A model generated the notes under the pieces. The model ran no database searches, was not told the DNA's origin, and saw only the letters and a list, made by a program, of their open reading frames with translations. A program made the position numbers and the translations under genes. DNA of 64,000 nucleotides from Exiguobacterium acetylicum. GTDB lineage: Bacteria; Bacillota; Bacilli; Exiguobacteriales; Exiguobacteriaceae. Shown here piece by piece: positions 1 through 64,000 of the stretch (its first letter is position 1; every line of letters starts with the position of its first letter). The DNA is taken from contig NZ_CP081878.1 of assembly GCF_022170825.1 (NCBI RefSeq), positions 2,754,001-2,818,000 on the forward strand. The letters are read 5' to 3'.

Positions 1-319
1 TCGCAAGGACTGTCGCAACAACGCTCTCAACCGTACGTGTATTGAAGTAGTTCCGTGTTGGATCATAATCTGTCGGCGTTGCGATGACGACGAATTCTGC
101 TTCTTTGTAAGCTTCGAAGTTGTCTGTCGTAGCGTGTAAGTTCAATTCCTTATGTTGAAGGAAGTTTTCAATTTCTGCGTCAACGATTGGTGATTTACGG
201 TTGTTGACCATTTCGACTCGTTCTTTAATAATATCAATCGATGTAACTTCATTATGTTGTGCGAGTAATACGGCCATTGATAGACCAACGTATCCTGTTC
301 CTGCTACTGTGATTTTCAA
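1..319 (-). CDS. ugd: UDP-glucose 6-dehydrogenase, N-terminal part (runs off the window)
   Basis: About 106 residues are visible. The protein opens with a Rossmann dinucleotide-binding motif (AGTGYVGLS) and carries ATPTDYD, a combination typical of the short (about 390 aa) bacterial UDP-glucose dehydrogenases that make UDP-glucuronate. I place the start at TTG 319 because an AAGAGG Shine-Dalgarno sits 9 nt upstream. An in-frame ATG at 328 directly abuts that site and is less likely. It follows the uronate epimerase by 14 nt and is the last visible gene of the polysaccharide locus. In Bacillus ywqCDEF the analogous dehydrogenase is a substrate of the tyrosine kinase, and a kinase of that type lies upstream here. 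The C-terminus is outside the window. Confidence 0.9.
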   Translation of the reverse strand, partial: MKITVAGTGYVGLSMAVLLAQHNEVTSIDIIKERVEMVNNRKSPIVDAEIENFLQHKELNLHATTDNFEAYKEAEFVVIATPTDYDPTRNYFNTRTVESVVATVLA

Positions 320-333
320 GTGTCTCATCCTCT

Positions 334-1356
334 TCAGTCTGTAATATTATAGTATTCTTTATACCAATCGACGAACTTCCCAAGCCCTTCTTCAATACTC
401 GTGCTCGGTTTAAAGTCGATGTCTCGCTCTAGTTCTGAGACATCGGCATACGTACGCAAAACATCACCTGGTTGCATCTCCATGTATTGCTTATTCGCTT
501 CCTTACCGATCTTCTCTTCTAAGACATTGATGAATTTCATAAGCTGGACCGGTTGGTTATTTCCGATATTATAGACACGATATGGAGCAAAGCTTGCACC
601 TAATTCATCTGTGCTCTCATCCCACTCTGGGTTCGGTTCCGGGGCACGTGGAATCAGTTTGACGATTCCCTCGACGATGTCATCAATGTAAGTAAAATCG
701 CGCTCCATCTTCCCGTGATTGAAAACTTTAATCGGATTGCCTTCGATAATGTCTTTCGTGAACGAGAAATATGCCATGTCTGGTCGTCCCCATGGACCGT
801 AGACGGTAAAGAAGCGTAAACCTGTCGTAGGGATACCATATAAATGACTATATGTATGCGCCATCAATTCATTTGATTTCTTTGTGGCTGCATAAAGACT
901 GACTGGGTGATCAACATTATGATTCGTTGAGAAAGGTGCTACCTTGTTCCCACCGTACACTGAGCTAGAAGACGCGTATAAGAGATGCTTCACAGGATAA
1001 TTACGACATGCCTCTAAAATATTTAAAAACCCTGTTAGATTTGAATCTAGATAAGCATATGGATTTTCAATTGAATAACGAACACCGGCTTGAGCTGCCA
1101 AATTGATAACTATATTGGGCTTATATTTGTTGAATATAGATTCAACTTCATCTTTATTTTCTAAACTAAGTTCATAAAATTTTACTTTCTTAACTGAGAT
1201 AAGCTGTTTTTTCCTATCGTTTTTTAAGTTCAATGAATAATAATTATTCATATCATCTATAACAATTATATTATCTACATCTTTTTTTAAGATTAATGTG
1301 TTTACTAAATGAAAACCTATAAAACCAGCTCCACCAGTAATTAAAATATTATTCAT
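334..1356 (-). CDS. NAD-dependent UDP-glucuronate 4-epimerase-like protein
   Basis: Extended short-chain dehydrogenase. The N-terminus has ITGGAGFIG, followed by NLAAQAGVRYS, the catalytic Ser region YASSSSVYG, and Tyr/Lys in YAATKKSNE. These motifs and the length (340 aa) fit the CapI/LpsL UDP-glucuronate 4-epimerase group, giving UDP-galacturonate for the polymer. The best start is ATG 1356, with AAGAAGG 9 nt upstream, just clear of the flippase stop at 1358; a TTG at 1365 would overlap it. Base composition changes inside the gene: the 5' part (about 1000-1356) is very AT-rich like the glycosyltransferase cassette, while the 3' part matches the host. The gene therefore looks mosaic. The exact substrate is inferred. 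Confidence 0.85.
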   Translation of the reverse strand: MNNILITGGAGFIGFHLVNTLILKKDVDNIIVIDDMNNYYSLNLKNDRKKQLISVKKVKFYELSLENKDEVESIFNKYKPNIVINLAAQAGVRYSIENPYAYLDSNLTGFLNILEACRNYPVKHLLYASSSSVYGGNKVAPFSTNHNVDHPVSLYAATKKSNELMAHTYSHLYGIPTTGLRFFTVYGPWGRPDMAYFSFTKDIIEGNPIKVFNHGKMERDFTYIDDIVEGIVKLIPRAPEPNPEWDESTDELGASFAPYRVYNIGNNQPVQLMKFINVLEEKIGKEANKQYMEMQPGDVLRTYADVSELERDIDFKPSTSIEEGLGKFVDWYKEYYNITD

Positions 1357-1357
1357 A

Positions 1358-2860
1358 TTAAACAACCTTCTTCTTTTTACGTTTTATTTTGCTCTGATTT
1401 AAAATAAACTGAACGAATTCATTTTTTTGATTTAACTTATAATAAGTAAAGTACATAAGAATTACAAAAAATAGTATTATAGTCAACTTCAAAAACATTT
1501 CAACTAAGTTATTAAAGAAATCATTGTATATTTCAAAATTAATAAATTTATTAAGTATCGGCATTAGAGTACCTAATAATAATAACAATCCACTCAGTAA
1601 CAAAAATAGATTCTTAAACAAGTAAATGTAGTCAAATTTTATTATCTTCCAAATTAGTATAATCATTAGAATATAATTTAGCGTTATAGCTATTGTAGTT
1701 GAAATAGCAACTCCAACTATTCCCCACTGACTTCCAATAAGTGCACCCGTAAAGACCGCAATAGCATATACAACTTGAACCCAAAGTCTTTTATAAACAG
1801 CGCCTAGCGCTCGTACAGCGGTATCTGAAATTTTATACCCAACTCTAAAAAACAAACCTCCCATTAAAATTTGAAAAGGTAATACTACGTTATCCCATCT
1901 CTCACCTAAAAATAAGTGTATTAGCTCTTTTGAACAAATAATACTAATAAGCATAATAGGTAAAGATATTACTCCATAAATCAGCATAAAGTTTGTATAA
2001 ATGTATCCCAGCTTTTTATTATCAGTTTGTAACTTAGACATCAAAGGAAATGTTACTTTATCCATTATTGTTCCAAGAATGTTTGTTGGTAGCATTAATA
2101 GTTGATAGGATCTACTATAATATCCAAGAGCACTTGTTCCTAAATACTTACTAACAACAAAATTATCTGCTTGGTTAGCGATATTGTTAAATATTCTAGA
2201 TAAAGTAAAGCCTAGACCAAAATATGATAAATTTTTTGCAGATTCTAAACTAATATCAATTTTTTTCAGAGTAGGTTTTTTCAAGAGAAACGAAATACTT
2301 CGAATAGTACTTTGAAGCAATTGCGCATAAATTATTGACCATACACCAAAATCTAATAATGCTAACACAATTGAAGCTATACTATAAATTGTTAAAGAAA
2401 TAATATTAACATTTGCGATATATCTAAAATCCATTTCTTTTTGTACTAAGCTTTCAGAAACTATAGATATACTATTAATTAGAAAAATAATTGATAAAAT
2501 TTTTAAATAAATCGGATTTTCTATATTTACAAATCCAGAAATTTGGCTAGAAAGCATAAATAATATTAAAAATAGGATTCCTCCAAAAATTACATTAATT
2601 AAATTTCCTGTAGAAATATCTTTATTAGATACTTCTTTTTTTTGAATTATTGCAGGACCAACGCCTGCAGTAGAAAAAATTTCAGCAAAACTGATAATGA
2701 TTTGAGTTGCAGCCACAATTCCAAATTCTTTAGGTGTTAAAAATCTAGATAGAACAGCAATTGTAATCAATTTCATTAATGTACTTGAAAACGTAGATAA
2801 ACCTATCCAAAAGAATCCTTTATACGTTTTGTTTCTCAAACTCAAACTATCTTTCCCCAT
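1358..2860 (-). CDS. Wzx-type polysaccharide flippase (MOP superfamily)
   Basis: A 500-residue integral membrane protein with about 12-14 hydrophobic helices and a short basic C-terminus. The opening (SLRNKTYKGFFWIGL, then LSRFLTPKEFGI) is characteristic of the WzxC/TuaB branch of polysaccharide exporters. It should flip undecaprenyl-linked repeat units across the membrane for the Wzy polymerase encoded two genes upstream. Its ATG overlaps the stop codon of the pyruvyltransferase gene (TAATG), so translation is probably coupled. AT-rich, part of the exchanged cassette. Confidence 0.88.
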   Translation of the reverse strand: MGKDSLSLRNKTYKGFFWIGLSTFSSTLMKLITIAVLSRFLTPKEFGIVAATQIIISFAEIFSTAGVGPAIIQKKEVSNKDISTGNLINVIFGGILFLILFMLSSQISGFVNIENPIYLKILSIIFLINSISIVSESLVQKEMDFRYIANVNIISLTIYSIASIVLALLDFGVWSIIYAQLLQSTIRSISFLLKKPTLKKIDISLESAKNLSYFGLGFTLSRIFNNIANQADNFVVSKYLGTSALGYYSRSYQLLMLPTNILGTIMDKVTFPLMSKLQTDNKKLGYIYTNFMLIYGVISLPIMLISIICSKELIHLFLGERWDNVVLPFQILMGGLFFRVGYKISDTAVRALGAVYKRLWVQVVYAIAVFTGALIGSQWGIVGVAISTTIAITLNYILMIILIWKIIKFDYIYLFKNLFLLLSGLLLLLGTLMPILNKFINFEIYNDFFNNLVEMFLKLTIILFFVILMYFTYYKLNQKNEFVQFILNQSKIKRKKKKVV

Positions 2861-3975
2861 TACTTTATTAAAAATCCTTTTAGTAATTCTTTATTCTCTA
2901 ATGATTTTCTGTACAATTCTTTTCGTTCAACATCATAAGTATTTTTATACTCTCTTTTCCAATTATCATCTAATGTGTTATTAAGTAATTCGTACACTTG
3001 ATTAGATTTGATATTGTTTATGTCTAAACAAAGATCATCTCTTTTAATTTGTCTGTAAAATCTCTTCGTTTTTGAATGATACGGAATCGCAATAGGTATT
3101 GAACCCAAGGCGTATGAGACAATACCCACATGAAGTTTGTTTGTAAGGACTACATCTAAACTAGATAACATGGCTGTTGTTTCCCATATTTCTTTGTGTC
3201 TAAAAATTGTATATCCATTTTTTAAGTTTTCGCTTAAATACTTCACAGCATCATTTTGCGCTTTGTTATCATTATCAATAATTAAAACAGCATGAATGTC
3301 TGAACGAGAGTTTAAAAATAATAATACGTCCTTAAAAAGATTTTCTAGTGAATTTCTATTTTGTTCAGTCTTACTGATTCCTATATGAATTCCATATTTT
3401 AAATTTTCGTTAATTGATTTAATTGTAGTCGGGAGATTATCAAAAGCAGTTTCAGGCAGAGCATCCTTAGTTAGAGAAAGTGCTACATCAGCAGTAACAT
3501 TTATCTTAGAATCATCTATTCCTATTTTTTTCAAGTATGTTTTTGACTCTTCATCTCGAACTGCAATTAATTTTGCACGGTTACATATTTTTTTAACTTT
3601 TCTTTTTGTAAAAATATTTGTAATTTCTCCTACACCAGTTCCTACTATTGCTAAATCTTTATTGTTTTTAAAACCAGTATCAGCAACTTGTACATGTTTT
3701 TTAAAAAATGAAAATCCCCATCGCCATTTTTGAGTAGGTGGTTCTCCTAAATAACCACCAGCTCCGTAAACTATTTGTCCACTTTTTTCAATCGATTCAA
3801 TACCTTTCAGAGAAGAAACTTCAATCTGTTCTCTGTATACTTGTGTAGCAAATGGTAATGCCACATCACCTTTAGTAATTTCTTTGATCCATGAAGTCTG
3901 AATTGCTAATATTAAGACATCTCCAAAATTATTTGGATGATATGCTCCATGTAAAGTCGTTAAATTCATTTTCAT
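2860..3975 (-). CDS. Polysaccharide pyruvyl transferase family protein
   Basis: About 371 residues. It has features of the CsaB/WcaK pyruvyltransferase family: a glycine-rich GAGGYLG segment, VGTGVGEI, AVRDEESK and the C-terminal KLHVGIVSYALG with its conserved His. The family transfers pyruvate from phosphoenolpyruvate to a sugar, forming a ketal, although some members act otherwise. I prefer ATG 3975 because GGGGAAAG lies about 8 nt upstream; the longer ATG at 3993 contains that site. The start lies within the end of the Wzy gene (stop at 3929), a 47-nt overlap. It predicts a pyruvylated, acidic polymer, which is an inference. Confidence 0.8.
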   Translation of the reverse strand: MKMNLTTLHGAYHPNNFGDVLILAIQTSWIKEITKGDVALPFATQVYREQIEVSSLKGIESIEKSGQIVYGAGGYLGEPPTQKWRWGFSFFKKHVQVADTGFKNNKDLAIVGTGVGEITNIFTKRKVKKICNRAKLIAVRDEESKTYLKKIGIDDSKINVTADVALSLTKDALPETAFDNLPTTIKSINENLKYGIHIGISKTEQNRNSLENLFKDVLLFLNSRSDIHAVLIIDNDNKAQNDAVKYLSENLKNGYTIFRHKEIWETTAMLSSLDVVLTNKLHVGIVSYALGSIPIAIPYHSKTKRFYRQIKRDDLCLDINNIKSNQVYELLNNTLDDNWKREYKNTYDVERKELYRKSLENKELLKGFLIK

Positions 3976-5176
3976 TATTATTACTTTCCCCATTCTTTAT
4001 TTTTTTTAATTTTGAATCGTATCTTATTAGATGAATTATTATTAGCCCTTGCCAAAAAAACTTAAATTCCATTATTTCATTACCAAACCCAAACATAATT
4101 AAGAAAACTACAATAAATCCATATGTGTATATTTCATTATTGTGAGATTTAATCATATTTCTTAAGGCAAATAATAATACAAAATAAAACGAGATTAAAA
4201 GTAAAATTCCTACTATACCTGTTTCCATAAAGGTAGATACATACACACTGTGTGCTTTTCGAGCATATTCTTCTCTAAAACTTAAAAAGCCAGTTCCTAA
4301 AATAAAATTGGGATGAGAAAATGCATTTTCCCATATATCACTTCTCCCCGTAGTTGCACTGTCTAAGTTTCCGGAAAATAAATCATTTATTCGATTTAAG
4401 CTACTAAAGTTTATATTAAAATTCTCTAACACTTTGTTTAAAATATAATATCCAAGTCCGAAAAATATAAATAACTTAAAAAAATTAGTGACTATTTTTT
4501 TAAAATCCAATCTTTGTGAACTTTGATGTTGATTAAATATTTTAAGGAACAAAATAAAAAATAGCGCTACCGTAATTGCAATAAACGATGTTTTACTCTG
4601 CAAAAGCAATAATACTAAAGCAAATATCACTAATGACAGTCCACCAAATGTCTTTAGTAACTTATTAGAGTATATTGATAACATCCATATACTTGTTGCG
4701 ATACCTAGCAAAATAAACCCACTCGCATTATTTGGATTTAAATCACGAGTAGTAGTAGCTAGTCTTGTACCTCCATAACCAATAGTACCTTCAGTTAACA
4801 AATAAATGCTCATAATAAGAACACCAATGGTTGAAGAAATAACTAGTACATTAGTTTTTATTTTATAGTTTACAGCTAAATTGACGACTGCAATTGTTGT
4901 AGTTAAGTAATAAATGTATGCAGCGATTCTATCCAAAGGATAATTACTATTAATCACCAGCTGCGGAAGGCCTAAACAAGGTATTAAGATCAAAATTAAC
5001 AATGCTTTAGGCAAATAAATTACTTTTTTTAAAACAAGGTCAAAAATAAAAAATAGAATTATAGGTGCAGAAAAAATAGTTGAAGCACTCATACCTGAAA
5101 GTAATCTACCCGTCAAAAAATCAATAGGTACGCATAAACAAAACAAGAATATAACAAGGGTATTAATTTTTCTCAT
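3929..5176 (-). CDS. O-antigen/capsule polymerase (Wzy-like)
   Basis: A 415-residue, strongly hydrophobic protein with about 10-12 membrane segments and a large loop near residues 265-310 containing TTGRSDIWENA and ARKAHSVYVSTFMETGI. That layout and the H-S-x-Y patch match the O-antigen ligase/polymerase (Wzy_C) superfamily. The start is ATG 5176 with AGGAG 7 nt upstream; earlier in-frame starts lie inside the upstream glycosyltransferase. It overlaps that gene's stop by 14 nt. It should link repeat units outside the membrane. Sequence conservation in this family is low, so the assignment rests on topology and context. Confidence 0.82.
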   Translation of the reverse strand: MRKINTLVIFLFCLCVPIDFLTGRLLSGMSASTIFSAPIILFFIFDLVLKKVIYLPKALLILILIPCLGLPQLVINSNYPLDRIAAYIYYLTTTIAVVNLAVNYKIKTNVLVISSTIGVLIMSIYLLTEGTIGYGGTRLATTTRDLNPNNASGFILLGIATSIWMLSIYSNKLLKTFGGLSLVIFALVLLLLQSKTSFIAITVALFFILFLKIFNQHQSSQRLDFKKIVTNFFKLFIFFGLGYYILNKVLENFNINFSSLNRINDLFSGNLDSATTGRSDIWENAFSHPNFILGTGFLSFREEYARKAHSVYVSTFMETGIVGILLLISFYFVLLFALRNMIKSHNNEIYTYGFIVVFLIMFGFGNEIMEFKFFWQGLIIIHLIRYDSKLKKIKNGESNNNENEFNDFTWSISSK

Positions 5177-6305
5177 GATTAACTCCTGATAGTTCGTTAT
5201 ACATATTAAAATATTGTTTAGCAACTACATTAACATCGTATTTAGACTCTATTAATTTTCTAGAGTTATTGCCCATTTTATCAATACAATCGGATTTATT
5301 AACAAAAAACTGTATAGCATTTTTTATACCTAATATGTCTCCAGGATCAACTATTTTTCCGTTAAAATCATTTTGAACTATGTCCCTACTTCCAGGAATA
5401 TCTGTGCCTATTAAAGGTAGACCAGAAGAAGATGCTTCAAGCAAAACATTAGGCAATCCTTCTGAATATGAGAGCAATAGAAATACATCAGATCTATTCA
5501 TGATTTGATCAACATTGTCGACATTTCCAAGATACTTCACTTCAAGATTATTTTTGTTTTCATTTATATCTCTGAGTTTCTTTTCAAAATTTAAATCCTC
5601 CAGTAACGGACCACATAAAGTTAAGTTTGCTTTTTTATCTAACTTAATTGTGTTTAATGCTTCAAGTAAATCGTAAATCCCTTTCCTTCTGTTAATTGCA
5701 CCTACATATAAAAGATCCACACTTTCAGATTCATTTATTTTTGATTCAACATTAAATTTTCTTGTGTCAACCCCATTCGGTATAAACCAAACTTTCGAAT
5801 TTCCACTAATTGAGTTATTCAATAATTTTTGAATATCAGAACTTATTGCAATTAAATTTGTTGAATGTAATAAAAATCTTTGTCGAAATCTAATCCTTAA
5901 TTTATTTATCATATTTTTGTTTTTTAACTCTCTACTGCTAAGTTCATCTTGTGCGATTTTTACAATTATAGGCTTGCTTGTTATAATACATCCAACTTTT
6001 GTGAAAAAAGCCTCTGGCCCAGCTTTTATACAATGAACTAATGGTATATTTTTTCTGTTTTTAATAATCCAAAGCAGTACTTTTAATGAAAATGAATAAA
6101 GGGTCTTTTTATTAGATTTACTGTAATCAAAGCCAAAGGATTTAACAGAAAAATTTTCCCCTTCATAACTTTTACCAAAAGCAGTTAAAATAATAAATTT
6201 GCGTTTTTTATCAACATTCTGCATTTCTTTAAGTATTGTAGATAATTGCTTTCCATAACCAGAATAATGCGGAGGGAATTTATAACAAACTATAGGTATC
6301 TTCAT
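5163..6305 (-). CDS. Family 4 glycosyltransferase
   Basis: A 380-residue GT-B fold enzyme. The C-terminal half carries the GT4 signature: LLYVGAINRRKG, then YSEGLPNVLLEASSSGLPLIGTD, with the E-x7-E pair that binds the nucleotide sugar. The N-terminus KIPIVCYKFPPHYSGYGKQ is typical for the acceptor-binding domain. It probably adds one sugar of the repeat unit on undecaprenyl diphosphate at the cytoplasmic face; donor and linkage cannot be read from sequence. It is followed by wzy with a short overlap and preceded by a GT2 gene, in the AT-rich cassette. Confidence 0.88.
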   Translation of the reverse strand: MKIPIVCYKFPPHYSGYGKQLSTILKEMQNVDKKRKFIILTAFGKSYEGENFSVKSFGFDYSKSNKKTLYSFSLKVLLWIIKNRKNIPLVHCIKAGPEAFFTKVGCIITSKPIIVKIAQDELSSRELKNKNMINKLRIRFRQRFLLHSTNLIAISSDIQKLLNNSISGNSKVWFIPNGVDTRKFNVESKINESESVDLLYVGAINRRKGIYDLLEALNTIKLDKKANLTLCGPLLEDLNFEKKLRDINENKNNLEVKYLGNVDNVDQIMNRSDVFLLLSYSEGLPNVLLEASSSGLPLIGTDIPGSRDIVQNDFNGKIVDPGDILGIKNAIQFFVNKSDCIDKMGNNSRKLIESKYDVNVVAKQYFNMYNELSGVNHEKN

Positions 6306-6314
6306 TTTTTTCTC

Positions 6315-7229
6315 CTATTTTTGAGTCAATGATCTAATAAATATCTGTAAATCAAAATTGAAAGTCATTATAAAAATATATATAAAATTCTTAAAGGTTT
6401 TTTCTTTTTTAAATCCTTCTATACTATATTTAAGAGAATTTTTAATATCACCGTTTTTATTATGTTTGTTGGCTATAAGTTTGTAATGATTAGCTTTTAT
6501 AAATCGAAGTTCTTTTGATGTTAGCTGTTCGTATTTATTTGAGTATTTATTAAAAATATACTTGAATGCTTCCTTGTATTTATCCGTATCTATTGATATT
6601 TGATTAGAACTTGAGCGATTATAATAATTCACTTCAGGCGTTTTAACATAATCAACTAAACATAACTGACAAGACCTAATCCATAAATCATAATCTTGCA
6701 TAGCTTTAAGGTTTGTATCAAATCCGCCAGCTTGTACAAAAATTTTTTTTCTCATCAAAACAGTTGAAGTAGTGCCAATATAATTCCTGAAAAAAATTTT
6801 TTTAGCTAAAGATCCTTTAAATTTAGGGATCGATTTAAATGATATATTTTTTTCTGGATATACTTGATTAATACCTGTATAGACTAAACCTGTACTTTTA
6901 TTTTTACTCAAAATTTCTAATTGTTTTTGTATTTTTAAACTGTTCCAAGTATCATCATCATCTAAAAACGCAATAATATCGCTTTGAGATTTTTTCACAC
7001 CAAAATTTCTTGCATAATTTCCACCCTTAGATTTTGGATAGTCAAAATATAAGATTCTGCTATCATTTTGTTGAAGTTTTCTCACTACATCTTGAGTTTT
7101 CTCATCTACTCCATCCGATACGACAATTATCTCAATATCTTTTTCAGTTTGAGATGTAACACTTTTAATTGCATCAGCTAACAATTCACTTCTTTTATAG
7201 GTAGGTATAATTACCGAAACTTTAGGCAT
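6315..7229 (-). CDS. Family 2 glycosyltransferase
   Basis: 304 residues with a GT-A fold: VSVIIPTYKR at the N-terminus, VVSDGVD and a metal-binding FLDDDDTW (DxD) near residue 90. The acceptor side contains AMQDYDLWIRS. It is a likely repeat-unit transferase. It overlaps the end of the upstream ATP-grasp gene by 8 nt and leaves 9 nt to the GT4 gene, consistent with one long transcript. Sugar specificity is unknown. Confidence 0.88.
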   Translation of the reverse strand: MPKVSVIIPTYKRSELLADAIKSVTSQTEKDIEIIVVSDGVDEKTQDVVRKLQQNDSRILYFDYPKSKGGNYARNFGVKKSQSDIIAFLDDDDTWNSLKIQKQLEILSKNKSTGLVYTGINQVYPEKNISFKSIPKFKGSLAKKIFFRNYIGTTSTVLMRKKIFVQAGGFDTNLKAMQDYDLWIRSCQLCLVDYVKTPEVNYYNRSSSNQISIDTDKYKEAFKYIFNKYSNKYEQLTSKELRFIKANHYKLIANKHNKNGDIKNSLKYSIEGFKKEKTFKNFIYIFIMTFNFDLQIFIRSLTQK

Positions 7230-8130
7230 ACTTATTTTTCCTCGCTAATTGTTCTATATCGAATTTTTTTCCCAACTCATAGTCGAACTGATCTGGAGTG
7301 AACTTTATACAACCGCTCCATGGATAAAATGTCAATTCTCCAATATATAATTTTTTATTAACTTCATAAAAATCAACTCTTACAAACGGAAAATCTTTAG
7401 CTAAATTTTGTGATATTGCTATCATTCTTTTTAAATTTTCTGGCTTATCTATTGATGCAGAAGAGTTTGGCTTATCAGTTTTTATATCCTTAAAATCCCA
7501 TTTTAAATTATAAAAATTTCTTTGATGATTGGTATGTCTAGATACGTCCACCCAAATATATTCAGGTGTACCATTAAAACATAATACTTTATAATCATTT
7601 AGACCATTTTTCTTTTGAAAAACGTCTTCGGCAATTAATAATTCTTCAACAATAATTTTTTGAGGTATATTTTTGTACGCCCATTCTCTTCCAATACTTA
7701 AAGTGTTTACTTTTTCCCATCCTTTTATCACTTTTTTTAATTCTTCTAAATTTACTTTAGATTTATTCGCTACAAATTCATTAGTACCTGATCCATTATT
7801 ACATTTAATTGCAAAGGAGTTTGGGAGTGCTTCGAAATCAATTTCATCAACAGAATTAAATGCTGCGTATAATTTCGGAAGATATTCTCCGTAGCCTTTT
7901 TTCTCAATATATTGACGCATTAAATATTTGTCAGCGCATTGAGTCATTAAATCATTCTCATAATTTAACTTGTACCAGTGAATTTTTTCAGAAAATCGTT
8001 GTGGATCTTGTAAATTAGGTATTCTCCCTACTGATAAAAAATGCTGCATTTTTACAGCTGATTTATCTGGTAACACATCAAACAATGAATATAATTTATT
8101 TAACTTTAACTTCTTAATTAGTTTTTTCAT
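7222..8130 (-). CDS. TupA-like ATP-grasp protein in polysaccharide cluster
   Basis: 302 residues matching the teichuronopeptide TupA-like ATP-grasp family, which is often labelled glycosyltransferase in databases. Visible traits are FSEKIHWYKLNY, CADKYLMRQYI, FAIKCNNGSGTN (the nucleotide/grasp segment) and VRVDFYEVNKKLYIGELTFYPWSG, where the Asp and Glu would hold metal and ATP. Family members are thought to ligate an amino-acid or peptide-type substituent onto polysaccharide in alkaliphilic Bacillus. It overlaps the GT2 gene on each side by a few bases. An amino-acid decoration of the polymer is inferred, not shown. Confidence 0.8.
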   Translation of the reverse strand: MKKLIKKLKLNKLYSLFDVLPDKSAVKMQHFLSVGRIPNLQDPQRFSEKIHWYKLNYENDLMTQCADKYLMRQYIEKKGYGEYLPKLYAAFNSVDEIDFEALPNSFAIKCNNGSGTNEFVANKSKVNLEELKKVIKGWEKVNTLSIGREWAYKNIPQKIIVEELLIAEDVFQKKNGLNDYKVLCFNGTPEYIWVDVSRHTNHQRNFYNLKWDFKDIKTDKPNSSASIDKPENLKRMIAISQNLAKDFPFVRVDFYEVNKKLYIGELTFYPWSGCIKFTPDQFDYELGKKFDIEQLARKNKYA

Positions 8131-8971
8131 ACAAATCCTCTTTCACTATATTATTTTTACGCAATAACTTATCAGACACAAAAACCCACAATTTGTATGG
8201 TATTATATAAATTATCATTTGTGTTATTAATACATATAGAAAATCGAGGAATGTACAGTGTCCTCTTTTGAAAATTTGCAGTTGTACATCAATATAGCTT
8301 TTGCAATAACTCCAGCTTTTTCTTCTTCTGTAATTGTCCCTATTTGAACGAAATAATAGTAGTGATTCTGACAAATTTTCAGCATGATATCCTTTATTAA
8401 TCATTCTTGAGAACAAATCTAAATCTTGCTTTCGTTTCATTTCACCATAGCCACCGGCAGTTTTAACTGCCGATTTTTTATACATGACAGTTGGATGATT
8501 AAAAGGACTTCTTCTTCTCATAAATTTTTTTATTGCTGAATATTCAGTTGGAACTACTCTAGAAGAAATTATTTTGTTTGGATCATCATAAAATTCATCA
8601 ATCATTGTTCCTAATAATACAAGGTTAGGATTAGAATTGAATTTTTTTAATTGTAGTTCGCAACGATTAGGTAAAGAAATATCATCAGAATCCATTCTTG
8701 CAATCAATTCGTATTTACAATATTCAATCCCAATATCCAAGGCTTTACCTAAACCGACATTTTTTTCGAGTGGTATTGATTTAATTATATTAGGATTCTC
8801 AATTGATAATTTATTAATGACCATTTTAAGTTGCTTATTCAAAGGACCATCTTCTACAACTATAATTTCTTCTGGGCATACTGTTTGATCAAGCATGCTC
8901 TTTAAACTTGATTCTAGATTTTCTGGTGACTCTTTATCATATACTGACATTAGAACACTATACTTTTGCAT
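8114..8971 (-). CDS. Family 2 glycosyltransferase (galactosyltransferase-like)
   Basis: 285 residues. The N-terminal GT-A domain has YSVLMSVYDKE, VVEDGP, GLGKALDIGI and the DxD-type RMDSDDISLP. There is a GYGEMKRKQDLDLFSRM acceptor segment, and a hydrophobic C-terminal stretch (FLYVLITQMIIYIIPY) that could anchor it to the membrane. This arrangement resembles capsule galactosyl- or N-acetylgalactosaminyl-transferases. It begins right after the stop of the epimerase gene at 8972 and overlaps the TupA-like gene by 17 nt. Confidence 0.85.
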   Translation of the reverse strand: MQKYSVLMSVYDKESPENLESSLKSMLDQTVCPEEIIVVEDGPLNKQLKMVINKLSIENPNIIKSIPLEKNVGLGKALDIGIEYCKYELIARMDSDDISLPNRCELQLKKFNSNPNLVLLGTMIDEFYDDPNKIISSRVVPTEYSAIKKFMRRRSPFNHPTVMYKKSAVKTAGGYGEMKRKQDLDLFSRMINKGYHAENLSESLLLFRSNRDNYRRRKSWSYCKSYIDVQLQIFKRGHCTFLDFLYVLITQMIIYIIPYKLWVFVSDKLLRKNNIVKEDLYEKTN

Positions 8972-9838
8972 TTAGATTCTCTTTTCTTTTTCAGTTTCAA
9001 CAATAGATTCTTTAAAAGTAAAAATATTATAATTATATATTTTTTGCGAACTCATTTTTTTGTCATAGACTAAATCTCCAAAAATTTTTTTATATAATTT
9101 ACTTTTAGATAAAAAGAAAATTAAAATTTTTGGTGTTTTCACAAAGAATACTTTTTTATTGTGATAACTTGCAATTTCTTTAACTATTTCTGAAGTTTTT
9201 ACATATTCTTCGTTTTGAGGATATAAAAAACCATCCACTTCATTTATGATTACTTTCGATAAAAATTCGCACAAATTAGATACAAAAATCATACTTCTAC
9301 TATTTTTTATATCAGGAAATAATAAAGTTTTTTTAGATATTTTTGATAATTTAGAAAAATTACCTTTACAATTAGGTCCATATACCATTGGAGGTCGTAT
9401 GATTGAAATTTTAAAGTTATGATCTTGTAATTGTAAAAGACCTTCTTCTGCTTTCAACTTACTATCTGAATAATAATTAGACGGATTAGGTATTGTATTC
9501 AAATCTATTTTTTTATCTTTATTCGCGTTATAAACAATTATGCTACTAAGAAAAATAAAATGCTTTACACCATCTTTTTTAGCTTTTTGAGCAATTTTTA
9601 TTGTTAAATCCGTATTTACTTCATAATAAATATTTTTTAAATTTTTATCGTTAGAATTATGTGCGATTCCAGAAACATGAACGATAGATTGAAATTTATT
9701 GAAATTTTCCTTTTTCCAACTATCTGTTCTAATACTTAATTTAGTATAAGTGATATCATTACTGTATCTTTCATCAATCCAATTGCTAAGAGCATTACCT
9801 ATATAACTATTTTCGCCAGTAATCAAAATTGATTTCAT
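8972..9838 (-). CDS. NAD-dependent epimerase/reductase (CapN/WbpV-like)
   Basis: Extended SDR of 288 residues from ATG 9838; the earlier in-frame start lies inside the sugar transferase gene. It has ILITGENSYIG at the N-terminus (Ser replaces the middle glycine of GxxGxxG), then VHVSGIAH, FLSSIIVY, YYSDSKLKAEE (Tyr and Lys of the active site) and IIRPPMVYGP. Proteins of this type next to an initiating sugar transferase reduce UDP-4-keto-6-deoxy-GlcNAc to QuiNAc or FucNAc. The dehydratase at 10495-12345 could supply that substrate. It is the first AT-rich gene, 10 nt after the sugar transferase stop, and marks the right edge of the cassette. Confidence 0.75.
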   Translation of the reverse strand: MKSILITGENSYIGNALSNWIDERYSNDITYTKLSIRTDSWKKENFNKFQSIVHVSGIAHNSNDKNLKNIYYEVNTDLTIKIAQKAKKDGVKHFIFLSSIIVYNANKDKKIDLNTIPNPSNYYSDSKLKAEEGLLQLQDHNFKISIIRPPMVYGPNCKGNFSKLSKISKKTLLFPDIKNSRSMIFVSNLCEFLSKVIINEVDGFLYPQNEEYVKTSEIVKEIASYHNKKVFFVKTPKILIFFLSKSKLYKKIFGDLVYDKKMSSQKIYNYNIFTFKESIVETEKEKRI

Positions 9839-9848
9839 TTTTTCTATC

Positions 9849-10475
9849 TTACTCCTTCGCACTTGCAGCTTCTTTTGATGAAATTGTTCCAGTACCACCT
9901 TCAACTACACCATCGCTTTTCAACACACTGAAAATCGTTGCAATGAAACAACGTGTATCCATGATAATCCCCATACGCTTAACATAATCGCCATCTAACT
10001 TCGCTTTGATTCCGATTGGTAGTTCATCTCGTCCGTTGATTTGTGCCCACCCTGTTAATCCTGGTAACGTATCATTCGCGCCATACTTATCGCGTTCATC
10101 AATCAAATCATATTGATTCCAAAGTGCAGGACGTGGTCCGACAAAGCTCATCTCACCTTTAAGAATATTGAATAGTTGTGGTAATTCATCGAGACTTGTC
10201 TTACGTAAGAATTTCCCGACACGTGTAATATAGACATCCGGATCAGCAAGCAAATGAGTCGGCGTATCCTGAGGTGTCTCGATATACATCGTCCGGAACT
10301 TCAAAATATTGAAATGACTCTTTTTCAGACCTACCCGTTTTTGTTTGAAGAAGACGGGTCCGCGAGATTCAAATTTGATTGCCCCCATGATGAAGAGGAA
10401 AACCGGGATCAACACGATACACGCTACCAGCGCCAAGAAAAACCCTAGCGAACGTTTAAACGCCATATAACTCAT
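9849..10475 (-). CDS. Initiating sugar-1-phosphate transferase (undecaprenyl-phosphate)
   Basis: 208 residues. One N-terminal membrane helix (about 9-31) is followed by the bacterial sugar transferase domain with [40 protein letters not shown] and [13 protein letters not shown]. It moves sugar-1-phosphate from a UDP-sugar to undecaprenyl phosphate, the committed step of repeat-unit assembly. It lacks the long multi-helix N-terminus of WbaP, so it is the short PglC/CapM/EpsL type. AGGAG sits 9 nt before ATG 10475. The gene has host-like composition, unlike the cassette that follows. Confidence 0.92.
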
Positions 10476-10494
10476 TTGCTTTAGCTCCTTATGT

Positions 10495-12345
10495 TTATAC
10501 TAATTTTTTTTCTTTCATTGCGACATCGTTGGCGATATCGAGTAATACGTTCCGTAACTGAATCGGATTCAAGTGATGATTTTCGACCATTTGTAGAATT
10601 GCTTCTACCGGTTCGACCTGTTTTGTCCGTCCTACGAAAATCTTCGGATAGATTGCTTCCGGATCGACTTCTCCATCTTTCAGCAACTCTTCATACATCT
10701 TTTCACCTGGACGAATGCCCGAGAAGACGATTGGCATCTCATCTTCCGTAAACCCACTTAATTCAATCATGTTCTTCGCAAGATCAACGATTTTAACCGG
10801 TTCTCCCATATCAAGGACGAAAACTTCTCCCCCATCCGCTAAGATACCCGCTTGAATGACAAGACGGCTTGCTTCTGGAATCGTCATGAAAAAACGCGTC
10901 ATTTCTGGATGCGTCACGGTGACCGGCCCACCGCCCGCGATCTGTGACTTAAAGAGTGGAATGACCGAGCCGCGGCTTCCTAAAACATTTCCGAATCGGA
11001 CGACAGCGAATTTCGTTTCACTTCGTTTTCCTAAATCCTGAACGATCATCTCGGCAATTCGCTTCGTCGAACCCATGACGTTCGTCGGGTTGACTGCCTT
11101 ATCCGTTGAAATCATGACGAACCGCTCGACCTGATGTAAATGAGCAACTTCCGCGACATTTTTCGTTCCATATACATTGTTCTTGACCGACTCATATGGA
11201 TTTGCTTCCATTAATGGCACATGTTTATGTGCTGCTGCATGGAAGACGACATCTGGTCGATGTTGTGTAAAGATGTCTTCTAATCGCATTCGATCTTGTA
11301 CATCTGCGATAACCGGTACTAAGTTGATTGATGTCTGCAGAGCACGTAGTTCTCGTTCAATCAAATAAATACTGTTCTCCCCGTGACCGAGCAAGAGAAG
11401 CGTCGTTGGATTAAACTGAATGATTTGACGACAGATTTCTGATCCGATTGATCCACCTGCACCTGTAACGAGAACTGTTCGTCCTTCGATTTCTCCTTTA
11501 ATCCCGGAAATATCCAACTCGACCGGTTCACGTCCAAGTAAATCGGCAATCGAGACGTCCCGAATTGCGTTGACCGAGATTTTTCCGGTGACGAGTTCTT
11601 CGATCATCGGCAACGTTTGAACATCCTCGCAAAGCGTTTTCGCTTCCGTGATCAATTCAATCCGCCGTTGTTGCGACAATGAAGGAATCGCTAAGACAAT
11701 CGCTTCAATTTTGTGTCGCTCGATGACTGCTTTTAAATCGTTCGTCGTACCAGCGACTTCAAGTCCTTGAATCATGAAATGCAGATTCTTTGGATCATCG
11801 TCTACGAATGCGACTGGCTTCAGTTCATGGAATGGTGATGCATATAGCTGTCTCACCAATGCTCGACCTGCGCGTCCAGCACCGATGACAAGCGTCCGTT
11901 TCCGTGACTTCACCATCCGTCTTGGTAGTGCATATTTGCGCCAGTGCTGACCCACACCAAGTAGCCGTAACGTGACACGAATTGCTCCTAGTAATAAGAG
12001 ACTGATTATAAAACTCAGAATCGTGATTCGTTCCAATACTTGACCGAACATCGTCACTTGAACCATCACGAGTCCAAGTGAACTAAGAGCGAGTGATAAC
12101 GATAACGTCATCGCTTCCTGAATACTTGCATACTTCCAATTGACGCGATACAACTTCATCGCAAAAGCAATAATCACGAACAGCACCGCAAAGATAGCCG
12201 CTGATTGTAACAAAGAACGACTATCGATGGTTTGGAATAATTCCTTCGGATATAAGAAAAAATAAGCAAATCCCATTGCGATGACGAGTGCGATTGCGTC
12301 TAAACAGGCCAGTGTGATCGTTCGGATATAATAATAGATCTTCAC
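10495..12345 (-). CDS. Membrane-bound UDP-sugar 4,6-dehydratase (EpsC/CapD/PglF family)
   Basis: 616 residues from a GTG start. Four hydrophobic helices (about 10-32, 46-64, 82-100, 107-125) are followed by a first Rossmann domain (GAGRAGRA, 155-162) and a second, catalytic SDR domain (GAGGSIGSE, 295-303; HAAAHKHVPLME; STDKAVNPTNVMGSTKR). Met stands where classic SDRs have the catalytic Tyr, which is normal for this long membrane subfamily. It probably converts UDP-GlcNAc to a 4-keto-6-deoxy sugar for the CapN-like reductase downstream. Gaps are 36 nt from galU and 19 nt to the sugar transferase. Confidence 0.9.
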   Translation of the reverse strand: MKIYYYIRTITLACLDAIALVIAMGFAYFFLYPKELFQTIDSRSLLQSAAIFAVLFVIIAFAMKLYRVNWKYASIQEAMTLSLSLALSSLGLVMVQVTMFGQVLERITILSFIISLLLLGAIRVTLRLLGVGQHWRKYALPRRMVKSRKRTLVIGAGRAGRALVRQLYASPFHELKPVAFVDDDPKNLHFMIQGLEVAGTTNDLKAVIERHKIEAIVLAIPSLSQQRRIELITEAKTLCEDVQTLPMIEELVTGKISVNAIRDVSIADLLGREPVELDISGIKGEIEGRTVLVTGAGGSIGSEICRQIIQFNPTTLLLLGHGENSIYLIERELRALQTSINLVPVIADVQDRMRLEDIFTQHRPDVVFHAAAHKHVPLMEANPYESVKNNVYGTKNVAEVAHLHQVERFVMISTDKAVNPTNVMGSTKRIAEMIVQDLGKRSETKFAVVRFGNVLGSRGSVIPLFKSQIAGGGPVTVTHPEMTRFFMTIPEASRLVIQAGILADGGEVFVLDMGEPVKIVDLAKNMIELSGFTEDEMPIVFSGIRPGEKMYEELLKDGEVDPEAIYPKIFVGRTKQVEPVEAILQMVENHHLNPIQLRNVLLDIANDVAMKEKKLV

Positions 12346-12381
12346 TACCTTTGGTCTCCTCTCTCCTGAATCAAAGTATCT

Positions 12382-13275
12382 TTATACAAGTGAAGATTTC
12401 GCTTCATACATAGCTAATAATTCCTTCATCATGGCTGCGACCTCTTCGCTCAAATCCTCACGGTTCAACGCAAATTCAAGTGTCGTTTGGATGAAGCCTA
12501 ATTTTTCGCCGACATCATAGCGCTTTCCATCAAATTCGTACGCAAAGACACGTTGCATCTCATTCAATCGTGTGATTGCATCCGTCAATTGGATTTCTCC
12601 ACCTGAACCTTCTTCCTGTGTTTCCAGGTACTTAAAGATTTCTGGTGTCAATAAGTAGCGACCAAGAATCGCTAGATTAGAAGGTGCCGTTCCTGGTGCC
12701 GGTTTTTCGACGAATGATTTTACTTTATGTAACTGATTCGAGATGCTTGTTCCTGGATCGACAATCCCATAACGATGCGTATCCTTATCTGCTACCGGTT
12801 GCACACCGATGATCGAGCTGTTCGTGATCTCGTATTGCTCAATCAATTGACGCGTACATGGTGTCTCTGCTTGAACGATGTCATCGCCGAGCATGACGAC
12901 GAATGGTTCATTCCCGACGAATGCTTTCGCCTGCAAGATCGCATCTCCTAGACCTTTAGGTTTTGACTGACGAATGAAATGAATATTGATGTTCGTCGTT
13001 GCCTCAACCAGATATAGTAATTCTGATTTATTTTTGGAAATCAGATTCGCCTCAAGCTCAGGAACAGAGTCAAAATGATCTTCAATTGCTCGTTTTCCTT
13101 TTCCAGTGATGATCAATATATCTTCAATCCCTGATTCTATAGCTTCTTCAATGATGTACTGAATCGTTGGCTTATCAACGATTGGTAACATTTCTTTTGG
13201 CATCGCTTTCGTAGCCGGTAAAAATCGTGTACCTAATCCAGCTGCTGGAATGACTGCCTTTTTTACTTTAATCAT
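12382..13275 (-). CDS. galU: UTP-glucose-1-phosphate uridylyltransferase
   Basis: 297 residues from ATG 13275, which has GGAG 9 nt upstream. The nucleotidyltransferase signature [20 protein letters not shown] occupies residues about 8-27, followed by [19 protein letters not shown] and VEKP. It makes UDP-glucose, the precursor for the Ugd encoded at the distal end of the locus and for other wall glycans. A terminator and a perfect cre site lie upstream, so galU can probably be transcribed and carbon-regulated apart from the Wzz/kinase/phosphatase trio. Confidence 0.96.
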
Positions 13276-13398
13276 GAAAAACACTCCTATCAAATGAATA
13301 AATGGCTACCAATTTATTATTAGTATTCCAATCTTTATGTAAAATACAATACCATATACCTATTACATAATTCCATAAACTTTTCCATATATTCATAA

Positions 13399-13412
13399 TG
13401 TAAGCGTTAACA
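13399..13412 (-). promoter_or_regulatory. Catabolite response element (cre), perfect consensus match
   Basis: The plus-strand 14-mer TGTAAGCGTTAACA matches the Bacillus cre consensus TGWAANCGNTNWCA at every defined position. It lies about 125 nt before the galU start and just after the terminator of the upstream trio. CcpA binding here would tie UDP-glucose and polysaccharide synthesis to carbon status; activation or repression depends on the promoter position, which I could not fix. Confidence 0.7.
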
Positions 13413-13414
13413 TA

Positions 13415-13443
13415 GAAAAAAGAGAGTGTTAATTCACTCTCTT
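13415..13443 (-). terminator. Intrinsic terminator after tyrosine phosphatase gene
   Basis: A 9-bp perfect stem (AAGAGAGTG / CACTCTCTT) with a 6-nt loop is followed on the minus strand by a run of T. It stands between the phosphatase stop (13468) and galU, so the locus is split into at least two transcription units, or is attenuated here. Confidence 0.8.
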
Positions 13444-13467
13444 CTCTATTCTTTACAAGTCTTAATG

Positions 13468-14232
13468 TTACTTCCAGTGCCCTTTCCAATTCTTTTCGAT
13501 TGGACTTGGTGGATTAATGGTAACCATTTGATTTAAGAATACCGCTTCATTGTTTTCATAGATCTCTTCAAATAACCAATCATCTAGCGTCTTCTCGAGA
13601 TACGTTTCACACTGCTTCCAATAGAATGGGCGCTTCTCGATATGATGGGCGTCTGAAGCAACAAGGTGCGCTAATCCATTTTCGAGTAGAGCAACTGCAA
13701 ATCGTTGGACATCTTTTCCGTATTTACCGACCAAGCTTGCACATGTCACTTGGCTGATTGCGCCGTTAGAAACAAGCTCAAACAATAAAGACGGATTTTG
13801 AATGATTGCTTTGTTTTTCTCCGGATGCGCAATGATCGGTACAAAACCATCTGAAATCAATTCTGCGAATACCTGTCGAGCATACGACGGAATTCCTGTT
13901 GACGGAAACTCAATCAACAGATAACGCGAACCTGAGAGAGGCAAGGCTTTCCCTGCCTCCAGCTCTTCCATCAACTCACCAATCAATCGAATCTCATGAC
14001 CTGGATAGACAGTTAACGGAATGTTGCGTTGATTTAATAACACATTGAATTCATTGACAGTCAACTTGACATCGACATCTTCTGTCTCAAATTGAGGATG
14101 ATAGAGATGCGGTGTCGCGATAATACGCGTAATACCCTCTTCGACAGCTTGTTCTGCGAGTTGAAGTGCATGTTCGACACTCGCTGGACCATCATCGACA
14201 AGAGGCAGTATATGACAATGTACGTCAATCAT
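13468..14232 (-). CDS. CpsB/YwqE-type metal-dependent protein tyrosine phosphatase
   Basis: 254 residues of the PHP fold. The N-terminal metal site is DVHCHILPLVDDGP, with further ligands in ATPHLYHP, YPGHE, IIAHPEKN and ASDAHHIEKRP. Such enzymes dephosphorylate the Tyr cluster of the partner kinase and control chain length and export. The start is ATG 14232, with GAGGG 8 nt upstream; the GTG at 14247 contains that site. It follows the kinase by 11 nt. Confidence 0.93.
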   Translation of the reverse strand: MIDVHCHILPLVDDGPASVEHALQLAEQAVEEGITRIIATPHLYHPQFETEDVDVKLTVNEFNVLLNQRNIPLTVYPGHEIRLIGELMEELEAGKALPLSGSRYLLIEFPSTGIPSYARQVFAELISDGFVPIIAHPEKNKAIIQNPSLLFELVSNGAISQVTCASLVGKYGKDVQRFAVALLENGLAHLVASDAHHIEKRPFYWKQCETYLEKTLDDWLFEEIYENNEAVFLNQMVTINPPSPIEKNWKGHWK

Positions 14233-14243
14233 GATTAGTTCCC

Positions 14244-14942
14244 TCACTCATAGGAATAGTAGTATTGATATGCCGAATCATCCGTCAGTTCGCGGCGATT
14301 TAATACGACGCCCAGAATTTTAGCTTCCGCTAGTTCCAGTTGTTCTTTTGCTTTCAGAACGCGTTGGCGATCTGATGTCGTACAACCAACGACTAGAACG
14401 ACACCATCTGTCAGCTTCGATGTAATACGGCTATCCGCCACCTGTAATAAAGGTGGTGCATCGAAGATGATGATCTCGAATTCCTCTCGTAGCTGTGAAA
14501 CGAGATGTTCCATTGCTCGTGAAGATAATAATTCAGCCGGGTTCGGTGGAATCGGACCTGCTGTCAGGATCGACAGATTCTCAATTTTTGTCGGTAAAAT
14601 CGCCTTGTCTTTTTCCGCTTGGCGCGTTAGCAGACTAGAAAGCCCTAGTCCATTTGCTACCTTGAACGTGTAATGAACTGTCGGACGACGCATGTCCGTA
14701 TCAATGATCAAGACTTTTTTACCTTGCTGGGCATAAGCGACCGCTAAGTTCGAAGCAGTCGTCGATTTCCCTTCGCTTTGCGTCGCAGACGTGACGAGAA
14801 TTGCTTGAATTTCCTGATCGACTGCCATGAACTCGATGTTCGTGCGAATCGTTCGGTATTGCTCGGCTACAGGAGACTTTGGCTGTGTAACAGTAATCAG
14901 CTTTCGCGCGTCTTTATTCATCTTGTTGTTTTTCTTAGCCAT
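14244..14942 (-). CDS. CpsD/YwqD-type cytoplasmic tyrosine autokinase
   Basis: 232 residues from ATG 14942 (GGTGG about 9 nt upstream). BY-kinase domain: Walker A SATQSEGKST (52-61), Walker A' VLIIDTDMRRP (77-87) and a Walker B region IIIFDAPPLL. The C-terminus is a tyrosine cluster with Tyr at about 225, 227, 228, 229 and 231, the autophosphorylation site. It needs the cytoplasmic tail of the Wzz-like adaptor encoded just upstream, whose stop overlaps this start by 8 nt. Walker A has Gln-Ser where many homologues have Pro-Gly; it is probably still functional. Confidence 0.94.
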   Translation of the reverse strand: MAKKNNKMNKDARKLITVTQPKSPVAEQYRTIRTNIEFMAVDQEIQAILVTSATQSEGKSTTASNLAVAYAQQGKKVLIIDTDMRRPTVHYTFKVANGLGLSSLLTRQAEKDKAILPTKIENLSILTAGPIPPNPAELLSSRAMEHLVSQLREEFEIIIFDAPPLLQVADSRITSKLTDGVVLVVGCTTSDRQRVLKAKEQLELAEAKILGVVLNRRELTDDSAYQYYYSYE

Positions 14943-15669
14943 ACTGTTTGACCACCTCTCGCTTACTTGCCTTTTTTGCTGAAGTCTTGAAAATCTTACT
15001 ATCGATATCCGGGATACTCCCAAGGACCGGGAGATCGAGGATTTGTTGAACTTGCTCTTCTGTCCGAATACGACGATCCAGTACTTCACGCAGGAACGCA
15101 AGACCTACACCAAGTAAAAATCCGACGACAGCAGCAATCGCTGTATTCAAAAGAATATTCGGGCTGACCGGTGTCGTTGGAATACCAGATACCGAAAGGA
15201 CTTTAACGTTATCGACGTTCATTAATTCTGGAATATCTTCACTGAACACATTCGCGATTGAGTTCGCGATATTCGATGCTAATGCCGCATCCGTACTTTG
15301 AACAGAAACGTTGATGACCTGAGAGTTTTGTTCACTTTCGACCGTGATCATGTTATTCAATGTCGTTAGATTGGTTGGAGCGTTTGAGACTTCTTTTTGA
15401 ACCTTCTCTAGAATAGCGGGACTTTTGATGATGACCCGGTATGTATTGACTAATGTGACAGACGACTGGACTTGTGAGGCGTCGATGACTTCATTTTCCT
15501 GTTTTTTCGGTGTGACAAGGATTTGTGTACCTGCTTGATACGTTGGATCGACTAAAAAAGTACTGACTGCAAACGAAATGACTGCAGCAACAATCGTTAG
15601 CGCAAGGATACGCCAAAACGATTTCCGTAAAATCGAAAACAACTCTTGTAAACTAATCGTTTCATTCAT
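14935..15669 (-). CDS. Wzz/CpsC/YwqC-type chain-length and kinase adaptor protein
   Basis: 244 residues with two membrane helices (about 19-37 and 172-192). The extracytoplasmic domain between them has the usual YQAGTQILVTPKK opening and a proline-rich exit (SGIPTTPVSPN). The C-terminal cytoplasmic tail DRRIRTEEQVQQILDLPVLGSIP activates the tyrosine kinase. It is the first gene of the polysaccharide locus. Confidence 0.93.
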   Translation of the reverse strand: MNETISLQELFSILRKSFWRILALTIVAAVISFAVSTFLVDPTYQAGTQILVTPKKQENEVIDASQVQSSVTLVNTYRVIIKSPAILEKVQKEVSNAPTNLTTLNNMITVESEQNSQVINVSVQSTDAALASNIANSIANVFSEDIPELMNVDNVKVLSVSGIPTTPVSPNILLNTAIAAVVGFLLGVGLAFLREVLDRRIRTEEQVQQILDLPVLGSIPDIDSKIFKTSAKKASKREVVKQYG

Positions 15670-15868
15670 GGCTTGATAATTCTCCTTTATTTTTCTAATT
15701 CACTGGCTATTTTTCATCAACTAGAAAATAGTATAACAAATAAATGGGAAATGGTTGATTTTTTTTTAAGAAATTCCATATGTTTTTTTATAAGTTTGCG
15801 TATAATGAAAAGTGGATTGTTATTATTTTCATTCATTTCCCTATCCATACACAGGAGGAATCGTTTTT
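15670..15868. promoter_or_regulatory. Divergent promoter region for the polysaccharide locus and a membrane protein gene
   Basis: A 199-nt AT-rich gap between divergent genes. On the minus strand a TATACT -10 lies at 15735-15730, but the best -35 at 17 nt (TCAACC) is weak, so an activator may be needed. On the plus strand a perfect TATAAT lies at 15801-15806, 62 nt before the ATG of the rightward gene, also without a clear -35. The two promoters are about 70 nt apart, so shared regulation is possible. Confidence 0.5.
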
Positions 15869-17014
15869 ATGCATCGTTCACTACAAGTACTCCAGTACTA
15901 TACATCTCATTCACAAGAAGACATTTCTCGCTTGCATCAGCGAATTCAATCAAGTCTTTCTTCAACTGAATCGTTGACAGATACGATGATCCGATTGACA
16001 GGTAGTGCTCCTCTTGTCCCATTTGAGGAAGATACCGTCACTGCAGCGGAATGGAATGCTTTTCTGCAAGGAAAACATCACGAGGTGCTCGCTGACTTTT
16101 TAGCTTTGCTCGTCTCTCGCCCCATCCTTGAAGAAGATGGTCCCGTAATCGCTGAAACAGAAGAACCACTGCCGACTCTGTCACGCAGTTATCGTGAACC
16201 GTCAGCTCGACGAAAACGTGATGATTCGAATATTTCTCATACTAAGAAGAGAATTCCTTGGGGATGGCTCGTGTTACTTCTTCTTTGTTTCTTACTTGGC
16301 GCTACTGGTACATACGTGTACTCTAATTATTTCGTCGCATCGAAGTCAACTCCTGAATCGACTGTCGAACAGCCTGTCACTGTCAATAAATCCGAGACAA
16401 AACAAAAGAAAAAAGAAAAAGCAACTCCAACAGAAGAGGCGACTTCGCTATACATTAATCAACGAAACAGCAATATTTATACAGATGAAAGCATGACGAC
16501 CGTCTTGTATGAAGCAGATTTTGGCGATCAGTATCCGATCGTGAAGAAATTAGACGGTAACATTCAAGTAAAAGTGACAGATCAATTATCTGGTTATGTT
16601 AAAACAGCTGAGACGACAACGAAGTTAACGGGTGATCCGATTACAGACGAAGCATTAGTATCATGGGTAACGAATAATTTAAATACTCAATTCGCCGAAG
16701 GATCAATCACGGACCTGATGGGAAAATCGAGTGAAGACCTCACGGCTTCTTTTGGTCCACCGAACCGGACATACCAGGACGATGTACATTCTTATCTTTT
16801 CTACGCTACACATTTTTTCATTCTTGATCAAAATCGGGTCGTCGCGATTGATTGGACAGACACATCGATTACGAATGATCAGTTAGCTACTCTCGCTCCC
16901 CTACAACTCGAAACAGATACAACCGGACTTGTCACAAGCAATTCCTATCGCCTACAGCGATTCGCAAAGGATGGTACGGTCAGCCGTGTCCGTCTGGCAG
17001 AACAATCTTTCTAA
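15869..17014 (+). CDS. Single-pass membrane protein with YjgB/CAP-associated-like extracellular domain, unknown function
   Basis: 381 residues from ATG 15869, preceded by AGGAGG at 10 nt; longer in-frame starts lack a ribosome site. A cytoplasmic part of about 120 residues is followed by one membrane helix (about 127-147) and a Ser/Thr/Lys/Glu-rich linker. The extracellular part has an SH3-like stretch (SLYINQRNSNIYTDE) and a segment GKSSEDLTASFGPPNRTY. That last pattern resembles DUF4309/CAP-associated domains, but I do not recognise the whole protein. It is divergent from the polysaccharide operon and ends at a bidirectional terminator, so it could sense or assist envelope polymer synthesis. 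Confidence 0.75.
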   Translation: MHRSLQVLQYYTSHSQEDISRLHQRIQSSLSSTESLTDTMIRLTGSAPLVPFEEDTVTAAEWNAFLQGKHHEVLADFLALLVSRPILEEDGPVIAETEEPLPTLSRSYREPSARRKRDDSNISHTKKRIPWGWLVLLLLCFLLGATGTYVYSNYFVASKSTPESTVEQPVTVNKSETKQKKKEKATPTEEATSLYINQRNSNIYTDESMTTVLYEADFGDQYPIVKKLDGNIQVKVTDQLSGYVKTAETTTKLTGDPITDEALVSWVTNNLNTQFAEGSITDLMGKSSEDLTASFGPPNRTYQDDVHSYLFYATHFFILDQNRVVAIDWTDTSITNDQLATLAPLQLETDTTGLVTSNSYRLQRFAKDGTVSRVRLAEQSF

Positions 17015-17017
17015 ATC

Positions 17018-17052
17018 AAAAGCACCGGATCCGTTAGGATCCGGTGCTTTTT
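17018..17052. terminator. Bidirectional terminator between convergent genes
   Basis: A 15-bp perfect stem (AAAAGCACCGGATCC with its complement) and a 4-nt loop, with A and T tracts on both sides. It serves the membrane-protein gene on the plus strand and the LCP gene on the minus strand. Confidence 0.9.
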
Positions 17053-17056
17053 GTGT

Positions 17057-17983
17057 TTACTCGAGGTCAAGTGAATAACGAAGTGCCGTTTGTGTCTCTT
17101 TAAGAGAATCATCTGTCGGGTGCCAGTAGTAGATTCCGTCTCCTTCTTTACCACCTGCGCCTTCAAGCTTTAGATTCTTTTGATTACGGAAAGCATCCAT
17201 GTAATCAAATGCAAGTGTACGCATCGGTTTGAACGAAACGTTTGTTTGTGCATTTTTACCGACGACATCCATGATGGCATTGAAGTTACTAACTGATACA
17301 TCAGATGACAGTTTGTTAGCAACTTGAGCGATGACTTCCCGCTGACGCATTTGACGACCGAAGTCACCACGTGGATCTTCGTAACGCATCCGTGTGAATT
17401 TTAAAGCTGAATCACCATCAAGATTAATCTTACCAACTGGGAAGTGCGTCCCACCTACTTTAAAATCAAGATCGTTATTAACGGTTACCCCACCGACTGC
17501 ATCAACCAGTGAAGTGAATCCTTGCATATTGATTTCCGCGTAGTAGTTAATCGGAATATTGAGGAATTTTTCGACTGTCTTGATTGCCATTTCCGGTCCC
17601 CCGAATGAATAGGCATGGTTGATTTTATCGTTCGTTCCGTGACCGACGATATCGACCTTCGTGTCACGAGGAATACTAATCAAACGACTTTCGTTTCGCG
17701 TCGGATTCAACGTCATGATCATGATCGAGTCACTACGTCCTCGTTCTCCTGGTCGCTGATCGACACCTAACAGTAAGACGGATACCGGTTTTTGCTCGTC
17801 GACGATTTTATCCCCTGTATTTTTGACTGGAGATTGGATTTTCTTCACGGTCTGGTCGACTTGATAATATGTATAACCAATGAACCCGCCAATACCGACA
17901 ACAAGAACAAGTGCGATTAACAGCATAATCTTTAATGGGGTCCAGCGTTTTTTCACCTTACGTTTTTTCTTTACTCGTTCCAA
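17057..17983 (-). CDS. LytR-CpsA-Psr family glycopolymer ligase
   Basis: 308 residues: a basic N-terminus, one membrane helix (about 18-42) and an extracellular LCP domain. Diagnostic segments are LLLGVDQRPGERGRSDSIMI (Asp and Arg of the pyrophosphate site), LISIPRDTKVDI, KINHAYSFGG, and RMRYEDPRGDFGRQMRQREVI. These enzymes attach teichoic acids or capsule to peptidoglycan from undecaprenyl carriers. Being next to the capsule locus suggests it attaches that polymer, although it has its own promoter. Confidence 0.93.
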   Translation of the reverse strand: MERVKKKRKVKKRWTPLKIMLLIALVLVVGIGGFIGYTYYQVDQTVKKIQSPVKNTGDKIVDEQKPVSVLLLGVDQRPGERGRSDSIMIMTLNPTRNESRLISIPRDTKVDIVGHGTNDKINHAYSFGGPEMAIKTVEKFLNIPINYYAEINMQGFTSLVDAVGGVTVNNDLDFKVGGTHFPVGKINLDGDSALKFTRMRYEDPRGDFGRQMRQREVIAQVANKLSSDVSVSNFNAIMDVVGKNAQTNVSFKPMRTLAFDYMDAFRNQKNLKLEGAGGKEGDGIYYWHPTDDSLKETQTALRYSLDLE

Positions 17984-18050
17984 ATGTTTCCATCCCTTTC
18001 TCTACTTTGCTTCGTACAACTATCGGATTTATTATACAAAATTACAACTC

Positions 18051-18081
18051 ATTATAACGATTTTTTTGAGTAATTTGTCAA
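18051..18081 (-). promoter_or_regulatory. Sigma-A-type promoter of the LCP gene
   Basis: On the minus strand a perfect -35 (TTGACA) and a perfect -10 (TATAAT) are separated by 19 nt, about 70 nt upstream of the LCP start. The wide spacer may weaken it or mark a need for an activator. A second TATAAT lies 20 nt further downstream (18036-18031). Confidence 0.6.
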
Positions 18082-18098
18082 AAACGGGAAAAGATGAA

Positions 18099-18129
18099 AA
18101 AAGAGCTCATCGTCTAGATAAGCTCTTTT
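18099..18129 (-). terminator. Terminator of the subtilase/BLIP-like operon
   Basis: A 9-bp stem (AAAAGAGCT / AGCTCTTTT) is followed by T residues on the minus strand, directly after the last paralogue gene (stop 18135). Confidence 0.75.
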
Positions 18130-18134
18130 ATCAA

Positions 18135-18821
18135 TTAAAGAGATGTTTGACTAGCTACTTTATAGGTTTTTTTCTTGAAATCATAGTCCATGATGACATA
18201 TTTCCGTTGACTCGTTGACGTCGGGAAAACATACCATTTTGTATATCCTTTAATACCTAATCCTAAATCAAGTTCTTGTTTCGTTTGAACGGGTGTCCAA
18301 TCAACAGTCGTCAAACTCGTCCATTCCCCTAATCCTTTTCCAGACAAAATACTATCCAATTGCTTTTCTGTCATGCCGTTTTTAATTTTCTTCCCCTTCA
18401 TCAGCTTCATTTTACTCTCCCTGAACCCTGTAGCCGAATCAAAACGTAACAGACTGACCGTTTTGCTTGTCAGACGATAGATAGAACTTTTCTTCTTCGT
18501 CATGAACATCAAGCCTGTCGTATCCATATAGGTTTTCTCATTGACAAATGTATAGAATGTCGCCTTCTGCCCATTCGTAGTACTTGTAGAATCTGCTTTT
18601 TTCTTTAAAACCGTCGAGCCGTTCTTTTTCGTCAGCTGCTTCTTATAGTCTTTTCCATAGATGACCTTTGCTGCTTGTTCAATCGTCATCCCAGCTTTTA
18701 ACGCTGTATAACGATCTGTTGCTTTCGTTTCGTCTTTTGTCGCAGCAGACGCTACGCCTCCGAATAGAGTCGTTCCTGCGATTACTGTTGCTAAGGCAAC
18801 TTTTGTGAATGTCATTTTCAT
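18135..18821 (-). CDS. Secreted BLIP/BamE-like two-repeat protein, paralogue 1 of 4
   Basis: 228 residues. A signal peptide (about 1-27, ending VASA-A) precedes two repeats with the BLIP/SmpA-type motif: LKAGMTIEQAAKVIYGK (about 41-57) and KNGMTEKQLDSILSGKGLG (about 148-165). Between them lies MFMTKKKSSIYRLTSK, shared with the three paralogues upstream. The fold suggests protein binding, as in beta-lactamase-inhibitor protein or BamE. No catalytic motif is seen. Its place at the end of an operon headed by a secreted subtilase suggests a role as protease ligand, inhibitor or assembly factor, which is an inference. Confidence 0.8.
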   Translation of the reverse strand: MKMTFTKVALATVIAGTTLFGGVASAATKDETKATDRYTALKAGMTIEQAAKVIYGKDYKKQLTKKNGSTVLKKKADSTSTTNGQKATFYTFVNEKTYMDTTGLMFMTKKKSSIYRLTSKTVSLLRFDSATGFRESKMKLMKGKKIKNGMTEKQLDSILSGKGLGEWTSLTTVDWTPVQTKQELDLGLGIKGYTKWYVFPTSTSQRKYVIMDYDFKKKTYKVASQTSL

Positions 18822-18836
18822 GTTCCTATCCCCTTT

Positions 18837-19526
18837 TTAGAATGTCTCGTGATTTTCAATAACGTAGGCTTTCTTTTTCGTGTCATAACTCATCTCAACG
18901 TAAACACGTGATTTCGTCGATTTTTGGAAGACATACAATTTTCCTTTAAACGCTTCAATCTCATAGTCTTTGATTTCTTTCGCACTGAAGACGCTTCGTG
19001 CATCTTCCTCAAGCAATCCAGCCCATTCCCCAAGACCAGACTCCGAGAGCACACCATCGAGTTGTTTCTCCGTCATTCCCCTCTTGATTTTAGCGCCCGT
19101 GTTTAACTTCCGTGTACTCTCTCGGTATTCGGAATATGTATTCCGTCCCATTTCGACTTGTTTCGAAATAAGACGATACACGGAATCGTTCTTTTTCGTC
19201 ATGAAACCGAGCGACATCAAGGTCGGAGGAATCTTTGCTTTCCGATCATAGATTTCGTAATAAATTTCCTTGCGCTTATCTTCAACGTCCTTAAACTCTT
19301 CTTTCGTCTTCAATACTTGTGAACCGCTTTTTGTCGTTAAATGTTTTTTGTAGTCTTTGCCGTATAAGACTTTTGCGACTTGCTCCATCGTCATACCTGC
19401 TTTTAGTGCCGTATATTGATTTGTAGCTACTGTCTCAACCTTCGTCGCTGCCGAAGCTGTTCCACTAAAAAGTGTTGATCCCGCGATGATTGTCGCCACT
19501 GTGATTTTCATGAATGTCGTATTCAT
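18837..19526 (-). CDS. Secreted BLIP/BamE-like two-repeat protein, paralogue 2 of 4
   Basis: 229 residues with a signal peptide (TASA-A). The repeats are LKAGMTMEQVAKVLYGK and KRGMTEKQLDGVLSESGLG. It is closest to paralogue 1 in the first repeat (YGKDYKK in both), but its second half is more diverged, with SEYRESTRKL and a DARSVFSAKE segment. Gaps of 15 nt separate it from both neighbours, so the genes are co-transcribed. The middle region (KEEFKDVEDKRKE) is charged and differs between paralogues, as expected if each has its own binding partner. Confidence 0.8.
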   Translation of the reverse strand: MNTTFMKITVATIIAGSTLFSGTASAATKVETVATNQYTALKAGMTMEQVAKVLYGKDYKKHLTTKSGSQVLKTKEEFKDVEDKRKEIYYEIYDRKAKIPPTLMSLGFMTKKNDSVYRLISKQVEMGRNTYSEYRESTRKLNTGAKIKRGMTEKQLDGVLSESGLGEWAGLLEEDARSVFSAKEIKDYEIEAFKGKLYVFQKSTKSRVYVEMSYDTKKKAYVIENHETF

Positions 19527-19541
19527 ACTCTACTCTCCTTT

Positions 19542-20228
19542 TTAATACTGACTATGATCTTCGACACGATACGCTTTCTTTTTCATGTCATAGATGAAAA
19601 AGATGTATTGCCATTTGTTTGTTGCAGTCGGAAAAACGTATGATTTCGTATGAATGATCGTTGCTTTTCCTGCTTTGACTTCTTTTTTTCGAAGGACGGA
19701 TGTCGTATCGACGTGACCGAGTGTTCCGAATGTTCCGAGCCCTTTTCCCGTCAGTACTCGATCGACTTGTTGTTCCGTCATTCCGTTTTTGATCTTCGCG
19801 CCCTTGATCAGTTTGCGATCACTCGTCCGGAATCCGGCTGCGGTGTCACGCTTGAACTCCATTTGTTTCATCGTCAGCCGGTACTTCGTTCCACCTGTCT
19901 CCGTCATGAACATCAGGACACCGATTGCTGACGGGAATTCAACTTTTCGATTCACGAGATCATAGAGAAGGACGTTCCGATCCCATTCCTCCATCTTGAT
20001 TTCTGTGCTCAATCGTAAGACTTGTGAACCATTTTTCATCTTCAACTGCTTCTTATAAGTCTTTCCATAGAGGACTTTTGCGACTTGTTCAACCGTCATC
20101 CCCGGTTTTAAAGCACGATACTGTTTTGTGGCGATCGTCTCGGCTTTTGTTGCTGCCGAGACCGCACCACTTCCGAGCAAGCTAATTGCCATCAAACAGA
20201 CAATGCTCACCTTGATCCATTTCTGCAT
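19542..20228 (-). CDS. Secreted BLIP/BamE-like two-repeat protein, paralogue 3 of 4
   Basis: 228 residues from ATG 20228; a GTG at 20237 in frame is an alternative, and neither has a strong ribosome site. Signal peptide to about residue 26 (VSA-A). The repeats are LKPGMTVEQVAKVLYGK and KNGMTEQQVDRVLTGKGLG, with MFMTETGGTKYRLTMKQ between. Same layout as its neighbours; function unknown. Confidence 0.78.
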   Translation of the reverse strand: MQKWIKVSIVCLMAISLLGSGAVSAATKAETIATKQYRALKPGMTVEQVAKVLYGKTYKKQLKMKNGSQVLRLSTEIKMEEWDRNVLLYDLVNRKVEFPSAIGVLMFMTETGGTKYRLTMKQMEFKRDTAAGFRTSDRKLIKGAKIKNGMTEQQVDRVLTGKGLGTFGTLGHVDTTSVLRKKEVKAGKATIIHTKSYVFPTATNKWQYIFFIYDMKKKAYRVEDHSQY

Positions 20229-20291
20229 CCGTTCCACTCACTTTCCATTCCCGCTTGCTTTAGTTTTTCATTGTTCACTATAGGCACTTCA

Positions 20292-21008
20292 TTAAAATTC
20301 CGGCGCCGTATCGTTCGGTCCTACTGTACGGATATTATCTACGACAAACTTTTTTCGTTCATGACTGTAGGCGAAATCGATTTCTTTCCACTTATTTTTT
20401 TGTGTAGTCGGAAATACATAGGTCTTCATCCGATACAATTCTTGAAAATCTAGACGAACTTCTTCTTTCGAATAACCCGACGTCGTATTCATATTGGCAA
20501 CAGCCGTCCAGTGACCTAATCCTTTACCTGAGAGCATCGCATCAATCTGTTTTTCCGTCATCCCATTTTCTGGTTTCGCACCTTTTTTAAGCTGACGTGT
20601 ACTTTCTCGATACCCCGTTTTTGACTTCCGTTCGATGAAAACGGCTTTGATGACCAATCGATAGATGTTACTTCTTTTCTTTGTCATGAAATGCAGGGCA
20701 AGTTTTGGACCTTGCTTCACGGAGCGATCTTCCATCACTTGAATCAATTGCTTATGCCCTTCTTCGACTGTTTCGTCATTGATCGGTAAGCGTAAAATCG
20801 TCGGCTGTGCTTTACGATATCGAATGTGTTTTTTCGCTTCTTTTCCATAAAGTGTTGTGGCGACCTGCTCGATCGTCATCCCATGCTTTAAGTCCTTATA
20901 CAATTCTGTTAAGCGGGTTTCTTCTTTAGTTGCTGCAGATGCTTCATCTGGAACTAAAACGGTTATTGCAATAAGGACGATCACCATCACTTTTCCCAGT
21001 ACTTTCAT
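20292..21008 (-). CDS. Secreted BLIP/BamE-like two-repeat protein, paralogue 4 of 4
   Basis: 238 residues and the most diverged copy. The signal peptide ends EASA-A. The repeats are LKHGMTIEQVATTLYGKEAKK and ENGMTEKQIDAMLSGKGLG, with HFMTKKRSNIYRLVIK between. It begins only 16 nt after the subtilase stop codon, so subtilase and paralogues form one transcript. The 63-nt gap to the next paralogue is the largest in the operon and could hold a processing site; I see no hairpin there. Confidence 0.8.
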   Translation of the reverse strand: MKVLGKVMVIVLIAITVLVPDEASAATKEETRLTELYKDLKHGMTIEQVATTLYGKEAKKHIRYRKAQPTILRLPINDETVEEGHKQLIQVMEDRSVKQGPKLALHFMTKKRSNIYRLVIKAVFIERKSKTGYRESTRQLKKGAKPENGMTEKQIDAMLSGKGLGHWTAVANMNTTSGYSKEEVRLDFQELYRMKTYVFPTTQKNKWKEIDFAYSHERKKFVVDNIRTVGPNDTAPEF

Positions 21009-21024
21009 CGCTTGACCCCTCTCC

Positions 21025-22584
21025 TTATTTCACGAGCTGAACGGCACGCTCGGCATTCAAGCGACCGTATCCATACGTCGTGTCGTAACCTTTCTTTCCA
21101 AGATCCTTCGCCGACTTGCGAAGAATTGATTCAACGTCCGTCACCTTGATACTTGGCTTCAAGCTGTAGAGGACACTCGCGACCCCTGCGACATGCGGTG
21201 TCGCCATCGACGTGCCACTCCAGAAGATGGACTCGCCGTCTTGCAGATAACTCGCGATATCTTGTCCCGGCGCCACAAGATCAAGCCCTTGACCATAGTT
21301 TGAGAACGACGCTCGTTTATCGGATCGGTTCGTCGCCCCGACCGAGAAGGTATATTTTGAACGTGCCGGATAGGACAGTTTCGACGTCCCTTCGTTACCG
21401 GTTGCTACTGCGACGAAGATTCCTTTTTTGCGCGCTTCCGCTAAGGCATCTTCAATCGCCAGCGAGACACCACCACCGCCAAGACTCAAGTTGATAACTT
21501 TTGCTTTTTGTTTTACGGCGAACAGAATGCCTTTCGCAATGTTCGAGTTCGACGCATAGTTGTTGCGCGAGATGACTTTGATCGGAATGATGCTCGCCCG
21601 GTCGTTGATACCCGTCATCCCGTAGCCGTTGTTCGATGTTGCAGCAATCACACCCGCGACATGTGTGCCGTGTCCATGATCGTCATAGGCGAGCTGACGT
21701 TTATGAACAAAATCGTATCCGAGATCCATCCGGACGCGTCCGGCGAAATCCGCATACGTCGGATTGATGCCGGTATCGATGACCGCTACGCGAACGGTCG
21801 AACGTGACTTGTTGGCAATCCGTTTGACCATCGCTTGATAGCCGATATCGGCTCCTTTGACACCTCCGCGTTGTCCCGTGTTTTTTAACGCCCACTGGAC
21901 GGACTGAAACGGATCAGTGCTGAGTAACTTCATCGGTTGATCGAGTTCGACGTACCGAACTCCCTTCGTTTTTTCAAGTTGTCGTTTTGCTGACATGGCT
22001 TGGATGAAGCTGTTGTAGGAGAACTTTTCAAGACGTAACGTACTGTCGATTGTTTCGTGATGAGTGGCGCGTGACGTCTGTGATAAGGTACTCGCTTTCA
22101 TCGCCCCATTCAGACGAACGACTAGACTCGTCGCTTGTACGGCTGTCGTTGATTTTTTTGCGTATTCCCGGATTGGTTCAAGACGTTCGAGTTTATAGGG
22201 AATCGTAAATGCTTTATTCTTCGCTCCCGTCACTTCGATGTATTGTCGTCCACTCCAAGTCAGTGGGAAAAAGAGCGTCTCTTTGCTGTTCGCATACCGC
22301 GCATACGGATCTTTTTGTTTGTATTCCGTCTGCGACGTATAAACGGTCGCTTTTTTTGAAGCGTCAAAAGCAAACTTCAAGTGTGTTCCACCTGATAAGT
22401 AGGTCTTTGTATCAAAATAGAACAAGGCCTTACCGCTCGCATCAAACGTTCCTTTGATGTAGCCTTTCTTCGTTTTTGCTTCGATTGCCGGGACTTTTTT
22501 GGCCGTTGTCGCTGCTTCTGTCGTATCCCATGTATATGTACTAAATGCACTCACGAGGAGGGCACTGACGATGATCTTTTTCAT
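21025..22584 (-). CDS. Secreted S8 (subtilisin-like) serine protease, operon head
   Basis: 519 residues. The signal peptide (about 1-24) is followed by a beta-rich domain (about 35-135, KGYIKGTFDASGKALFYFD, similar to pre-peptidase domains). A pro-region (about 145-235) has a fervidolysin-like end (VRYVELDQP, then QWALKNTGQ). The catalytic domain has Asp270 (VAVIDTG), His305 (GHGTHVAG), Asn397 (oxyanion) and Ser459 (SGTSMATPH). All residues are intact. It is the first gene of the operon carrying the four BLIP-like paralogues. A TATAAT element lies about 35 nt upstream of the start, without a good -35. Confidence 0.92.
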   Translation of the reverse strand: MKKIIVSALLVSAFSTYTWDTTEAATTAKKVPAIEAKTKKGYIKGTFDASGKALFYFDTKTYLSGGTHLKFAFDASKKATVYTSQTEYKQKDPYARYANSKETLFFPLTWSGRQYIEVTGAKNKAFTIPYKLERLEPIREYAKKSTTAVQATSLVVRLNGAMKASTLSQTSRATHHETIDSTLRLEKFSYNSFIQAMSAKRQLEKTKGVRYVELDQPMKLLSTDPFQSVQWALKNTGQRGGVKGADIGYQAMVKRIANKSRSTVRVAVIDTGINPTYADFAGRVRMDLGYDFVHKRQLAYDDHGHGTHVAGVIAATSNNGYGMTGINDRASIIPIKVISRNNYASNSNIAKGILFAVKQKAKVINLSLGGGGVSLAIEDALAEARKKGIFVAVATGNEGTSKLSYPARSKYTFSVGATNRSDKRASFSNYGQGLDLVAPGQDIASYLQDGESIFWSGTSMATPHVAGVASVLYSLKPSIKVTDVESILRKSAKDLGKKGYDTTYGYGRLNAERAVQLVK

Positions 22585-22680
22585 TTGTTTTCACTCCTTA
22601 TCGTTGTATCCTTTTTCATTATAATGGAAAAAATTGATTTTCCTAGTTCTTTTTACCTCTATCAATCAATGAATTGACTG

Positions 22681-22711
22681 AAAAAAGAAGCCCTGTTCGC
22701 ACAGGACTTCT
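22681..22711 (-). terminator. Terminator after the second subtilase gene
   Basis: The stem AGAAG-x-CCTGT / ACAGG-x-CTTCT with a 4-nt loop is followed by a T run on the minus strand. It separates the upstream subtilase (22720-24294) from the subtilase/BLIP operon, so the latter needs its own promoter. Confidence 0.8.
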
Positions 22712-22719
22712 TGACTGCA

Positions 22720-24294
22720 TTAAGGAATCAGTTTGACTGCGTTATCGGCGTTCAAACGGCCGGCACCGTAGCTTGTATCGTAGCCTTTTTTACCGAGATC
22801 CTTCGCTGATTTCTTGAGGATACTTTCCACACTACTTGCCTTTAAGGACGGCTTCAGACTGATCAAGAGACTGGCGACACCCGCGACGTGTGGCGTCGCC
22901 ATCGAGGTGCCGCTACCGTATAGCAACTCCCCATCTGCGAGATAACTTGGGATCGAGACACCGGGAGCAACGAGGTCTAGTCCCGTTCCGTAGTTCGAGA
23001 ACGACGCTTTTGTATCCTTTCTCCCTGTCGCACCGACCGATACGACATATTTCGAACGGGCCGGATACGCGATCGTTCCGCGTCCTTCGTTCCCGGAAGC
23101 GGCGACGATTAGGATGTTCTTCTTGACCGCCGCAGCTAATGCCGACTCGATCGATTTCGAAGAAGAACTGCCACCGAGACTCATGTTGATGACCCGGGCA
23201 CCTTGTTTCGTCGCGTGCTGAATCCCTTTGACAAGTCCCGATACTGAACCAGCCCCCGACTCATCGAGGACCTTGATCGGAATCAACGTCACCATCGGAT
23301 TGATACCAGTCATCCCGTACGTGTTATTCCCTCCCGCCGCAATGACACCAGCGACATGTGAACCGTGTCCGTTATCATCCCACGCCGTCTTATCGCCATT
23401 GATAAAATCATAGCCGAGATCCATCCGGACTTTGCCCGCGAAGTCGGCATATGTCGGATTAATGCCGGAGTCGAGGACCGCGACTTTCGTCGCAGACAGC
23501 TTCTTACCCTTGATGCGTTTTTGCATGGCGACGAAGCCGATGTCCGCTCCTTTAAGCCCTTTCTTTTGTCCCGTGTTCTGCAACGACCATTGATGTTTTT
23601 GATAGGCATCGACACCGAACGCTTGAATCGGTGCATCGAACTCTGCGAACGCGACAACTGATGAGCGTTCGAATTTTTGTTGCGCTGCTTCAGCTTCCGC
23701 ATAGGAAGCATAGACGAGTCGCTCGATTCGGAGCTCAGACGCGACCACTTCGACTTTCGAAGCACCAAAGGATTGTGCCCGCATCGCACCGGGACGCGTC
23801 TGCACGAGTAGTGCTGGTTTGACTGCTTTGACAGCAGCTGTCATCGATTCCTCGATCGGTTCGTAACGTGAGATATAGGCAGGAATAGAATAACGATCGC
23901 CTGGGTAACCTTCGAGGACTAAGTATTGTCGTCCGCTCCAACTGAGTGGGAAGTAGAGCGTATCACCTGTGACTTGGTAATAGCGGTTGTAGACGCGACC
24001 TGCTTCCGCGTCAGCTTTACTGGCGAACATCGTTCCGTACGTGTCGTAGTCGAGCTCGAATTCGAAGTGTGTTCCTTTTGCCACGAAATTCTTCGCGTCA
24101 AAATACCAGACCGCCAATCCATCCGAATCAAATCGTCCTGTCAAAGCACTACCGGATTGTTTGGAGAAGACCGGAACTTCCTTTGCTTTCATTAATGTCG
24201 CGGGACGAATCTTCTCCTGCTTTTCAAACGCATTGACTGGTATCGTACTACAAATCAAACCGAGCGCTAAGCTCCCTGTTATCCATTTTCGCAT
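22720..24294 (-). CDS. Secreted S8 (subtilisin-like) serine protease, second copy
   Basis: 524 residues from the second of two tandem ATGs, which has AAGGAGG at 7 nt (the first, at 24297, has only 4 nt). It has the same layout as the neighbouring subtilase: signal peptide, beta-rich N-domain with FPLSWSGRQYLVLEG (FPLTWSGRQYIEVTG in the neighbour), pro-region and catalytic domain. Numbered from the first ATG, the active site is Asp276 (KVAVLDSG), His311 (HGSHVAG), Asn403 and Ser465 (SGTSMATPH). The pair arose by duplication. This copy is monocistronic, bounded by terminators on both sides. A TATAAT lies about 45 nt upstream. Confidence 0.92.
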   Translation of the reverse strand: MRKWITGSLALGLICSTIPVNAFEKQEKIRPATLMKAKEVPVFSKQSGSALTGRFDSDGLAVWYFDAKNFVAKGTHFEFELDYDTYGTMFASKADAEAGRVYNRYYQVTGDTLYFPLSWSGRQYLVLEGYPGDRYSIPAYISRYEPIEESMTAAVKAVKPALLVQTRPGAMRAQSFGASKVEVVASELRIERLVYASYAEAEAAQQKFERSSVVAFAEFDAPIQAFGVDAYQKHQWSLQNTGQKKGLKGADIGFVAMQKRIKGKKLSATKVAVLDSGINPTYADFAGKVRMDLGYDFINGDKTAWDDNGHGSHVAGVIAAGGNNTYGMTGINPMVTLIPIKVLDESGAGSVSGLVKGIQHATKQGARVINMSLGGSSSSKSIESALAAAVKKNILIVAASGNEGRGTIAYPARSKYVVSVGATGRKDTKASFSNYGTGLDLVAPGVSIPSYLADGELLYGSGTSMATPHVAGVASLLISLKPSLKASSVESILKKSAKDLGKKGYDTSYGAGRLNADNAVKLIP

Positions 24295-24377
24295 CATCGT
24301 TCCTCCTTCTAGGTCTTTCTTACCAATACCCAGATTATATGGTATTATGTGGAATTTAATGAATTATTGACTTAAAT

Positions 24378-24416
24378 AAAAAAACCTTTTCACCAAGACA
24401 GTGAAAAGGTTTTTTT
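24378..24416 (-). terminator. Terminator of the S-layer-type gene
   Basis: A perfect stem of about 15 bp (AAAAACCTTTTCAC and complement) with a 7-nt loop and a T tract on the minus strand, immediately after the stop codon at 24420. It is the strongest terminator in this area, as expected for a highly expressed gene. Confidence 0.9.
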
Positions 24417-24419
24417 GGC

Positions 24420-27400
24420 TTAGTTCTTATCAAATAGAACTACTTTTTCAAAACCACCAGTCAATTCAGTATTATCATATGACTGAAGATCTTTATTGAC
24501 CGTAATGACGTTCGAAATATCTTTCAACATCCCTTCTGGGAGTTTGATTTTTACGATATCAAGACCATCTTTTGGTTCATCATTCGAGTCATCGAGTGAG
24601 ATGCTCGTACCCACCGGAAGATTTTTTCCATTCAACGTATATTGTGCAGTGTTCGTCGCATCATACATTCCTGTATACTGAACACCTTCCGTGAATTGGA
24701 TCTTGATAACGTCCTTGTTTTCTTTGACTTTAACTTTAACGTTATCAATTTTGAACGGTGTTGCCACTGGAACAACTGGTGTTTTTGTGACTTTAAAGTC
24801 ATGAGTCGCCGTAGCAACTGTATTACCGACATCGTCAGAAAGTGACTTGACGACAACTTTCCAAGCTTCGCCGTATCCGTTATTATCGACAAGACTTTGA
24901 AGGTTGTCATTCGCTTTGACACGGAAGTTCATATCTGAGCTATCCGTATAACCAACGACAGATCCATCAATTGTAACTGTTTTTCCATCTTTGTCTTTAC
25001 CGATAAACTCAACTGTCGTTTTAGGTGGAAGTACCGTACCCTCAGCACCAATGAGTGGTGTATCAGCTTCATCCATGCCACGCAACTTCACTGGTTCATT
25101 CATCATGACGGTAAAGTCATTTGTTAAGAGGTATCGATCAATTGTCGTAATTTCCGCACTCTTCAGATCTGGCGAATTAAGTGGTGAACCTGAATAATTA
25201 AGATCAAGTGTCAACTTATCATTCTTCTCACCGTTTGCCGTTGCTTTGACAGAGTCTTTCGCCAACGTAATTTTGAACTTATCGTTATAGTAGTTTTCTT
25301 TCGTGTTGACTGTATCGTAGATTTCAGTCCAGTCCTTATTGAGTTCGAGGAGGACTTCGCCCGTCTCATCATCATAATATGTGACGTCAGCATACTGGCT
25401 GAAGTCCTCATATGACTTTGTTTTTGAGTTGTAACGCTCAAGTTTCAACTTATTCGAAGCAAGCAGTCCTTTAACTTCATCGAGATCGAGACCTTTCAAC
25501 TTTTTGCTGAACATGATACGGAATTGTTCTGGTGACTCAACAACGACTCCTGCAGTCGGTTTGACTGTATCAGCATCGACTGTGAAATCGAGGTTTTGAG
25601 TCGTTCCGATATTTGCATCATCCGAAAGTGCAGCGAAGTCCATAGCGTTCCAAATCTGGAGTGAGTGCTTACCAGGTGTGAAGTATCCTTTTTTCGGTCC
25701 AGGATAAGCTTCTTCCGGCTCAGCTCCCATCATCATTTTTTCGTCATTCAGAGTAATGATGACTGTATCGCGACGATCGACACCTGTTTCGTTATCAAAT
25801 CCAAGGTATTTTACTTTGAAGTATTCCCCGCCATATTGACCATCGATTTTAAACATTGCACTATCAATGGCTTCTGAGAATTTCACTTCTAGCTGATTCA
25901 GACCGACCGGTTTGACCGAAGTGACTTCTGGCTGACGCGCGTCCGTCAACTTGAAGCTCGCCGACGAGTTCATTTCTGTATTTGTACTGCTGATGATCGT
26001 AGCATTTACTGTGACCATCGCGTTATCGCGCAATGGTGTCTTTTTATCAAGAATCAATTCAAATGCTTTTGGATTTGACGGGATAGACTTGATACCGATA
26101 ACACGTTTAGCGTCCTCGAATTGCTCAACGATAATGTTTCCATTCGCAAGATAATCACTCTCTTTGACTGTCGGTAACTTTTTATTAAGACCGAACGATT
26201 TTAAGAGAAGATCACGAGAAACTGCTTTATCAAGGAAAATCGTCACTCGATCCGCTTGGTTCGATTCAGCTGCGAGGACATTGACTAATTCAACCGGTTT
26301 AGGGGTAACCATTACTGTGCTGAATTTGACTTTCGCTTGCCCATCGATTTTTCCGATTAAGTCCTTGTAGTCACCATTGACCGTCTCAATGATTTGCGCA
26401 TCAATTGTCGCTTCAATATCTGTGTTACTGAACTCAGAAGTCAAAAGAACAGTTGCTTTACCATCTTGAATCGTGACGCGTTCTTTCGCGAGTGAACCGA
26501 ACGATGTCGACAATTTCAAGACGATATCGTCGGCTTTCGTATCGACTTCACCCGTCGCTTTGTTTTTCAACTGGAATGTAACTTCCGTGTTATCTGCACC
26601 GTTTGCAAGGATCGAAGAAGCTTTCGGTGTCACTTCGAGCATCCAGATATTTTCGACACTTTGTGTCATGAAACTCAACGCTCCAAGATTTTTAGAGACG
26701 CCTCCGACCATGATTCCTTTTACATCAACTGAATAGTCCATGCCATAGTCTAAACCACTGACTTCAAGAACCGCTGACTTCTTGTCTGGGCTGAGTTTTG
26801 CTGACTTAACCGTCGCTCCTGAAATTTTGAAGTTATCTGCCTTTACAGAATCAACGGCACGTGAGAACGATACTTCGACTTTCTCTTTACCGATTGCTTT
26901 TGCTGAAGTGAGGACGGTGTTAGCAATCGTAAAGTTCATTGGAGATGATTTTACATTTCCGATTTTCACGACATAGCTGTGTGTTCCTTCTGGAATACCA
27001 TTCTTCATAGCCGTGAATTTACCCTTAGATAATTTTCCCTTAACCATGATTGGTTTTACCGACATGTCTTTACCTGGGTAAATCAAGAGTTCAGCCATTG
27101 CCCCTACTGCCGGGTACATGACGTCTGCTTTGACTGAAAGCATCTGATCATCGACGCTTCCCATGACATTTGAAATATTCGCTGATTTGACTTCGTAGTT
27201 GATATAACCTGTCACGACAGAGTTAGCACCTTTATAAGAATAAGCCAATTTATATTTGCCTGATTTTTTGGTAGACGGTGTCTTAAGATTAAATTTACTG
27301 ATCGGACGCTTAACGATGATGCCTGATTTGTACTGGATGCTAATCGTGCTTGGCAATTGAACTTTTCCACCAACAGCGACCGGCTCGAGGACTGGTTCAA

Positions 27401-27764
27401 TGACATCAACTGGATAGTTTTGAAGTTCGACTTTAAGAACAGCTTTCTTCGTCGTACCCGCTACCTTACCGTAAAGAACTTGGTATTTGTTGATGTATTT
27501 CTTTTCGAATTTGACTGAACCGCTCCATTTGACTGAGCGCATTTCGTACTTGCCGTTTGAAAGTTTGACTTTGACTTTCGACGGAAGCGTCAATTTCTTG
27601 ACTGCATATTTCGAACCACCTGCGTGTTTCATCAAGATTGGAGAGATGTATTTAACCGAGACCTTTGATGCTGCATCAGCAGCAACCGGTGCTACGACAG
27701 ACGCTGTGACTGCAAGCGCAGCTGCAGCAGCGTACAATTTGTTCGTTTTCTTTGAATAACCCAT
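24420..27764 (-). CDS. Large secreted Ig-like surface protein, putative S-layer protein
   Basis: 1114 residues. The signal peptide (about 1-31, ending DAA-S) is followed by two Big_4-like modules (LPSKVKVKLSNGKYEMRSVKW and LPSTISIQYKSGIIVKRPI). Then comes a long series of beta-sandwich domains with S-layer-type Ig folds (VEVSFSRAVDSVKADNFKI, LEVKFSEAIDSAMF, FRIMFSKKLKGLDLDE). No SLH domain, LPXTG motif or C-terminal membrane helix is present, so attachment probably uses the N-terminal modules, which is an inference. A near-perfect ribosome site (AGGAGG), strong terminator and long leader suit an abundant surface-layer protein. Alternative: a secreted adhesin. Confidence 0.78.
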   Translation of the reverse strand: MGYSKKTNKLYAAAAALAVTASVVAPVAADAASKVSVKYISPILMKHAGGSKYAVKKLTLPSKVKVKLSNGKYEMRSVKWSGSVKFEKKYINKYQVLYGKVAGTTKKAVLKVELQNYPVDVIEPVLEPVAVGGKVQLPSTISIQYKSGIIVKRPISKFNLKTPSTKKSGKYKLAYSYKGANSVVTGYINYEVKSANISNVMGSVDDQMLSVKADVMYPAVGAMAELLIYPGKDMSVKPIMVKGKLSKGKFTAMKNGIPEGTHSYVVKIGNVKSSPMNFTIANTVLTSAKAIGKEKVEVSFSRAVDSVKADNFKISGATVKSAKLSPDKKSAVLEVSGLDYGMDYSVDVKGIMVGGVSKNLGALSFMTQSVENIWMLEVTPKASSILANGADNTEVTFQLKNKATGEVDTKADDIVLKLSTSFGSLAKERVTIQDGKATVLLTSEFSNTDIEATIDAQIIETVNGDYKDLIGKIDGQAKVKFSTVMVTPKPVELVNVLAAESNQADRVTIFLDKAVSRDLLLKSFGLNKKLPTVKESDYLANGNIIVEQFEDAKRVIGIKSIPSNPKAFELILDKKTPLRDNAMVTVNATIISSTNTEMNSSASFKLTDARQPEVTSVKPVGLNQLEVKFSEAIDSAMFKIDGQYGGEYFKVKYLGFDNETGVDRRDTVIITLNDEKMMMGAEPEEAYPGPKKGYFTPGKHSLQIWNAMDFAALSDDANIGTTQNLDFTVDADTVKPTAGVVVESPEQFRIMFSKKLKGLDLDEVKGLLASNKLKLERYNSKTKSYEDFSQYADVTYYDDETGEVLLELNKDWTEIYDTVNTKENYYNDKFKITLAKDSVKATANGEKNDKLTLDLNYSGSPLNSPDLKSAEITTIDRYLLTNDFTVMMNEPVKLRGMDEADTPLIGAEGTVLPPKTTVEFIGKDKDGKTVTIDGSVVGYTDSSDMNFRVKANDNLQSLVDNNGYGEAWKVVVKSLSDDVGNTVATATHDFKVTKTPVVPVATPFKIDNVKVKVKENKDVIKIQFTEGVQYTGMYDATNTAQYTLNGKNLPVGTSISLDDSNDEPKDGLDIVKIKLPEGMLKDISNVITVNKDLQSYDNTELTGGFEKVVLFDKN

Positions 27765-27828
27765 GTTTACTATTCCTCCTCTTTTCTAAACAAATCAAAA
27801 GCGCATAATCCCAATTTAAAATCTACAA

Positions 27829-27860
27829 TATAAGTAAAATATAGAAATATTTTACTTATA
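27829..27860. repeat. Perfect 14-bp inverted repeat at the S-layer promoter
   Basis: The arms TATAAGTAAAATAT and ATATTTTACTTATA are separated by 4 nt. They overlap the -10 and spacer of the putative promoter and could be either an operator or a 5' stabilising hairpin in the mRNA. Confidence 0.8.
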
Positions 27861-28201
27861 ACAGTCAAAAAAATTCTTTAGTCGTCTTAAGAGGAGTACT
27901 TTCTGTTTCACGTGCGACTTTTCGTCTATCATCAAGACGATTCATTCGTGAGCCATTATGTATCCGACTGGGATGAACTAAAGAAAACTGTTGAAACCGC
28001 TCCAAAGAGCCGTTTCCATCGTAGATTTGTACACTCTACCACTTCATTTTTAAGAATCGGTAAGAATGCTACAGGTCAAATATACAAAACTAGGAAAGAC
28101 GCCACAATAGATTTTTTGTAAAAAATAGGTGAATAGTAGTAACTTTAAATATATTTAAATGGGCTGTACATGGAAATTAATTTTTGGATTCACCCCTTTA
28201 A

Positions 28202-28215
28202 AGAAAACGCTTACA
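28202..28215 (-). promoter_or_regulatory. cre-like site upstream of the S-layer-type gene
   Basis: The minus-strand TGTAAGCGTTTTCT matches the cre consensus TGWAANCGNTNWCA except for the last base. It lies about 440 nt before the start codon, and downstream of the neighbouring gene. This is far from the proposed promoter, so function is uncertain. Confidence 0.4.
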
Positions 28216-28266
28216 TTTTATTGATTTTTTGTTTTGTTTTCATTTTATTAAAATAAAGTTTTGTTT

Positions 28267-28677
28267 TTACGAGATGAAATGATCTGCTTTTTCAATTGCT
28301 CGAAGAAATGATTCACGATGTAAGCGATGGACATCATCTGCCCACATCTCAATCTTCGTTCCGCGTCGTTTAAGTTCAATCGGTAATCCGCGACCAATCC
28401 AATCGAGCTGCCGTTGCAAAACATGACGTTTTTGTCCACTCTGTCGCTCCGCCTCCGTGAACTGGCGCAGATACTGAAGGACATAACCAAATCCGAACTC
28501 GATTGGAATCCGCAGTTCCGCTCCCTTGTCGCGTATCCGAATGATGCCGGCTCCATAATGAATGGCTCGAAACAATTCCTCGTTGACGCGCTGATACCAC
28601 GTTCCCTGTGTCAGACAGTGCGGTTCTAGTGCGCCTTTTTTCCCACTCGGTAAAACTGCGAAATAATCAATGACCAT
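28267..28677 (-). CDS. Conserved-looking cytoplasmic protein, unknown function
   Basis: 136 residues from ATG 28677 (AAGGAG 7 nt upstream); longer versions start before that site. No signal peptide or membrane helix. The sequence is mixed alpha/beta at the start (MVIDYFAVLPSGKKGALEPH) and becomes a basic, aromatic-rich helical C-terminus (RQLDWIGRGLPIELKRRG, then DDVHRLHRESFLRAIEKADHF). I do not recognise a family. It is a single gene between the S-layer promoter region and a divergent small membrane protein gene. Confidence 0.65.
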   Translation of the reverse strand: MVIDYFAVLPSGKKGALEPHCLTQGTWYQRVNEELFRAIHYGAGIIRIRDKGAELRIPIEFGFGYVLQYLRQFTEAERQSGQKRHVLQRQLDWIGRGLPIELKRRGTKIEMWADDVHRLHRESFLRAIEKADHFIS

Positions 28678-28791
28678 GTATCTGCTCCTTTTCATCAAAA
28701 ATAGGCGAGTCCGCGAGGGGCTCACCTATCATGACAGGTCAAACGGTTCGATTGTTCGAAACGGATTTAAATCTTTTCCCATCATTCAACA

Positions 28792-28820
28792 TCGAAAAAG
28801 CTTTTCGAATACGCTATACT
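28792..28820 (+). promoter_or_regulatory. Inverted repeat and -10 element before the small membrane protein gene
   Basis: The 7-nt arms TCGAAAA and TTTTCGA with a 3-nt centre (28792-28808) end 6 nt before a TATACT -10 (28815-28820). The repeat lies where a -35/spacer would be, so it could be an operator. Confidence 0.4.
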
Positions 28821-28846
28821 GAATTACGGGAATGGGAGGAATGCTC

Positions 28847-29092
28847 GTGGCTATTATTATCTTTTGCCTCGTCTGTCTCATTGCGTATCGGATCCGCAAG
28901 CTTCCCGAAGCACTACGGACGATTTTACTCATCCTCGGTTTACTTAGTGGATGGTTCGCGCTCTTTGAGATGATCAGCTTCATCGAAGCTAATCCGTACC
29001 TGGCTGCAATCCCGATTGGACTGGGACTTGCTTACTGGTACTGGTACCGTAAAAAGAAACAAGCAACCGACAAAACCCCTTCCGACTCGTGA
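28847..29092 (+). CDS. Small membrane protein, unknown function
   Basis: 81 residues from GTG 28847, which has GGAGG at 7 nt. The in-frame ATGs at 28832 and 28841 overlap or abut that site. There are three hydrophobic segments (about 2-17, 24-44 and 52-66), the last ending YWYWYRKKKQ, then a charged tail. A TATACT -10 lies 26 nt upstream, preceded by an inverted repeat. Function unknown. Confidence 0.65.
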   Translation: MAIIIFCLVCLIAYRIRKLPEALRTILLILGLLSGWFALFEMISFIEANPYLAAIPIGLGLAYWYWYRKKKQATDKTPSDS

Positions 29093-29103
29093 AGTGGGTT
29101 TTT
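29072..29103 (+). terminator. Terminator overlapping the end of the small membrane protein gene
   Basis: The stem AAAACCC-CTTC / GAAG-TGGGTTTT with an 8-nt loop is followed by T residues. The 5' arm lies inside the last codons. Confidence 0.6.
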
Positions 29104-29117
29104 CATGTAGATGAACG

Positions 29118-29160
29118 AAAAAAGCGATGACTCCTTGCGTTACGGAGTACATCGCTTTTC
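29118..29160. terminator. Bidirectional terminator
   Basis: The long hairpin AAAGCGATG-ACTCC / GGAGT-CATCGCTTT is flanked by A and T tracts. It ends the HTH regulator gene on the minus strand and backs up the terminator of the membrane protein gene on the plus strand. Confidence 0.8.
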
Positions 29161-29164
29161 GTGT

Positions 29165-29590
29165 TTAAGACTGGACCTTGCGTTCGATTACCGCAATTTT
29201 TTCTTCGATTTCAAGTAACTTCAATTCGTGTTCGAGCTCGAGACGACGTTTTTTGCGTTTCAGGCGATCGAGTTCTTCCGCGAGAGACTCGTTCGATGCT
29301 TCCGGTTTTGGAGGTGCTTGCTCCATCGATTGACGGAGTGGATCGAACAGGTTCGATTTCGCGAATTGAGCCGCTTCCGGTCCAAACATATCCTGAATGA
29401 GCGGGAGAATCTTATTCATCGCTGTTCCTGGAATCTGTGACTTTTCATCGACGAGGCGCTTGAGCGCTAGTTCATCGACGAGATACCCTTTTCCGTCCTG
29501 TTCGGCATGCAATTCGCCCGTCCGAATCCAGCGACGGACCGTTTCTTCTGAGACACGCAACAATTCACTGATCTGTTTTGTCGTTAACAT
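29165..29590 (-). CDS. MerR/excisionase-type HTH DNA-binding protein with coiled coil
   Basis: 141 residues from ATG 29590 (AGAGG 7 nt upstream; the ATG two codons earlier abuts it). The N-terminal helix-turn-helix (LTTKQISELLRVSEETVRRWIRTGEL) is followed by a wing-like GKGYLVDE. After a variable middle, the C-terminus is a highly charged coiled coil (about 103-138, rich in KRKKRRLELEHELKLLEIEEK). It probably dimerises and binds repeats. A striking repeat block lies directly upstream, so autoregulation is likely. No phage or transposon genes are nearby, so excision is unlikely as its role. Confidence 0.78.
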   Translation of the reverse strand: MLTTKQISELLRVSEETVRRWIRTGELHAEQDGKGYLVDELALKRLVDEKSQIPGTAMNKILPLIQDMFGPEAAQFAKSNLFDPLRQSMEQAPPKPEASNESLAEELDRLKRKKRRLELEHELKLLEIEEKIAVIERKVQS

Positions 29591-29625
29591 TGTCATCCCT
29601 CTTTCCCTCTAGTAGTACCTTCAAT

Positions 29626-29665
29626 ATACACACATGTGTGCGTGTGTGTCAAAAGATACACACAT
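29626..29665. promoter_or_regulatory. Putative operator repeats of the HTH regulator
   Basis: Two direct copies of ATACACACAT (29626-29635 and 29656-29665) lie exactly 30 bp apart. The first is part of the palindrome CACACATGTGTG (29629-29640), and a further TGTG-rich inverted stretch lies between. The region is 36-75 nt upstream of the regulator start, a natural place for an autoregulatory operator. Confidence 0.55.
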
Positions 29666-29666
29666 C

Positions 29667-29698
29667 AAAAAAAAGAGACCTTCTTATAGAAGGTCTCT
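29667..29698 (-). terminator. Terminator of the LPQAG surface protein gene
   Basis: A 10-bp perfect stem AGAGACCTTC / GAAGGTCTCT, 5-nt loop, with eight T on the minus strand side. It is immediately downstream of the stop codon at 29706. Confidence 0.85.
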
Positions 29699-29705
29699 CT
29701 AATCG

Positions 29706-31277
29706 TTATGCACCACGACGAACGAGTAACCAAAGACCGACGATGGCAAGTCCTGCTCCCGTTGCTGCATATGGGAACGGCTTGTCTTCACCTGCTTGTG
29801 GTAACGTACCCGTTGCTGTTGTTGAAGGTGTCGATTGTTTTTCAGCCGATTCAACTGTTTGAACAGGTGTTTCTGTTGACGTTGGAGTTGGTTTTGGCGT
29901 CGGTTTCGCGACCGGTTCTGCTTTCGCGATTTCCGCGAGCAAGATCTTACCGAGGCTGCCTTCTTCGAGCGTCACACCCGCTTCTGGTGATTTCCGCTCG
30001 AAGTACTTCAACAACTCATCAATCATTTCTTGCTCTTCCGGAGATAATGCTTCTTCGTCACTCGCCATCAATTTCATCGCTTTCGCTTGTTGCGCGAATG
30101 ACTCATACTCTTCATACATTTCTTCGTCCATATCCATCATCAAGGCATCCATGTTAAGATGGTGCATCGCTTTAACTGTGTAGCCTTCTGCGACTTCCGT
30201 CTTGATCGTGTACGTTCCTGGATCGAGCTGGATCATCATCAAATCATCTTTTGAAATCTTTTCTTGATAGACATCTTTTCCTGTAATCGCATCCGTCACC
30301 GTATACGTCGCAGGAACTGTTCCTTCGTCATAATCTGGTTTTTGGTTGCCGTTCGCATCAAAGAAATTGACGACTGCTAACCAATGCTCGAACATACCAT
30401 CGAGCTCTTCGTCACCATAAATCCCTGCATCAACCACTTCCGTCTGACCTGCGACGAGACGGACGGTCTTCATCCCCATGTCTTCATCGACATCGGAATC
30501 GATCGTCCGGTCGTCACCGACGTTTTGCTCAGAATAGAAGTAGTAGCCCATGTCATATCCATCGACTTCGACTTCGTATGTCCCTGGTTTTAAATCCTTG
30601 AAGCTGTAGAGTCCATTCTTCGTATATGCTTCGTCGATGACATCTTCATTCCGGTCCATCAAATAAACGAGGACATCATCGAGACGTGTTTCCTTGTCTT
30701 GGCGAATACCATCTTCATTCTCATCAAACCAGATCGTGCCTTCGATCGTTCCTGTCGTCGATGTCTCGACTGGTGTCGGTGTCGCGTCATCGCCCTTTTC
30801 CGGCTCATCTGTCGTCGGTTCTTCCGTGACCGGTTCTTCCTTCACAGGCTCTTCCGGTGTTGGTTCTTCCGTGACAGGTTCTTCTGTTACTGGGTCTTCT
30901 TTGACGGGTTCGTCTGTTACCGGTGTATCCGGAGTTGGTTCTTCTGTCGTCGGCTCGTCAGGTGTGACGACTTTTCCGAATTCGACGAGAATCGTCCGCT
31001 GACCATCTGCTGAGACGACCTTGACGACAGGTGCCGTCTCTGCGGTGAACGTCACAACCGGAGTCTCTTCGATATTGACATCTTCACCTGTTACGCCGTC
31101 TTCAAAGACGAGTGCCGTCTCAGACGTAATATCGACGATGCCCGTGCCTTCAAACGTCAACGTGTACGGACCTGTGCCCGTTCCTGTGACGTCCCACTCG
31201 ACTGTTTCCGCATAGACTGGTAACTTCAGACCAAATGCAACAACGAGTGCCATCAAAAGTAAGCTAAGTTTTTTCAT
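29706..31277 (-). CDS. LPXTG-type cell-wall-anchored protein with SdrD-B-like domain
   Basis: 523 residues. Signal peptide (about 1-23); an N-terminal beta domain; then a Pro/Thr/Glu repeat of TEEPV/TDEPV type (about 107-165) that probably spans the wall. An SdrD B-like/Cna-B segment follows (TIEGTIWFDENEDGIRQD, then GLYSFKDLKPGTYEVEVDGYD), and a second such module (VVNFFDANGNQKPDYDEGT). A Met/Glu-rich region is followed by a Pro/Thr stalk, the sorting motif LPQAGE, a membrane helix and RRGA. The Asp-rich EF-like loops suggest calcium binding. No sortase gene is adjacent, so a general housekeeping sortase may process it. Confidence 0.88.
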   Translation of the reverse strand: MKKLSLLLMALVVAFGLKLPVYAETVEWDVTGTGTGPYTLTFEGTGIVDITSETALVFEDGVTGEDVNIEETPVVTFTAETAPVVKVVSADGQRTILVEFGKVVTPDEPTTEEPTPDTPVTDEPVKEDPVTEEPVTEEPTPEEPVKEEPVTEEPTTDEPEKGDDATPTPVETSTTGTIEGTIWFDENEDGIRQDKETRLDDVLVYLMDRNEDVIDEAYTKNGLYSFKDLKPGTYEVEVDGYDMGYYFYSEQNVGDDRTIDSDVDEDMGMKTVRLVAGQTEVVDAGIYGDEELDGMFEHWLAVVNFFDANGNQKPDYDEGTVPATYTVTDAITGKDVYQEKISKDDLMMIQLDPGTYTIKTEVAEGYTVKAMHHLNMDALMMDMDEEMYEEYESFAQQAKAMKLMASDEEALSPEEQEMIDELLKYFERKSPEAGVTLEEGSLGKILLAEIAKAEPVAKPTPKPTPTSTETPVQTVESAEKQSTPSTTATGTLPQAGEDKPFPYAATGAGLAIVGLWLLVRRGA

Positions 31278-31385
31278 GAGTGTATGTATGCTCCTATCGT
31301 GATTTAATATTACCTCCCTAAATAGTAAACAAATTCGCCAAAAATAACCAGAAGAAATCTTGAATTCCTGCTATTTTTTTATAAT

Positions 31386-31414
31386 CAAAAAACCTCGTCC
31401 AAGGACAAGGTTTT
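31386..31414 (-). terminator. Terminator of the Cys-rich protein gene
   Basis: The stem AAAACCTCGTCC / GGACAAGGTTTT (one mismatch) with a 2-nt loop ends in T residues on the minus strand and overlaps the stop codon. Confidence 0.7.
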
Positions 31415-31727
31415 AGATAAGCTGACGACACGCTTCTGCACATTCCGTACAAGCTTTCGCACAGGCTTGGCAGTGGTCATGATCATGTTTTCTACACTCT
31501 GCAGCGCATGACTCACAGATTTCTTGGCATGCCTTTGCGAGGACTGCGACATTCGAGCTGTTCCGAGCGATGGCTTGTAGCAATAGGCTACAAATATCAG
31601 CACAATCGCGGTCGAGTCGAATACAATCTGCCATATGTCCGACGTGTTTCTCATTCAGACAGGCATCAAAACAATGATTACAAGCGAGAATACAATCGGT
31701 CAGTCGTTGCTGTACTGCGTGATCCAT
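31413..31727 (-). CDS. Four-helix-bundle copper-storage-type Cys-rich protein (Csp/DUF326)
   Basis: 104 residues with 16 cysteines spaced along helices as CxxxC and CxxC pairs (TDCILACNHCFDAC, ADCIRLDRDC, KACQEICESCAAEC, HCQACAKACTEC) plus His/Asp near the C-terminus. This is the pattern of cytosolic copper-storage proteins (Csp3) that pack Cu(I) inside a four-helix bundle. No signal peptide. It stands alone between terminators, with an AAAGGAGG ribosome site. The region upstream contains a GGGTAC/GTACCC-like patch, but I cannot identify a copper-repressor operator with confidence. Confidence 0.88.
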   Translation of the reverse strand: MDHAVQQRLTDCILACNHCFDACLNEKHVGHMADCIRLDRDCADICSLLLQAIARNSSNVAVLAKACQEICESCAAECRKHDHDHCQACAKACTECAEACRQLI

Positions 31728-31780
31728 ATTGATTCCTCCTTTGTATATGTTTTTGTACCCTCATGACTTGAAACAAAACA

Positions 31781-31828
31781 AAAATAAGACAGCATATGGA
31801 GCTAGAAGCTCACGATGCTGTCTTATTT
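31781..31828 (-). terminator. Terminator of the epuA-fabZ-lipoprotein operon
   Basis: A two-tier hairpin: a 14-bp outer stem (AAATAAGACAGCAT and complement) and an inner GAGCT / AGCTC stem. It overlaps the stop codon of the lipoprotein gene. Confidence 0.85.
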
Positions 31829-32245
31829 GACGATCTCAAGCGGAATCTCGATCCCACGACCTGCTCCTGCATCAATGATGAGGACCGGGAGACGTTGGTC
31901 ATCGAAGACTTCTTTTTCGATCGTCGTATTGGACGTATAGGTCCGGATTTCCCCCATCTTCTTCGCTTCGAAGGAGACGAACGGAAACGGAATCGATTGG
32001 TTGGCGACTTCGAGTCGGATATCGACTTGTTGGTCATCGAGTCGAATGTCATTCGCTGTCCGGATGACGAGACGCATCCGGTCATTTTCCGTCAGTGTGA
32101 CCTGCGCGGAAATGTTCTCGGTCTGTCCTGCACGCTTAACAGGATCCACGATGACCGTCGGGGAAGCGGTCTTCGCTTGTTCTGCGCGCTGACAACCAGG
32201 AACGACGAGTAAGGAAATCGCGAGGGGGAGAAGCCAGCGTTTCAT
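31823..32245 (-). CDS. Small lipoprotein, unknown function
   Basis: 140 residues. The signal peptide ends in a lipobox VPGC with Cys18 as the predicted lipidated residue. The mature part is a beta-rich domain with no motif I recognise (ISAQVTLTENDRMRLVIRTAND, then FVSFEAKKMGEIRTYTSN), possibly an immunoglobulin-like fold. It starts 7 nt after the fabZ stop and is the last gene of the operon. Confidence 0.8.
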   Translation of the reverse strand: MKRWLLPLAISLLVVPGCQRAEQAKTASPTVIVDPVKRAGQTENISAQVTLTENDRMRLVIRTANDIRLDDQQVDIRLEVANQSIPFPFVSFEAKKMGEIRTYTSNTTIEKEVFDDQRLPVLIIDAGAGRGIEIPLEIVK

Positions 32246-32252
32246 GTTCGCT

Positions 32253-32675
32253 TCACTTCATAGCAAACGTCAGTTCAGCGACACAGGCGACTTCCCCATC
32301 GACTGTGGCTGTGGCACGACCTTTACCGATTGGTCCACGGACCTTCGTCAATTCGACTTCGAGGCGGAGCTGATCCCCGGGAACGACTTGACGTTTGAAG
32401 CGGCATCCTTCAATTCCTGCGAAGAAGGCGAGCTTCCCTTGGTTCTCTTCCATCTTTAAGACGGCGAACGCACCGACTTGTGCGAGTGCTTCGACGATCA
32501 AAACGCCAGGCATGACATTGTATTCTGGGAAATGGCCATTGAAGAATTCTTCGTTCGCCGTGACGTTCTTGATTCCGACAGCCCGTTTGCCCTCTTCGAC
32601 CTCGAGAATGCGGTCAACGAGTAAAAATGGATACCGGTGCGGAATGACTTCCTTGATTTGTTCGATCGTATACAT
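32253..32675 (-). CDS. fabZ: 3-hydroxyacyl-[acyl-carrier-protein] dehydratase FabZ
   Basis: 140 residues, full length. Hot-dog fold with [13 protein letters not shown] (catalytic His) and the central helix [20 protein letters not shown] (catalytic Glu). It removes water from 3-hydroxyacyl-ACP in fatty acid elongation. Its position near flhO/flhP and mbl follows the Bacillus order (ywpB), although 16 kb of envelope and signalling genes lie between here. Confidence 0.96.
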
Positions 32676-32702
32676 ATTCGACAGCTCCCATCACTGATTA
32701 AA

Positions 32703-32999
32703 TTAAGATTTCATCCAAAAATCGGTGATGCGGGTCCATGTGTCGAGCTTTAACACATCCATTGCCTCGCCACCACCAAACGTCGCATAACCCACCATTG
32801 CGCCGACGATCAGTGCTACGACGATGAGAACGAGAACGATCAGTACACGTACGATGATCGGAACTCGGCGTGTCGAATACGCACGAAGACGTTGCTCTGA
32901 TTTGTGCTCCGAATTGCCGGTTTCCTGGTTTGAAGCTTGTTGCTTCTTTTTCAGGCGTTCACGCGTTGGCTGATCCGTGCCTGTTTGGTTTTGTACCAT
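32703..32999 (-). CDS. EpuA-family small membrane protein
   Basis: 98 residues from ATG 32999, with AGGTGA at 6 nt; the GTG at 33008 is less likely. A basic, glutamine-rich cytoplasmic N-terminus (RERLKKKQQASNQ) precedes one long hydrophobic helix (about 50-73) and a short external tail with GYATFGGGEAMDVLKLDTW. This layout is that of the EpuA family, often mislabelled as an RNA polymerase beta subunit. It heads the operon with fabZ and a lipoprotein; function is unknown. Confidence 0.8.
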   Translation of the reverse strand: MVQNQTGTDQPTRERLKKKQQASNQETGNSEHKSEQRLRAYSTRRVPIIVRVLIVLVLIVVALIVGAMVGYATFGGGEAMDVLKLDTWTRITDFWMKS

Positions 33000-33404
33000 C
33001 TTGATCACCTTTCATTGATTCAGTCTGAGAACAGTATAGCATATTAGTACCTGGTATTAAATAGTTCCAAATTCGCTACAAAACGTGTTCCGCAACTAGT
33101 GTAACACGACCAGACAGGCAATTCCTCTAAAAAATTTTAGTTTGTGTATATAAGGAAGGAGAAAAACAGTTTCCCACGTTCTGCGGTTTTTTTACACTTT
33201 TTTAAATCCAAGATGAACTACTCGGCGTAAGCTTTCCAGAACGACGCAGCAACGGTCCATTGGACAGCATGAAATACAAGTTCACCATTCATTTAAAAAA
33301 ATTAAAACTTGATGCAATCCAAACTAACCGACGTTGCGTAAGCTATTCAGAACAGGCAAGAAACACCTACCAAATAAACCATAAACTGAGAGGAATGATT
33401 TAAG
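33000..33404. promoter_or_regulatory. 405-nt divergent intergenic region with an 18-nt direct repeat
   Basis: No credible gene. The region holds the leftward promoter of the epuA operon and the rightward promoter of the MPNTG surface protein. Two near-identical 18-mers, GCGTAAGCTTTCCAGAAC (33225-33242) and GCGTAAGCTATTCAGAAC (33336-33353), lie 111 nt apart, both upstream of the rightward gene. A ribosome-site-like AAGGAAGGAG at about 33153 leads to no start codon. Confidence 0.5.
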
Positions 33405-34775
33405 ATGAAACACACGAAAAAATTCGCAGCATCAGCAATGGCAGCAGCACTCGTACTACCAGGAACGGCAGCATTCGCTTCCGGTGGCGGAGAAGACATG
33501 AAACAAGATGCACCGAAAAACGTCACGGTCAAAACAAAAGCCGCTGACCTTCGTGCAACACTCGATCAGTTACTCTCTGAGCACTTCGTCCTCGCAGTCA
33601 TGGACATGAAAAAACAATACGACGGTTCAAAAGACGCACAGTATTACGAAGCAGCACTCAAACAAAATGCACTCGACATGACTCCAGCAATCGCTTCAGT
33701 CTACGGCGAAGAAGGCGCAAAACAGTTCGAGAAAATCTTCGTAGATCACAATAAATATACGACTGACCTCGTCAAAGCCGTAAAAGCTGACGACCAAGAC
33801 GGTATCAACGCTTCGAAGAAAGAAACAGAAGAGTTCGTACAAGATCTCTCAAGCTTCCTCGATACAGCAACGGAAGGTAAACTCCCGAAAGCAGCAGCTG
33901 AAGAAGTCCTCCGTGCTCACGAAGCAGACGTCTACAAAACATTCCAGCAATATGCAGCTGGTGACTATGAAGGATCATATAACACGTTCCGTGAAGGTTA
34001 CAGCCGCATGTACGATATCTCAAAAGCACTCTCTGTTGCAATCACAACACAGATGCCTGAGAAATTCGACAACACGAAAGCTGATTCTAAAGCAGCAGAT
34101 CTTCGCTCAACACTCAACAGCCTTGCAGCTGAACACGTTGCTCTTGCAAACCTCAGCATGACAGCTGGCGTCGATCAAGCGAAAGACTACGATGCAGCAA
34201 ACTGGGCTGAAGATATGCACACAGCTGACTTCAAAGCAGCAATGAAATCAGTCTACGGTCAAGCCGGTGCAGATCAATTCGAACAAGTGTGGACGAAAAA
34301 CCACATCGAAGCACAAGCGAACCTCGTCACAGCAGCAATCAATGACGACAAGAAATTGATGGGTGACGCACAAGACATGCTCAAAATGTTCTCGAACGAT
34401 TTCGGTGCATTCCTTGGTGCAGCAACAGAAGAAAACCTTCCAACAAAAGCAGCACAAGAAGCGGTATCAGGTCACGAGACATACATCCAAGATACGTTCA
34501 TGCAGTATGTTGAAGGCGACTACAAAGGTTCTGTCGACACATTCCGTGAGTCTTACGCTTACATGTACGGCGTAGGAGCTAACCTCGGTGATGCAATCGT
34601 CAAACAATCACCAGAGAAGTTCATGGATGGTACTCCAGGATCAATGCCTAACACAGGTAACGGTGGTATGAGCGACAGCAACAACGCAGCTGCAACAACT
34701 GGTGCAATCGCAGTATTCGGTCTTGCACTCGGAGCAGTTGGTCTTGTCCTCGCACGTAAACGTCAAAACGCCTAA
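33405..34775 (+). CDS. Surface protein with two helical His/Glu repeats and an MPNTG sorting signal
   Basis: 456 residues. Signal peptide (about 1-26, AFA-S). Two all-helical repeats of about 165 residues (46-210 and 229-395) are clearly homologous: KAADLRATL-x-LLSEH and KAADLRSTL-x-LAAEH; SVYGEEGAKQFE and SVYGQAGADQFE; GDYEGSYNTFREGYSRMY and GDYKGSVDTFRESYAYMY. Each repeat keeps Glu-His (59-60; 243-244), His (115; 300) and His-Glu (172-173; 357-358), a plausible metal-binding set. The C-terminus has MPNTG (414-418), a membrane helix and RKRQNA. The next gene is a class F sortase, probably its dedicated enzyme. Confidence 0.82.
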   Translation: MKHTKKFAASAMAAALVLPGTAAFASGGGEDMKQDAPKNVTVKTKAADLRATLDQLLSEHFVLAVMDMKKQYDGSKDAQYYEAALKQNALDMTPAIASVYGEEGAKQFEKIFVDHNKYTTDLVKAVKADDQDGINASKKETEEFVQDLSSFLDTATEGKLPKAAAEEVLRAHEADVYKTFQQYAAGDYEGSYNTFREGYSRMYDISKALSVAITTQMPEKFDNTKADSKAADLRSTLNSLAAEHVALANLSMTAGVDQAKDYDAANWAEDMHTADFKAAMKSVYGQAGADQFEQVWTKNHIEAQANLVTAAINDDKKLMGDAQDMLKMFSNDFGAFLGAATEENLPTKAAQEAVSGHETYIQDTFMQYVEGDYKGSVDTFRESYAYMYGVGANLGDAIVKQSPEKFMDGTPGSMPNTGNGGMSDSNNAAATTGAIAVFGLALGAVGLVLARKRQNA

Positions 34776-34791
34776 GAAATTGGGTATACTC

Positions 34792-34826
34792 AATAACAGG
34801 ATAGCGACATGCTATCCTGTTATTTT
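34792..34826 (+). terminator. Terminator between the surface protein and sortase genes
   Basis: A perfect 14-bp stem (AATAACAGGATAGC and complement) with a 5-nt loop, then T residues. It lies only 46 nt before the sortase start, so it probably lowers sortase expression relative to its substrate. Confidence 0.88.
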
Positions 34827-34871
34827 TGTACATAGAGGGAATCCCTTCTCTCGGAAAGGAGATACGCGCTT

Positions 34872-35807
34872 ATGAAACGTTGGTTATTACCGGCGAGCAT
34901 CCTCTTGATGGTCGCATCGGTCGGAACCTTGCTGTTCCTCTTGTTCGGTCAAACCAAACCAGATACATCGAACATCACACAAGGTGATCCAAAAACAGAA
35001 TCCGCGGCCTCTTCCGAGACGAAGGAAGAAGATCCGCTCAAGCCGTCTGAAATCTTCAAGAAAGAGTTCAAGGACCTCTCGGCAACAGAGGTCGAGCTTC
35101 CGAAACAACTCGTCATCCCGAAGCACGACATTAAGACGAAAGTCGAACAAGTCGGACTCGATAAAGATGGTGCGATGGCAACTCCTAAAAACGAACAACA
35201 AGCCGGCTGGTATAAGTTCGGTCCGCGCCCCGGTGACGTCGGCAATGCCGTCATCGACGGTCACACCGATACGAAGACCGGTCCTGCGATCTTCTATAAA
35301 CTGCATGAGCTGAAGAAAGGTGATCCGGTCGAAATCACAGATGCGTCTGGACGAAAGCTCGTCTTCCGTGTCAAAGAAATCGTCCAGTACGATCACTTAA
35401 AAGCACCACTGAAGAAAATATTCGGTCCTGCAGATACACGGAACTTAAACTTGATCACGTGTATTGGAACGTATGATGAGAATCAAGGGACGTATGATGA
35501 TCGTCTCGTCGTCTTCACGGAACTTGATGAGAAAGCATCAGATCCCGTCAAGACACCACCAAAACCCGCGACGAATATCCGCGTCAGTGGCGGTTTCATC
35601 AACTGGTATGCGTCACCTGATGAAGACGTCGTCAAATACAATGTCTACCAAGAAAAAGACGGAAAACGTAAAAAACTCGGTACGACAGAATCGATCGAGC
35701 GTAAAGCGTTCCCGCTTCCTGAAGATGCAACCGGTCGTTTTGTCATCACAGCTGTCAGTAAAGCCGGAATCGAATCAGAAGACGCTTTCAGCGCTGTTCA
35801 GAAATAA
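34872..35807 (+). CDS. Class F sortase with C-terminal fibronectin-like domain
   Basis: 311 residues. An N-terminal membrane helix (about 7-25) is followed by an acidic Ser/Thr linker and a sortase domain with IDGHTDT (His131), LITCIGTY (Cys197) and YDDRLVVF (Arg211). The segment PAIFYKLHELKKGD is typical of class F enzymes. After the domain, an extra module (about 232-311, INWYASPDEDVVKYNVYQE) looks like a fibronectin type III domain, unusual for sortases. It cleaves an LPXTG-like motif and links the protein to peptidoglycan. The neighbour's MPNTG is the obvious substrate. Confidence 0.9.
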   Translation: MKRWLLPASILLMVASVGTLLFLLFGQTKPDTSNITQGDPKTESAASSETKEEDPLKPSEIFKKEFKDLSATEVELPKQLVIPKHDIKTKVEQVGLDKDGAMATPKNEQQAGWYKFGPRPGDVGNAVIDGHTDTKTGPAIFYKLHELKKGDPVEITDASGRKLVFRVKEIVQYDHLKAPLKKIFGPADTRNLNLITCIGTYDENQGTYDDRLVVFTELDEKASDPVKTPPKPATNIRVSGGFINWYASPDEDVVKYNVYQEKDGKRKKLGTTESIERKAFPLPEDATGRFVITAVSKAGIESEDAFSAVQK

Positions 35808-35810
35808 CGA

Positions 35811-35843
35811 AACGGGATGTCTCCAAGTCGGAGGCATCCCGTT
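35811..35843. terminator. Bidirectional terminator
   Basis: The stem ACGGGATG-x-CTCC / GGAG-x-CATCCCGT lies between the converging sortase F gene and the adhesin operon. Confidence 0.75.
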
Positions 35844-35845
35844 GT

Positions 35846-36439
35846 TCATTTATTCGCTGCTGGTAATGCAATTCGGAGTTGTTTCTTACCAGACATCGTC
35901 TCATAAAATAGACTAAGTCGCCCTTCCGTCACGCGGAGCTGTTCCGACGGAATGAAGACGATCCCAATCCGGCTTTCATCCGGCTGATACGTACCGTTCA
36001 AGGCATTAAACTGATCCGCGATCGTTACGATCTCGTCCGCTGTCTCATACTCCCCGATTTTTGGTAAGATCTCGATTTCATCCGCTGATTGATTCGTCAC
36101 TTTAACCGTGATTGCAAGCAACCGTCCCGTCTCCCCCATCACTTGGAGGAGCTTTTGTTTTTCGACCTTCATCTGAACGAGTGGCGTTTGTCGTGTTTTT
36201 TCCGTCGTATCAACGTCTAGCGTCTTCAGCTTCAATCCTGCCATCTCATAGACGACGCCCAGTCTATCTTCGCGATCAAACTGCTTCAACTGCGCTTCAT
36301 CAAGACGGATCGATGTCCGCGGTTTCGTCTCTTTCGCAGGCTCTTCCGCCTGAAACCAACCGAAGAGCGGGACCATAAATTTCGTTACGATGATGAGGAC
36401 GAGCAAGCCCGACATCACATAAAACAATACTGTCTTCAC
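35846..36439 (-). CDS. Single-pass membrane protein, last gene of the Asp-Ala adhesin operon
   Basis: 197 residues from GTG 36439, which has AGAGG 6-7 nt upstream; longer frames run into the ATP-grasp gene. One N-terminal membrane helix (about 4-25), then an extracellular domain of mostly beta character (LLAITVKVTNQSADEIEILP, RIGIVFIPSEQLRVTEGRLSLFYE), which resembles DUF4352-like immunoglobulin folds. No catalytic motif. It starts 14 nt after the ATP-grasp stop, so it is part of the same transcript. Function unknown. Confidence 0.72.
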   Translation of the reverse strand: MKTVLFYVMSGLLVLIIVTKFMVPLFGWFQAEEPAKETKPRTSIRLDEAQLKQFDREDRLGVVYEMAGLKLKTLDVDTTEKTRQTPLVQMKVEKQKLLQVMGETGRLLAITVKVTNQSADEIEILPKIGEYETADEIVTIADQFNALNGTYQPDESRIGIVFIPSEQLRVTEGRLSLFYETMSGKKQLRIALPAANK

Positions 36440-36453
36440 ACGTCGCCTCTTTT

Positions 36454-37515
36454 CTAAGCCTCGATCCGTTCCTTCATCCATCCCCGATCGAGTCCATGTA
36501 CACCGGGACGCCCATGTGTCGCAAGGTACTGGCAATACTGGACCGCGAGATACTCTGCCTGAAACTCGACATACCGCGTTCCCGGTAGACTATTGACCTC
36601 ATAGAGATAGATTTTTCCATCCGCACCGATCCCGACATCGATCCCGAGTGCATCGAGCGGGTAATCATAAAACGATTCGAAATAGACGGGGAACCGTCGC
36701 GCAAAGTCAACGATCCGTCGCGAAATCGCTTCATGTTGATCCGGATAGTTCTGCTTCATGAAGATGTCCATCCGCGTCGTCGAAAACGCTCCATGACTGA
36801 GATGGCTGACCGATTCTTGGTGATTGTTGCTGACGAACGGAAAATATTTAACGAGTTTCCATTGCCCGTTTGCTCCCTTCGCGACATGGATTCGCATACA
36901 ATACGAGTGCCCATGGATCGTTTGCGAGGCGATGAACGGCTGGACGATCATCGGATTCCGTTTGGTCTCTTCTTCGATGCGGGTGATCAATTCCCCTGTC
37001 GAACAGACAGTTGACTCCAATAGATGGCTGAATCGATACTCGTCGCCTTCTGGTTCAATCGTATAAATCCGTTGTCCTTGTTTACCATTCGCCGGCTTGA
37101 AAACGACTTTTCCGTATTTCTCCATCAGCGGCAAAATCGTCTTTCCTTTCTTTACCCGGTGCATTGGAATCAAGACATCCTGAAACGTGCCTTCTTGTGC
37201 CAATTGACGTAGGACGACGTTTTTATTCCCAATCCGGTGCGTCGTAAACGGAATCTCGGTTGCGAGACGATTAAACAATTCCTTATCCGCATCACTGAGT
37301 GGCAAATGATTATAGATGACGTCCGGAAACTCATACATACTTTGATGCCACGCATCTTCGTCAAAGAAGAGTCCCCGGATCGTCCGATTTTCGAAATCGA
37401 CATCACGCGGTCGGAAAAAGAAGATGTCGACCCCCATCGAGGCACCGATGACGCAGGCAATCTTATCGCGAAACTGGGGCGTCTCATTTAAGCGTAAAAT
37501 TCCGATTCGTGTCAT
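36454..37515 (-). CDS. YheC/YheD-type ATP-grasp protein
   Basis: 353 residues. The N-terminal region is IGILRLNETPQFRDKI. The ATP-grasp core has FKPANGKQGQRIYTI (nucleotide-binding Lys and glycine loop), VQPFI, RIHVAKGANGQWKLV and DALGIDVGIGADGKIYLYEVNSLPGT (metal-binding Asp, Glu, Asn). Family members in Bacillus are called spore-coat associated, yet no sporulation genes are seen here. ATP-grasp enzymes activate a carboxylate and join it to an amine or similar group. It overlaps the sortase D stop by ATGA, a sign of translational coupling. Substrate unknown; peptide, glycan or the acidic adhesin are possibilities. Confidence 0.82.
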   Translation of the reverse strand: MTRIGILRLNETPQFRDKIACVIGASMGVDIFFFRPRDVDFENRTIRGLFFDEDAWHQSMYEFPDVIYNHLPLSDADKELFNRLATEIPFTTHRIGNKNVVLRQLAQEGTFQDVLIPMHRVKKGKTILPLMEKYGKVVFKPANGKQGQRIYTIEPEGDEYRFSHLLESTVCSTGELITRIEEETKRNPMIVQPFIASQTIHGHSYCMRIHVAKGANGQWKLVKYFPFVSNNHQESVSHLSHGAFSTTRMDIFMKQNYPDQHEAISRRIVDFARRFPVYFESFYDYPLDALGIDVGIGADGKIYLYEVNSLPGTRYVEFQAEYLAVQYCQYLATHGRPGVHGLDRGWMKERIEA

Positions 37516-38129
37516 GACGCATCCCCCTCGACCGGTTCAAAGTAGATCAAATAACGTTCCGTGCTGTTCGTGACGTTATAAAACGGATAACAGGTCGAGA
37601 CGACGAGTGACTCTTGCTTCGTTGACTCGAGAACCCGTGTGTCTTTATAATCGACGATTTCACTCGACTGCATGACGTAGCGATAGGAGCCGTTCGCGAG
37701 ATAGAGGACGACTTCGTCTCCCTTCTTTAGCTTACTGATTTTCGAGAACGTCGTATCGTTGTGCCCCGCGAGAAAAATCCGATCACCTTGCCCCGGAAAT
37801 GCTGTCTCCGGATGATGACCGATTCCTTTTGCGAGTGTCGCATCATCGACGCCTTCAAGTACCGGCAACTCCATTTCAAGTGACGGAACTTCTAAATAAC
37901 CGACCGTCTCACCCGTTTGAAAGAGGACATCCTCGGTCTTCTCCTTCGACCGTTTACTCTTTGTTTCTGATTTTGCTGTGGTCGATGACGTTCCTTCTGC
38001 CTGGACGACATCTTTTGCTTTTGCCAGTTCCGTCGTCAAAGTCTGCTGAACCGTCAGTTTCTGATAGCCGACGTATCCGAGCAACAAAAGTCCAATAACT
38101 AGCAATCCCGTTGACAGGCGTCGCATCAT
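37512..38129 (-). CDS. Class D sortase
   Basis: 205 residues from ATG 38129, with AAGGAGG at 7 nt. N-terminal membrane helix (about 5-23), a Lys/Ser/Thr linker, then the sortase domain with GHHPETAFPGQGDRIFLAGHND (split here at the catalytic His123), STCYPF (Cys180) and TERYLIYF (Arg192). The GxxHHxxTxxPGxxG pattern marks class D. Class D enzymes of Bacillus use LPNTA/LPDTS-type signals, and the first protein of this operon ends in LPNTS. It overlaps the genes on both sides by 4 nt (ATGA). Confidence 0.9.
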   Translation of the reverse strand: MMRRLSTGLLVIGLLLLGYVGYQKLTVQQTLTTELAKAKDVVQAEGTSSTTAKSETKSKRSKEKTEDVLFQTGETVGYLEVPSLEMELPVLEGVDDATLAKGIGHHPETAFPGQGDRIFLAGHNDTTFSKISKLKKGDEVVLYLANGSYRYVMQSSEIVDYKDTRVLESTKQESLVVSTCYPFYNVTNSTERYLIYFEPVEGDAS

Positions 38130-39754
38130 GACGGCACCTCCTTCAGCATCCGTGTCCATGCCCGGCAATAACCCGACAAGTTATGCTCGACGTCATCAAT
38201 CCGTACTCGCATCGAGTGGTGTCGAATGTAAAAGCTTCCGAGAATCCGCTCCGGTTTCTTCATATACATCGCGACTTCCGGATAAAAGAAGCCGTTCCGT
38301 TGATAGACCATCCGTCGTTCGATTGTCTGGTCGAGCCATTCGAGTGGAAAGTCGTCTAATAAGTCCGCTCGTCCCATCGCTTCGATCCGATCAATCATCT
38401 CGCGTGCCGCTAGCATCAACTCAAGGAACGTCGGATATGTCGTCTCCCGGTGATGGATGAAGTCGAGTTTCGGCGCGACGTTCTTGAGACCGAACTGAAA
38501 ATAACGATCTTCCGGCAGCCATTTTGTTAGCTCGTTTGCGCTATAACTCAACCAGTGATCATGGAACTTCCAGTACGATTTCGCGATGAAATGATCAAAC
38601 GATTGGACGACACTGTCGAGCCAACGTGGATTGGAATCGAGTGCGTACAGCCGCATCAAGGCGTACGTCGCCTCTCCTTCGTAATAGATGATCCGAAACG
38701 CATCCTTCAACGCAAACGACGGATACTCAAGCACATGGAGATATTGTCCCGACGGTTGTTGCAGTGAAAGAATACCTGTTGCGAGTCGTTGACTCAGTCG
38801 TAAATCTTCCATCGTCTGAAATGTCTGCATGTATTCCGTCAACGCTAAGATGGCTGCAGCATTCGCACCGAGTTTGATTTCATTTGATTCGCGATCGAGA
38901 ACGAAGGATCGCTCCTCCTCATGTACGATTAATTCTTCGACCAAATAGCGTTTTGCTCGATCGATTGCTTGACGTAACGTCCGATTTGGCGTCAGTCGAT
39001 AGGCTTCAATCATCGAATAAAGTGTACTCGCATGACGTAAGCTATTGTAAAACTTGATGGGTTTATCAAAGCATGGGAAGTAACCATATTGGAAGCGACC
39101 ATTCGTTCGGACTTGGTGAGCAAGATACTCACTCGACTGGGCGACGATCGTCTTGATTTCAGAAGGAAGTTCACTTGTCGTATCACGGATTTTTTCAACA
39201 TCACGCGTCACTTCAAGTATGTGTGGCGTCTCATCTGCGAAGACACCGAGTGTATCAAAGAGGAGGCATGGACTTGTCGGATGAAAAGCAATCCGTTCCG
39301 TCCGCCCTTGTTGTTGTGCATAGTTGCTCAAGTTCGTTAGATTGATGTGTAGTTCTTGATGCGTTGGATCCTTTGTCAAAACAGCATTTCCATTCAATTC
39401 TTCTTCTAGATAAGCACATTTCATCTTCCGATCAAACGCGATTCCGCACCGGAAGTAGTTTTTCCGTGTTTCTTTCACCCGTTCGTTTAACGTTTCAAAC
39501 GAGAGTGCCTCAAAGTTTCGGGCGATGTCGAGCTTCAACCATTCTACTTCTGGTTGTTTGCGGAGCCAATTGCGTGCTTGATCCGTTACAGATTGTAGTC
39601 CTTTTCCTTGAAATCGAACGACATGAGCTCGTTCCGACCATTGTCCGAGTGAGACGAACAAAATCATCTGGCGATTCCAGTAGTAAATATCATCGGTATT
39701 CATGTGTTGTTCCAGTACATCCATGGCAGTGGTGAATCGGTTGAGCAAATCCAT
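38126..39754 (-). CDS. Alpha/alpha-barrel protein, possibly glycan-acting (glucuronyl epimerase/glycosidase-like)
   Basis: 542 residues from ATG 39754 (AGGAG about 11 nt upstream). No signal peptide. The C-terminal two thirds look like an (alpha/alpha)6 toroid: YFPCFDKPIKFYNSLRHASTLYSMIEAYRLT, LGANAAAILALTEYMQ, and YYEGEATYALMRLYAL have the spacing of glycosidase or epimerase helix repeats (the first segment is interrupted here only for display as separate helices near residues 228-256). The N-terminal 200 residues are unrecognised and may be an AMMECR1-like or extra domain. It follows the adhesin gene and is coupled to the sortase by ATGA overlap, suggesting modification of the adhesin or its wall target. 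Confidence 0.6.
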   Translation of the reverse strand: MDLLNRFTTAMDVLEQHMNTDDIYYWNRQMILFVSLGQWSERAHVVRFQGKGLQSVTDQARNWLRKQPEVEWLKLDIARNFEALSFETLNERVKETRKNYFRCGIAFDRKMKCAYLEEELNGNAVLTKDPTHQELHINLTNLSNYAQQQGRTERIAFHPTSPCLLFDTLGVFADETPHILEVTRDVEKIRDTTSELPSEIKTIVAQSSEYLAHQVRTNGRFQYGYFPCFDKPIKFYNSLRHASTLYSMIEAYRLTPNRTLRQAIDRAKRYLVEELIVHEEERSFVLDRESNEIKLGANAAAILALTEYMQTFQTMEDLRLSQRLATGILSLQQPSGQYLHVLEYPSFALKDAFRIIYYEGEATYALMRLYALDSNPRWLDSVVQSFDHFIAKSYWKFHDHWLSYSANELTKWLPEDRYFQFGLKNVAPKLDFIHHRETTYPTFLELMLAAREMIDRIEAMGRADLLDDFPLEWLDQTIERRMVYQRNGFFYPEVAMYMKKPERILGSFYIRHHSMRVRIDDVEHNLSGYCRAWTRMLKEVPS

Positions 39755-39833
39755 GTTCAACTTCACTCCTATTCTAAAAGGATGAATCGCAGTGAGGCAC
39801 ACATTGCCCCACTACGATCAACTACAGCATGAC
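39755..39833 (-). promoter_or_regulatory. Spacer with weak hairpin between adhesin and barrel-protein genes
   Basis: The 79-nt gap contains a stem AGTG-x-GGC / GCC-x-CACT (about 39795-39818) without a T tract. It could be an mRNA processing or partial attenuation site that sets the high adhesin to low enzyme ratio. It is not a classical terminator, so the operon reading is kept. Confidence 0.35.
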
Positions 39834-42800
39834 TTACTCTTGTGGACGGCGACGGAATAGTTTCGTGAACAATCCGGCTGCTGTCGCAAGCATTCCCATG
39901 AGGGTGATCAAGAACAGATTTTCCGAAGTGTTCGGTAACGTGCCACCGACGATTCGTTTGACCGGTTGCGTGATCGGTTTTGAAAGGAGTGGCGATTTAT
40001 TCGTTGGTGCACTGACTGTATTCACTGGCAAAGTTGGTCTAACGTTCGGTCCGTTTACTGCACCAGTCGAAGGAGCTGGTTTCACATTCGGGCTAGAGAT
40101 CGGGCTTATGCCAGGAGTTGGTGCGACAACTGGACCATTTCCTGGTGGAGTCGTTGGTGGCGTGACGACTGGGATCGGAATGATGACATTGTCGTTATCA
40201 TCGTTCGCACTTGAGACATTGTCTGGATCCTCTTTGCCATCGTTATCGTTACCACTGTCATTGTCTCCACCATTGTTGTTATCATTGTCGCCGTCATTAT
40301 CTTGATCGGCGTCGGCATCTGCATCTGCATCTGCGTCAGCATCTGCGTCAGCATCAGCATCAGCATCTGCGTCAGCATCAGCATCCGCATCAGCATCAGC
40401 ATCAGCATCCGCATCAGCATCCGCATCGGCGTCAGCATCGGCGTCAGCATCCGCATCAGCGTCGGCATCCGCATCAGCATCTGCGTCAGCATCAGCATCC
40501 GCATCAGCATCCGCATCTGCATCAGCATCAGCGTCGGCATCTGCGTCGGCATCCGCATCGGCATCGGCGTCAGCATCCGCATCAGCATCCGCATCAGCGT
40601 CGGCATCTGCGTCGGCATCAGCGTCAGCATCCGCATCTGCATCTGCATCAGCATCAGCGTCGGCGTCGGCATCTGCGTCGGCATCCGCATCGGCATCGGC
40701 GTCAGCGTCAGCATCCGCATCGGCGTCAGCATCCGCATCAGCGTCGGCATCTGCGTCGGCATCAGCGTCAGCGTCGGCATCTGCATCTGCATCAGCATCG
40801 GCGTCAGCATCAGCGTCAGCATCAGCGTCAGCATCAGCGTCGGCATCCGCATCGGCATCCGCATCGGCGTCAGCGTCAGCGTCCGCATCAGCATCTGCAT
40901 CCGCATCAGCATCGGCGTCAGCATCAGCGTCAGCATCCGCGTCGGCATCCGCGTCGGCATCCGCATCAGCGTCGGCATCCGCATCAGCATCAGCGTCAGC
41001 ATCAGCATCTGCATCGGCGTCAGCATCGGCGTCAGCGTCGGCATCAGCATCAGCGTCAGCATCCGCGTCGGCATCCGCATCGGCATCAGCATCAGCGTCA
41101 GCATCGGCATCCGCATCGGCATCCGCATCCGCATCGGCATCGGCGTCAGCATCGGCGTCAGCATCCGCATCGGCATCAGCATCAGCGTCAGCATCGGCAT
41201 CCGCATCGGCATCCGCATCGGCGTCAGCGTCAGCATCCGCATCTGCATCCGCATCAGCATCTGCGTCAGCATCTGCGTCAGCATCTGCATCCGCGTCAGC
41301 ATCCGCGTCGGCATCCGCATCCGCATCAGCATCTGCGTCAGCATCCGCATCGGCGTCAGCATCCGCATCCGCGTCGGCATCAGCATCAGCGTCGGCATCA
41401 GCGTCAGCATCCGCATCAGCGTCAGCATCCGCGTCAGCATCAGCGTCAGCATCCGCGTCGGCATCCGCATCGGCATCCGCATCGGCGTCAGCATCAGCGT
41501 CCGCATCAGCATCTGCATCCGCATCAGCATCGGCGTCGGCATCCGCATCCGCATCTGCATCAGCGTCAGCATCCGCATCAGCATCAGCATCTGCGTCGGC
41601 ATCTGCGTCGGCATCCGCATCCGCGTCGGCATCTGCATCTGCATCAGCATCGGCGTCAGCATCCGCGTCAGCATCAGCGTCAGCATCCGCGTCGGCATCC
41701 GCATCGGCATCCGCATCGGCGTCAGCGTCCGCATCAGCATCTGCATCCGCATCAGCATCGGCATCAGCGTCAGCATCGGCGTCGGCATCGGCGTCGGCAT
41801 CCGCATCCGCATCGGCGTCAGCGTCAGCATCCGCATCAGCATCAGCATCAGCATCAGCATCAGCGTCAGCGTCGGCATCGGCATCGGCGTCAGCATCTGC
41901 ATCGGCATCTGCATCAGCATCTGCATCCGCATCCGCGTCCGCGTCTCCATCTGCCTCTTCATCAAAGACGATCGTATCTTGACCATCTAGATCAGCCAGC
42001 AGTTGTGCATCGATTGCAGACGTATTGACGACAGATCCCGTAACAACAACTTCGTCTTGAGCAACTCCAGCCGGTTTATCCACGATGATATTGGCACTAA
42101 CAGAAGTTGGTCCGAGTACTTGTACACCTGCGAGTTCATTTGACAAGTTAACCGTATCGTTTGTCACTGCCGTCAAAAGGCTGTTCACACCTGGCAATAG
42201 ATCTTTGACTGGGTTTAAAACGGGATCAATTAAGTTTCCTGCTATTCCGGATAGTTTTAAGTTCGTGATGGCATTGACCAAATCGGTCAATGCATCTTGA
42301 ACGACTTGCTTCGTTAACGTATCAAGATGCTGTCCTAAACCATCACTAAAGTCAATCACGATTGAACCATCCGGATTAACAGTAACTGGAGCAGAACCTT
42401 CGTAATCCAAAAGATCCGACAGTGCGGTATCTAAATTCTGTAGATTATCCAGGGCATCCGTTAATTCGGTTAGCCCCTCCACTCTCAACAAACTACCTAC
42501 GACTGGCGTTCTTTGTAATCGATCAATACCCGCTAATAGGTCAGTCACAGTATCTGCTACTGTTCCCGTCAACGGATCAAGCTGACCTTTGAGCGTCGGT
42601 AAATCTTCAAGTGTAATTGGTAACAATTCAACACTGACTGACGCATTACCATTCGCCTGCATTTTTCCCGCTAAATCTGGAATGTTGAAGACAGCTACCC
42701 GGTCCGGGTTCAATACTTCCGCATCGGCTAATCCAACACCGGTCAAATTAAGGACTAAATCATAGTTATCCGGTTGTTCCGTCAGATTTGCGTTGACCGC

Positions 42801-43061
42801 GACATCCGTCAATAACTGAACTTCAGCTAAGCTGACACGATTCGGTCCTTGGACGAGCGAATTTCGAACCGAGTTCGCGAATTGACTTTGTTGCGTCTGA
42901 AACTTCTTTTCAGAATTCTCAGCTGCTTCAGTTTTCGTATAAGTGAATGAGATCGGAGAGAGGGCGAGAGAGGACGCTGCCAGCAGTTTCACTAGTCTTC
43001 GTGTGTGGTTTCTATGGTGTCGATTCATCTTCTTTCGAAAATCAGGTGCTTTTTTCTTCAT
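39834..43061 (-). CDS. LPNTS-anchored adhesin with a giant Asp-Ala dipeptide repeat
   Basis: 1075 residues. A basic N-terminus and signal peptide (about 1-46), then a globular adhesive domain (about 50-365) with repeated [19 protein letters not shown] and VTNAITNL-like helices and a beta end ([20 protein letters not shown]). An uninterrupted Asp-Ala repeat fills residues about 373-919. It is followed by an Asn/Asp/Gly stretch, a Pro-rich wall-spanning region, LPNTS (1042-1046), a membrane helix and RRRPQE. AAGGAG lies 7 nt before ATG. The architecture parallels Ser-Asp Sdr/Clf proteins of staphylococci, with Ala replacing Ser. Class D sortase downstream fits the LPNTS signal. Confidence 0.88.
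40305..41945 (-). repeat. 1641-nt hexanucleotide-type repeat encoding (Asp-Ala)n
   Basis: 547 codons of strictly alternating GAY and GCN. Third positions vary freely among all four Ala and both Asp codons, so pure tandem hexamers are short. Longer near-identical blocks recur, for instance about 41448-41530 and 41687-41765, and a related block near 40828-40920. All three frames on both strands are therefore open over much of the region, which creates long false reading frames. Confidence 0.95.
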
Positions 43062-43333
43062 TTCAACACTCCTTTTCTACGGAAAAAATAATCGTACACC
43101 TATTATTATGCATGCAATCCCCTTAAAAATATACAATTTTTTACAAAAGTAATGGTTAAATAGTTATTATTAACCAGTATTTCAGATATTAATTTACCAT
43201 TAAAATATAAATAATATATATTATGAATAACTAACACTTAATATATATTGTAATTTTATTTCATACTAGTTCTATCCATTTTGTGTAAAAACGACTTAAT
43301 TCAATTTTATATAACCATAGTTTTGAAAACCGT
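43062..43333 (-). promoter_or_regulatory. AT-rich promoter and leader of the adhesin operon
   Basis: About 270 nt with no gene. It is much more AT-rich than its surroundings. An inverted repeat TGGTTAA / TTAACCA with a 10-nt spacer lies at 43153-43176, about 90 nt upstream of the adhesin start. Several TATAAT-like elements are present, so I do not name one promoter. Confidence 0.45.
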
Positions 43334-43363
43334 AAAAAAACCTACGAGCGTCTGCTCGTAGGT
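43334..43363 (-). terminator. Terminator of the HxlR-like regulator gene
   Basis: A 9-bp perfect stem CCTACGAGC / GCTCGTAGG with a 4-nt loop, then seven T on the minus strand. Confidence 0.88.
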
Positions 43364-43379
43364 CTAGGAACCTGCTGAT

Positions 43380-43703
43380 TTAATATCGGATGTGCTGTTT
43401 ACTCCAACGAATCGATTCCTTAAACTGTCGGACGAGATCTTCAGCGGGTGCCGTTAAATAATAGGCTAGTCCGTGTACTTTTTCAGACATCTGTTGGATC
43501 ACGAGTCCATCTTCGATCAATTCCTGCAATTGCTCAAGGATTTGACCGTGCGACTGATCGATCCGTTGCTCGAGTTCCCCAATCGTCAACGCACCATCAC
43601 GCAAAAGATAAATGATGCTCGACTTCAGACTGTTCTCGAAGTTGTGTTGGAATTTCTGTAATGCGAGTAAATCGGCTTGTTCTTCGGTATGACGTGAATC
43701 CAT
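43380..43703 (-). CDS. Winged-helix regulator (HxlR/PadR-like)
   Basis: 107 residues. The middle part SSIIYLLRDGALTIGELEQRIDQSHGQILEQLQELIEDGLV is a typical winged helix-turn-helix, and the wing runs into HGLAYYLTAPAEDLV. The N-terminal helix is probably for dimerisation. No cysteine, so the redox sensing of some HxlR members is not expected. It lies directly upstream of the adhesin operon in the same orientation, separated by a terminator; an operator-like inverted repeat lies in the adhesin promoter region, so it is a candidate regulator, unproven. Confidence 0.75.
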   Translation of the reverse strand: MDSRHTEEQADLLALQKFQHNFENSLKSSIIYLLRDGALTIGELEQRIDQSHGQILEQLQELIEDGLVIQQMSEKVHGLAYYLTAPAEDLVRQFKESIRWSKQHIRY

Positions 43704-43770
43704 CTGATTCCTGCCCCCTTTTTCTTAGCTACCTCTCCAGTATGACGCACTTTTACGTGAATTTCAAAAC

Positions 43771-44928
43771 TCAATCGCGATCAGTGATGATCGTATCGAA
43801 CGTCTTCTCTTCCTCCGTGATGACCATCTTCTTTTGTGACCGAAGATGATAGAGACGACGAATATTCAGAATGACGACCTTCATGACGGCGTAGAATGGA
43901 ACACCTAGCAAGACACCGAAGAAACCAGCGATGTTCCCTGCGACGAGTAAGACGATGATGATCGTCAACGGATGGACGTCAAGCGTTTTCCCTTGCACGA
44001 GTGGTGACATGATATGCGAATCGATTTGCTGCGCGACGGTCATGACGATGATTGCATAAATCGCAAGAATCGGATCCTGAATGAACCCGACGATCAACGC
44101 TGGAATGACACCAAGGACCGGACCGAGGAACGGAATGATGTTCGTCAGTGTCGCAAACAAGGCGAGTAGTAACGCATAATCAATCCCGATGATCAAGTAG
44201 CCGATATAGGCGATGATTCCGACACCAATACTGACGATGACTTGCCCCCGAATATAGCTCATGATCGTCAAATGAACGTCACCGAGAATTTTTTTCGTTT
44301 CCTTATGATATTCATACGGCATCAGTTTGACGAGATTACCTTTCAGCTTATCACCATCAAGCAACATATAAATCAACATGATCGGAATGATGACGATCGT
44401 CACGACCGTCGTCGTCAGGACACTGACGAACCCACCGACACCCGTGCCGATGTTCTTCAGGAATGTCGACGCGTATTCTGAGATGTTACCGGAGAATTTA
44501 TTGAATAGATTATCCGGACCTGACATGAAACGGGAAAAGACAGAACTGTTCTCAAGCTGCTCTCGAACATCAATCAATTGCCGCTGGAACTGTGTCGCAA
44601 GCGTCGGAATCGAGTTGACGAACTGCGTAATCTGCTCCGACAGCATTGGACCAAAGATGAATCCGAGCGTTGTTAGAATCCCGATCAGACCAACAAGTAC
44701 GATCAAGACAGCTGGTCGCCGCTTCATCTTTTTCTCAAGTAACTCGACGATCGGCAACAGGACATAATAGAGAATCCCGGCAATCGCGAGCGGTGGTACG
44801 ACCATTTGGAGCAAAATCGCAACCGGTCGGAACAGGAACGTGACATGATCACCGATCCAGACGATGATCAGTAACGTCATGATCCACCAGGCGAATCGGT
44901 ACCATTTATTTTCGAACATTTTTTGCAT
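43771..44928 (-). CDS. AI-2E/YtvI-YubA family membrane transporter
   Basis: 385 residues with about eight membrane helices in the usual arrangement of four N-terminal, a soluble insertion (about 100-165), and the conserved C-terminal block IGIDYALLLALFATLTNIIPFLGPVLGVIPALIVG, here read as adjoining segments near residues 250-285, followed by PLVQGKTLDVHPLTII. Members move small molecules or sodium/protons; autoinducer-2 export is shown only for some. The start ATG 44928 has GGAAGTGG just upstream. No operon partners. Confidence 0.9.
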   Translation of the reverse strand: MQKMFENKWYRFAWWIMTLLIIVWIGDHVTFLFRPVAILLQMVVPPLAIAGILYYVLLPIVELLEKKMKRRPAVLIVLVGLIGILTTLGFIFGPMLSEQITQFVNSIPTLATQFQRQLIDVREQLENSSVFSRFMSGPDNLFNKFSGNISEYASTFLKNIGTGVGGFVSVLTTTVVTIVIIPIMLIYMLLDGDKLKGNLVKLMPYEYHKETKKILGDVHLTIMSYIRGQVIVSIGVGIIAYIGYLIIGIDYALLLALFATLTNIIPFLGPVLGVIPALIVGFIQDPILAIYAIIVMTVAQQIDSHIMSPLVQGKTLDVHPLTIIIVLLVAGNIAGFFGVLLGVPFYAVMKVVILNIRRLYHLRSQKKMVITEEEKTFDTIITDRD

Positions 44929-45178
44929 CTAACCACTTCCCTACTTAAAAGAATAAAGTTCAATATCCCCTATATGTTTCCCTTAAAATAGCGTCTGTTA
45001 ATCCTTATTCTCAAAAAATATATCGTTTATTCGGTTTTTACCTGTATATGATATATTAGTTTTAGTCATCTTTGCAGATTCAGATTTGCCGAGACTCTTG
45101 AATGTGCGTAAGATGAGTATATTCGGACTTAAGAAATCTTTTTAATACATGTAAAAATAGAATACGGAGGATACCTCA

Positions 45179-47719
45179 GTGAAATGGATCAACCATACGA
45201 TCGGTCGCCAATTGATGTTCGCTTTCTATATGGTGTTTGTCGCTCTCAGCATCACGTCTGCAATCGTTTACTTCTATACGGAAGAGAAAATCGATCAAGC
45301 CAATACGACGTTCGATGATTTACGAGAACGACGGACGAACGCCAATGCACTAGCGAACGAGTGGACTGTCGCGCAAAGCAACGTCAAAACCTACTTATTG
45401 ACTGGCTCACAAGAGACACTTGATGCCGTCAAGACGAACCAACAAGAAATCAATCGCTTAACGACATGGTTCGAAAAGTATGCCGTGTATGAGCAAGGAA
45501 AGGAATATGCAACGGCAACCCGTCAAATCTATGATGATTATTTCGGAACATCACTTCCGCTCCTTAACGAATACGTCGAGGGAAAAAAAGACGGGAAAAT
45601 CAACGAAGACTTCGTTGATCCGAACACACTTGCTGCCCTGTCGAACGGAAAAGATTTGTTCACTGCAAACGGGACGTTACGTGGATCGGTCAGTTTATCA
45701 GATGCTGATGTCGACATGACACGGATTGATACGTTACTTGCTGATTATCTGACACTGATCCAAGGCAAAGAAGTCGATGCGAAGAACGATCTTCTAGGTG
45801 AAATGCGCGTCGCGCAGTTCATCTGGCTCTCGAACCTCGTCGTCTTGATCCTAGTCCTCTTGTCGCTCGTACGTCCGTTCATCAGTCGTATTACAAAACA
45901 AGTCAACGCCCTGTCTCGTGATAGTGCACTACTTGCAACAGGTGAAGACATCCAAGCGATTCCATTGCCAAAACGTAAGGACGAGCTGTACACGTTGACG
46001 ACATCATTCAATCAGATGGCGGCGTCGATTGCCGATAATAAGGTCCATATGCTCGCGAAGAACGAAGAGCTTCAGGCGCAACAGGAAGAACTCGTCGCCC
46101 AGCAAGAAGAACTGCAAGCACAACAGGAAGAACTTGAAGAAGCACTCGATATCACGCTTCGCAGTGAACAACATCTGAAGTACCGCAATGAATTGACAGA
46201 GACACTCGCCTCCCGCGAGACGTTGACGGCATATCCGGAAATCATCGAAAAGCTCGTCTCGATCACGCATTCTGAGATTGGTGCCCTGTTATTCCTTGAT
46301 CAACAAGAAGTCCGCTCAACGATCGACTACGGAATGACGGAAGAAATGGTCGGGCGTCTCGTCTCTGACGATCAATCGCTCTTGCACCGGGCACGTCTCT
46401 TGAAGCGTCCTGTCCATTCATCAAAACAGGTCGCACACGAGAGCCCACTCCCGTACCCGTACTATATGTATGAAGTCGCCGTACCGGTTCTTGATCCGAC
46501 GAAAGAGCACATGATCGCCTGCATCTATCTCGTGCGTTATCGCGATGCCTTCACGACGGAGCAAATGAACGACATTCTGTCGTTCTCGCATCAATTGTCT
46601 CTCTCACTCTTACGGATGGGGATCTATGAGGAGATGATTCGCGAAAAGAACAAGACGACGCAACTATTGAACTCGATTCGTGAAGCTGTCGTCTACATCG
46701 AACATGAGACGGATGAGTTGCTCGTCAACGAACCGCTGATGACGTTGTTCCCAGAAGTTCCGACACAGTTCGAAGACGAAGAGCGCTCTGCTTTCGAACA
46801 AGCGATGCAAGCACTCGCTGACATCATTGATGAGCCGGCAGCATTCGAGCGCTACATCGAACAAATTGTTGAACTGAACTTACCGAAAGATAGTTTGATC
46901 GTCTCGATTCGTAAACACAGCACCTATATTCAGATTTACGCCGAGAAGATTGAAGTCGACGGTACCTGGGTCGGTACGATGCTTGTCCTGCGCGACGTCA
47001 CGAAGGAAACAGAAGCGGAGCGGATGAAGGAAGAGTTCGTCTCGACTGTTTCACATGAATTGCGGACACCGCTCTCTTCGATCTATGGCTTCACGGAACT
47101 GATGCTCAACAAACGGTTCGAGGAAGAACGGCAACGGAAGTATCTCCAGACGATCCACTCGGAGACCGGTCGCCTGACGACACTCGTCAATGACTTCCTC
47201 GACGTCCAGCGGATGGAGTCGAGCGAACATCGCTATGAGATGTCGACGTTTGATGTCGTCGAACTGGCTCAGGACTTGATCGAGTTCTATGATGTCTCAC
47301 ATGAGACACATACGATTGATTTCGAGGCACGTGGACCAATCATGATCGACGGGGATGCGGAGAAGATGAAGCAATTGCTGAACAACCTACTCAGTAATGC
47401 CGTCAAGTACTCGCCAAGCGGGGGTACGGTCTTGATCCGGATTTCAAACGAACTCGGTTTCGCTCAAATCCGAATTCAGGATGAAGGCATCGGGATTCCG
47501 CAAGAGGCTCTCCCGAAGCTATTCGATAAGTTCTATCGTGTTGATAACTCCGAGACACGAAAAATCGGCGGGACCGGTCTTGGTCTGTCGATCTGTAAGG
47601 AAATCGTCAAACACCATAACGGAACGATTGATGTCGAATCCGTCGTTGGTGTCGGATCGACCTTTACGATTCGTTTCCCGATTGCTGTCATCTCGACGAT
47701 CCTTACGTACGAAGATTAA
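45179..47719 (+). CDS. Membrane sensor histidine kinase with HAMP, signalling helix, GAF-like and PAS-like domains
   Basis: 846 residues from a GTG start with GGAGG 8 nt upstream. One membrane helix (about 10-32), an extracellular CHASE3/four-helix sensor (about 33-210), a second helix (about 212-233) and HAMP (about 234-287). A heptad-repeated coiled coil rich in Glu/Gln follows (about 294-335), then GAF-like (about 350-480) and PAS-like (about 495-610) domains. HisKA has the phosphoacceptor His626 (VSHELRTPLSS), and the HATPase has NLLSNAVKYS, DEGIGIP and GGTGLGLSI. No response regulator is adjacent. Ligand unknown. Confidence 0.92.
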   Translation: MKWINHTIGRQLMFAFYMVFVALSITSAIVYFYTEEKIDQANTTFDDLRERRTNANALANEWTVAQSNVKTYLLTGSQETLDAVKTNQQEINRLTTWFEKYAVYEQGKEYATATRQIYDDYFGTSLPLLNEYVEGKKDGKINEDFVDPNTLAALSNGKDLFTANGTLRGSVSLSDADVDMTRIDTLLADYLTLIQGKEVDAKNDLLGEMRVAQFIWLSNLVVLILVLLSLVRPFISRITKQVNALSRDSALLATGEDIQAIPLPKRKDELYTLTTSFNQMAASIADNKVHMLAKNEELQAQQEELVAQQEELQAQQEELEEALDITLRSEQHLKYRNELTETLASRETLTAYPEIIEKLVSITHSEIGALLFLDQQEVRSTIDYGMTEEMVGRLVSDDQSLLHRARLLKRPVHSSKQVAHESPLPYPYYMYEVAVPVLDPTKEHMIACIYLVRYRDAFTTEQMNDILSFSHQLSLSLLRMGIYEEMIREKNKTTQLLNSIREAVVYIEHETDELLVNEPLMTLFPEVPTQFEDEERSAFEQAMQALADIIDEPAAFERYIEQIVELNLPKDSLIVSIRKHSTYIQIYAEKIEVDGTWVGTMLVLRDVTKETEAERMKEEFVSTVSHELRTPLSSIYGFTELMLNKRFEEERQRKYLQTIHSETGRLTTLVNDFLDVQRMESSEHRYEMSTFDVVELAQDLIEFYDVSHETHTIDFEARGPIMIDGDAEKMKQLLNNLLSNAVKYSPSGGTVLIRISNELGFAQIRIQDEGIGIPQEALPKLFDKFYRVDNSETRKIGGTGLGLSICKEIVKHHNGTIDVESVVGVGSTFTIRFPIAVISTILTYED

Positions 47720-47725
47720 TCATTC

Positions 47726-47756
47726 GACCGTTCACATCACGTGGACGGTCTTTTTT
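47726..47756 (+). terminator. Terminator of the histidine kinase gene
   Basis: The stem GACCGTTCAC / GTGGACGGTC (one wobble pair) with a 5-nt loop is followed by six T. Confidence 0.85.
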
Positions 47757-47818
47757 GTCGTTAGATTGGATAAAGTGAGGGTATAGTCAAAAGCGCATTA
47801 TTTTAAGGAGGAATCGAC

Positions 47819-48667
47819 ATGCAACTTGGATGGATTGGGTTAGGACATATGGGGGTACCGATGGCAAAACGCCTGCTCGACGGTGGGCATGGCTTGACCG
47901 TCTACAACCGGACGTATGAAAAGACAGCTCCGCTGACTGAACGAGGAGCAACAGCTGTCAAAGAAGCACAGGACGTAGTGCATCAAAGCGATATCATCTT
48001 CGTCATGCTCGCAGACGGACCAGCTGTCGCGTCCGTTCTCGAAAGCGTGCAAGAGGACCTAGCTCGTAAGACGATTATCAATTTAAGTACGATCTCACCA
48101 GACGAAACGAAGGAGATGGCTCGCCTCGTCGAAAATAGTGGCGGAACGTATCTCGAATCGCCTGTCTCAGGATCCGTTCCAGTCGCAGAAAACGGTCAGC
48201 TCGTCCTGCTTGCCGGTGGTGACGGAGAAGTCGTTTCGACCTGTCAGCCATATCTTGACTTACTCGGCAAGGAAACGATTCATTTTGGAGCACACGGCAC
48301 AGGGAGTACGGCGAAGCTTGCGATTAATTTATTGCTTGCCGTCGTCGGACAAGGGGTCGCGGAGACGTTGTTGCTTGGAGAGGGGGCAGGTCTTGAGAAA
48401 GAGAAACTGATCCAGATGATCAGTGCTTCCGGGATGAACACCCCACTCTTCACCGGCAAACGTGACATGTACCGGAAGAACGATTTCCCGTCCGCCTTCC
48501 CGCTCCGTCTGATGGCGAAGGATCTCGGTCTCATCACGGCTGAAGCGAGACGCCAACGGCTCAAGCTACCACTTGCGCAAGCGACGAACGCTAGCTACGC
48601 TGAAGCGAAACCTGATTATGGCGATGCCGACATGGCAGCGATTTATCTTGCGTTACAAGAAAAATAA
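47819..48667 (+). CDS. NAD(P)-dependent beta-hydroxyacid dehydrogenase (3-hydroxyisobutyrate dehydrogenase family)
   Basis: 282 residues. N-terminal GWIGLGHMGVPMAKRL with YNRT (suggesting NADPH preference), then the substrate-binding signature ESPVSGSVPVAENGQL and the catalytic Lys region GTGSTAKLAINLLLA. The C-terminal helical domain has FPLRLMAKDLGL. It could reduce small semialdehydes such as glyoxylate or succinic semialdehyde (GLYR-like); specificity cannot be fixed. AAGGAGG lies upstream of the ATG. Single gene. Confidence 0.9.
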   Translation: MQLGWIGLGHMGVPMAKRLLDGGHGLTVYNRTYEKTAPLTERGATAVKEAQDVVHQSDIIFVMLADGPAVASVLESVQEDLARKTIINLSTISPDETKEMARLVENSGGTYLESPVSGSVPVAENGQLVLLAGGDGEVVSTCQPYLDLLGKETIHFGAHGTGSTAKLAINLLLAVVGQGVAETLLLGEGAGLEKEKLIQMISASGMNTPLFTGKRDMYRKNDFPSAFPLRLMAKDLGLITAEARRQRLKLPLAQATNASYAEAKPDYGDADMAAIYLALQEK

Positions 48668-48668
48668 T

Positions 48669-48711
48669 GAAAAGGGTGATACCTCTCGATGTGAGAAGCA
48701 TCACCCTTTTG
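48669..48711. terminator. Bidirectional terminator
   Basis: The stem AAAGGGTGAT-x-CTCT / GAGA-x-ATCACCCTTT lies between the converging dehydrogenase and flagellar genes. Confidence 0.8.
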
Positions 48712-48719
48712 CTGTGAAA

Positions 48720-49502
48720 TTATTTAAGCGACGTGACGATTCCCATCATCTGATCACTCGTCATCAACGCTTTCGAGTTGAACTGATACGCCCGCTGGAG
48801 CTGCGTCAAGTTCGTCATCTCAAGCGCCATATCGACGTTTGATGTCTCGAGTCGGCCGACTGTCAATGGATTACCTGCTGCATTCTGGTATTGTCCAGTT
48901 GCCGTGAACAAGCCACCACCGACTTCTGTCAGCTCACCGTAGTTCGGGATATCCGCGACACCTACTCGAGCGAGTACGCGTCGATCTCCGTTTAAGATGC
49001 CTGTGATGTTTCCGTCCTTGTTCAATTCAATCTCTGTCGCGTTCCCTGGTAAGACGATCGGATCATTCGCCTGATTGATGACAGAACGTCCGGCATCATC
49101 CGTCAGCAGGACTTGTCCGTTCGCTTGCGGCGACAACTGAAAGTTTCCGTCGCGCGTAAACTTCGTTACACCATCCGTATCGACGACGCCGAAGAAATGA
49201 TGTGGATTGCCGAGTGCTGCATCGAGTTTCCGGTCCGTCGTCCGGAACGTTCCGACGCCAAACCGTGTCGCTTCGTTTGCGACGTACCCTCCGACACCGA
49301 GTCGAAGTCCTTCTGGTGTCGTCAACGGTCCCGGTGTGAATCCTGTTGCTTGGTTATTGATATTACGGACGAGCAGTTCATTGAACTGGGCATCCCGACG
49401 TTTATAGCCATTCGTATCGACGTTAGCAAGATTTTGACCGGTCGTATCGAGCTGCTTTTGCAGCTGTCCCATCGTACTTGCGGATGTATAGATTGATTGC
49501 AT
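48720..49502 (-). CDS. flhP: Flagellar hook-basal body (rod) protein, FlgG/FlhP-like
   Basis: 260 residues with the N-terminal rod signature (LQKQLDTTGQNLANVDTNGYKR), a central beta domain (VDTDGVTKFTRDGNFQLSPQ) and the C-terminal GGLFTATGQYQNAAGNPLTVGRLE, here continuing into SNVDMALEMTNLTQLQRAYQ. It assembles the distal flagellar rod. It follows flhO by 14 nt, with a strong GAGGAGG ribosome site. Same neighbourhood as in Bacillus (mbl-flhO-flhP). Confidence 0.92.
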   Translation of the reverse strand: MQSIYTSASTMGQLQKQLDTTGQNLANVDTNGYKRRDAQFNELLVRNINNQATGFTPGPLTTPEGLRLGVGGYVANEATRFGVGTFRTTDRKLDAALGNPHHFFGVVDTDGVTKFTRDGNFQLSPQANGQVLLTDDAGRSVINQANDPIVLPGNATEIELNKDGNITGILNGDRRVLARVGVADIPNYGELTEVGGGLFTATGQYQNAAGNPLTVGRLETSNVDMALEMTNLTQLQRAYQFNSKALMTSDQMMGIVTSLK

Positions 49503-49516
49503 CGTATCCTCCTCAG

Positions 49517-50305
49517 TTAGCGAACGCGTCCGATTTCGGAAACAGCCTTCTCCGCTGTCCGGTCGTACGCTTGAATGACTTTTTGATTGGCTTCGAACTG
49601 GCGCAGACCGGCGTTCATTTCTGCCATCGTCTGTTCAACCTCGACGTTCCCAAGTTCGAGTACGCCTTGATCAACCCGGATGTTTCCGGCATTCAATGGA
49701 TCAGCGGAACGGAACAAACCGTTTCCTGTCCGTTCGAGCGTCTCCGGTTGATCCGTTACGACGAGACCTAGGTTTCCGATGGCTTGACCGTTTCCGTCCG
49801 TGACAGCACCGTTTGCGTCAACTAGGAAATCTTCATTGACGACGTTGAGAGGTTGTCCGTTCGTATCAAGGACGAGATCATTCTCCGTCGTCCGAAGTAA
49901 TCCATCCTGACCGACGGCAAACTGTCCATTCGTCGTATAAAGGGTCTCTTCGTCTCCCGTCAGCGGATCCTGATGACGGATCGTAAAGAGTGGCGCCCCT
50001 TCAAGCGAACTGATTTGTAAATCCGTTGCATTGCCCGTCTCCGTGATCGATCCTTGGGTGAAGTTCGGCGTTGCTGCCTGCATGAAGACACCGGTCGCGA
50101 GTTTTCCGACCGTCGCGACTCCCCGCACACCTGTCCGTTCATTGTTTGCTGTCTGCTGAATCAACATCTCCGGAAATGTCCGGAGTGACGCTTGATCGGC
50201 ACGGAAGCCCGGCGTCCGCGCATTCGCCAAGTTGTTACTGAGCATTTCCTGTTGGCGTTGTAATGCCTGCATCGCATTCGACGCCGTGTACATTCCTCGT
50301 AGCAT
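49517..50305 (-). CDS. flhO: Flagellar hook-basal body (rod) protein, FlgF/FlhO-like
   Basis: 262 residues. N-terminal MYTASNAMQALQRQQEMLSN with NLANARTPGF, the central domain LYTTNGQFAVGQDGLL, and C-terminal LELGNVEVEQTMAEMNAGLR. It is a rod component co-transcribed with flhP. A sigma-D-like -10 (ACCGATAT) lies 47 nt upstream, as expected for a late flagellar operon. Confidence 0.92.
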   Translation of the reverse strand: MLRGMYTASNAMQALQRQQEMLSNNLANARTPGFRADQASLRTFPEMLIQQTANNERTGVRGVATVGKLATGVFMQAATPNFTQGSITETGNATDLQISSLEGAPLFTIRHQDPLTGDEETLYTTNGQFAVGQDGLLRTTENDLVLDTNGQPLNVVNEDFLVDANGAVTDGNGQAIGNLGLVVTDQPETLERTGNGLFRSADPLNAGNIRVDQGVLELGNVEVEQTMAEMNAGLRQFEANQKVIQAYDRTAEKAVSEIGRVR

Positions 50306-50351
50306 GCGTTCATCTCCTCATTGACTTCATGTTCAATTCTTTCCTCTCAGT

Positions 50352-50359
50352 ATATCGGT
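50352..50359 (-). promoter_or_regulatory. Sigma-D-like -10 element of flhO-flhP
   Basis: The minus-strand ACCGATAT matches 7 of 8 bases of the Bacillus sigma-D -10 (GCCGATAT). The -35 is only approximate (TAAT about 13 nt upstream). Confidence 0.45.
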
Positions 50360-50531
50360 CGACTTAGCGTGAATTATGAGTTTTTTTGAACAAAAAGGTA
50401 ATATCCGACAGAGATGAATCGAAAGGCCTATTAAAATCCTGTTTGCCTTTTTTTTAATAGATTACATATTCAAAATTGACAAATATTGTTATGCTGTAGA
50501 CAACAAAAAAATGATCCTCGAGGTGAAACCT

Positions 50532-53390
50532 ATGAGCTTCTTTAAAAAACGTGCTACTGAACGAACTGTGCCTGGGTCTTTAGATTTATACACACTGTCC
50601 GACGTCACTTATTTTTTGGAGAACCATCCGGATGCTGTCTATACGATGGATACAAAGGGTCACTTCATTTCCTTCAACAATAAATTTCCACTCATGCTCG
50701 GATACGATCGAGACAGCCTGAGGGAACTCCACTTCGAAACGTTTTTAAAGCCGAACGAAGTTGATCAGATCAAGCAGTTCAAGAAACGTGTCTATTCAGG
50801 CGAGACCGTCCACTTTACGACGATGGTCCGACACAAAGATGGACACTGGTTGACGCTGAACGTCACGAACATCCCGATTTACGATCAACGTGTCATCATC
50901 GGTCTCTACGGAATCGCCCGTGATATATCGCATCAGCAGGAAATCCGAAGTGATTACCAGCGTCTATTGATAAAAGACCGATTAACGAACGCCATCGAGG
51001 GTGTCAGTTTCGTTGAATACGTTCCAACATCAAAAGAAATTGTCGCGTCGCCCTCTCTCGCTACACTATTACAACTCTCCAAGAAACATTTAGTACGAAT
51101 GGACGCTTACGACTTTCTAGAAGAACTTCATCCAGAAGATCGAACAATTTTCCGAGAGCAAAGTCTTGCGCTTCATAAAGGTCAAATTCCGACCTTCTCG
51201 ATGCAGTTACGGATGGGACGAAGAGATCAGTTCCAAAAGATTGTTCACTGTGAAGGTGTCGTTCAGACGGATACGATTCCGAGTTCACTCCTCTTCATTC
51301 TCAAGGATGCGACACATCTCATCCAGCTCGAACAGGAACGGGATCTTGCCATCGCTTCCCTAAAGAAGTTTTTTACGTCCCTGCATACGACCGCTTACGA
51401 ACATCGTTATAGCGATAACACGGTGATTTTTCATGCTGTCGGTTTTCTTGAACCGTACACTGATTATCTCAGGCGAATCGAACAGGATCATCAACTGTGG
51501 ACGAAGCTCGTCTCAGCAGAAGATCTTGTCCTTATGAAGGAAGCATATCCAAAAATCCGACAAGGTGAAGTCGTGCGACTCGTCTATCGCTTGAATTATC
51601 CCGATCGTCAATTCTGGGTCGAGGAGACCTGCATCCCGATCATCGATTCACAGGGTGAGGTTCTTGGTCACTATGGTGTCTCGACCGATATCACCCGTCT
51701 GAAAGAACAACAACATGAAATTTGGCACCTTTCGATGCATGACCCGATTACCGATTTACCAAATCACGCTTTCACGTTAGAGCAAGTTCGTGAATTGTTG
51801 ACGCATCGTTCGCCGTTTACTTTATTAACAGTCACCTTCAACCAACATAGCCGTCTCGCTGAGCGATTTGGTCACGAGATTGGAGAAGAATGGATCCGAC
51901 AAACAAGTGCAGCCGTGAAAAAGCTTATCAAAAAAGAGGTATTTATAGGTCATCTATTTGGAGATAAATTCCTTATCATCTTAAAAGGTAAAATTGATGA
52001 AACACGGGCGATTGGACTCGCCAATCAATTGCTTGAGCTGACCCATCATCGGTTCGACGTCTTGTCCTATGAACTGTTTTCGAAAGTCTTCATCGGTATC
52101 ACTTATTCCGCCCATCATGATCATACGGCAGAAGAACTGATTAAACAGACATATACGGCACTACGCCGTGCTAAGTCGATTTCTAAGAGTAACTTCCAGT
52201 TCTATTCATCGAAACTCGACATCACGATGTATCGTCGTTATCAACTCGAACGCGATTTACGGCATGTCATAAAGAAGAACCAGCTATTCCTTGAGTACCA
52301 ACCGAAAGTCGATAGTTGGAGTGGACGTATCGTTGGTGCAGAAGCCTTGATCCGCTGGGACCACCCTGAATGGGGACGACTGGCACCAAAAGATTTCTTG
52401 TCCCTCTCAGAAGAAAGTGATCTCTATATCCACATCGGTGACTGGGTACTCGATCAAGCCTGCCGATTGATCCGTGATCTGCTCGATGAACAACCAGAAA
52501 ACGTCGTTCCGCTATCGATCAACTTATCACCGAAACGGCTATTTTACGGTGACTTTGCGAGTGTTGTCGAACAACACTTAAAAAAACATGGTGTTCCTGG
52601 TCATCTGTTAGAGATTGAATTACTCGAATCCGACGTACTGCTCGAAGGCGGACAAGTCCTCGAGACACTCGATCGTCTCGTTGATCTCGGTGTCAAACTC
52701 TCACTCGATGATTTCGGAACCGCCTATTCATCGATTTCTTACGTCCAGCGTTATCCGATTCATTGCCTGAAGATCGATCGTTCGTTTGCGATTCATGCCG
52801 AACATGATCCAAAGAGCCTCTCTGTCATTAAAAGTGTCATCTACATGGCGAAAGAGTTCGGTCTGACCGTCGTTGCAGAAGGCATCGAGAACATGCAACA
52901 GCTGAACCTGTACAGGGATCTAGAGTGTGACATGATTCAAGGCTATCTCTTCAGTAAACCGGTCGATATCGAGACGTTTAAGCAACTCCTTGAAAACGGC
53001 ACCCTTTATCCAAAAGATACGGGGACTGCTCCACCGAAGGAGCCGATTCTAAGTCTCCATGCGAAGGTGACGATTTCGAAGCTGAACGGACAGACGATTG
53101 AAGTAGGATCGTCTCCGATTTTGATCAATCGCTGTACGAATCGGACGATTGCCTTCTATTCTTCGATCCGTCTACCGGTGAAGCATAAATTAGAACTCTC
53201 ACTGCAACTGCATCACTTAACACATCCTGATATCTTCATTGAACCGACGTCGATTTCTGAACTTGATAACGGTCTCTTCTACTACGTCGCCGACTTCCAA
53301 GTCCGCGCCCTGTCGCTCATCGTCCAAGAACAGTTGAATCATTCCCAGCATTCCCGCGTCGATGACTTTTTCGAACAGTCGACTGTATGA
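50532..53390 (+). CDS. PAS-GGDEF(degenerate)-EAL cyclic-di-GMP phosphodiesterase
   Basis: 952 residues from ATG 50532 (GAGGTG upstream); the ATG at 50511 has no ribosome site. Three PAS domains (about 20-130, 140-255, 270-390), then a GGDEF domain whose signature is replaced by FGDKF (476-480), so cyclase activity is unlikely. An intact EAL domain follows (EALIRW with Glu604, NLSPKR, ELLES, LDDFGTAYSS, KIDRSF, AEGIE, QGYLFSKP) and should hydrolyse c-di-GMP. The final 110 residues form a beta-rich domain reminiscent of PilZ but without the RxxxR motif. Cytoplasmic. Divergent from flagellar genes, so a role in motility is plausible. Confidence 0.92.
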   Translation: MSFFKKRATERTVPGSLDLYTLSDVTYFLENHPDAVYTMDTKGHFISFNNKFPLMLGYDRDSLRELHFETFLKPNEVDQIKQFKKRVYSGETVHFTTMVRHKDGHWLTLNVTNIPIYDQRVIIGLYGIARDISHQQEIRSDYQRLLIKDRLTNAIEGVSFVEYVPTSKEIVASPSLATLLQLSKKHLVRMDAYDFLEELHPEDRTIFREQSLALHKGQIPTFSMQLRMGRRDQFQKIVHCEGVVQTDTIPSSLLFILKDATHLIQLEQERDLAIASLKKFFTSLHTTAYEHRYSDNTVIFHAVGFLEPYTDYLRRIEQDHQLWTKLVSAEDLVLMKEAYPKIRQGEVVRLVYRLNYPDRQFWVEETCIPIIDSQGEVLGHYGVSTDITRLKEQQHEIWHLSMHDPITDLPNHAFTLEQVRELLTHRSPFTLLTVTFNQHSRLAERFGHEIGEEWIRQTSAAVKKLIKKEVFIGHLFGDKFLIILKGKIDETRAIGLANQLLELTHHRFDVLSYELFSKVFIGITYSAHHDHTAEELIKQTYTALRRAKSISKSNFQFYSSKLDITMYRRYQLERDLRHVIKKNQLFLEYQPKVDSWSGRIVGAEALIRWDHPEWGRLAPKDFLSLSEESDLYIHIGDWVLDQACRLIRDLLDEQPENVVPLSINLSPKRLFYGDFASVVEQHLKKHGVPGHLLEIELLESDVLLEGGQVLETLDRLVDLGVKLSLDDFGTAYSSISYVQRYPIHCLKIDRSFAIHAEHDPKSLSVIKSVIYMAKEFGLTVVAEGIENMQQLNLYRDLECDMIQGYLFSKPVDIETFKQLLENGTLYPKDTGTAPPKEPILSLHAKVTISKLNGQTIEVGSSPILINRCTNRTIAFYSSIRLPVKHKLELSLQLHHLTHPDIFIEPTSISELDNGLFYYVADFQVRALSLIVQEQLNHSQHSRVDDFFEQSTV

Positions 53391-53434
53391 AAAAAGCTTC
53401 CGTCCCCTCAAGCAAAAGGGAACGGAAGCTTTTT
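53391..53434. terminator. Bidirectional terminator
   Basis: A long stem AAAAAGCTTCCGT-x-CCCT / AGGG-x-ACGGAAGCTTTTT between the converging phosphodiesterase and MFS genes. Confidence 0.9.
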
Positions 53435-53435
53435 C

Positions 53436-54635
53436 TTAGTTATTCGGATTTTTATTCAAGACAGCGGTTTGTGTCCGCTCAAGTACGGCATTCGTGATGA
53501 CGATTAGACCAGTAAAGAGGAACAGCGCTTCAAAACCGAAGTGTCCAGCGATCTGTCCACCTGCTAGTGGTCCGAGGAAGTTCCCCATGAACTGCGCGGA
53601 CTGATTGTACCCGAAGATACGTCCTGACGCATTCGCTGGTGTATTCTTCCGAAGCAACGCTTGTACCGATGGCATCAGTGCTGCTGTCGCAAAACCAATT
53701 CCCATCCGTAAGACAATCAATTGACTAGTATCTGTGACGAATGCTTGCGGAATCAAGAAGGCAGCAAAGACAAGTAACGCAAAGAACAAGACGCGTTCTG
53801 CCCCAATCTTATCTGAGAGACGACCGAGTCGTTGTGCTGCAATCAATGCGGCGATCCCAGGTGCAGAGGCGACGATCCCGGACAATAACGCAAGACGTTC
53901 TGTCCCCGGACTGAGTTCCCGGACGTACAGCGACAGAATCGGACTAATTGATTGTGCCGCGAACTGAATCAGGAACGTCGTCAAAAACAAACTTAAGATA
54001 AGTTCTGGATGACGAAGCGACTGGATAATTTCTTTCGCGGACGCCATTTTTTTAACTTCCATTGGGACGAATTCTTCTTTAACTAAGAAGTATGTCACGA
54101 GGAAGGTAATGAAGAGCGGAACGCTCGTAAAGAGAAAAACGGGTCGAAGCCCAACAACGTCGGCGAGGAATCCTCCGATGAGAGGTCCTAGCAATCCACC
54201 GGCAATCCCACCGGTCGACAGGGTGCCGAGCGCCCAGCCACTTTTCTCTTTTGGGGTTTGGGAAGCAACGAGTGTAATCCCGGCTGAAATGAATCCGGAT
54301 ACAGCTCCCATGACAAGACGTAAGAATACGAGTTGATAGACGTCTTGGACAAAACTAATTAAGAACATGACAATCGACATACCAAGGCTTGCTCGAAGTA
54401 ACATGAGCTTACGACCTTTTCGGTCGGCGAGACGACCCCAGATTGGTGAGACGATCGCAGCGACGAGGAAGGTCGCACCAAAGGCGATTCCGGACCAGGT
54501 TGTAATATCTTGTCGGCTGTCGACACCGAGTTCTTCAATGAATAAGGGCAAAAACGGTAAAACGAGACTGAGGGCTGCAGCGGTCAAAAAACTACCGAAC
54601 CAGACGACGACTAAATTTCTTTTCCACAATGGCAT
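53436..54635 (-). CDS. MFS drug/metabolite efflux transporter (DHA1, MdtG/Bmr-like)
   Basis: 399 residues from ATG 54635 (AAGGAAG about 10 nt upstream); the longer frame runs through the promoter. Twelve predicted membrane helices. The MFS loop motif GRLADRKGRKLMLLRA lies after helix 2, and the helix-5 pattern GGIAGGLLGPLIGG is the antiporter motif C of efflux pumps. It probably exports a drug or toxic compound with proton exchange; substrate unknown. Its promoter contains a palindromic operator. Confidence 0.9.
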   Translation of the reverse strand: MPLWKRNLVVVWFGSFLTAAALSLVLPFLPLFIEELGVDSRQDITTWSGIAFGATFLVAAIVSPIWGRLADRKGRKLMLLRASLGMSIVMFLISFVQDVYQLVFLRLVMGAVSGFISAGITLVASQTPKEKSGWALGTLSTGGIAGGLLGPLIGGFLADVVGLRPVFLFTSVPLFITFLVTYFLVKEEFVPMEVKKMASAKEIIQSLRHPELILSLFLTTFLIQFAAQSISPILSLYVRELSPGTERLALLSGIVASAPGIAALIAAQRLGRLSDKIGAERVLFFALLVFAAFLIPQAFVTDTSQLIVLRMGIGFATAALMPSVQALLRKNTPANASGRIFGYNQSAQFMGNFLGPLAGGQIAGHFGFEALFLFTGLIVITNAVLERTQTAVLNKNPNN

Positions 54636-54686
54636 TGTGGTATCACTTCCTTTTAATTGACAATTCGTTTCAATACAACAACTTTT

Positions 54687-54715
54687 AATATACACTTCAC
54701 ATTGTGAAATGTCTA
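54687..54715 (-). promoter_or_regulatory. MFS gene promoter with palindromic operator in the spacer
   Basis: On the minus strand -35 TAGACA (54715-54710), exactly 17 nt, then -10 TATATT (54692-54687). The perfect palindrome TTCACATTGTGAA (54696-54708) fills the spacer. A repressor bound here would exclude RNA polymerase, typical of TetR- or MarR-type control of efflux genes. No regulator gene is adjacent. Confidence 0.7.
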
Positions 54716-54815
54716 GGATTTGAACTGTCAAAGTGTAGAACGGGACCTTTGATGCATATAAGCTAGTGCACTACGACCGATAGTAAGGTAATCCACACGA
54801 AGGAGTGAAATTGAA

Positions 54816-55685
54816 ATGAAACGCTTTTTGATTAGCGTAGTCTGTCTATCGTTACTTCAATTCGGACTACCACTCAAGAGTTCAGCTGCCGTTTCCGTCA
54901 CTCGTCACACGGTCATCTGGTCCATCCCAGAGGCCAAATCCATTTCAACGAAGATCAATCAGCTGGCAAACAGACAGATGAAACGTGTCTATCTGCATGT
55001 CGCTGTCGAGGGTGACCGTACTCTCTACCGAACATTCGTTGAAAAAGCACATGCTGTTGGAATTGAAGTTTATTTCCTGTTCGGACAGCCACGCTGGATT
55101 ACAAACGAAGGAACGACAGCTCGACCAAACGTTGAAGATCCACTTGCCTGGATCTCGACCTATCAAATGGAAACGATTAGTCATCCGGACGGCATCAGTG
55201 TCGATCTCGAACCGTATGCCTTACCGGAATGGGAGACGAACCAGCCAGGTATCATCGCCTCCTATGAGCGGATTTTACTCGCCTTCCGTGAGAAAGCATC
55301 TGCTGAAGGCTTACCGCTGCAACTGTTCCTGCCGTTCTGGTTCCATACGATTCAGGACGTCAATGGTCGCTCTCTCAGTGAGTGGGCAATGGAACTCGCT
55401 GACGAAGTCACGTTGATGAGTTACCGGACCGTTTACGGTGGAGGTAATGGACTCGGCGCCATCACGATGACGGATGCGCTTTATGCTGCGAGTCACGGGC
55501 ATCGTCTTTCGTATGCGATCGAATTCACCGAACTTCCGGAAACACCAGACATCACGTTCTACGGCAAAACACGGACGCAGTTGAATCAACTCGTCAATCA
55601 AACGATGGCAAGTTCACTGCCACCAAGTGCAATCGTCTATCATGATTTTGAAGCGTACCAAGCGTTCATGCGTAGTACGCAGTAA
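54816..55685 (+). CDS. Secreted TIM-barrel-like (glycoside-hydrolase-like) protein
   Basis: 289 residues. Signal peptide (about 1-24, SSA-A). Beta-alpha repeats suggest a TIM barrel: KRVYLHVAVEGD, GIEVYFLFGQPRW, DGISVDLEPYALPEW (the acidic DLEP at the end of a strand resembles the catalytic strand of GH18/GH25-like enzymes), LFLPFWFHTI, EVTLMSYRTVYGG and AIEFTELPETPDITFYGK. The two acidic residues could be catalytic. Substrate unknown. AAGGAG upstream. It is divergent from the MFS gene. Confidence 0.72.
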   Translation: MKRFLISVVCLSLLQFGLPLKSSAAVSVTRHTVIWSIPEAKSISTKINQLANRQMKRVYLHVAVEGDRTLYRTFVEKAHAVGIEVYFLFGQPRWITNEGTTARPNVEDPLAWISTYQMETISHPDGISVDLEPYALPEWETNQPGIIASYERILLAFREKASAEGLPLQLFLPFWFHTIQDVNGRSLSEWAMELADEVTLMSYRTVYGGGNGLGAITMTDALYAASHGHRLSYAIEFTELPETPDITFYGKTRTQLNQLVNQTMASSLPPSAIVYHDFEAYQAFMRSTQ

Positions 55686-55703
55686 GGACCAATAGGTTCA
55701 GCA

Positions 55704-55868
55704 TACGAAGAGGCTTGCTACCATTAATCCGACTCCTACAGGAAAAAGCGCAATTTTTTGCGCTGTTAGAGACAAACAAGACCCGGGTTCACTGTTATCC
55801 GAACAGTGAAGACTGGCTTGTGTCTCGCCTGAGGAAAGCGGATAAATGGGGCAAGCCTCTCTTTTCTT
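55704..55868 (+). ncRNA. Candidate structured non-coding RNA
   Basis: Between two convergent genes, no protein frame is credible but base-pairing is extensive. The closing stem pairs 55709-55718 (AGAGGCTTGC) with 55851-55860 (GCAAGCCTCT), extended by CCATT/AATGG (55721-55725 with 55845-55849) and ATCC/GGAT (55727-55730 with 55840-55843). Inside are a hairpin AGCGCAA/TTGCGCT (55747-55764) and a long arm GAGACA/TGTCTC (55769-55826) capped by TTCACTGTT/AACAGTGAA (55788-55810). A pyrimidine tract (CTTTTCTTT) follows the closing stem, as at a terminator. I do not recognise the family; a closed stem with internal arms is loosely 6S-like. Its promoter would lie in the end of the upstream gene and is not obvious. 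Confidence 0.55.
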
Positions 55869-55879
55869 TAATATCGTCA

Positions 55880-55922
55880 AAAAATGAAAAAGTGGTTCCT
55901 CTCGTCATTGAGAAGAACCATC
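55880..55922 (-). terminator. Terminator of mbl
   Basis: The stem TGGTTC-x-TCTC / GAGA-x-GAACCA with a 6-nt loop; T-rich run on the minus strand. Confidence 0.78.
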
Positions 55923-55943
55923 TTTTAATCACTCTCGATTTTC

Positions 55944-56924
55944 TTACTTCCCAAGATTGTCGAGCATGATTCCTGTACCGCGTGCGACACATAACATCGG
56001 ATCTTCTGCGATCAGAACTGGTAGACCGAGTTCTTTTGCAAGTAACTGATCGATTCCGTCAAGGAGTGCACCCCCACCCGTCAAGATGATGCCACGGTCG
56101 ATGATGTCCGCTGCAAGCTCTGGTGGTGTCTTTTCAAGCACCCGCTTCGTTGCTTCGACGATCTCCATCGCTGCTTCCGCAAGTGCCTCATGCATCTCTT
56201 CCGATGTCACCGTGATGTTGTGCGGTAAGCCCGTTACAAGATTTCGTCCACGGATATCCATCTGTTCGCTACGTCCGTCTTCTGATACAGTAGCAACCGT
56301 CGTCTTGACCGCTTGCGCCGTCCGTTCCCCAATGATCAACTTATGCGTATCCTTAATCGAACGAATGATGTCATGATCAAACCGATCCCCTGCGACCTTA
56401 ATCGTCTCACCGCATACGATATCACCCATCGAGAGCACAGCGACGTCTGTCGTCCCACCACCGATATCAATGACCATGTGCCCTGCTGGCATCCAAATGT
56501 CCATACCGGCACCGACTGCTGCGACCTTCGGCTCGACTTCAAGGAAGACCGTCTTTGCGCCTGACTTTTCACCAGCTTGACGAATCGCCTTTGCCTCAAC
56601 CGTCGTGATGCTTGCTGGTGTACAGATCAACATACGTACCCCACCGAACATCTTACGGACTTCAATCTTATCGATGAAATGGCGAAGCATCGCTTCCGTC
56701 ATTTCGAAATCGGCAATGACGCCGTCTTGAAGTGGTCGGATCGCCACGATGTTCCCCGGTGTCCGCCCTACCATCAAATGTGCTTCCGTACCTACCGCAT
56801 GAATCTTACCTGTTGCCTTATCGATCGCGACGACCGATGGCTCATCGAGGACGATGCCTCTCCCTTTGACATGAATGACGACATTCGCCGTCCCTAAGTC
56901 GATTCCGATATCTCTTGAAAACAT
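55944..56924 (-). CDS. mbl: MreB-like actin homologue Mbl
   Basis: 326 residues, full length. Actin-fold nucleotide motifs: DIGIDLGTANVVIHVKGRG, PSVVAID, MVGRTPGNIVAIRPL, LICTPASIT, VIDIGGGTTDVAV and ILTGGGALLDGID. It organises lateral wall synthesis as a membrane-associated filament. Gene position (murA upstream, flagellar rod genes beyond) and length favour Mbl over MreB. Bacillus has spoIIID just upstream of mbl; here there is no such gene. AAGGAG lies 10 nt before ATG. Confidence 0.93.
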   Translation of the reverse strand: MFSRDIGIDLGTANVVIHVKGRGIVLDEPSVVAIDKATGKIHAVGTEAHLMVGRTPGNIVAIRPLQDGVIADFEMTEAMLRHFIDKIEVRKMFGGVRMLICTPASITTVEAKAIRQAGEKSGAKTVFLEVEPKVAAVGAGMDIWMPAGHMVIDIGGGTTDVAVLSMGDIVCGETIKVAGDRFDHDIIRSIKDTHKLIIGERTAQAVKTTVATVSEDGRSEQMDIRGRNLVTGLPHNITVTSEEMHEALAEAAMEIVEATKRVLEKTPPELAADIIDRGIILTGGGALLDGIDQLLAKELGLPVLIAEDPMLCVARGTGIMLDNLGK

Positions 56925-57070
56925 CTCGTGTGCTCTCCTTTACCCACTGGCTATTCTTCCAAAATATAGAACGTCGTTTGGACGTCTAACCCATTTATGT
57001 ATACATACCTTTCAATTCTAGCATACGCCTCATCACGAAACGACTTTCTTTTTTAGCTTTTCTGATTTCA

Positions 57071-57096
57071 TTGTCGTCTTTTTAAAAAGACGACAA
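57071..57096. repeat. Perfect 26-bp palindrome between murA and mbl
   Basis: Both 13-nt arms are fully complementary with no loop (left arm TTGTCGTCTTTTT). It is directly downstream of the murA terminator, in the leader of mbl. It could be a second terminator element or an operator for mbl. Confidence 0.85.
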
Positions 57097-57131
57097 AAAG
57101 AGCACCATCTCACAAATGAGATGATGCTCTT
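57095..57131 (-). terminator. Terminator of murA
   Basis: The stem AGAGCA-x-CATCTC / GAGATG-x-TGCTCT, 6-nt loop, then T-rich minus-strand sequence. Confidence 0.85.
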
Positions 57132-57141
57132 GAATGAGTGC

Positions 57142-58446
57142 TTAGAGTTTTGTTGCAGCTGTTTCTTCAACGACTGCTACTTCTTCTGTTACACGTTCTA
57201 CATCAGCACCAAGTGCTTGTAGCTTAAGGTGGAAGTCAACGTATCCACGATCGATGTGGTGAAGTGCACCGACGCGTGTTTCACCTTCAGCAATCAATCC
57301 TGCTGTGACGAGTGCTGCACCTGAGCGAAGGTCTGTTGAAAGCACTTCTGCCCCTTGCAGTTGCACGCCACCGTTGATGATCGATGAACGACCTTCAATC
57401 TTGATGTCAGCGTTCATACGACGGAATTCTTCAACATGCATGAAGCGGTTTTCGAAGACTGTTTCCGTGATAACTGACGTTCCGCCTGCTTTGAGGACGA
57501 GTGCCATCATTTGTGCTTGAACGTCCGTCGGGAAACCTGGGTGTGGCATCGTCTTGACGTCAACAGCTTCGAGTTTCGCTGGACCGACGACACGGAGACC
57601 TTCTTCTGTATCCGTGATCTTAACGCCCATCTCTTCCATCTTCGAGATGAGTGGACGAAGGTGTTCACGCTCGGCACCGATGACTTCGACGTCACCTTCA
57701 GTGATTGCTGCTGCGATCATGAACGTACCTGCTTCGATTCGGTCAGGAATGACGTAGTGTGTTGCACCGTGTAATTTCTCGACGCCTTCGATGCGGATCG
57801 TTTCTGTACCTGCACCGCGGACTTTTGCGCCCATTGCGTTCAAGAAGTTCGCAAGGTCAACGATTTCTGGTTCTTTTGCAACGTTCTCGATGACTGTCGT
57901 TCCTTCTGCGAGTGTTGCAGCCATCATGATGTTTTCTGTCGCACCGACAGATGGGAAGTCGAGGTAGATTTTTGCACCTTGGAGGCGACCGTCGACATGG
58001 GCTTCAACGAATCCGTTTCCGATGATCGTTTTTGCGCCCATCGCTTCGAATCCTTTCAAGTGAAGGTCGATTGGACGTGAACCAATTGCACAACCACCTG
58101 GCATCGCGACACGTGCGCGACCGAGGCGTGCAAGTAATGGTCCCATGACGAGAATCGAAGCCCGCATTTTGCGAACGTATTCGAGTGGAGCTTCGTCTTT
58201 GAGATTCGGCTCTGCATTGACCGTCACCGTGTTCGCTTCTGCGTCGAACTCGACTTCTGCGTTCAAGTTGCGTAAGACGTTATTGATTGTATAGACGTCT
58301 GCTAGACGTGGTACGTTTTGAAGAACGGATTGTCCCTCTGATGCAAGCAATGTCGCGACGAGTGTTTTTAAGACCGCGTTCTTTGCACCTTCTACTTTGA
58401 CTGTTCCAGCTAATTTACGTCCGCCACGGACAACGATTTTTTCCAT
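57142..58446 (-). CDS. murA: UDP-N-acetylglucosamine 1-carboxyvinyltransferase
   Basis: 434 residues from ATG 58446 (AGGAG at 8 nt). EPSP-synthase fold with [38 protein letters not shown] and the active-site loop [15 protein letters not shown], whose Cys is the fosfomycin target. It catalyses the first committed step of peptidoglycan synthesis. Next to the DUF1146 gene and the atp operon as in Bacillus (murAA). Confidence 0.96.
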
Positions 58447-58697
58447 TCTCCCTACTCCTCTACTTCGTTTCTGTTCTAGTATGTTCAATTCGTGATTGGT
58501 GAGGATCATAGTTGGAATTCAACGAATGTTAGAAAAGAAACTTCCCTATAGTTGATCTCTTACTCCAAAGCCAATACGACGTTTCGATTGTAATGTTAGA
58601 TGATTGCTAAATGACTGTGTTCTTTCATTAAAAGAGCAGTGTCCTGTTCCATGTTAAAACAAATTACCATTTCAGGGTTTACAATGCAGTTACAAGT

Positions 58698-58931
58698 TCA
58701 CCCGATTAAAAACTGAAGACGTTGTGCAAAGCCGGCATAATCCAGTAAAAAGCGAGCGACAATCGACCCGAGTGCAATCGCAAGAATCGTTCGTAAGGCT
58801 ACCGCATGCGGTCCTTTAGGATGTTGCAGGATTTTCTCCCATTTGACTGGTAACAAGGACCACCAAGCGAGTAAAATCGCCACGATGTAGACTAGCATAC
58901 TAACTAACGCACTCACACCAATAGATGTCAC
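58698..58931 (-). CDS. DUF1146 (YwzB-like) small membrane protein
   Basis: 77 residues from GTG 58931 with GAGGTG 8 nt upstream. Two membrane helices (about 6-26 and 46-66) joined by a basic loop PVKWEKILQHPKGPHAVALR, characteristic of the DUF1146/YwzB family that lies between atpC and murA in Bacillus. Function unknown. Confidence 0.85.
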   Translation of the reverse strand: MTSIGVSALVSMLVYIVAILLAWWSLLPVKWEKILQHPKGPHAVALRTILAIALGSIVARFLLDYAGFAQRLQFLIG

Positions 58932-59206
58932 TTTCGTTGCACCTCTTCTTCATAGTTTCTTCAACTCTACTATGATTTCATAAAATGAATGATTGCGCAA
59001 ACAAAAAAGAACACGCTGAATTAATTTTAGCGTATAAAATATATTTATTGAAGATAAATTTGGTCTTCTACACAAAAAAGGTTGAAGAATTCGTGAAGAC
59101 GAGGCATATAATGTACTTTTACATTTTTCCAGTATGTTAAACCTGTATCTTTTAGCGTATTGCGAAAACGGTTGCCATACGATCAATCATTGATGTTTCG
59201 TACAAA
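58932..59206 (-). promoter_or_regulatory. AT-rich intergenic region between the atp operon and DUF1146 gene
   Basis: No credible gene; the short leftward frame at 58950-59186 has no ribosome site or family traits. It contains an 11-nt direct repeat TTTTAGCGTAT (59025-59035 and 59150-59160). The promoter of the DUF1146 gene must lie here, but I see no strong -35/-10 pair. Confidence 0.4.
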
Positions 59207-59240
59207 AAAACCCCGATTCCGCGAACGGAACCGGGGTTTC
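59207..59240 (-). terminator. Terminator of the atp operon
   Basis: The stem AAACCCCG-x-TTCCG / CGGAA-x-CGGGGTTT, 3-nt loop, followed by T residues on the minus strand. Confidence 0.92.
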
Positions 59241-59246
59241 ATCAAA

Positions 59247-59660
59247 TCAATCGCGACCGTAGTCTTTCAAGCTGAGACGGTTAACTGCTCGTTTCAGTGA
59301 AAGTTCAGCACGCTTGAATTCGAGTTCTGATAATTTCGTGTCCTGGAGACGACGTTCTGCACGAACCTTCGCAGCTGCAGCACGGTCGTAGTCGACCTTG
59401 TCTGCTTGCTCCGCAGTTTCCGCAAGAACCGTTACAGTATCCTGGCGCACTTCCATAAAGCCACCGCTGATAGCGATCAACGTGCGTCCGCCATCTTCGT
59501 GGCGCAACTTCAAGATGCTGATATCGAGTGGTGTTACGAGTGGGACGTGGTGCGGGAGAACCCCGATCTCACCAGAAATCGTCTTCGCAACGACCATACG
59601 GATATCGCCATCATACACTTCGCCATCCGGGGTGACGATATTGACATGAAGTGTGTTCAT
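59247..59660 (-). CDS. atpC: ATP synthase F1 epsilon subunit
   Basis: 137 residues. Beta-sandwich N-terminal domain ([52 protein letters not shown]) and a C-terminal helical hairpin ([19 protein letters not shown]) that can inhibit the rotor. Last gene of the operon, 26 nt after atpD. Confidence 0.96.
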
Positions 59661-59686
59661 CTCAAGTCCCCCTTATGCTTTGTCAC

Positions 59687-61120
<1,434 letters not shown>

Positions 61121-61141
61121 CTATCGTTACGTCAGTCGGGA

Positions 61142-61999
<858 letters not shown>

Positions 62000-62035
62000 T
62001 CACCACCTTGTTAGTATCAAGAGCGTTCCGCCGGA

Positions 62036-64000
<1,965 letters not shown>

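What the first reader, a model, noticed from the sequence alone, without database searches (positions are those of the whole stretch)
18135..22584. Secreted subtilase followed by four tandem BLIP/BamE-like secreted paralogues in one operon
The subtilase stop is 16 nt before the first paralogue, and the four paralogues end at a single terminator. BLIP-type folds bind enzymes tightly; pairing a protease with four diverged binders suggests dedicated inhibitors, protease chaperones, or ligands that steer it to targets or shield the cell surface. Four copies with variable middle regions suggest diversification against several partners. I know of no described system with this composition.
Basis: partly seen in the sequence, partly recalled or inferred. 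Interest (0 to 1): 0.8.

Follow-up and report, generated by a model that had tools for sequence, protein, structure and literature searches.

The report
Subtilase operon with BLIP-fold binder array
An Exiguobacterium genome carries, in what looks like one operon, a secreted protein-cutting enzyme and four secreted proteins folded like a known enzyme-binding protein; the arrangement is real and recurs in its genus, but what the four proteins bind is still unknown.

Summary
SubA (21025-22584, minus strand), an S8 subtilase, is followed after 16 nt by four signal-peptide-bearing paralogues P1-P4; terminator-like hairpins follow SubB and P4. The BLIP/BamE guess holds for the fold: a confident P3 model (pLDDT 94.9) has only BLIP or BLIP-like structures as its 16 best entries (Z 7.4-8.8), with BamE on single halves. 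The family was found only in the window's genus. All 14 genomes with a SubA orthologue have P directly behind it; 49 of 70 copies sit there, 1-6 per genome.

The 'dedicated SubA inhibitor' reading is weaker: SubA has its own pro-subtilisin-type propeptide, and four unlike copies face one enzyme. Residues along the strands alternate between conserved and variable (p 0.0086), but assigning phases by hydrophobicity showed no difference, so a 'variable binding face' is only suggested. No positive selection. I favour client-specific secreted binders co-made with a surface protease; clients are unproven.

The parts
21025..22584 (-). SubA: secreted S8 subtilase, 519 aa: signal peptide, N-terminal part of mainly strands, pro-subtilisin-type propeptide (about residues 150-216), S8 catalytic domain with Asp/His/Ser motifs
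   Evidence: Pfam PF00082 E 4.9e-56; motifs IDTGI269, HGTHV305, GTSMA457; propeptide plus catalytic domain matched to unprocessed pro-subtilisins, Z 20.7
20292..21008 (-). P1: secreted BLIP-fold paralogue, 238 aa; orthologue only in G010, near relatives in G002 and G016
   Evidence: fold inferred from its 38% identity to the modelled P3
19542..20237 (-). P2: secreted BLIP-fold paralogue, 231 aa (GTG start; an in-frame ATG lies three codons in)
   Evidence: BamE PF04355 23.4 bits against cut-off 23.2, two stretches; clade of six genomes
18837..19526 (-). P3: secreted BLIP-fold paralogue, 229 aa; the copy modelled
   Evidence: AlphaFold2 pLDDT 94.9, pTM 0.89; best fold matches 3d4e, BLIP-I, BLIP, BLP
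18135..18821 (-). P4: secreted BLIP-fold paralogue, 228 aa; last-position type, grouping with the single copies of G006, G009, G015 and G017 (support 88/95)
18099..18129 (-). terminator-like hairpin after P4, 13 pairs and T run
22685..22712 (-). terminator-like hairpin between SubB and SubA, 12 pairs and T run
22720..24297 (-). SubB: second S8 subtilase, 525 aa, about 52% identical to SubA; looks like a separate unit; not followed by P
24420..27764 (-). SLP: 1114-aa secreted Ig-like surface protein (Big_4 over cut-off; Invasin_D3 and fn3 below cut-off), S-layer-like but not shown to be an S-layer protein
17057..17983 (-). LytR/CpsA-type protein (name by recall), the next labelled gene downstream of the P array
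   Evidence: next labelled gene after P in 14 of 14 P loci, at 130-211 nt in 12 and about 1.5-1.6 kb in G002 and G012; not scanned against a library

Best explanation
Shown: one transcription-unit-like array encodes an S8 subtilase with intact motifs and its own propeptide, and four signal-peptide-bearing proteins of the two-domain BLIP fold, in a surface-protein locus found only in Exiguobacterium so far. Inferred: the P proteins are exported with SubA, stay near the wall (basic, no lipobox, no sortase motif by eye) and bind proteins, probably through the open face of their beta-sheet as BLIP does. Since four unlike copies stand beside one SubA in a single genome, each P most likely has its own client (a surface protein, a wall enzyme or a foreign enzyme). 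Together they set what the co-made protease may reach: they shield some targets or present others. They are thus most likely client-specific modulators of surface proteolysis, not four plugs for one active site.
For: Order SubA-P in 14 of 14 genomes of the SubA clade (support 100/99), gap -4 to 22 nt (longest frames), behind none of 13 SubB genes. BLIP fold: the 16 best entries among 999 chains aligned are BLIP or BLIP-like, Z 7.4-8.8, next row 6.3. Internal duplication: halves align at the GMT helix, E 0.0011 for one comparison, probability only 20%. Strand residues alternate in variability more than chance (permutation p 0.0086); the more variable phase has mean entropy 2.53 bits against 1.74 in loops and 1.42 in helices. 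P1-P4 fall in separate clades, with lineage-specific gain and loss. A large Ig-like surface protein lies by P in 14 of 14 P loci, and two relatives of it beside P in the 3 genomes where P lacks SubA. Mature pI 9.35-10.0, no Cys in the window's four.
Against: No complex was predicted or measured; no client is known. The face argument is mixed: phases assigned by hydrophobicity had equal entropy (2.09 and 2.10); the phase was chosen by its own variability, so 2.53 is biased upward; two of eight strands show no clear difference; the between/within-clade ratio does not single it out (10.3 against 11.1-12.5), so it is not specially paralogue-specific; no coordinates could be read. Relaxed constraint would look alike. 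No positive selection. 21 of 70 copies are not behind SubA. Foldseek alone gave nothing under E 0.03.
Confidence: 0.3

Rival explanations
1. P1-P4 are dedicated inhibitors (or carriers) of SubA itself: they bind the mature enzyme after propeptide removal and hold it off until it reaches its place of work.
For: Strict coupling to SubA in 14 of 14 genomes; BLIP fold is an enzyme-inhibitor fold; BLIP-like PepSY domains are proposed peptidase inhibitors (PMC2954215, passages).
Against: SubA has a propeptide of the self-inhibiting kind. P distances do not follow SubA (rho 0.24 for last P, 0.22 for first P, against 0.76 for SubA and LCP), but P follows hardly any gene of the locus, and first and last P are not all orthologues, so this test says little. 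SubA is served by 1 P in G015 and G018 and by 5-6 in G001, G002, G011 and G016.
Confidence: 0.22
2. P proteins are envelope-assembly or wall-maintenance factors in the manner of BamE/OmlA or TseB/CopD, and share the locus with SubA only because both serve the surface layer.
For: The Ig-like surface protein lies by P in 14 of 14 P loci and two relatives of it lie beside P in the 3 genomes where P lacks SubA. PMC10653890 (passages) places TseB and CopD, which act with penicillin-binding proteins, in the BLIP-like superfamily and notes envelope-integrity roles. BamE PF04355 is the commonest Pfam match, 7 of 29 members at E 0.1 or better, one window copy over cut-off.
Against: G005 has a relative of the surface protein and a SubA-like protease but no P. 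Does not explain why P is coupled to SubA in particular and follows none of 13 SubB genes.
Confidence: 0.22
3. P proteins are secreted inhibitors of foreign enzymes (competitors' proteases, lysins or other hydrolases), a diversified defence set.
For: Lineage-specific gain and loss, broken copies in G002 and G010; alternating variable strand residues.
Against: No positive selection on average. No P match in PADLOC; P3 found nothing in phage records, the second-contig copy nothing in plasmid records, alignment A2 nothing in viral contigs. Fixed link to one host protease is not expected.
Confidence: 0.1
4. P proteins are substrates of SubA: precursors that the protease trims into their working form or recycles.
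For: Coupling to SubA; lysine-rich sequences, 13-17% Lys.
Against: Model is confident almost throughout (186 of 203 residues at pLDDT 90 or more), with no evident linker to cut.
Confidence: 0.06

Closest known systems
BLIP / BLIP-I / BLP of Streptomyces (Pfam PF07467)
   Same: Secreted (recalled); two tandem helix-and-sheet domains; whole-length fold match Z 7.4-8.7.
   Different: No Pfam BLIP match in the window's four at E 10 and in 2 of 29 relatives only weakly, best E 0.022; no tandem array or protease operon is known to me for BLIP; target not shown here.
3d4e, putative BLIP of Streptococcus mutans (unpublished structure, named in PMC2954215, passage)
   Same: Best fold match, Z 8.8, 148 aligned, in a Gram-positive.
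   Different: 12% identity; function not known to me.
BamE / SmpA-OmlA (PF04355)
   Same: Each half of P resembles one BamE domain (Z 4.6 and 4.7); P2 reaches the Pfam cut-off.
   Different: BamE is a single-domain outer-membrane lipoprotein of Gram-negatives (recalled); P has two domains, no lipobox and no outer membrane to serve.
PepSY-type propeptides and TseB/CopD/YpmB
   Same: BLIP-like superfamily; inhibitor or envelope roles proposed (PMC2954215 and PMC10653890, passages).
   Different: PepSY is not among the Pfam matches of P1-P4 or of the 29 relatives; P is a separate soluble protein, in variable number, beside an S8 and not an M4 protease.
Protease-partner operons: staphopain-staphostatin, SpeB-Spi, PrtP-PrtM (recalled, from no call)
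   Same: Secreted protease gene beside a gene for a small partner.
   Different: Those partners are single, of other folds, and staphostatins stay in the cell; here 1-6 secreted BLIP-fold copies.

Membership tests
Peptidase S8 (SubA, SubB) | S8 domain with Asp, His, Ser motifs | tested here: met
   PF00082 E 4.9e-56 and 2.7e-57; all three motifs in 29 of 29 SubA/SubB rows over 300 aa
Pro-subtilisin with I9-like propeptide (SubA) | propeptide fold ahead of the catalytic domain | tested here: met
   best matches are unprocessed pro-subtilisins over model residues 126-486, Z 20.7; model mean pLDDT is only 61, its propeptide part 77-94 by blocks of ten; Pfam I9 below cut-off, 14.5 against 21.2; pro-subtilisin E chain aligned from profile position 140
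BLIP-like superfamily (fold) | two tandem helix plus antiparallel sheet domains | tested here: met
   for P3; halves weakly related by profile
BLIP, PF07467 | match to the family profile | tested here: not met
   no match in P1-P4 at E 10; 2 of 29 relatives weakly, best E 0.022
BLIP, PF07467 | binds and inhibits class A beta-lactamase | not testable with these tools
   the genome has two PF13354 matches over cut-off, the nearer about 75 kb from the locus; they may be other enzymes of that fold; no binding test possible
BamE, PF04355 | match over curated cut-off | tested here: inconclusive
   P2 23.4 against 23.2 bits; P3 13.6; P1 and P4 none; 7 of 29 relatives at E 0.1 or better
BamE, PF04355 | lipoprotein of the outer membrane | tested here: not met
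   no Cys in mature P1-P4; the genus is Gram-positive (named; Gram type by recall)
Dedicated protease inhibitor of SubA | binds and inhibits the adjacent protease | not testable with these tools
   only single chains could be modelled

The most novel reading that the evidence does not exclude
The operon encodes a new kind of extracellular proteolysis module: one self-activating surface subtilase with a swappable set of secreted BLIP-fold adaptors or shields, each of which chooses a client, so that target range evolves by gain and loss of adaptor genes and not by change in the protease.
Probability: 0.15. Interest if true: 0.8.

Novelty: new variant of a known kind. Interest (0 to 1): 0.5.

Why it matters
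For BLIP-like proteins other than BLIP, precise functions remained to be found (PMC2954215, passages) and their mode of action is called poorly understood (PMC10653890, passages). This locus ties an expanded set of such proteins to one protease in every genome examined that has that protease, so it gives a small system in which the long-suggested inhibitor or partner role can be tested directly. If the adaptor reading is right, it would be a natural set of protease-targeting or protease-shielding proteins built on one scaffold.

Tried and rejected
Chaperone (foldase) role for P: put low, since SubA has its own pro-subtilisin-type propeptide. Anti-phage or mobile-element reading: no P match in PADLOC (SubA and SubB match subtilase and IetS models there), none in phage records for P3, plasmid records for the second-contig copy or viral contigs for A2. 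Coupling of P number to the GH70 gene: ORFs of 892-894 aa stand at that place in 10 of 14 loci (two tested as GH70); they are absent in the window, G010, G013 and G015, with 4, 4 (one broken), 3 and 1 P; no relation seen. General S8 link of BamE-domain proteins in Bacilli: PF04355 matches in 5 of 151 genomes; their neighbours were not read. PDB sequence search with the P profile gave three matches, two ribosomal S8 proteins and one Legionella protein, best E 0.01. Foldseek on the P3 model gave nothing under E 0.03. Phase assignment by hydrophobicity showed no difference in variability (2.09 and 2.10 bits); the assignment was by variability itself. The SubA model is poor over much of the catalytic part and was used only for the propeptide. 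Literature: nine searches answered; I saw no paper on this operon in their listings, but not every matching paper was listed and the library holds only open-licence papers.

Limits and rows left out: the class searches scored at most 7 candidates a genome and 5. One search used 18 of 21 P proteins (two pieces of a broken copy in L067 and one row of L073 alike to L072's were dropped). One search used 58 of 62 rows (four fragments dropped), with only 8 of the 18 solitary copies. One search took first and last P over 200 aa. Searches used 50 copies, 47 behind SubA and 3 single; 49 of 50 were assigned to clades (G002_3of7 was not). Two SubB rows were taken as the longest frames. Some dS values exceed 1 and are near saturation.

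Full report
WHAT IS THERE. On the minus strand the window reads: SLP (24420-27764), SubB (22720-24297), SubA (21025-22584), P1 (20292-21008), P2 (19542-20237), P3 (18837-19526), P4 (18135-18821), then a LytR/CpsA-type gene (name by recall; 17057-17983). Gaps are 122, 135, 16, 54, 15, 15 and 151 nt in that order. Terminator-like hairpins stand after SubB and after P4, so SubA and P1-P4 look like one transcript and SubB like another; the scan as a whole finds no more such sites than shuffles do. The ribosome-binding-like sequence of P1 begins at the SubA stop.

THE PROTEASES. SubA and SubB are S8 subtilases with all three catalytic motifs, about 52% identical. SubA's model is weak as a whole (mean pLDDT 61) but its propeptide part scores 77-94, and the best structural matches are unprocessed pro-subtilisins aligned across propeptide and catalytic domain (Z 20.7, 273 aligned, 3.4 A). 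So the usual intramolecular chaperone and first inhibitor is probably already in cis. Among 299 genomes drawn from the class, eight outside the genus match at E 1e-75 or better, at 46-48% identity, mostly over the catalytic part, in open frames of 907-1241 codons. The 520-residue SubA/SubB build was seen only in this genus, though that search scored at most five candidates a genome.

THE PARALOGUES. P4, P2 and P1 share 50, 47 and 38% identity with P3. All have a signal-peptide-like start and no Cys in the mature part, and mature pI is 9.35-10.0. Pfam sees almost nothing: P2 passes the BamE cut-off by 0.2 bit, none of the four matches BLIP, and across 29 relatives 7 match BamE and 2 match BLIP weakly. 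The P3 model, made from 18 sequences without templates, is confident (pLDDT 94.9, pTM 0.89). Foldseek found no convincing match (best E 0.033), but the second aligner put BLIP-fold structures at all of the first 16 places, one row per entry: 3d4e from Streptococcus mutans (Z 8.8, 148 aligned, 4.2 A), BLIP-I (8.7), BLIP (up to 8.1), BLP (8.0); the next row is 6.3, and BamE matches single halves at 4.6 and 4.7. Z of 8-9 is near the level the tool calls middling, so the weight lies in the run of 16 BLIP-type entries over the whole length and the drop after them. Profile comparison of the two halves aligns the GMT helix of one with that of the other (E 0.0011 for one comparison, but probability only 20%). 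I take the BLIP-like fold as well supported and membership in the BLIP sequence family as not met.

WHERE IT OCCURS. With a 29-row profile, full-length P genes are in 17 of 19 genomes of the window's genus and 0 of 19 of the sister genus; the only other match, in G007, is a 24-residue scrap. No genome of another genus matches among 398 drawn from the class (145 genera), and of 398 drawn from the phylum only the window's own does. The genus is named from seven relatives found in named records, all Exiguobacterium. I counted 70 copies by hand (broken copies included; two short scraps, in G002 and G007, left out): 49 lie directly behind SubA, 3 are single genes of G006, G009 and G017, and 18 are solitary copies elsewhere, one of them on the 184-kb second contig of the window's genome. 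In the 10 solitary stretches read (16-17 kb each) and the 3 single-gene stretches (about 20 kb each), no frame matched SubA or SubB. In G006, G009 and G017 the single P gene stands divergently beside two genes related to SLP, and the only protease of the SubA/SubB type lies about 24-36 kb away on the same contig.

COUPLING TO SubA. A tree of 31 subtilases separates a SubA clade of 14 genomes (support 100/99) from 13 SubB genes (99/98). All 14 SubA genes are followed by P, at -4 to 22 nt by longest frames; none of the 13 SubB genes is. The SubA-like gene of G005, outside the clade, has no P, and G007 has neither P (scrap apart) nor a SubA-like nor an SLP-like gene at the thresholds used. This is strong coupling. 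P number behind SubA runs from 1 (G015, G018) to 6 (G002, one broken). P1-P4 fall in separate clades; gain and loss look lineage-specific, and copies are broken in G002 (last) and G010 (the P3 orthologue).

DOES P FOLLOW SubA? Pairwise distances over the 14 genomes correlate 0.76 for SubA with LCP but 0.24 and 0.22 for SubA with last and first P. P follows most genes of the locus poorly (last P 0.12-0.27 with all; first P 0.66 with ORF400 and 0.41 with SLP), since first and last copies are not all orthologues, so the test says little about SubA in particular. Mean distance over the 14 genomes is 0.231 for SubA, 0.387 for last P, 0.527 for first P, 0.146 for SLP and 0.082 for LCP; in the five closest genomes SubA is 94-96% identical to the window's. 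Orthologue dN/dS in 40 P pairs is 0.04-0.29; SubA averages 0.039, SLP 0.109, LCP 0.032, ORF400 0.098 (15 pairs each). So P genes are constrained, change faster than SubA, and show no average positive selection.

WHERE P VARIES. Within strands, conserved and variable residues alternate more than chance (p 0.0086, residues shuffled within strands, 50 copies). The more variable phase has mean entropy 2.53 bits against 1.62 for the other phase, 1.42 for helices and 1.74 for loops, but it was chosen by its own variability, so only the permutation p is a fair test. Against this: when phases were assigned by mean hydrophobicity they did not differ (2.09 and 2.10 bits); two of eight strands show no clear difference; and the between-clade to within-clade ratio of the variable phase (10.3) is not above that of other parts (11.1-12.5). 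The conserved phase holds invariant Tyr, Leu and Phe, which suggests to me that it packs on the helices and the variable phase is the open face, the one by which BLIP grips beta-lactamase (recalled). This is a suggestion, not a result.

MECHANISM. Four copies stand beside one SubA in the same genome, three of them only 38-50% identical to P3, and SubA already has a propeptide. Four plugs for one active site are hard to square with that. I therefore favour client-specific binders co-made with SubA, which shield or present targets at the surface; I put this at 0.30, direct SubA inhibitors at 0.22, and envelope factors at 0.22. Shown: genes, order, signal-like starts, fold (as a model), conservation. 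Inferred: single transcript, export, place, binding face, clients, effect on proteolysis.

WHAT IS KNOWN. PMC2954215 (passages only) describes a BLIP-like superfamily (BLIP, PepSY, SmpA_OmlA, DUF2874, DUF3192) and proposes inhibitory partner binding; PepSY domains occur with M4 and M36 peptidases. PMC10653890 (passages) puts PepSY proteins CopD and TseB, partners of penicillin-binding proteins, in it. PMC3800074 (passages) reports a surface layer in Exiguobacterium oxidotolerans. PMC11299179 (passages) treats the GtfC (GH70) enzymes of Exiguobacterium; the passages say nothing of this locus. In the listings of nine searches I saw no description of this operon; the library holds open-licence papers only.

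VERDICT. Real, conserved and so far seen in one genus; a new variant of a known kind (BLIP-like partner proteins, protease-partner operons). The partner is unknown, which limits the interest to 0.5.

Noticed in passing
39834-43061 (-): A 1075-aa protein with an unbroken Asp-Ala dipeptide run of 546 residues (from residue 373) before an LPxTG-like end (LPNTSEN...), with sortase-like genes nearby (34872-35807, 37512-38168; names by recall, not scanned).
   Followed up: partly
between SubB and SLP in relatives, e.g. L049:10657-13335, L038:10843-13524: Relatives carry an 892-894 aa protein there, in the two tested cases GH70 (GtfC-like) with Big_2 domains; by size and place in 10 of 14 loci. The window lacks it.
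   Followed up: partly
G000:C2:101394-102056 (L052:8388-9077): A fifth P paralogue lies alone on the 184-kb second contig of the window's genome, about 30% identical to P4; no match in the plasmid collection.
   Followed up: partly
L040:5164-13101, L042:4523-12460, L050:4938-13899: In G006, G009 and G017 a single P gene stands divergently beside two large SLP-related genes (aBig_2 repeats in the L040 pair, the only pair scanned), with no SubA/SubB-like gene in the stretch.
   Followed up: partly
15812-17014 (+): A 400-aa membrane-anchored-looking protein whose C-terminal part by eye resembles a further BamE-like helix motif; a relative lies next to the locus in all 14 P loci and it has no Pfam match of note.
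   Followed up: no
L067:9597-10285 (G010) and L037:4488-5173 (G002): P copies split into two overlapping frames in single genomes, signs of decay in the array.
   Followed up: no
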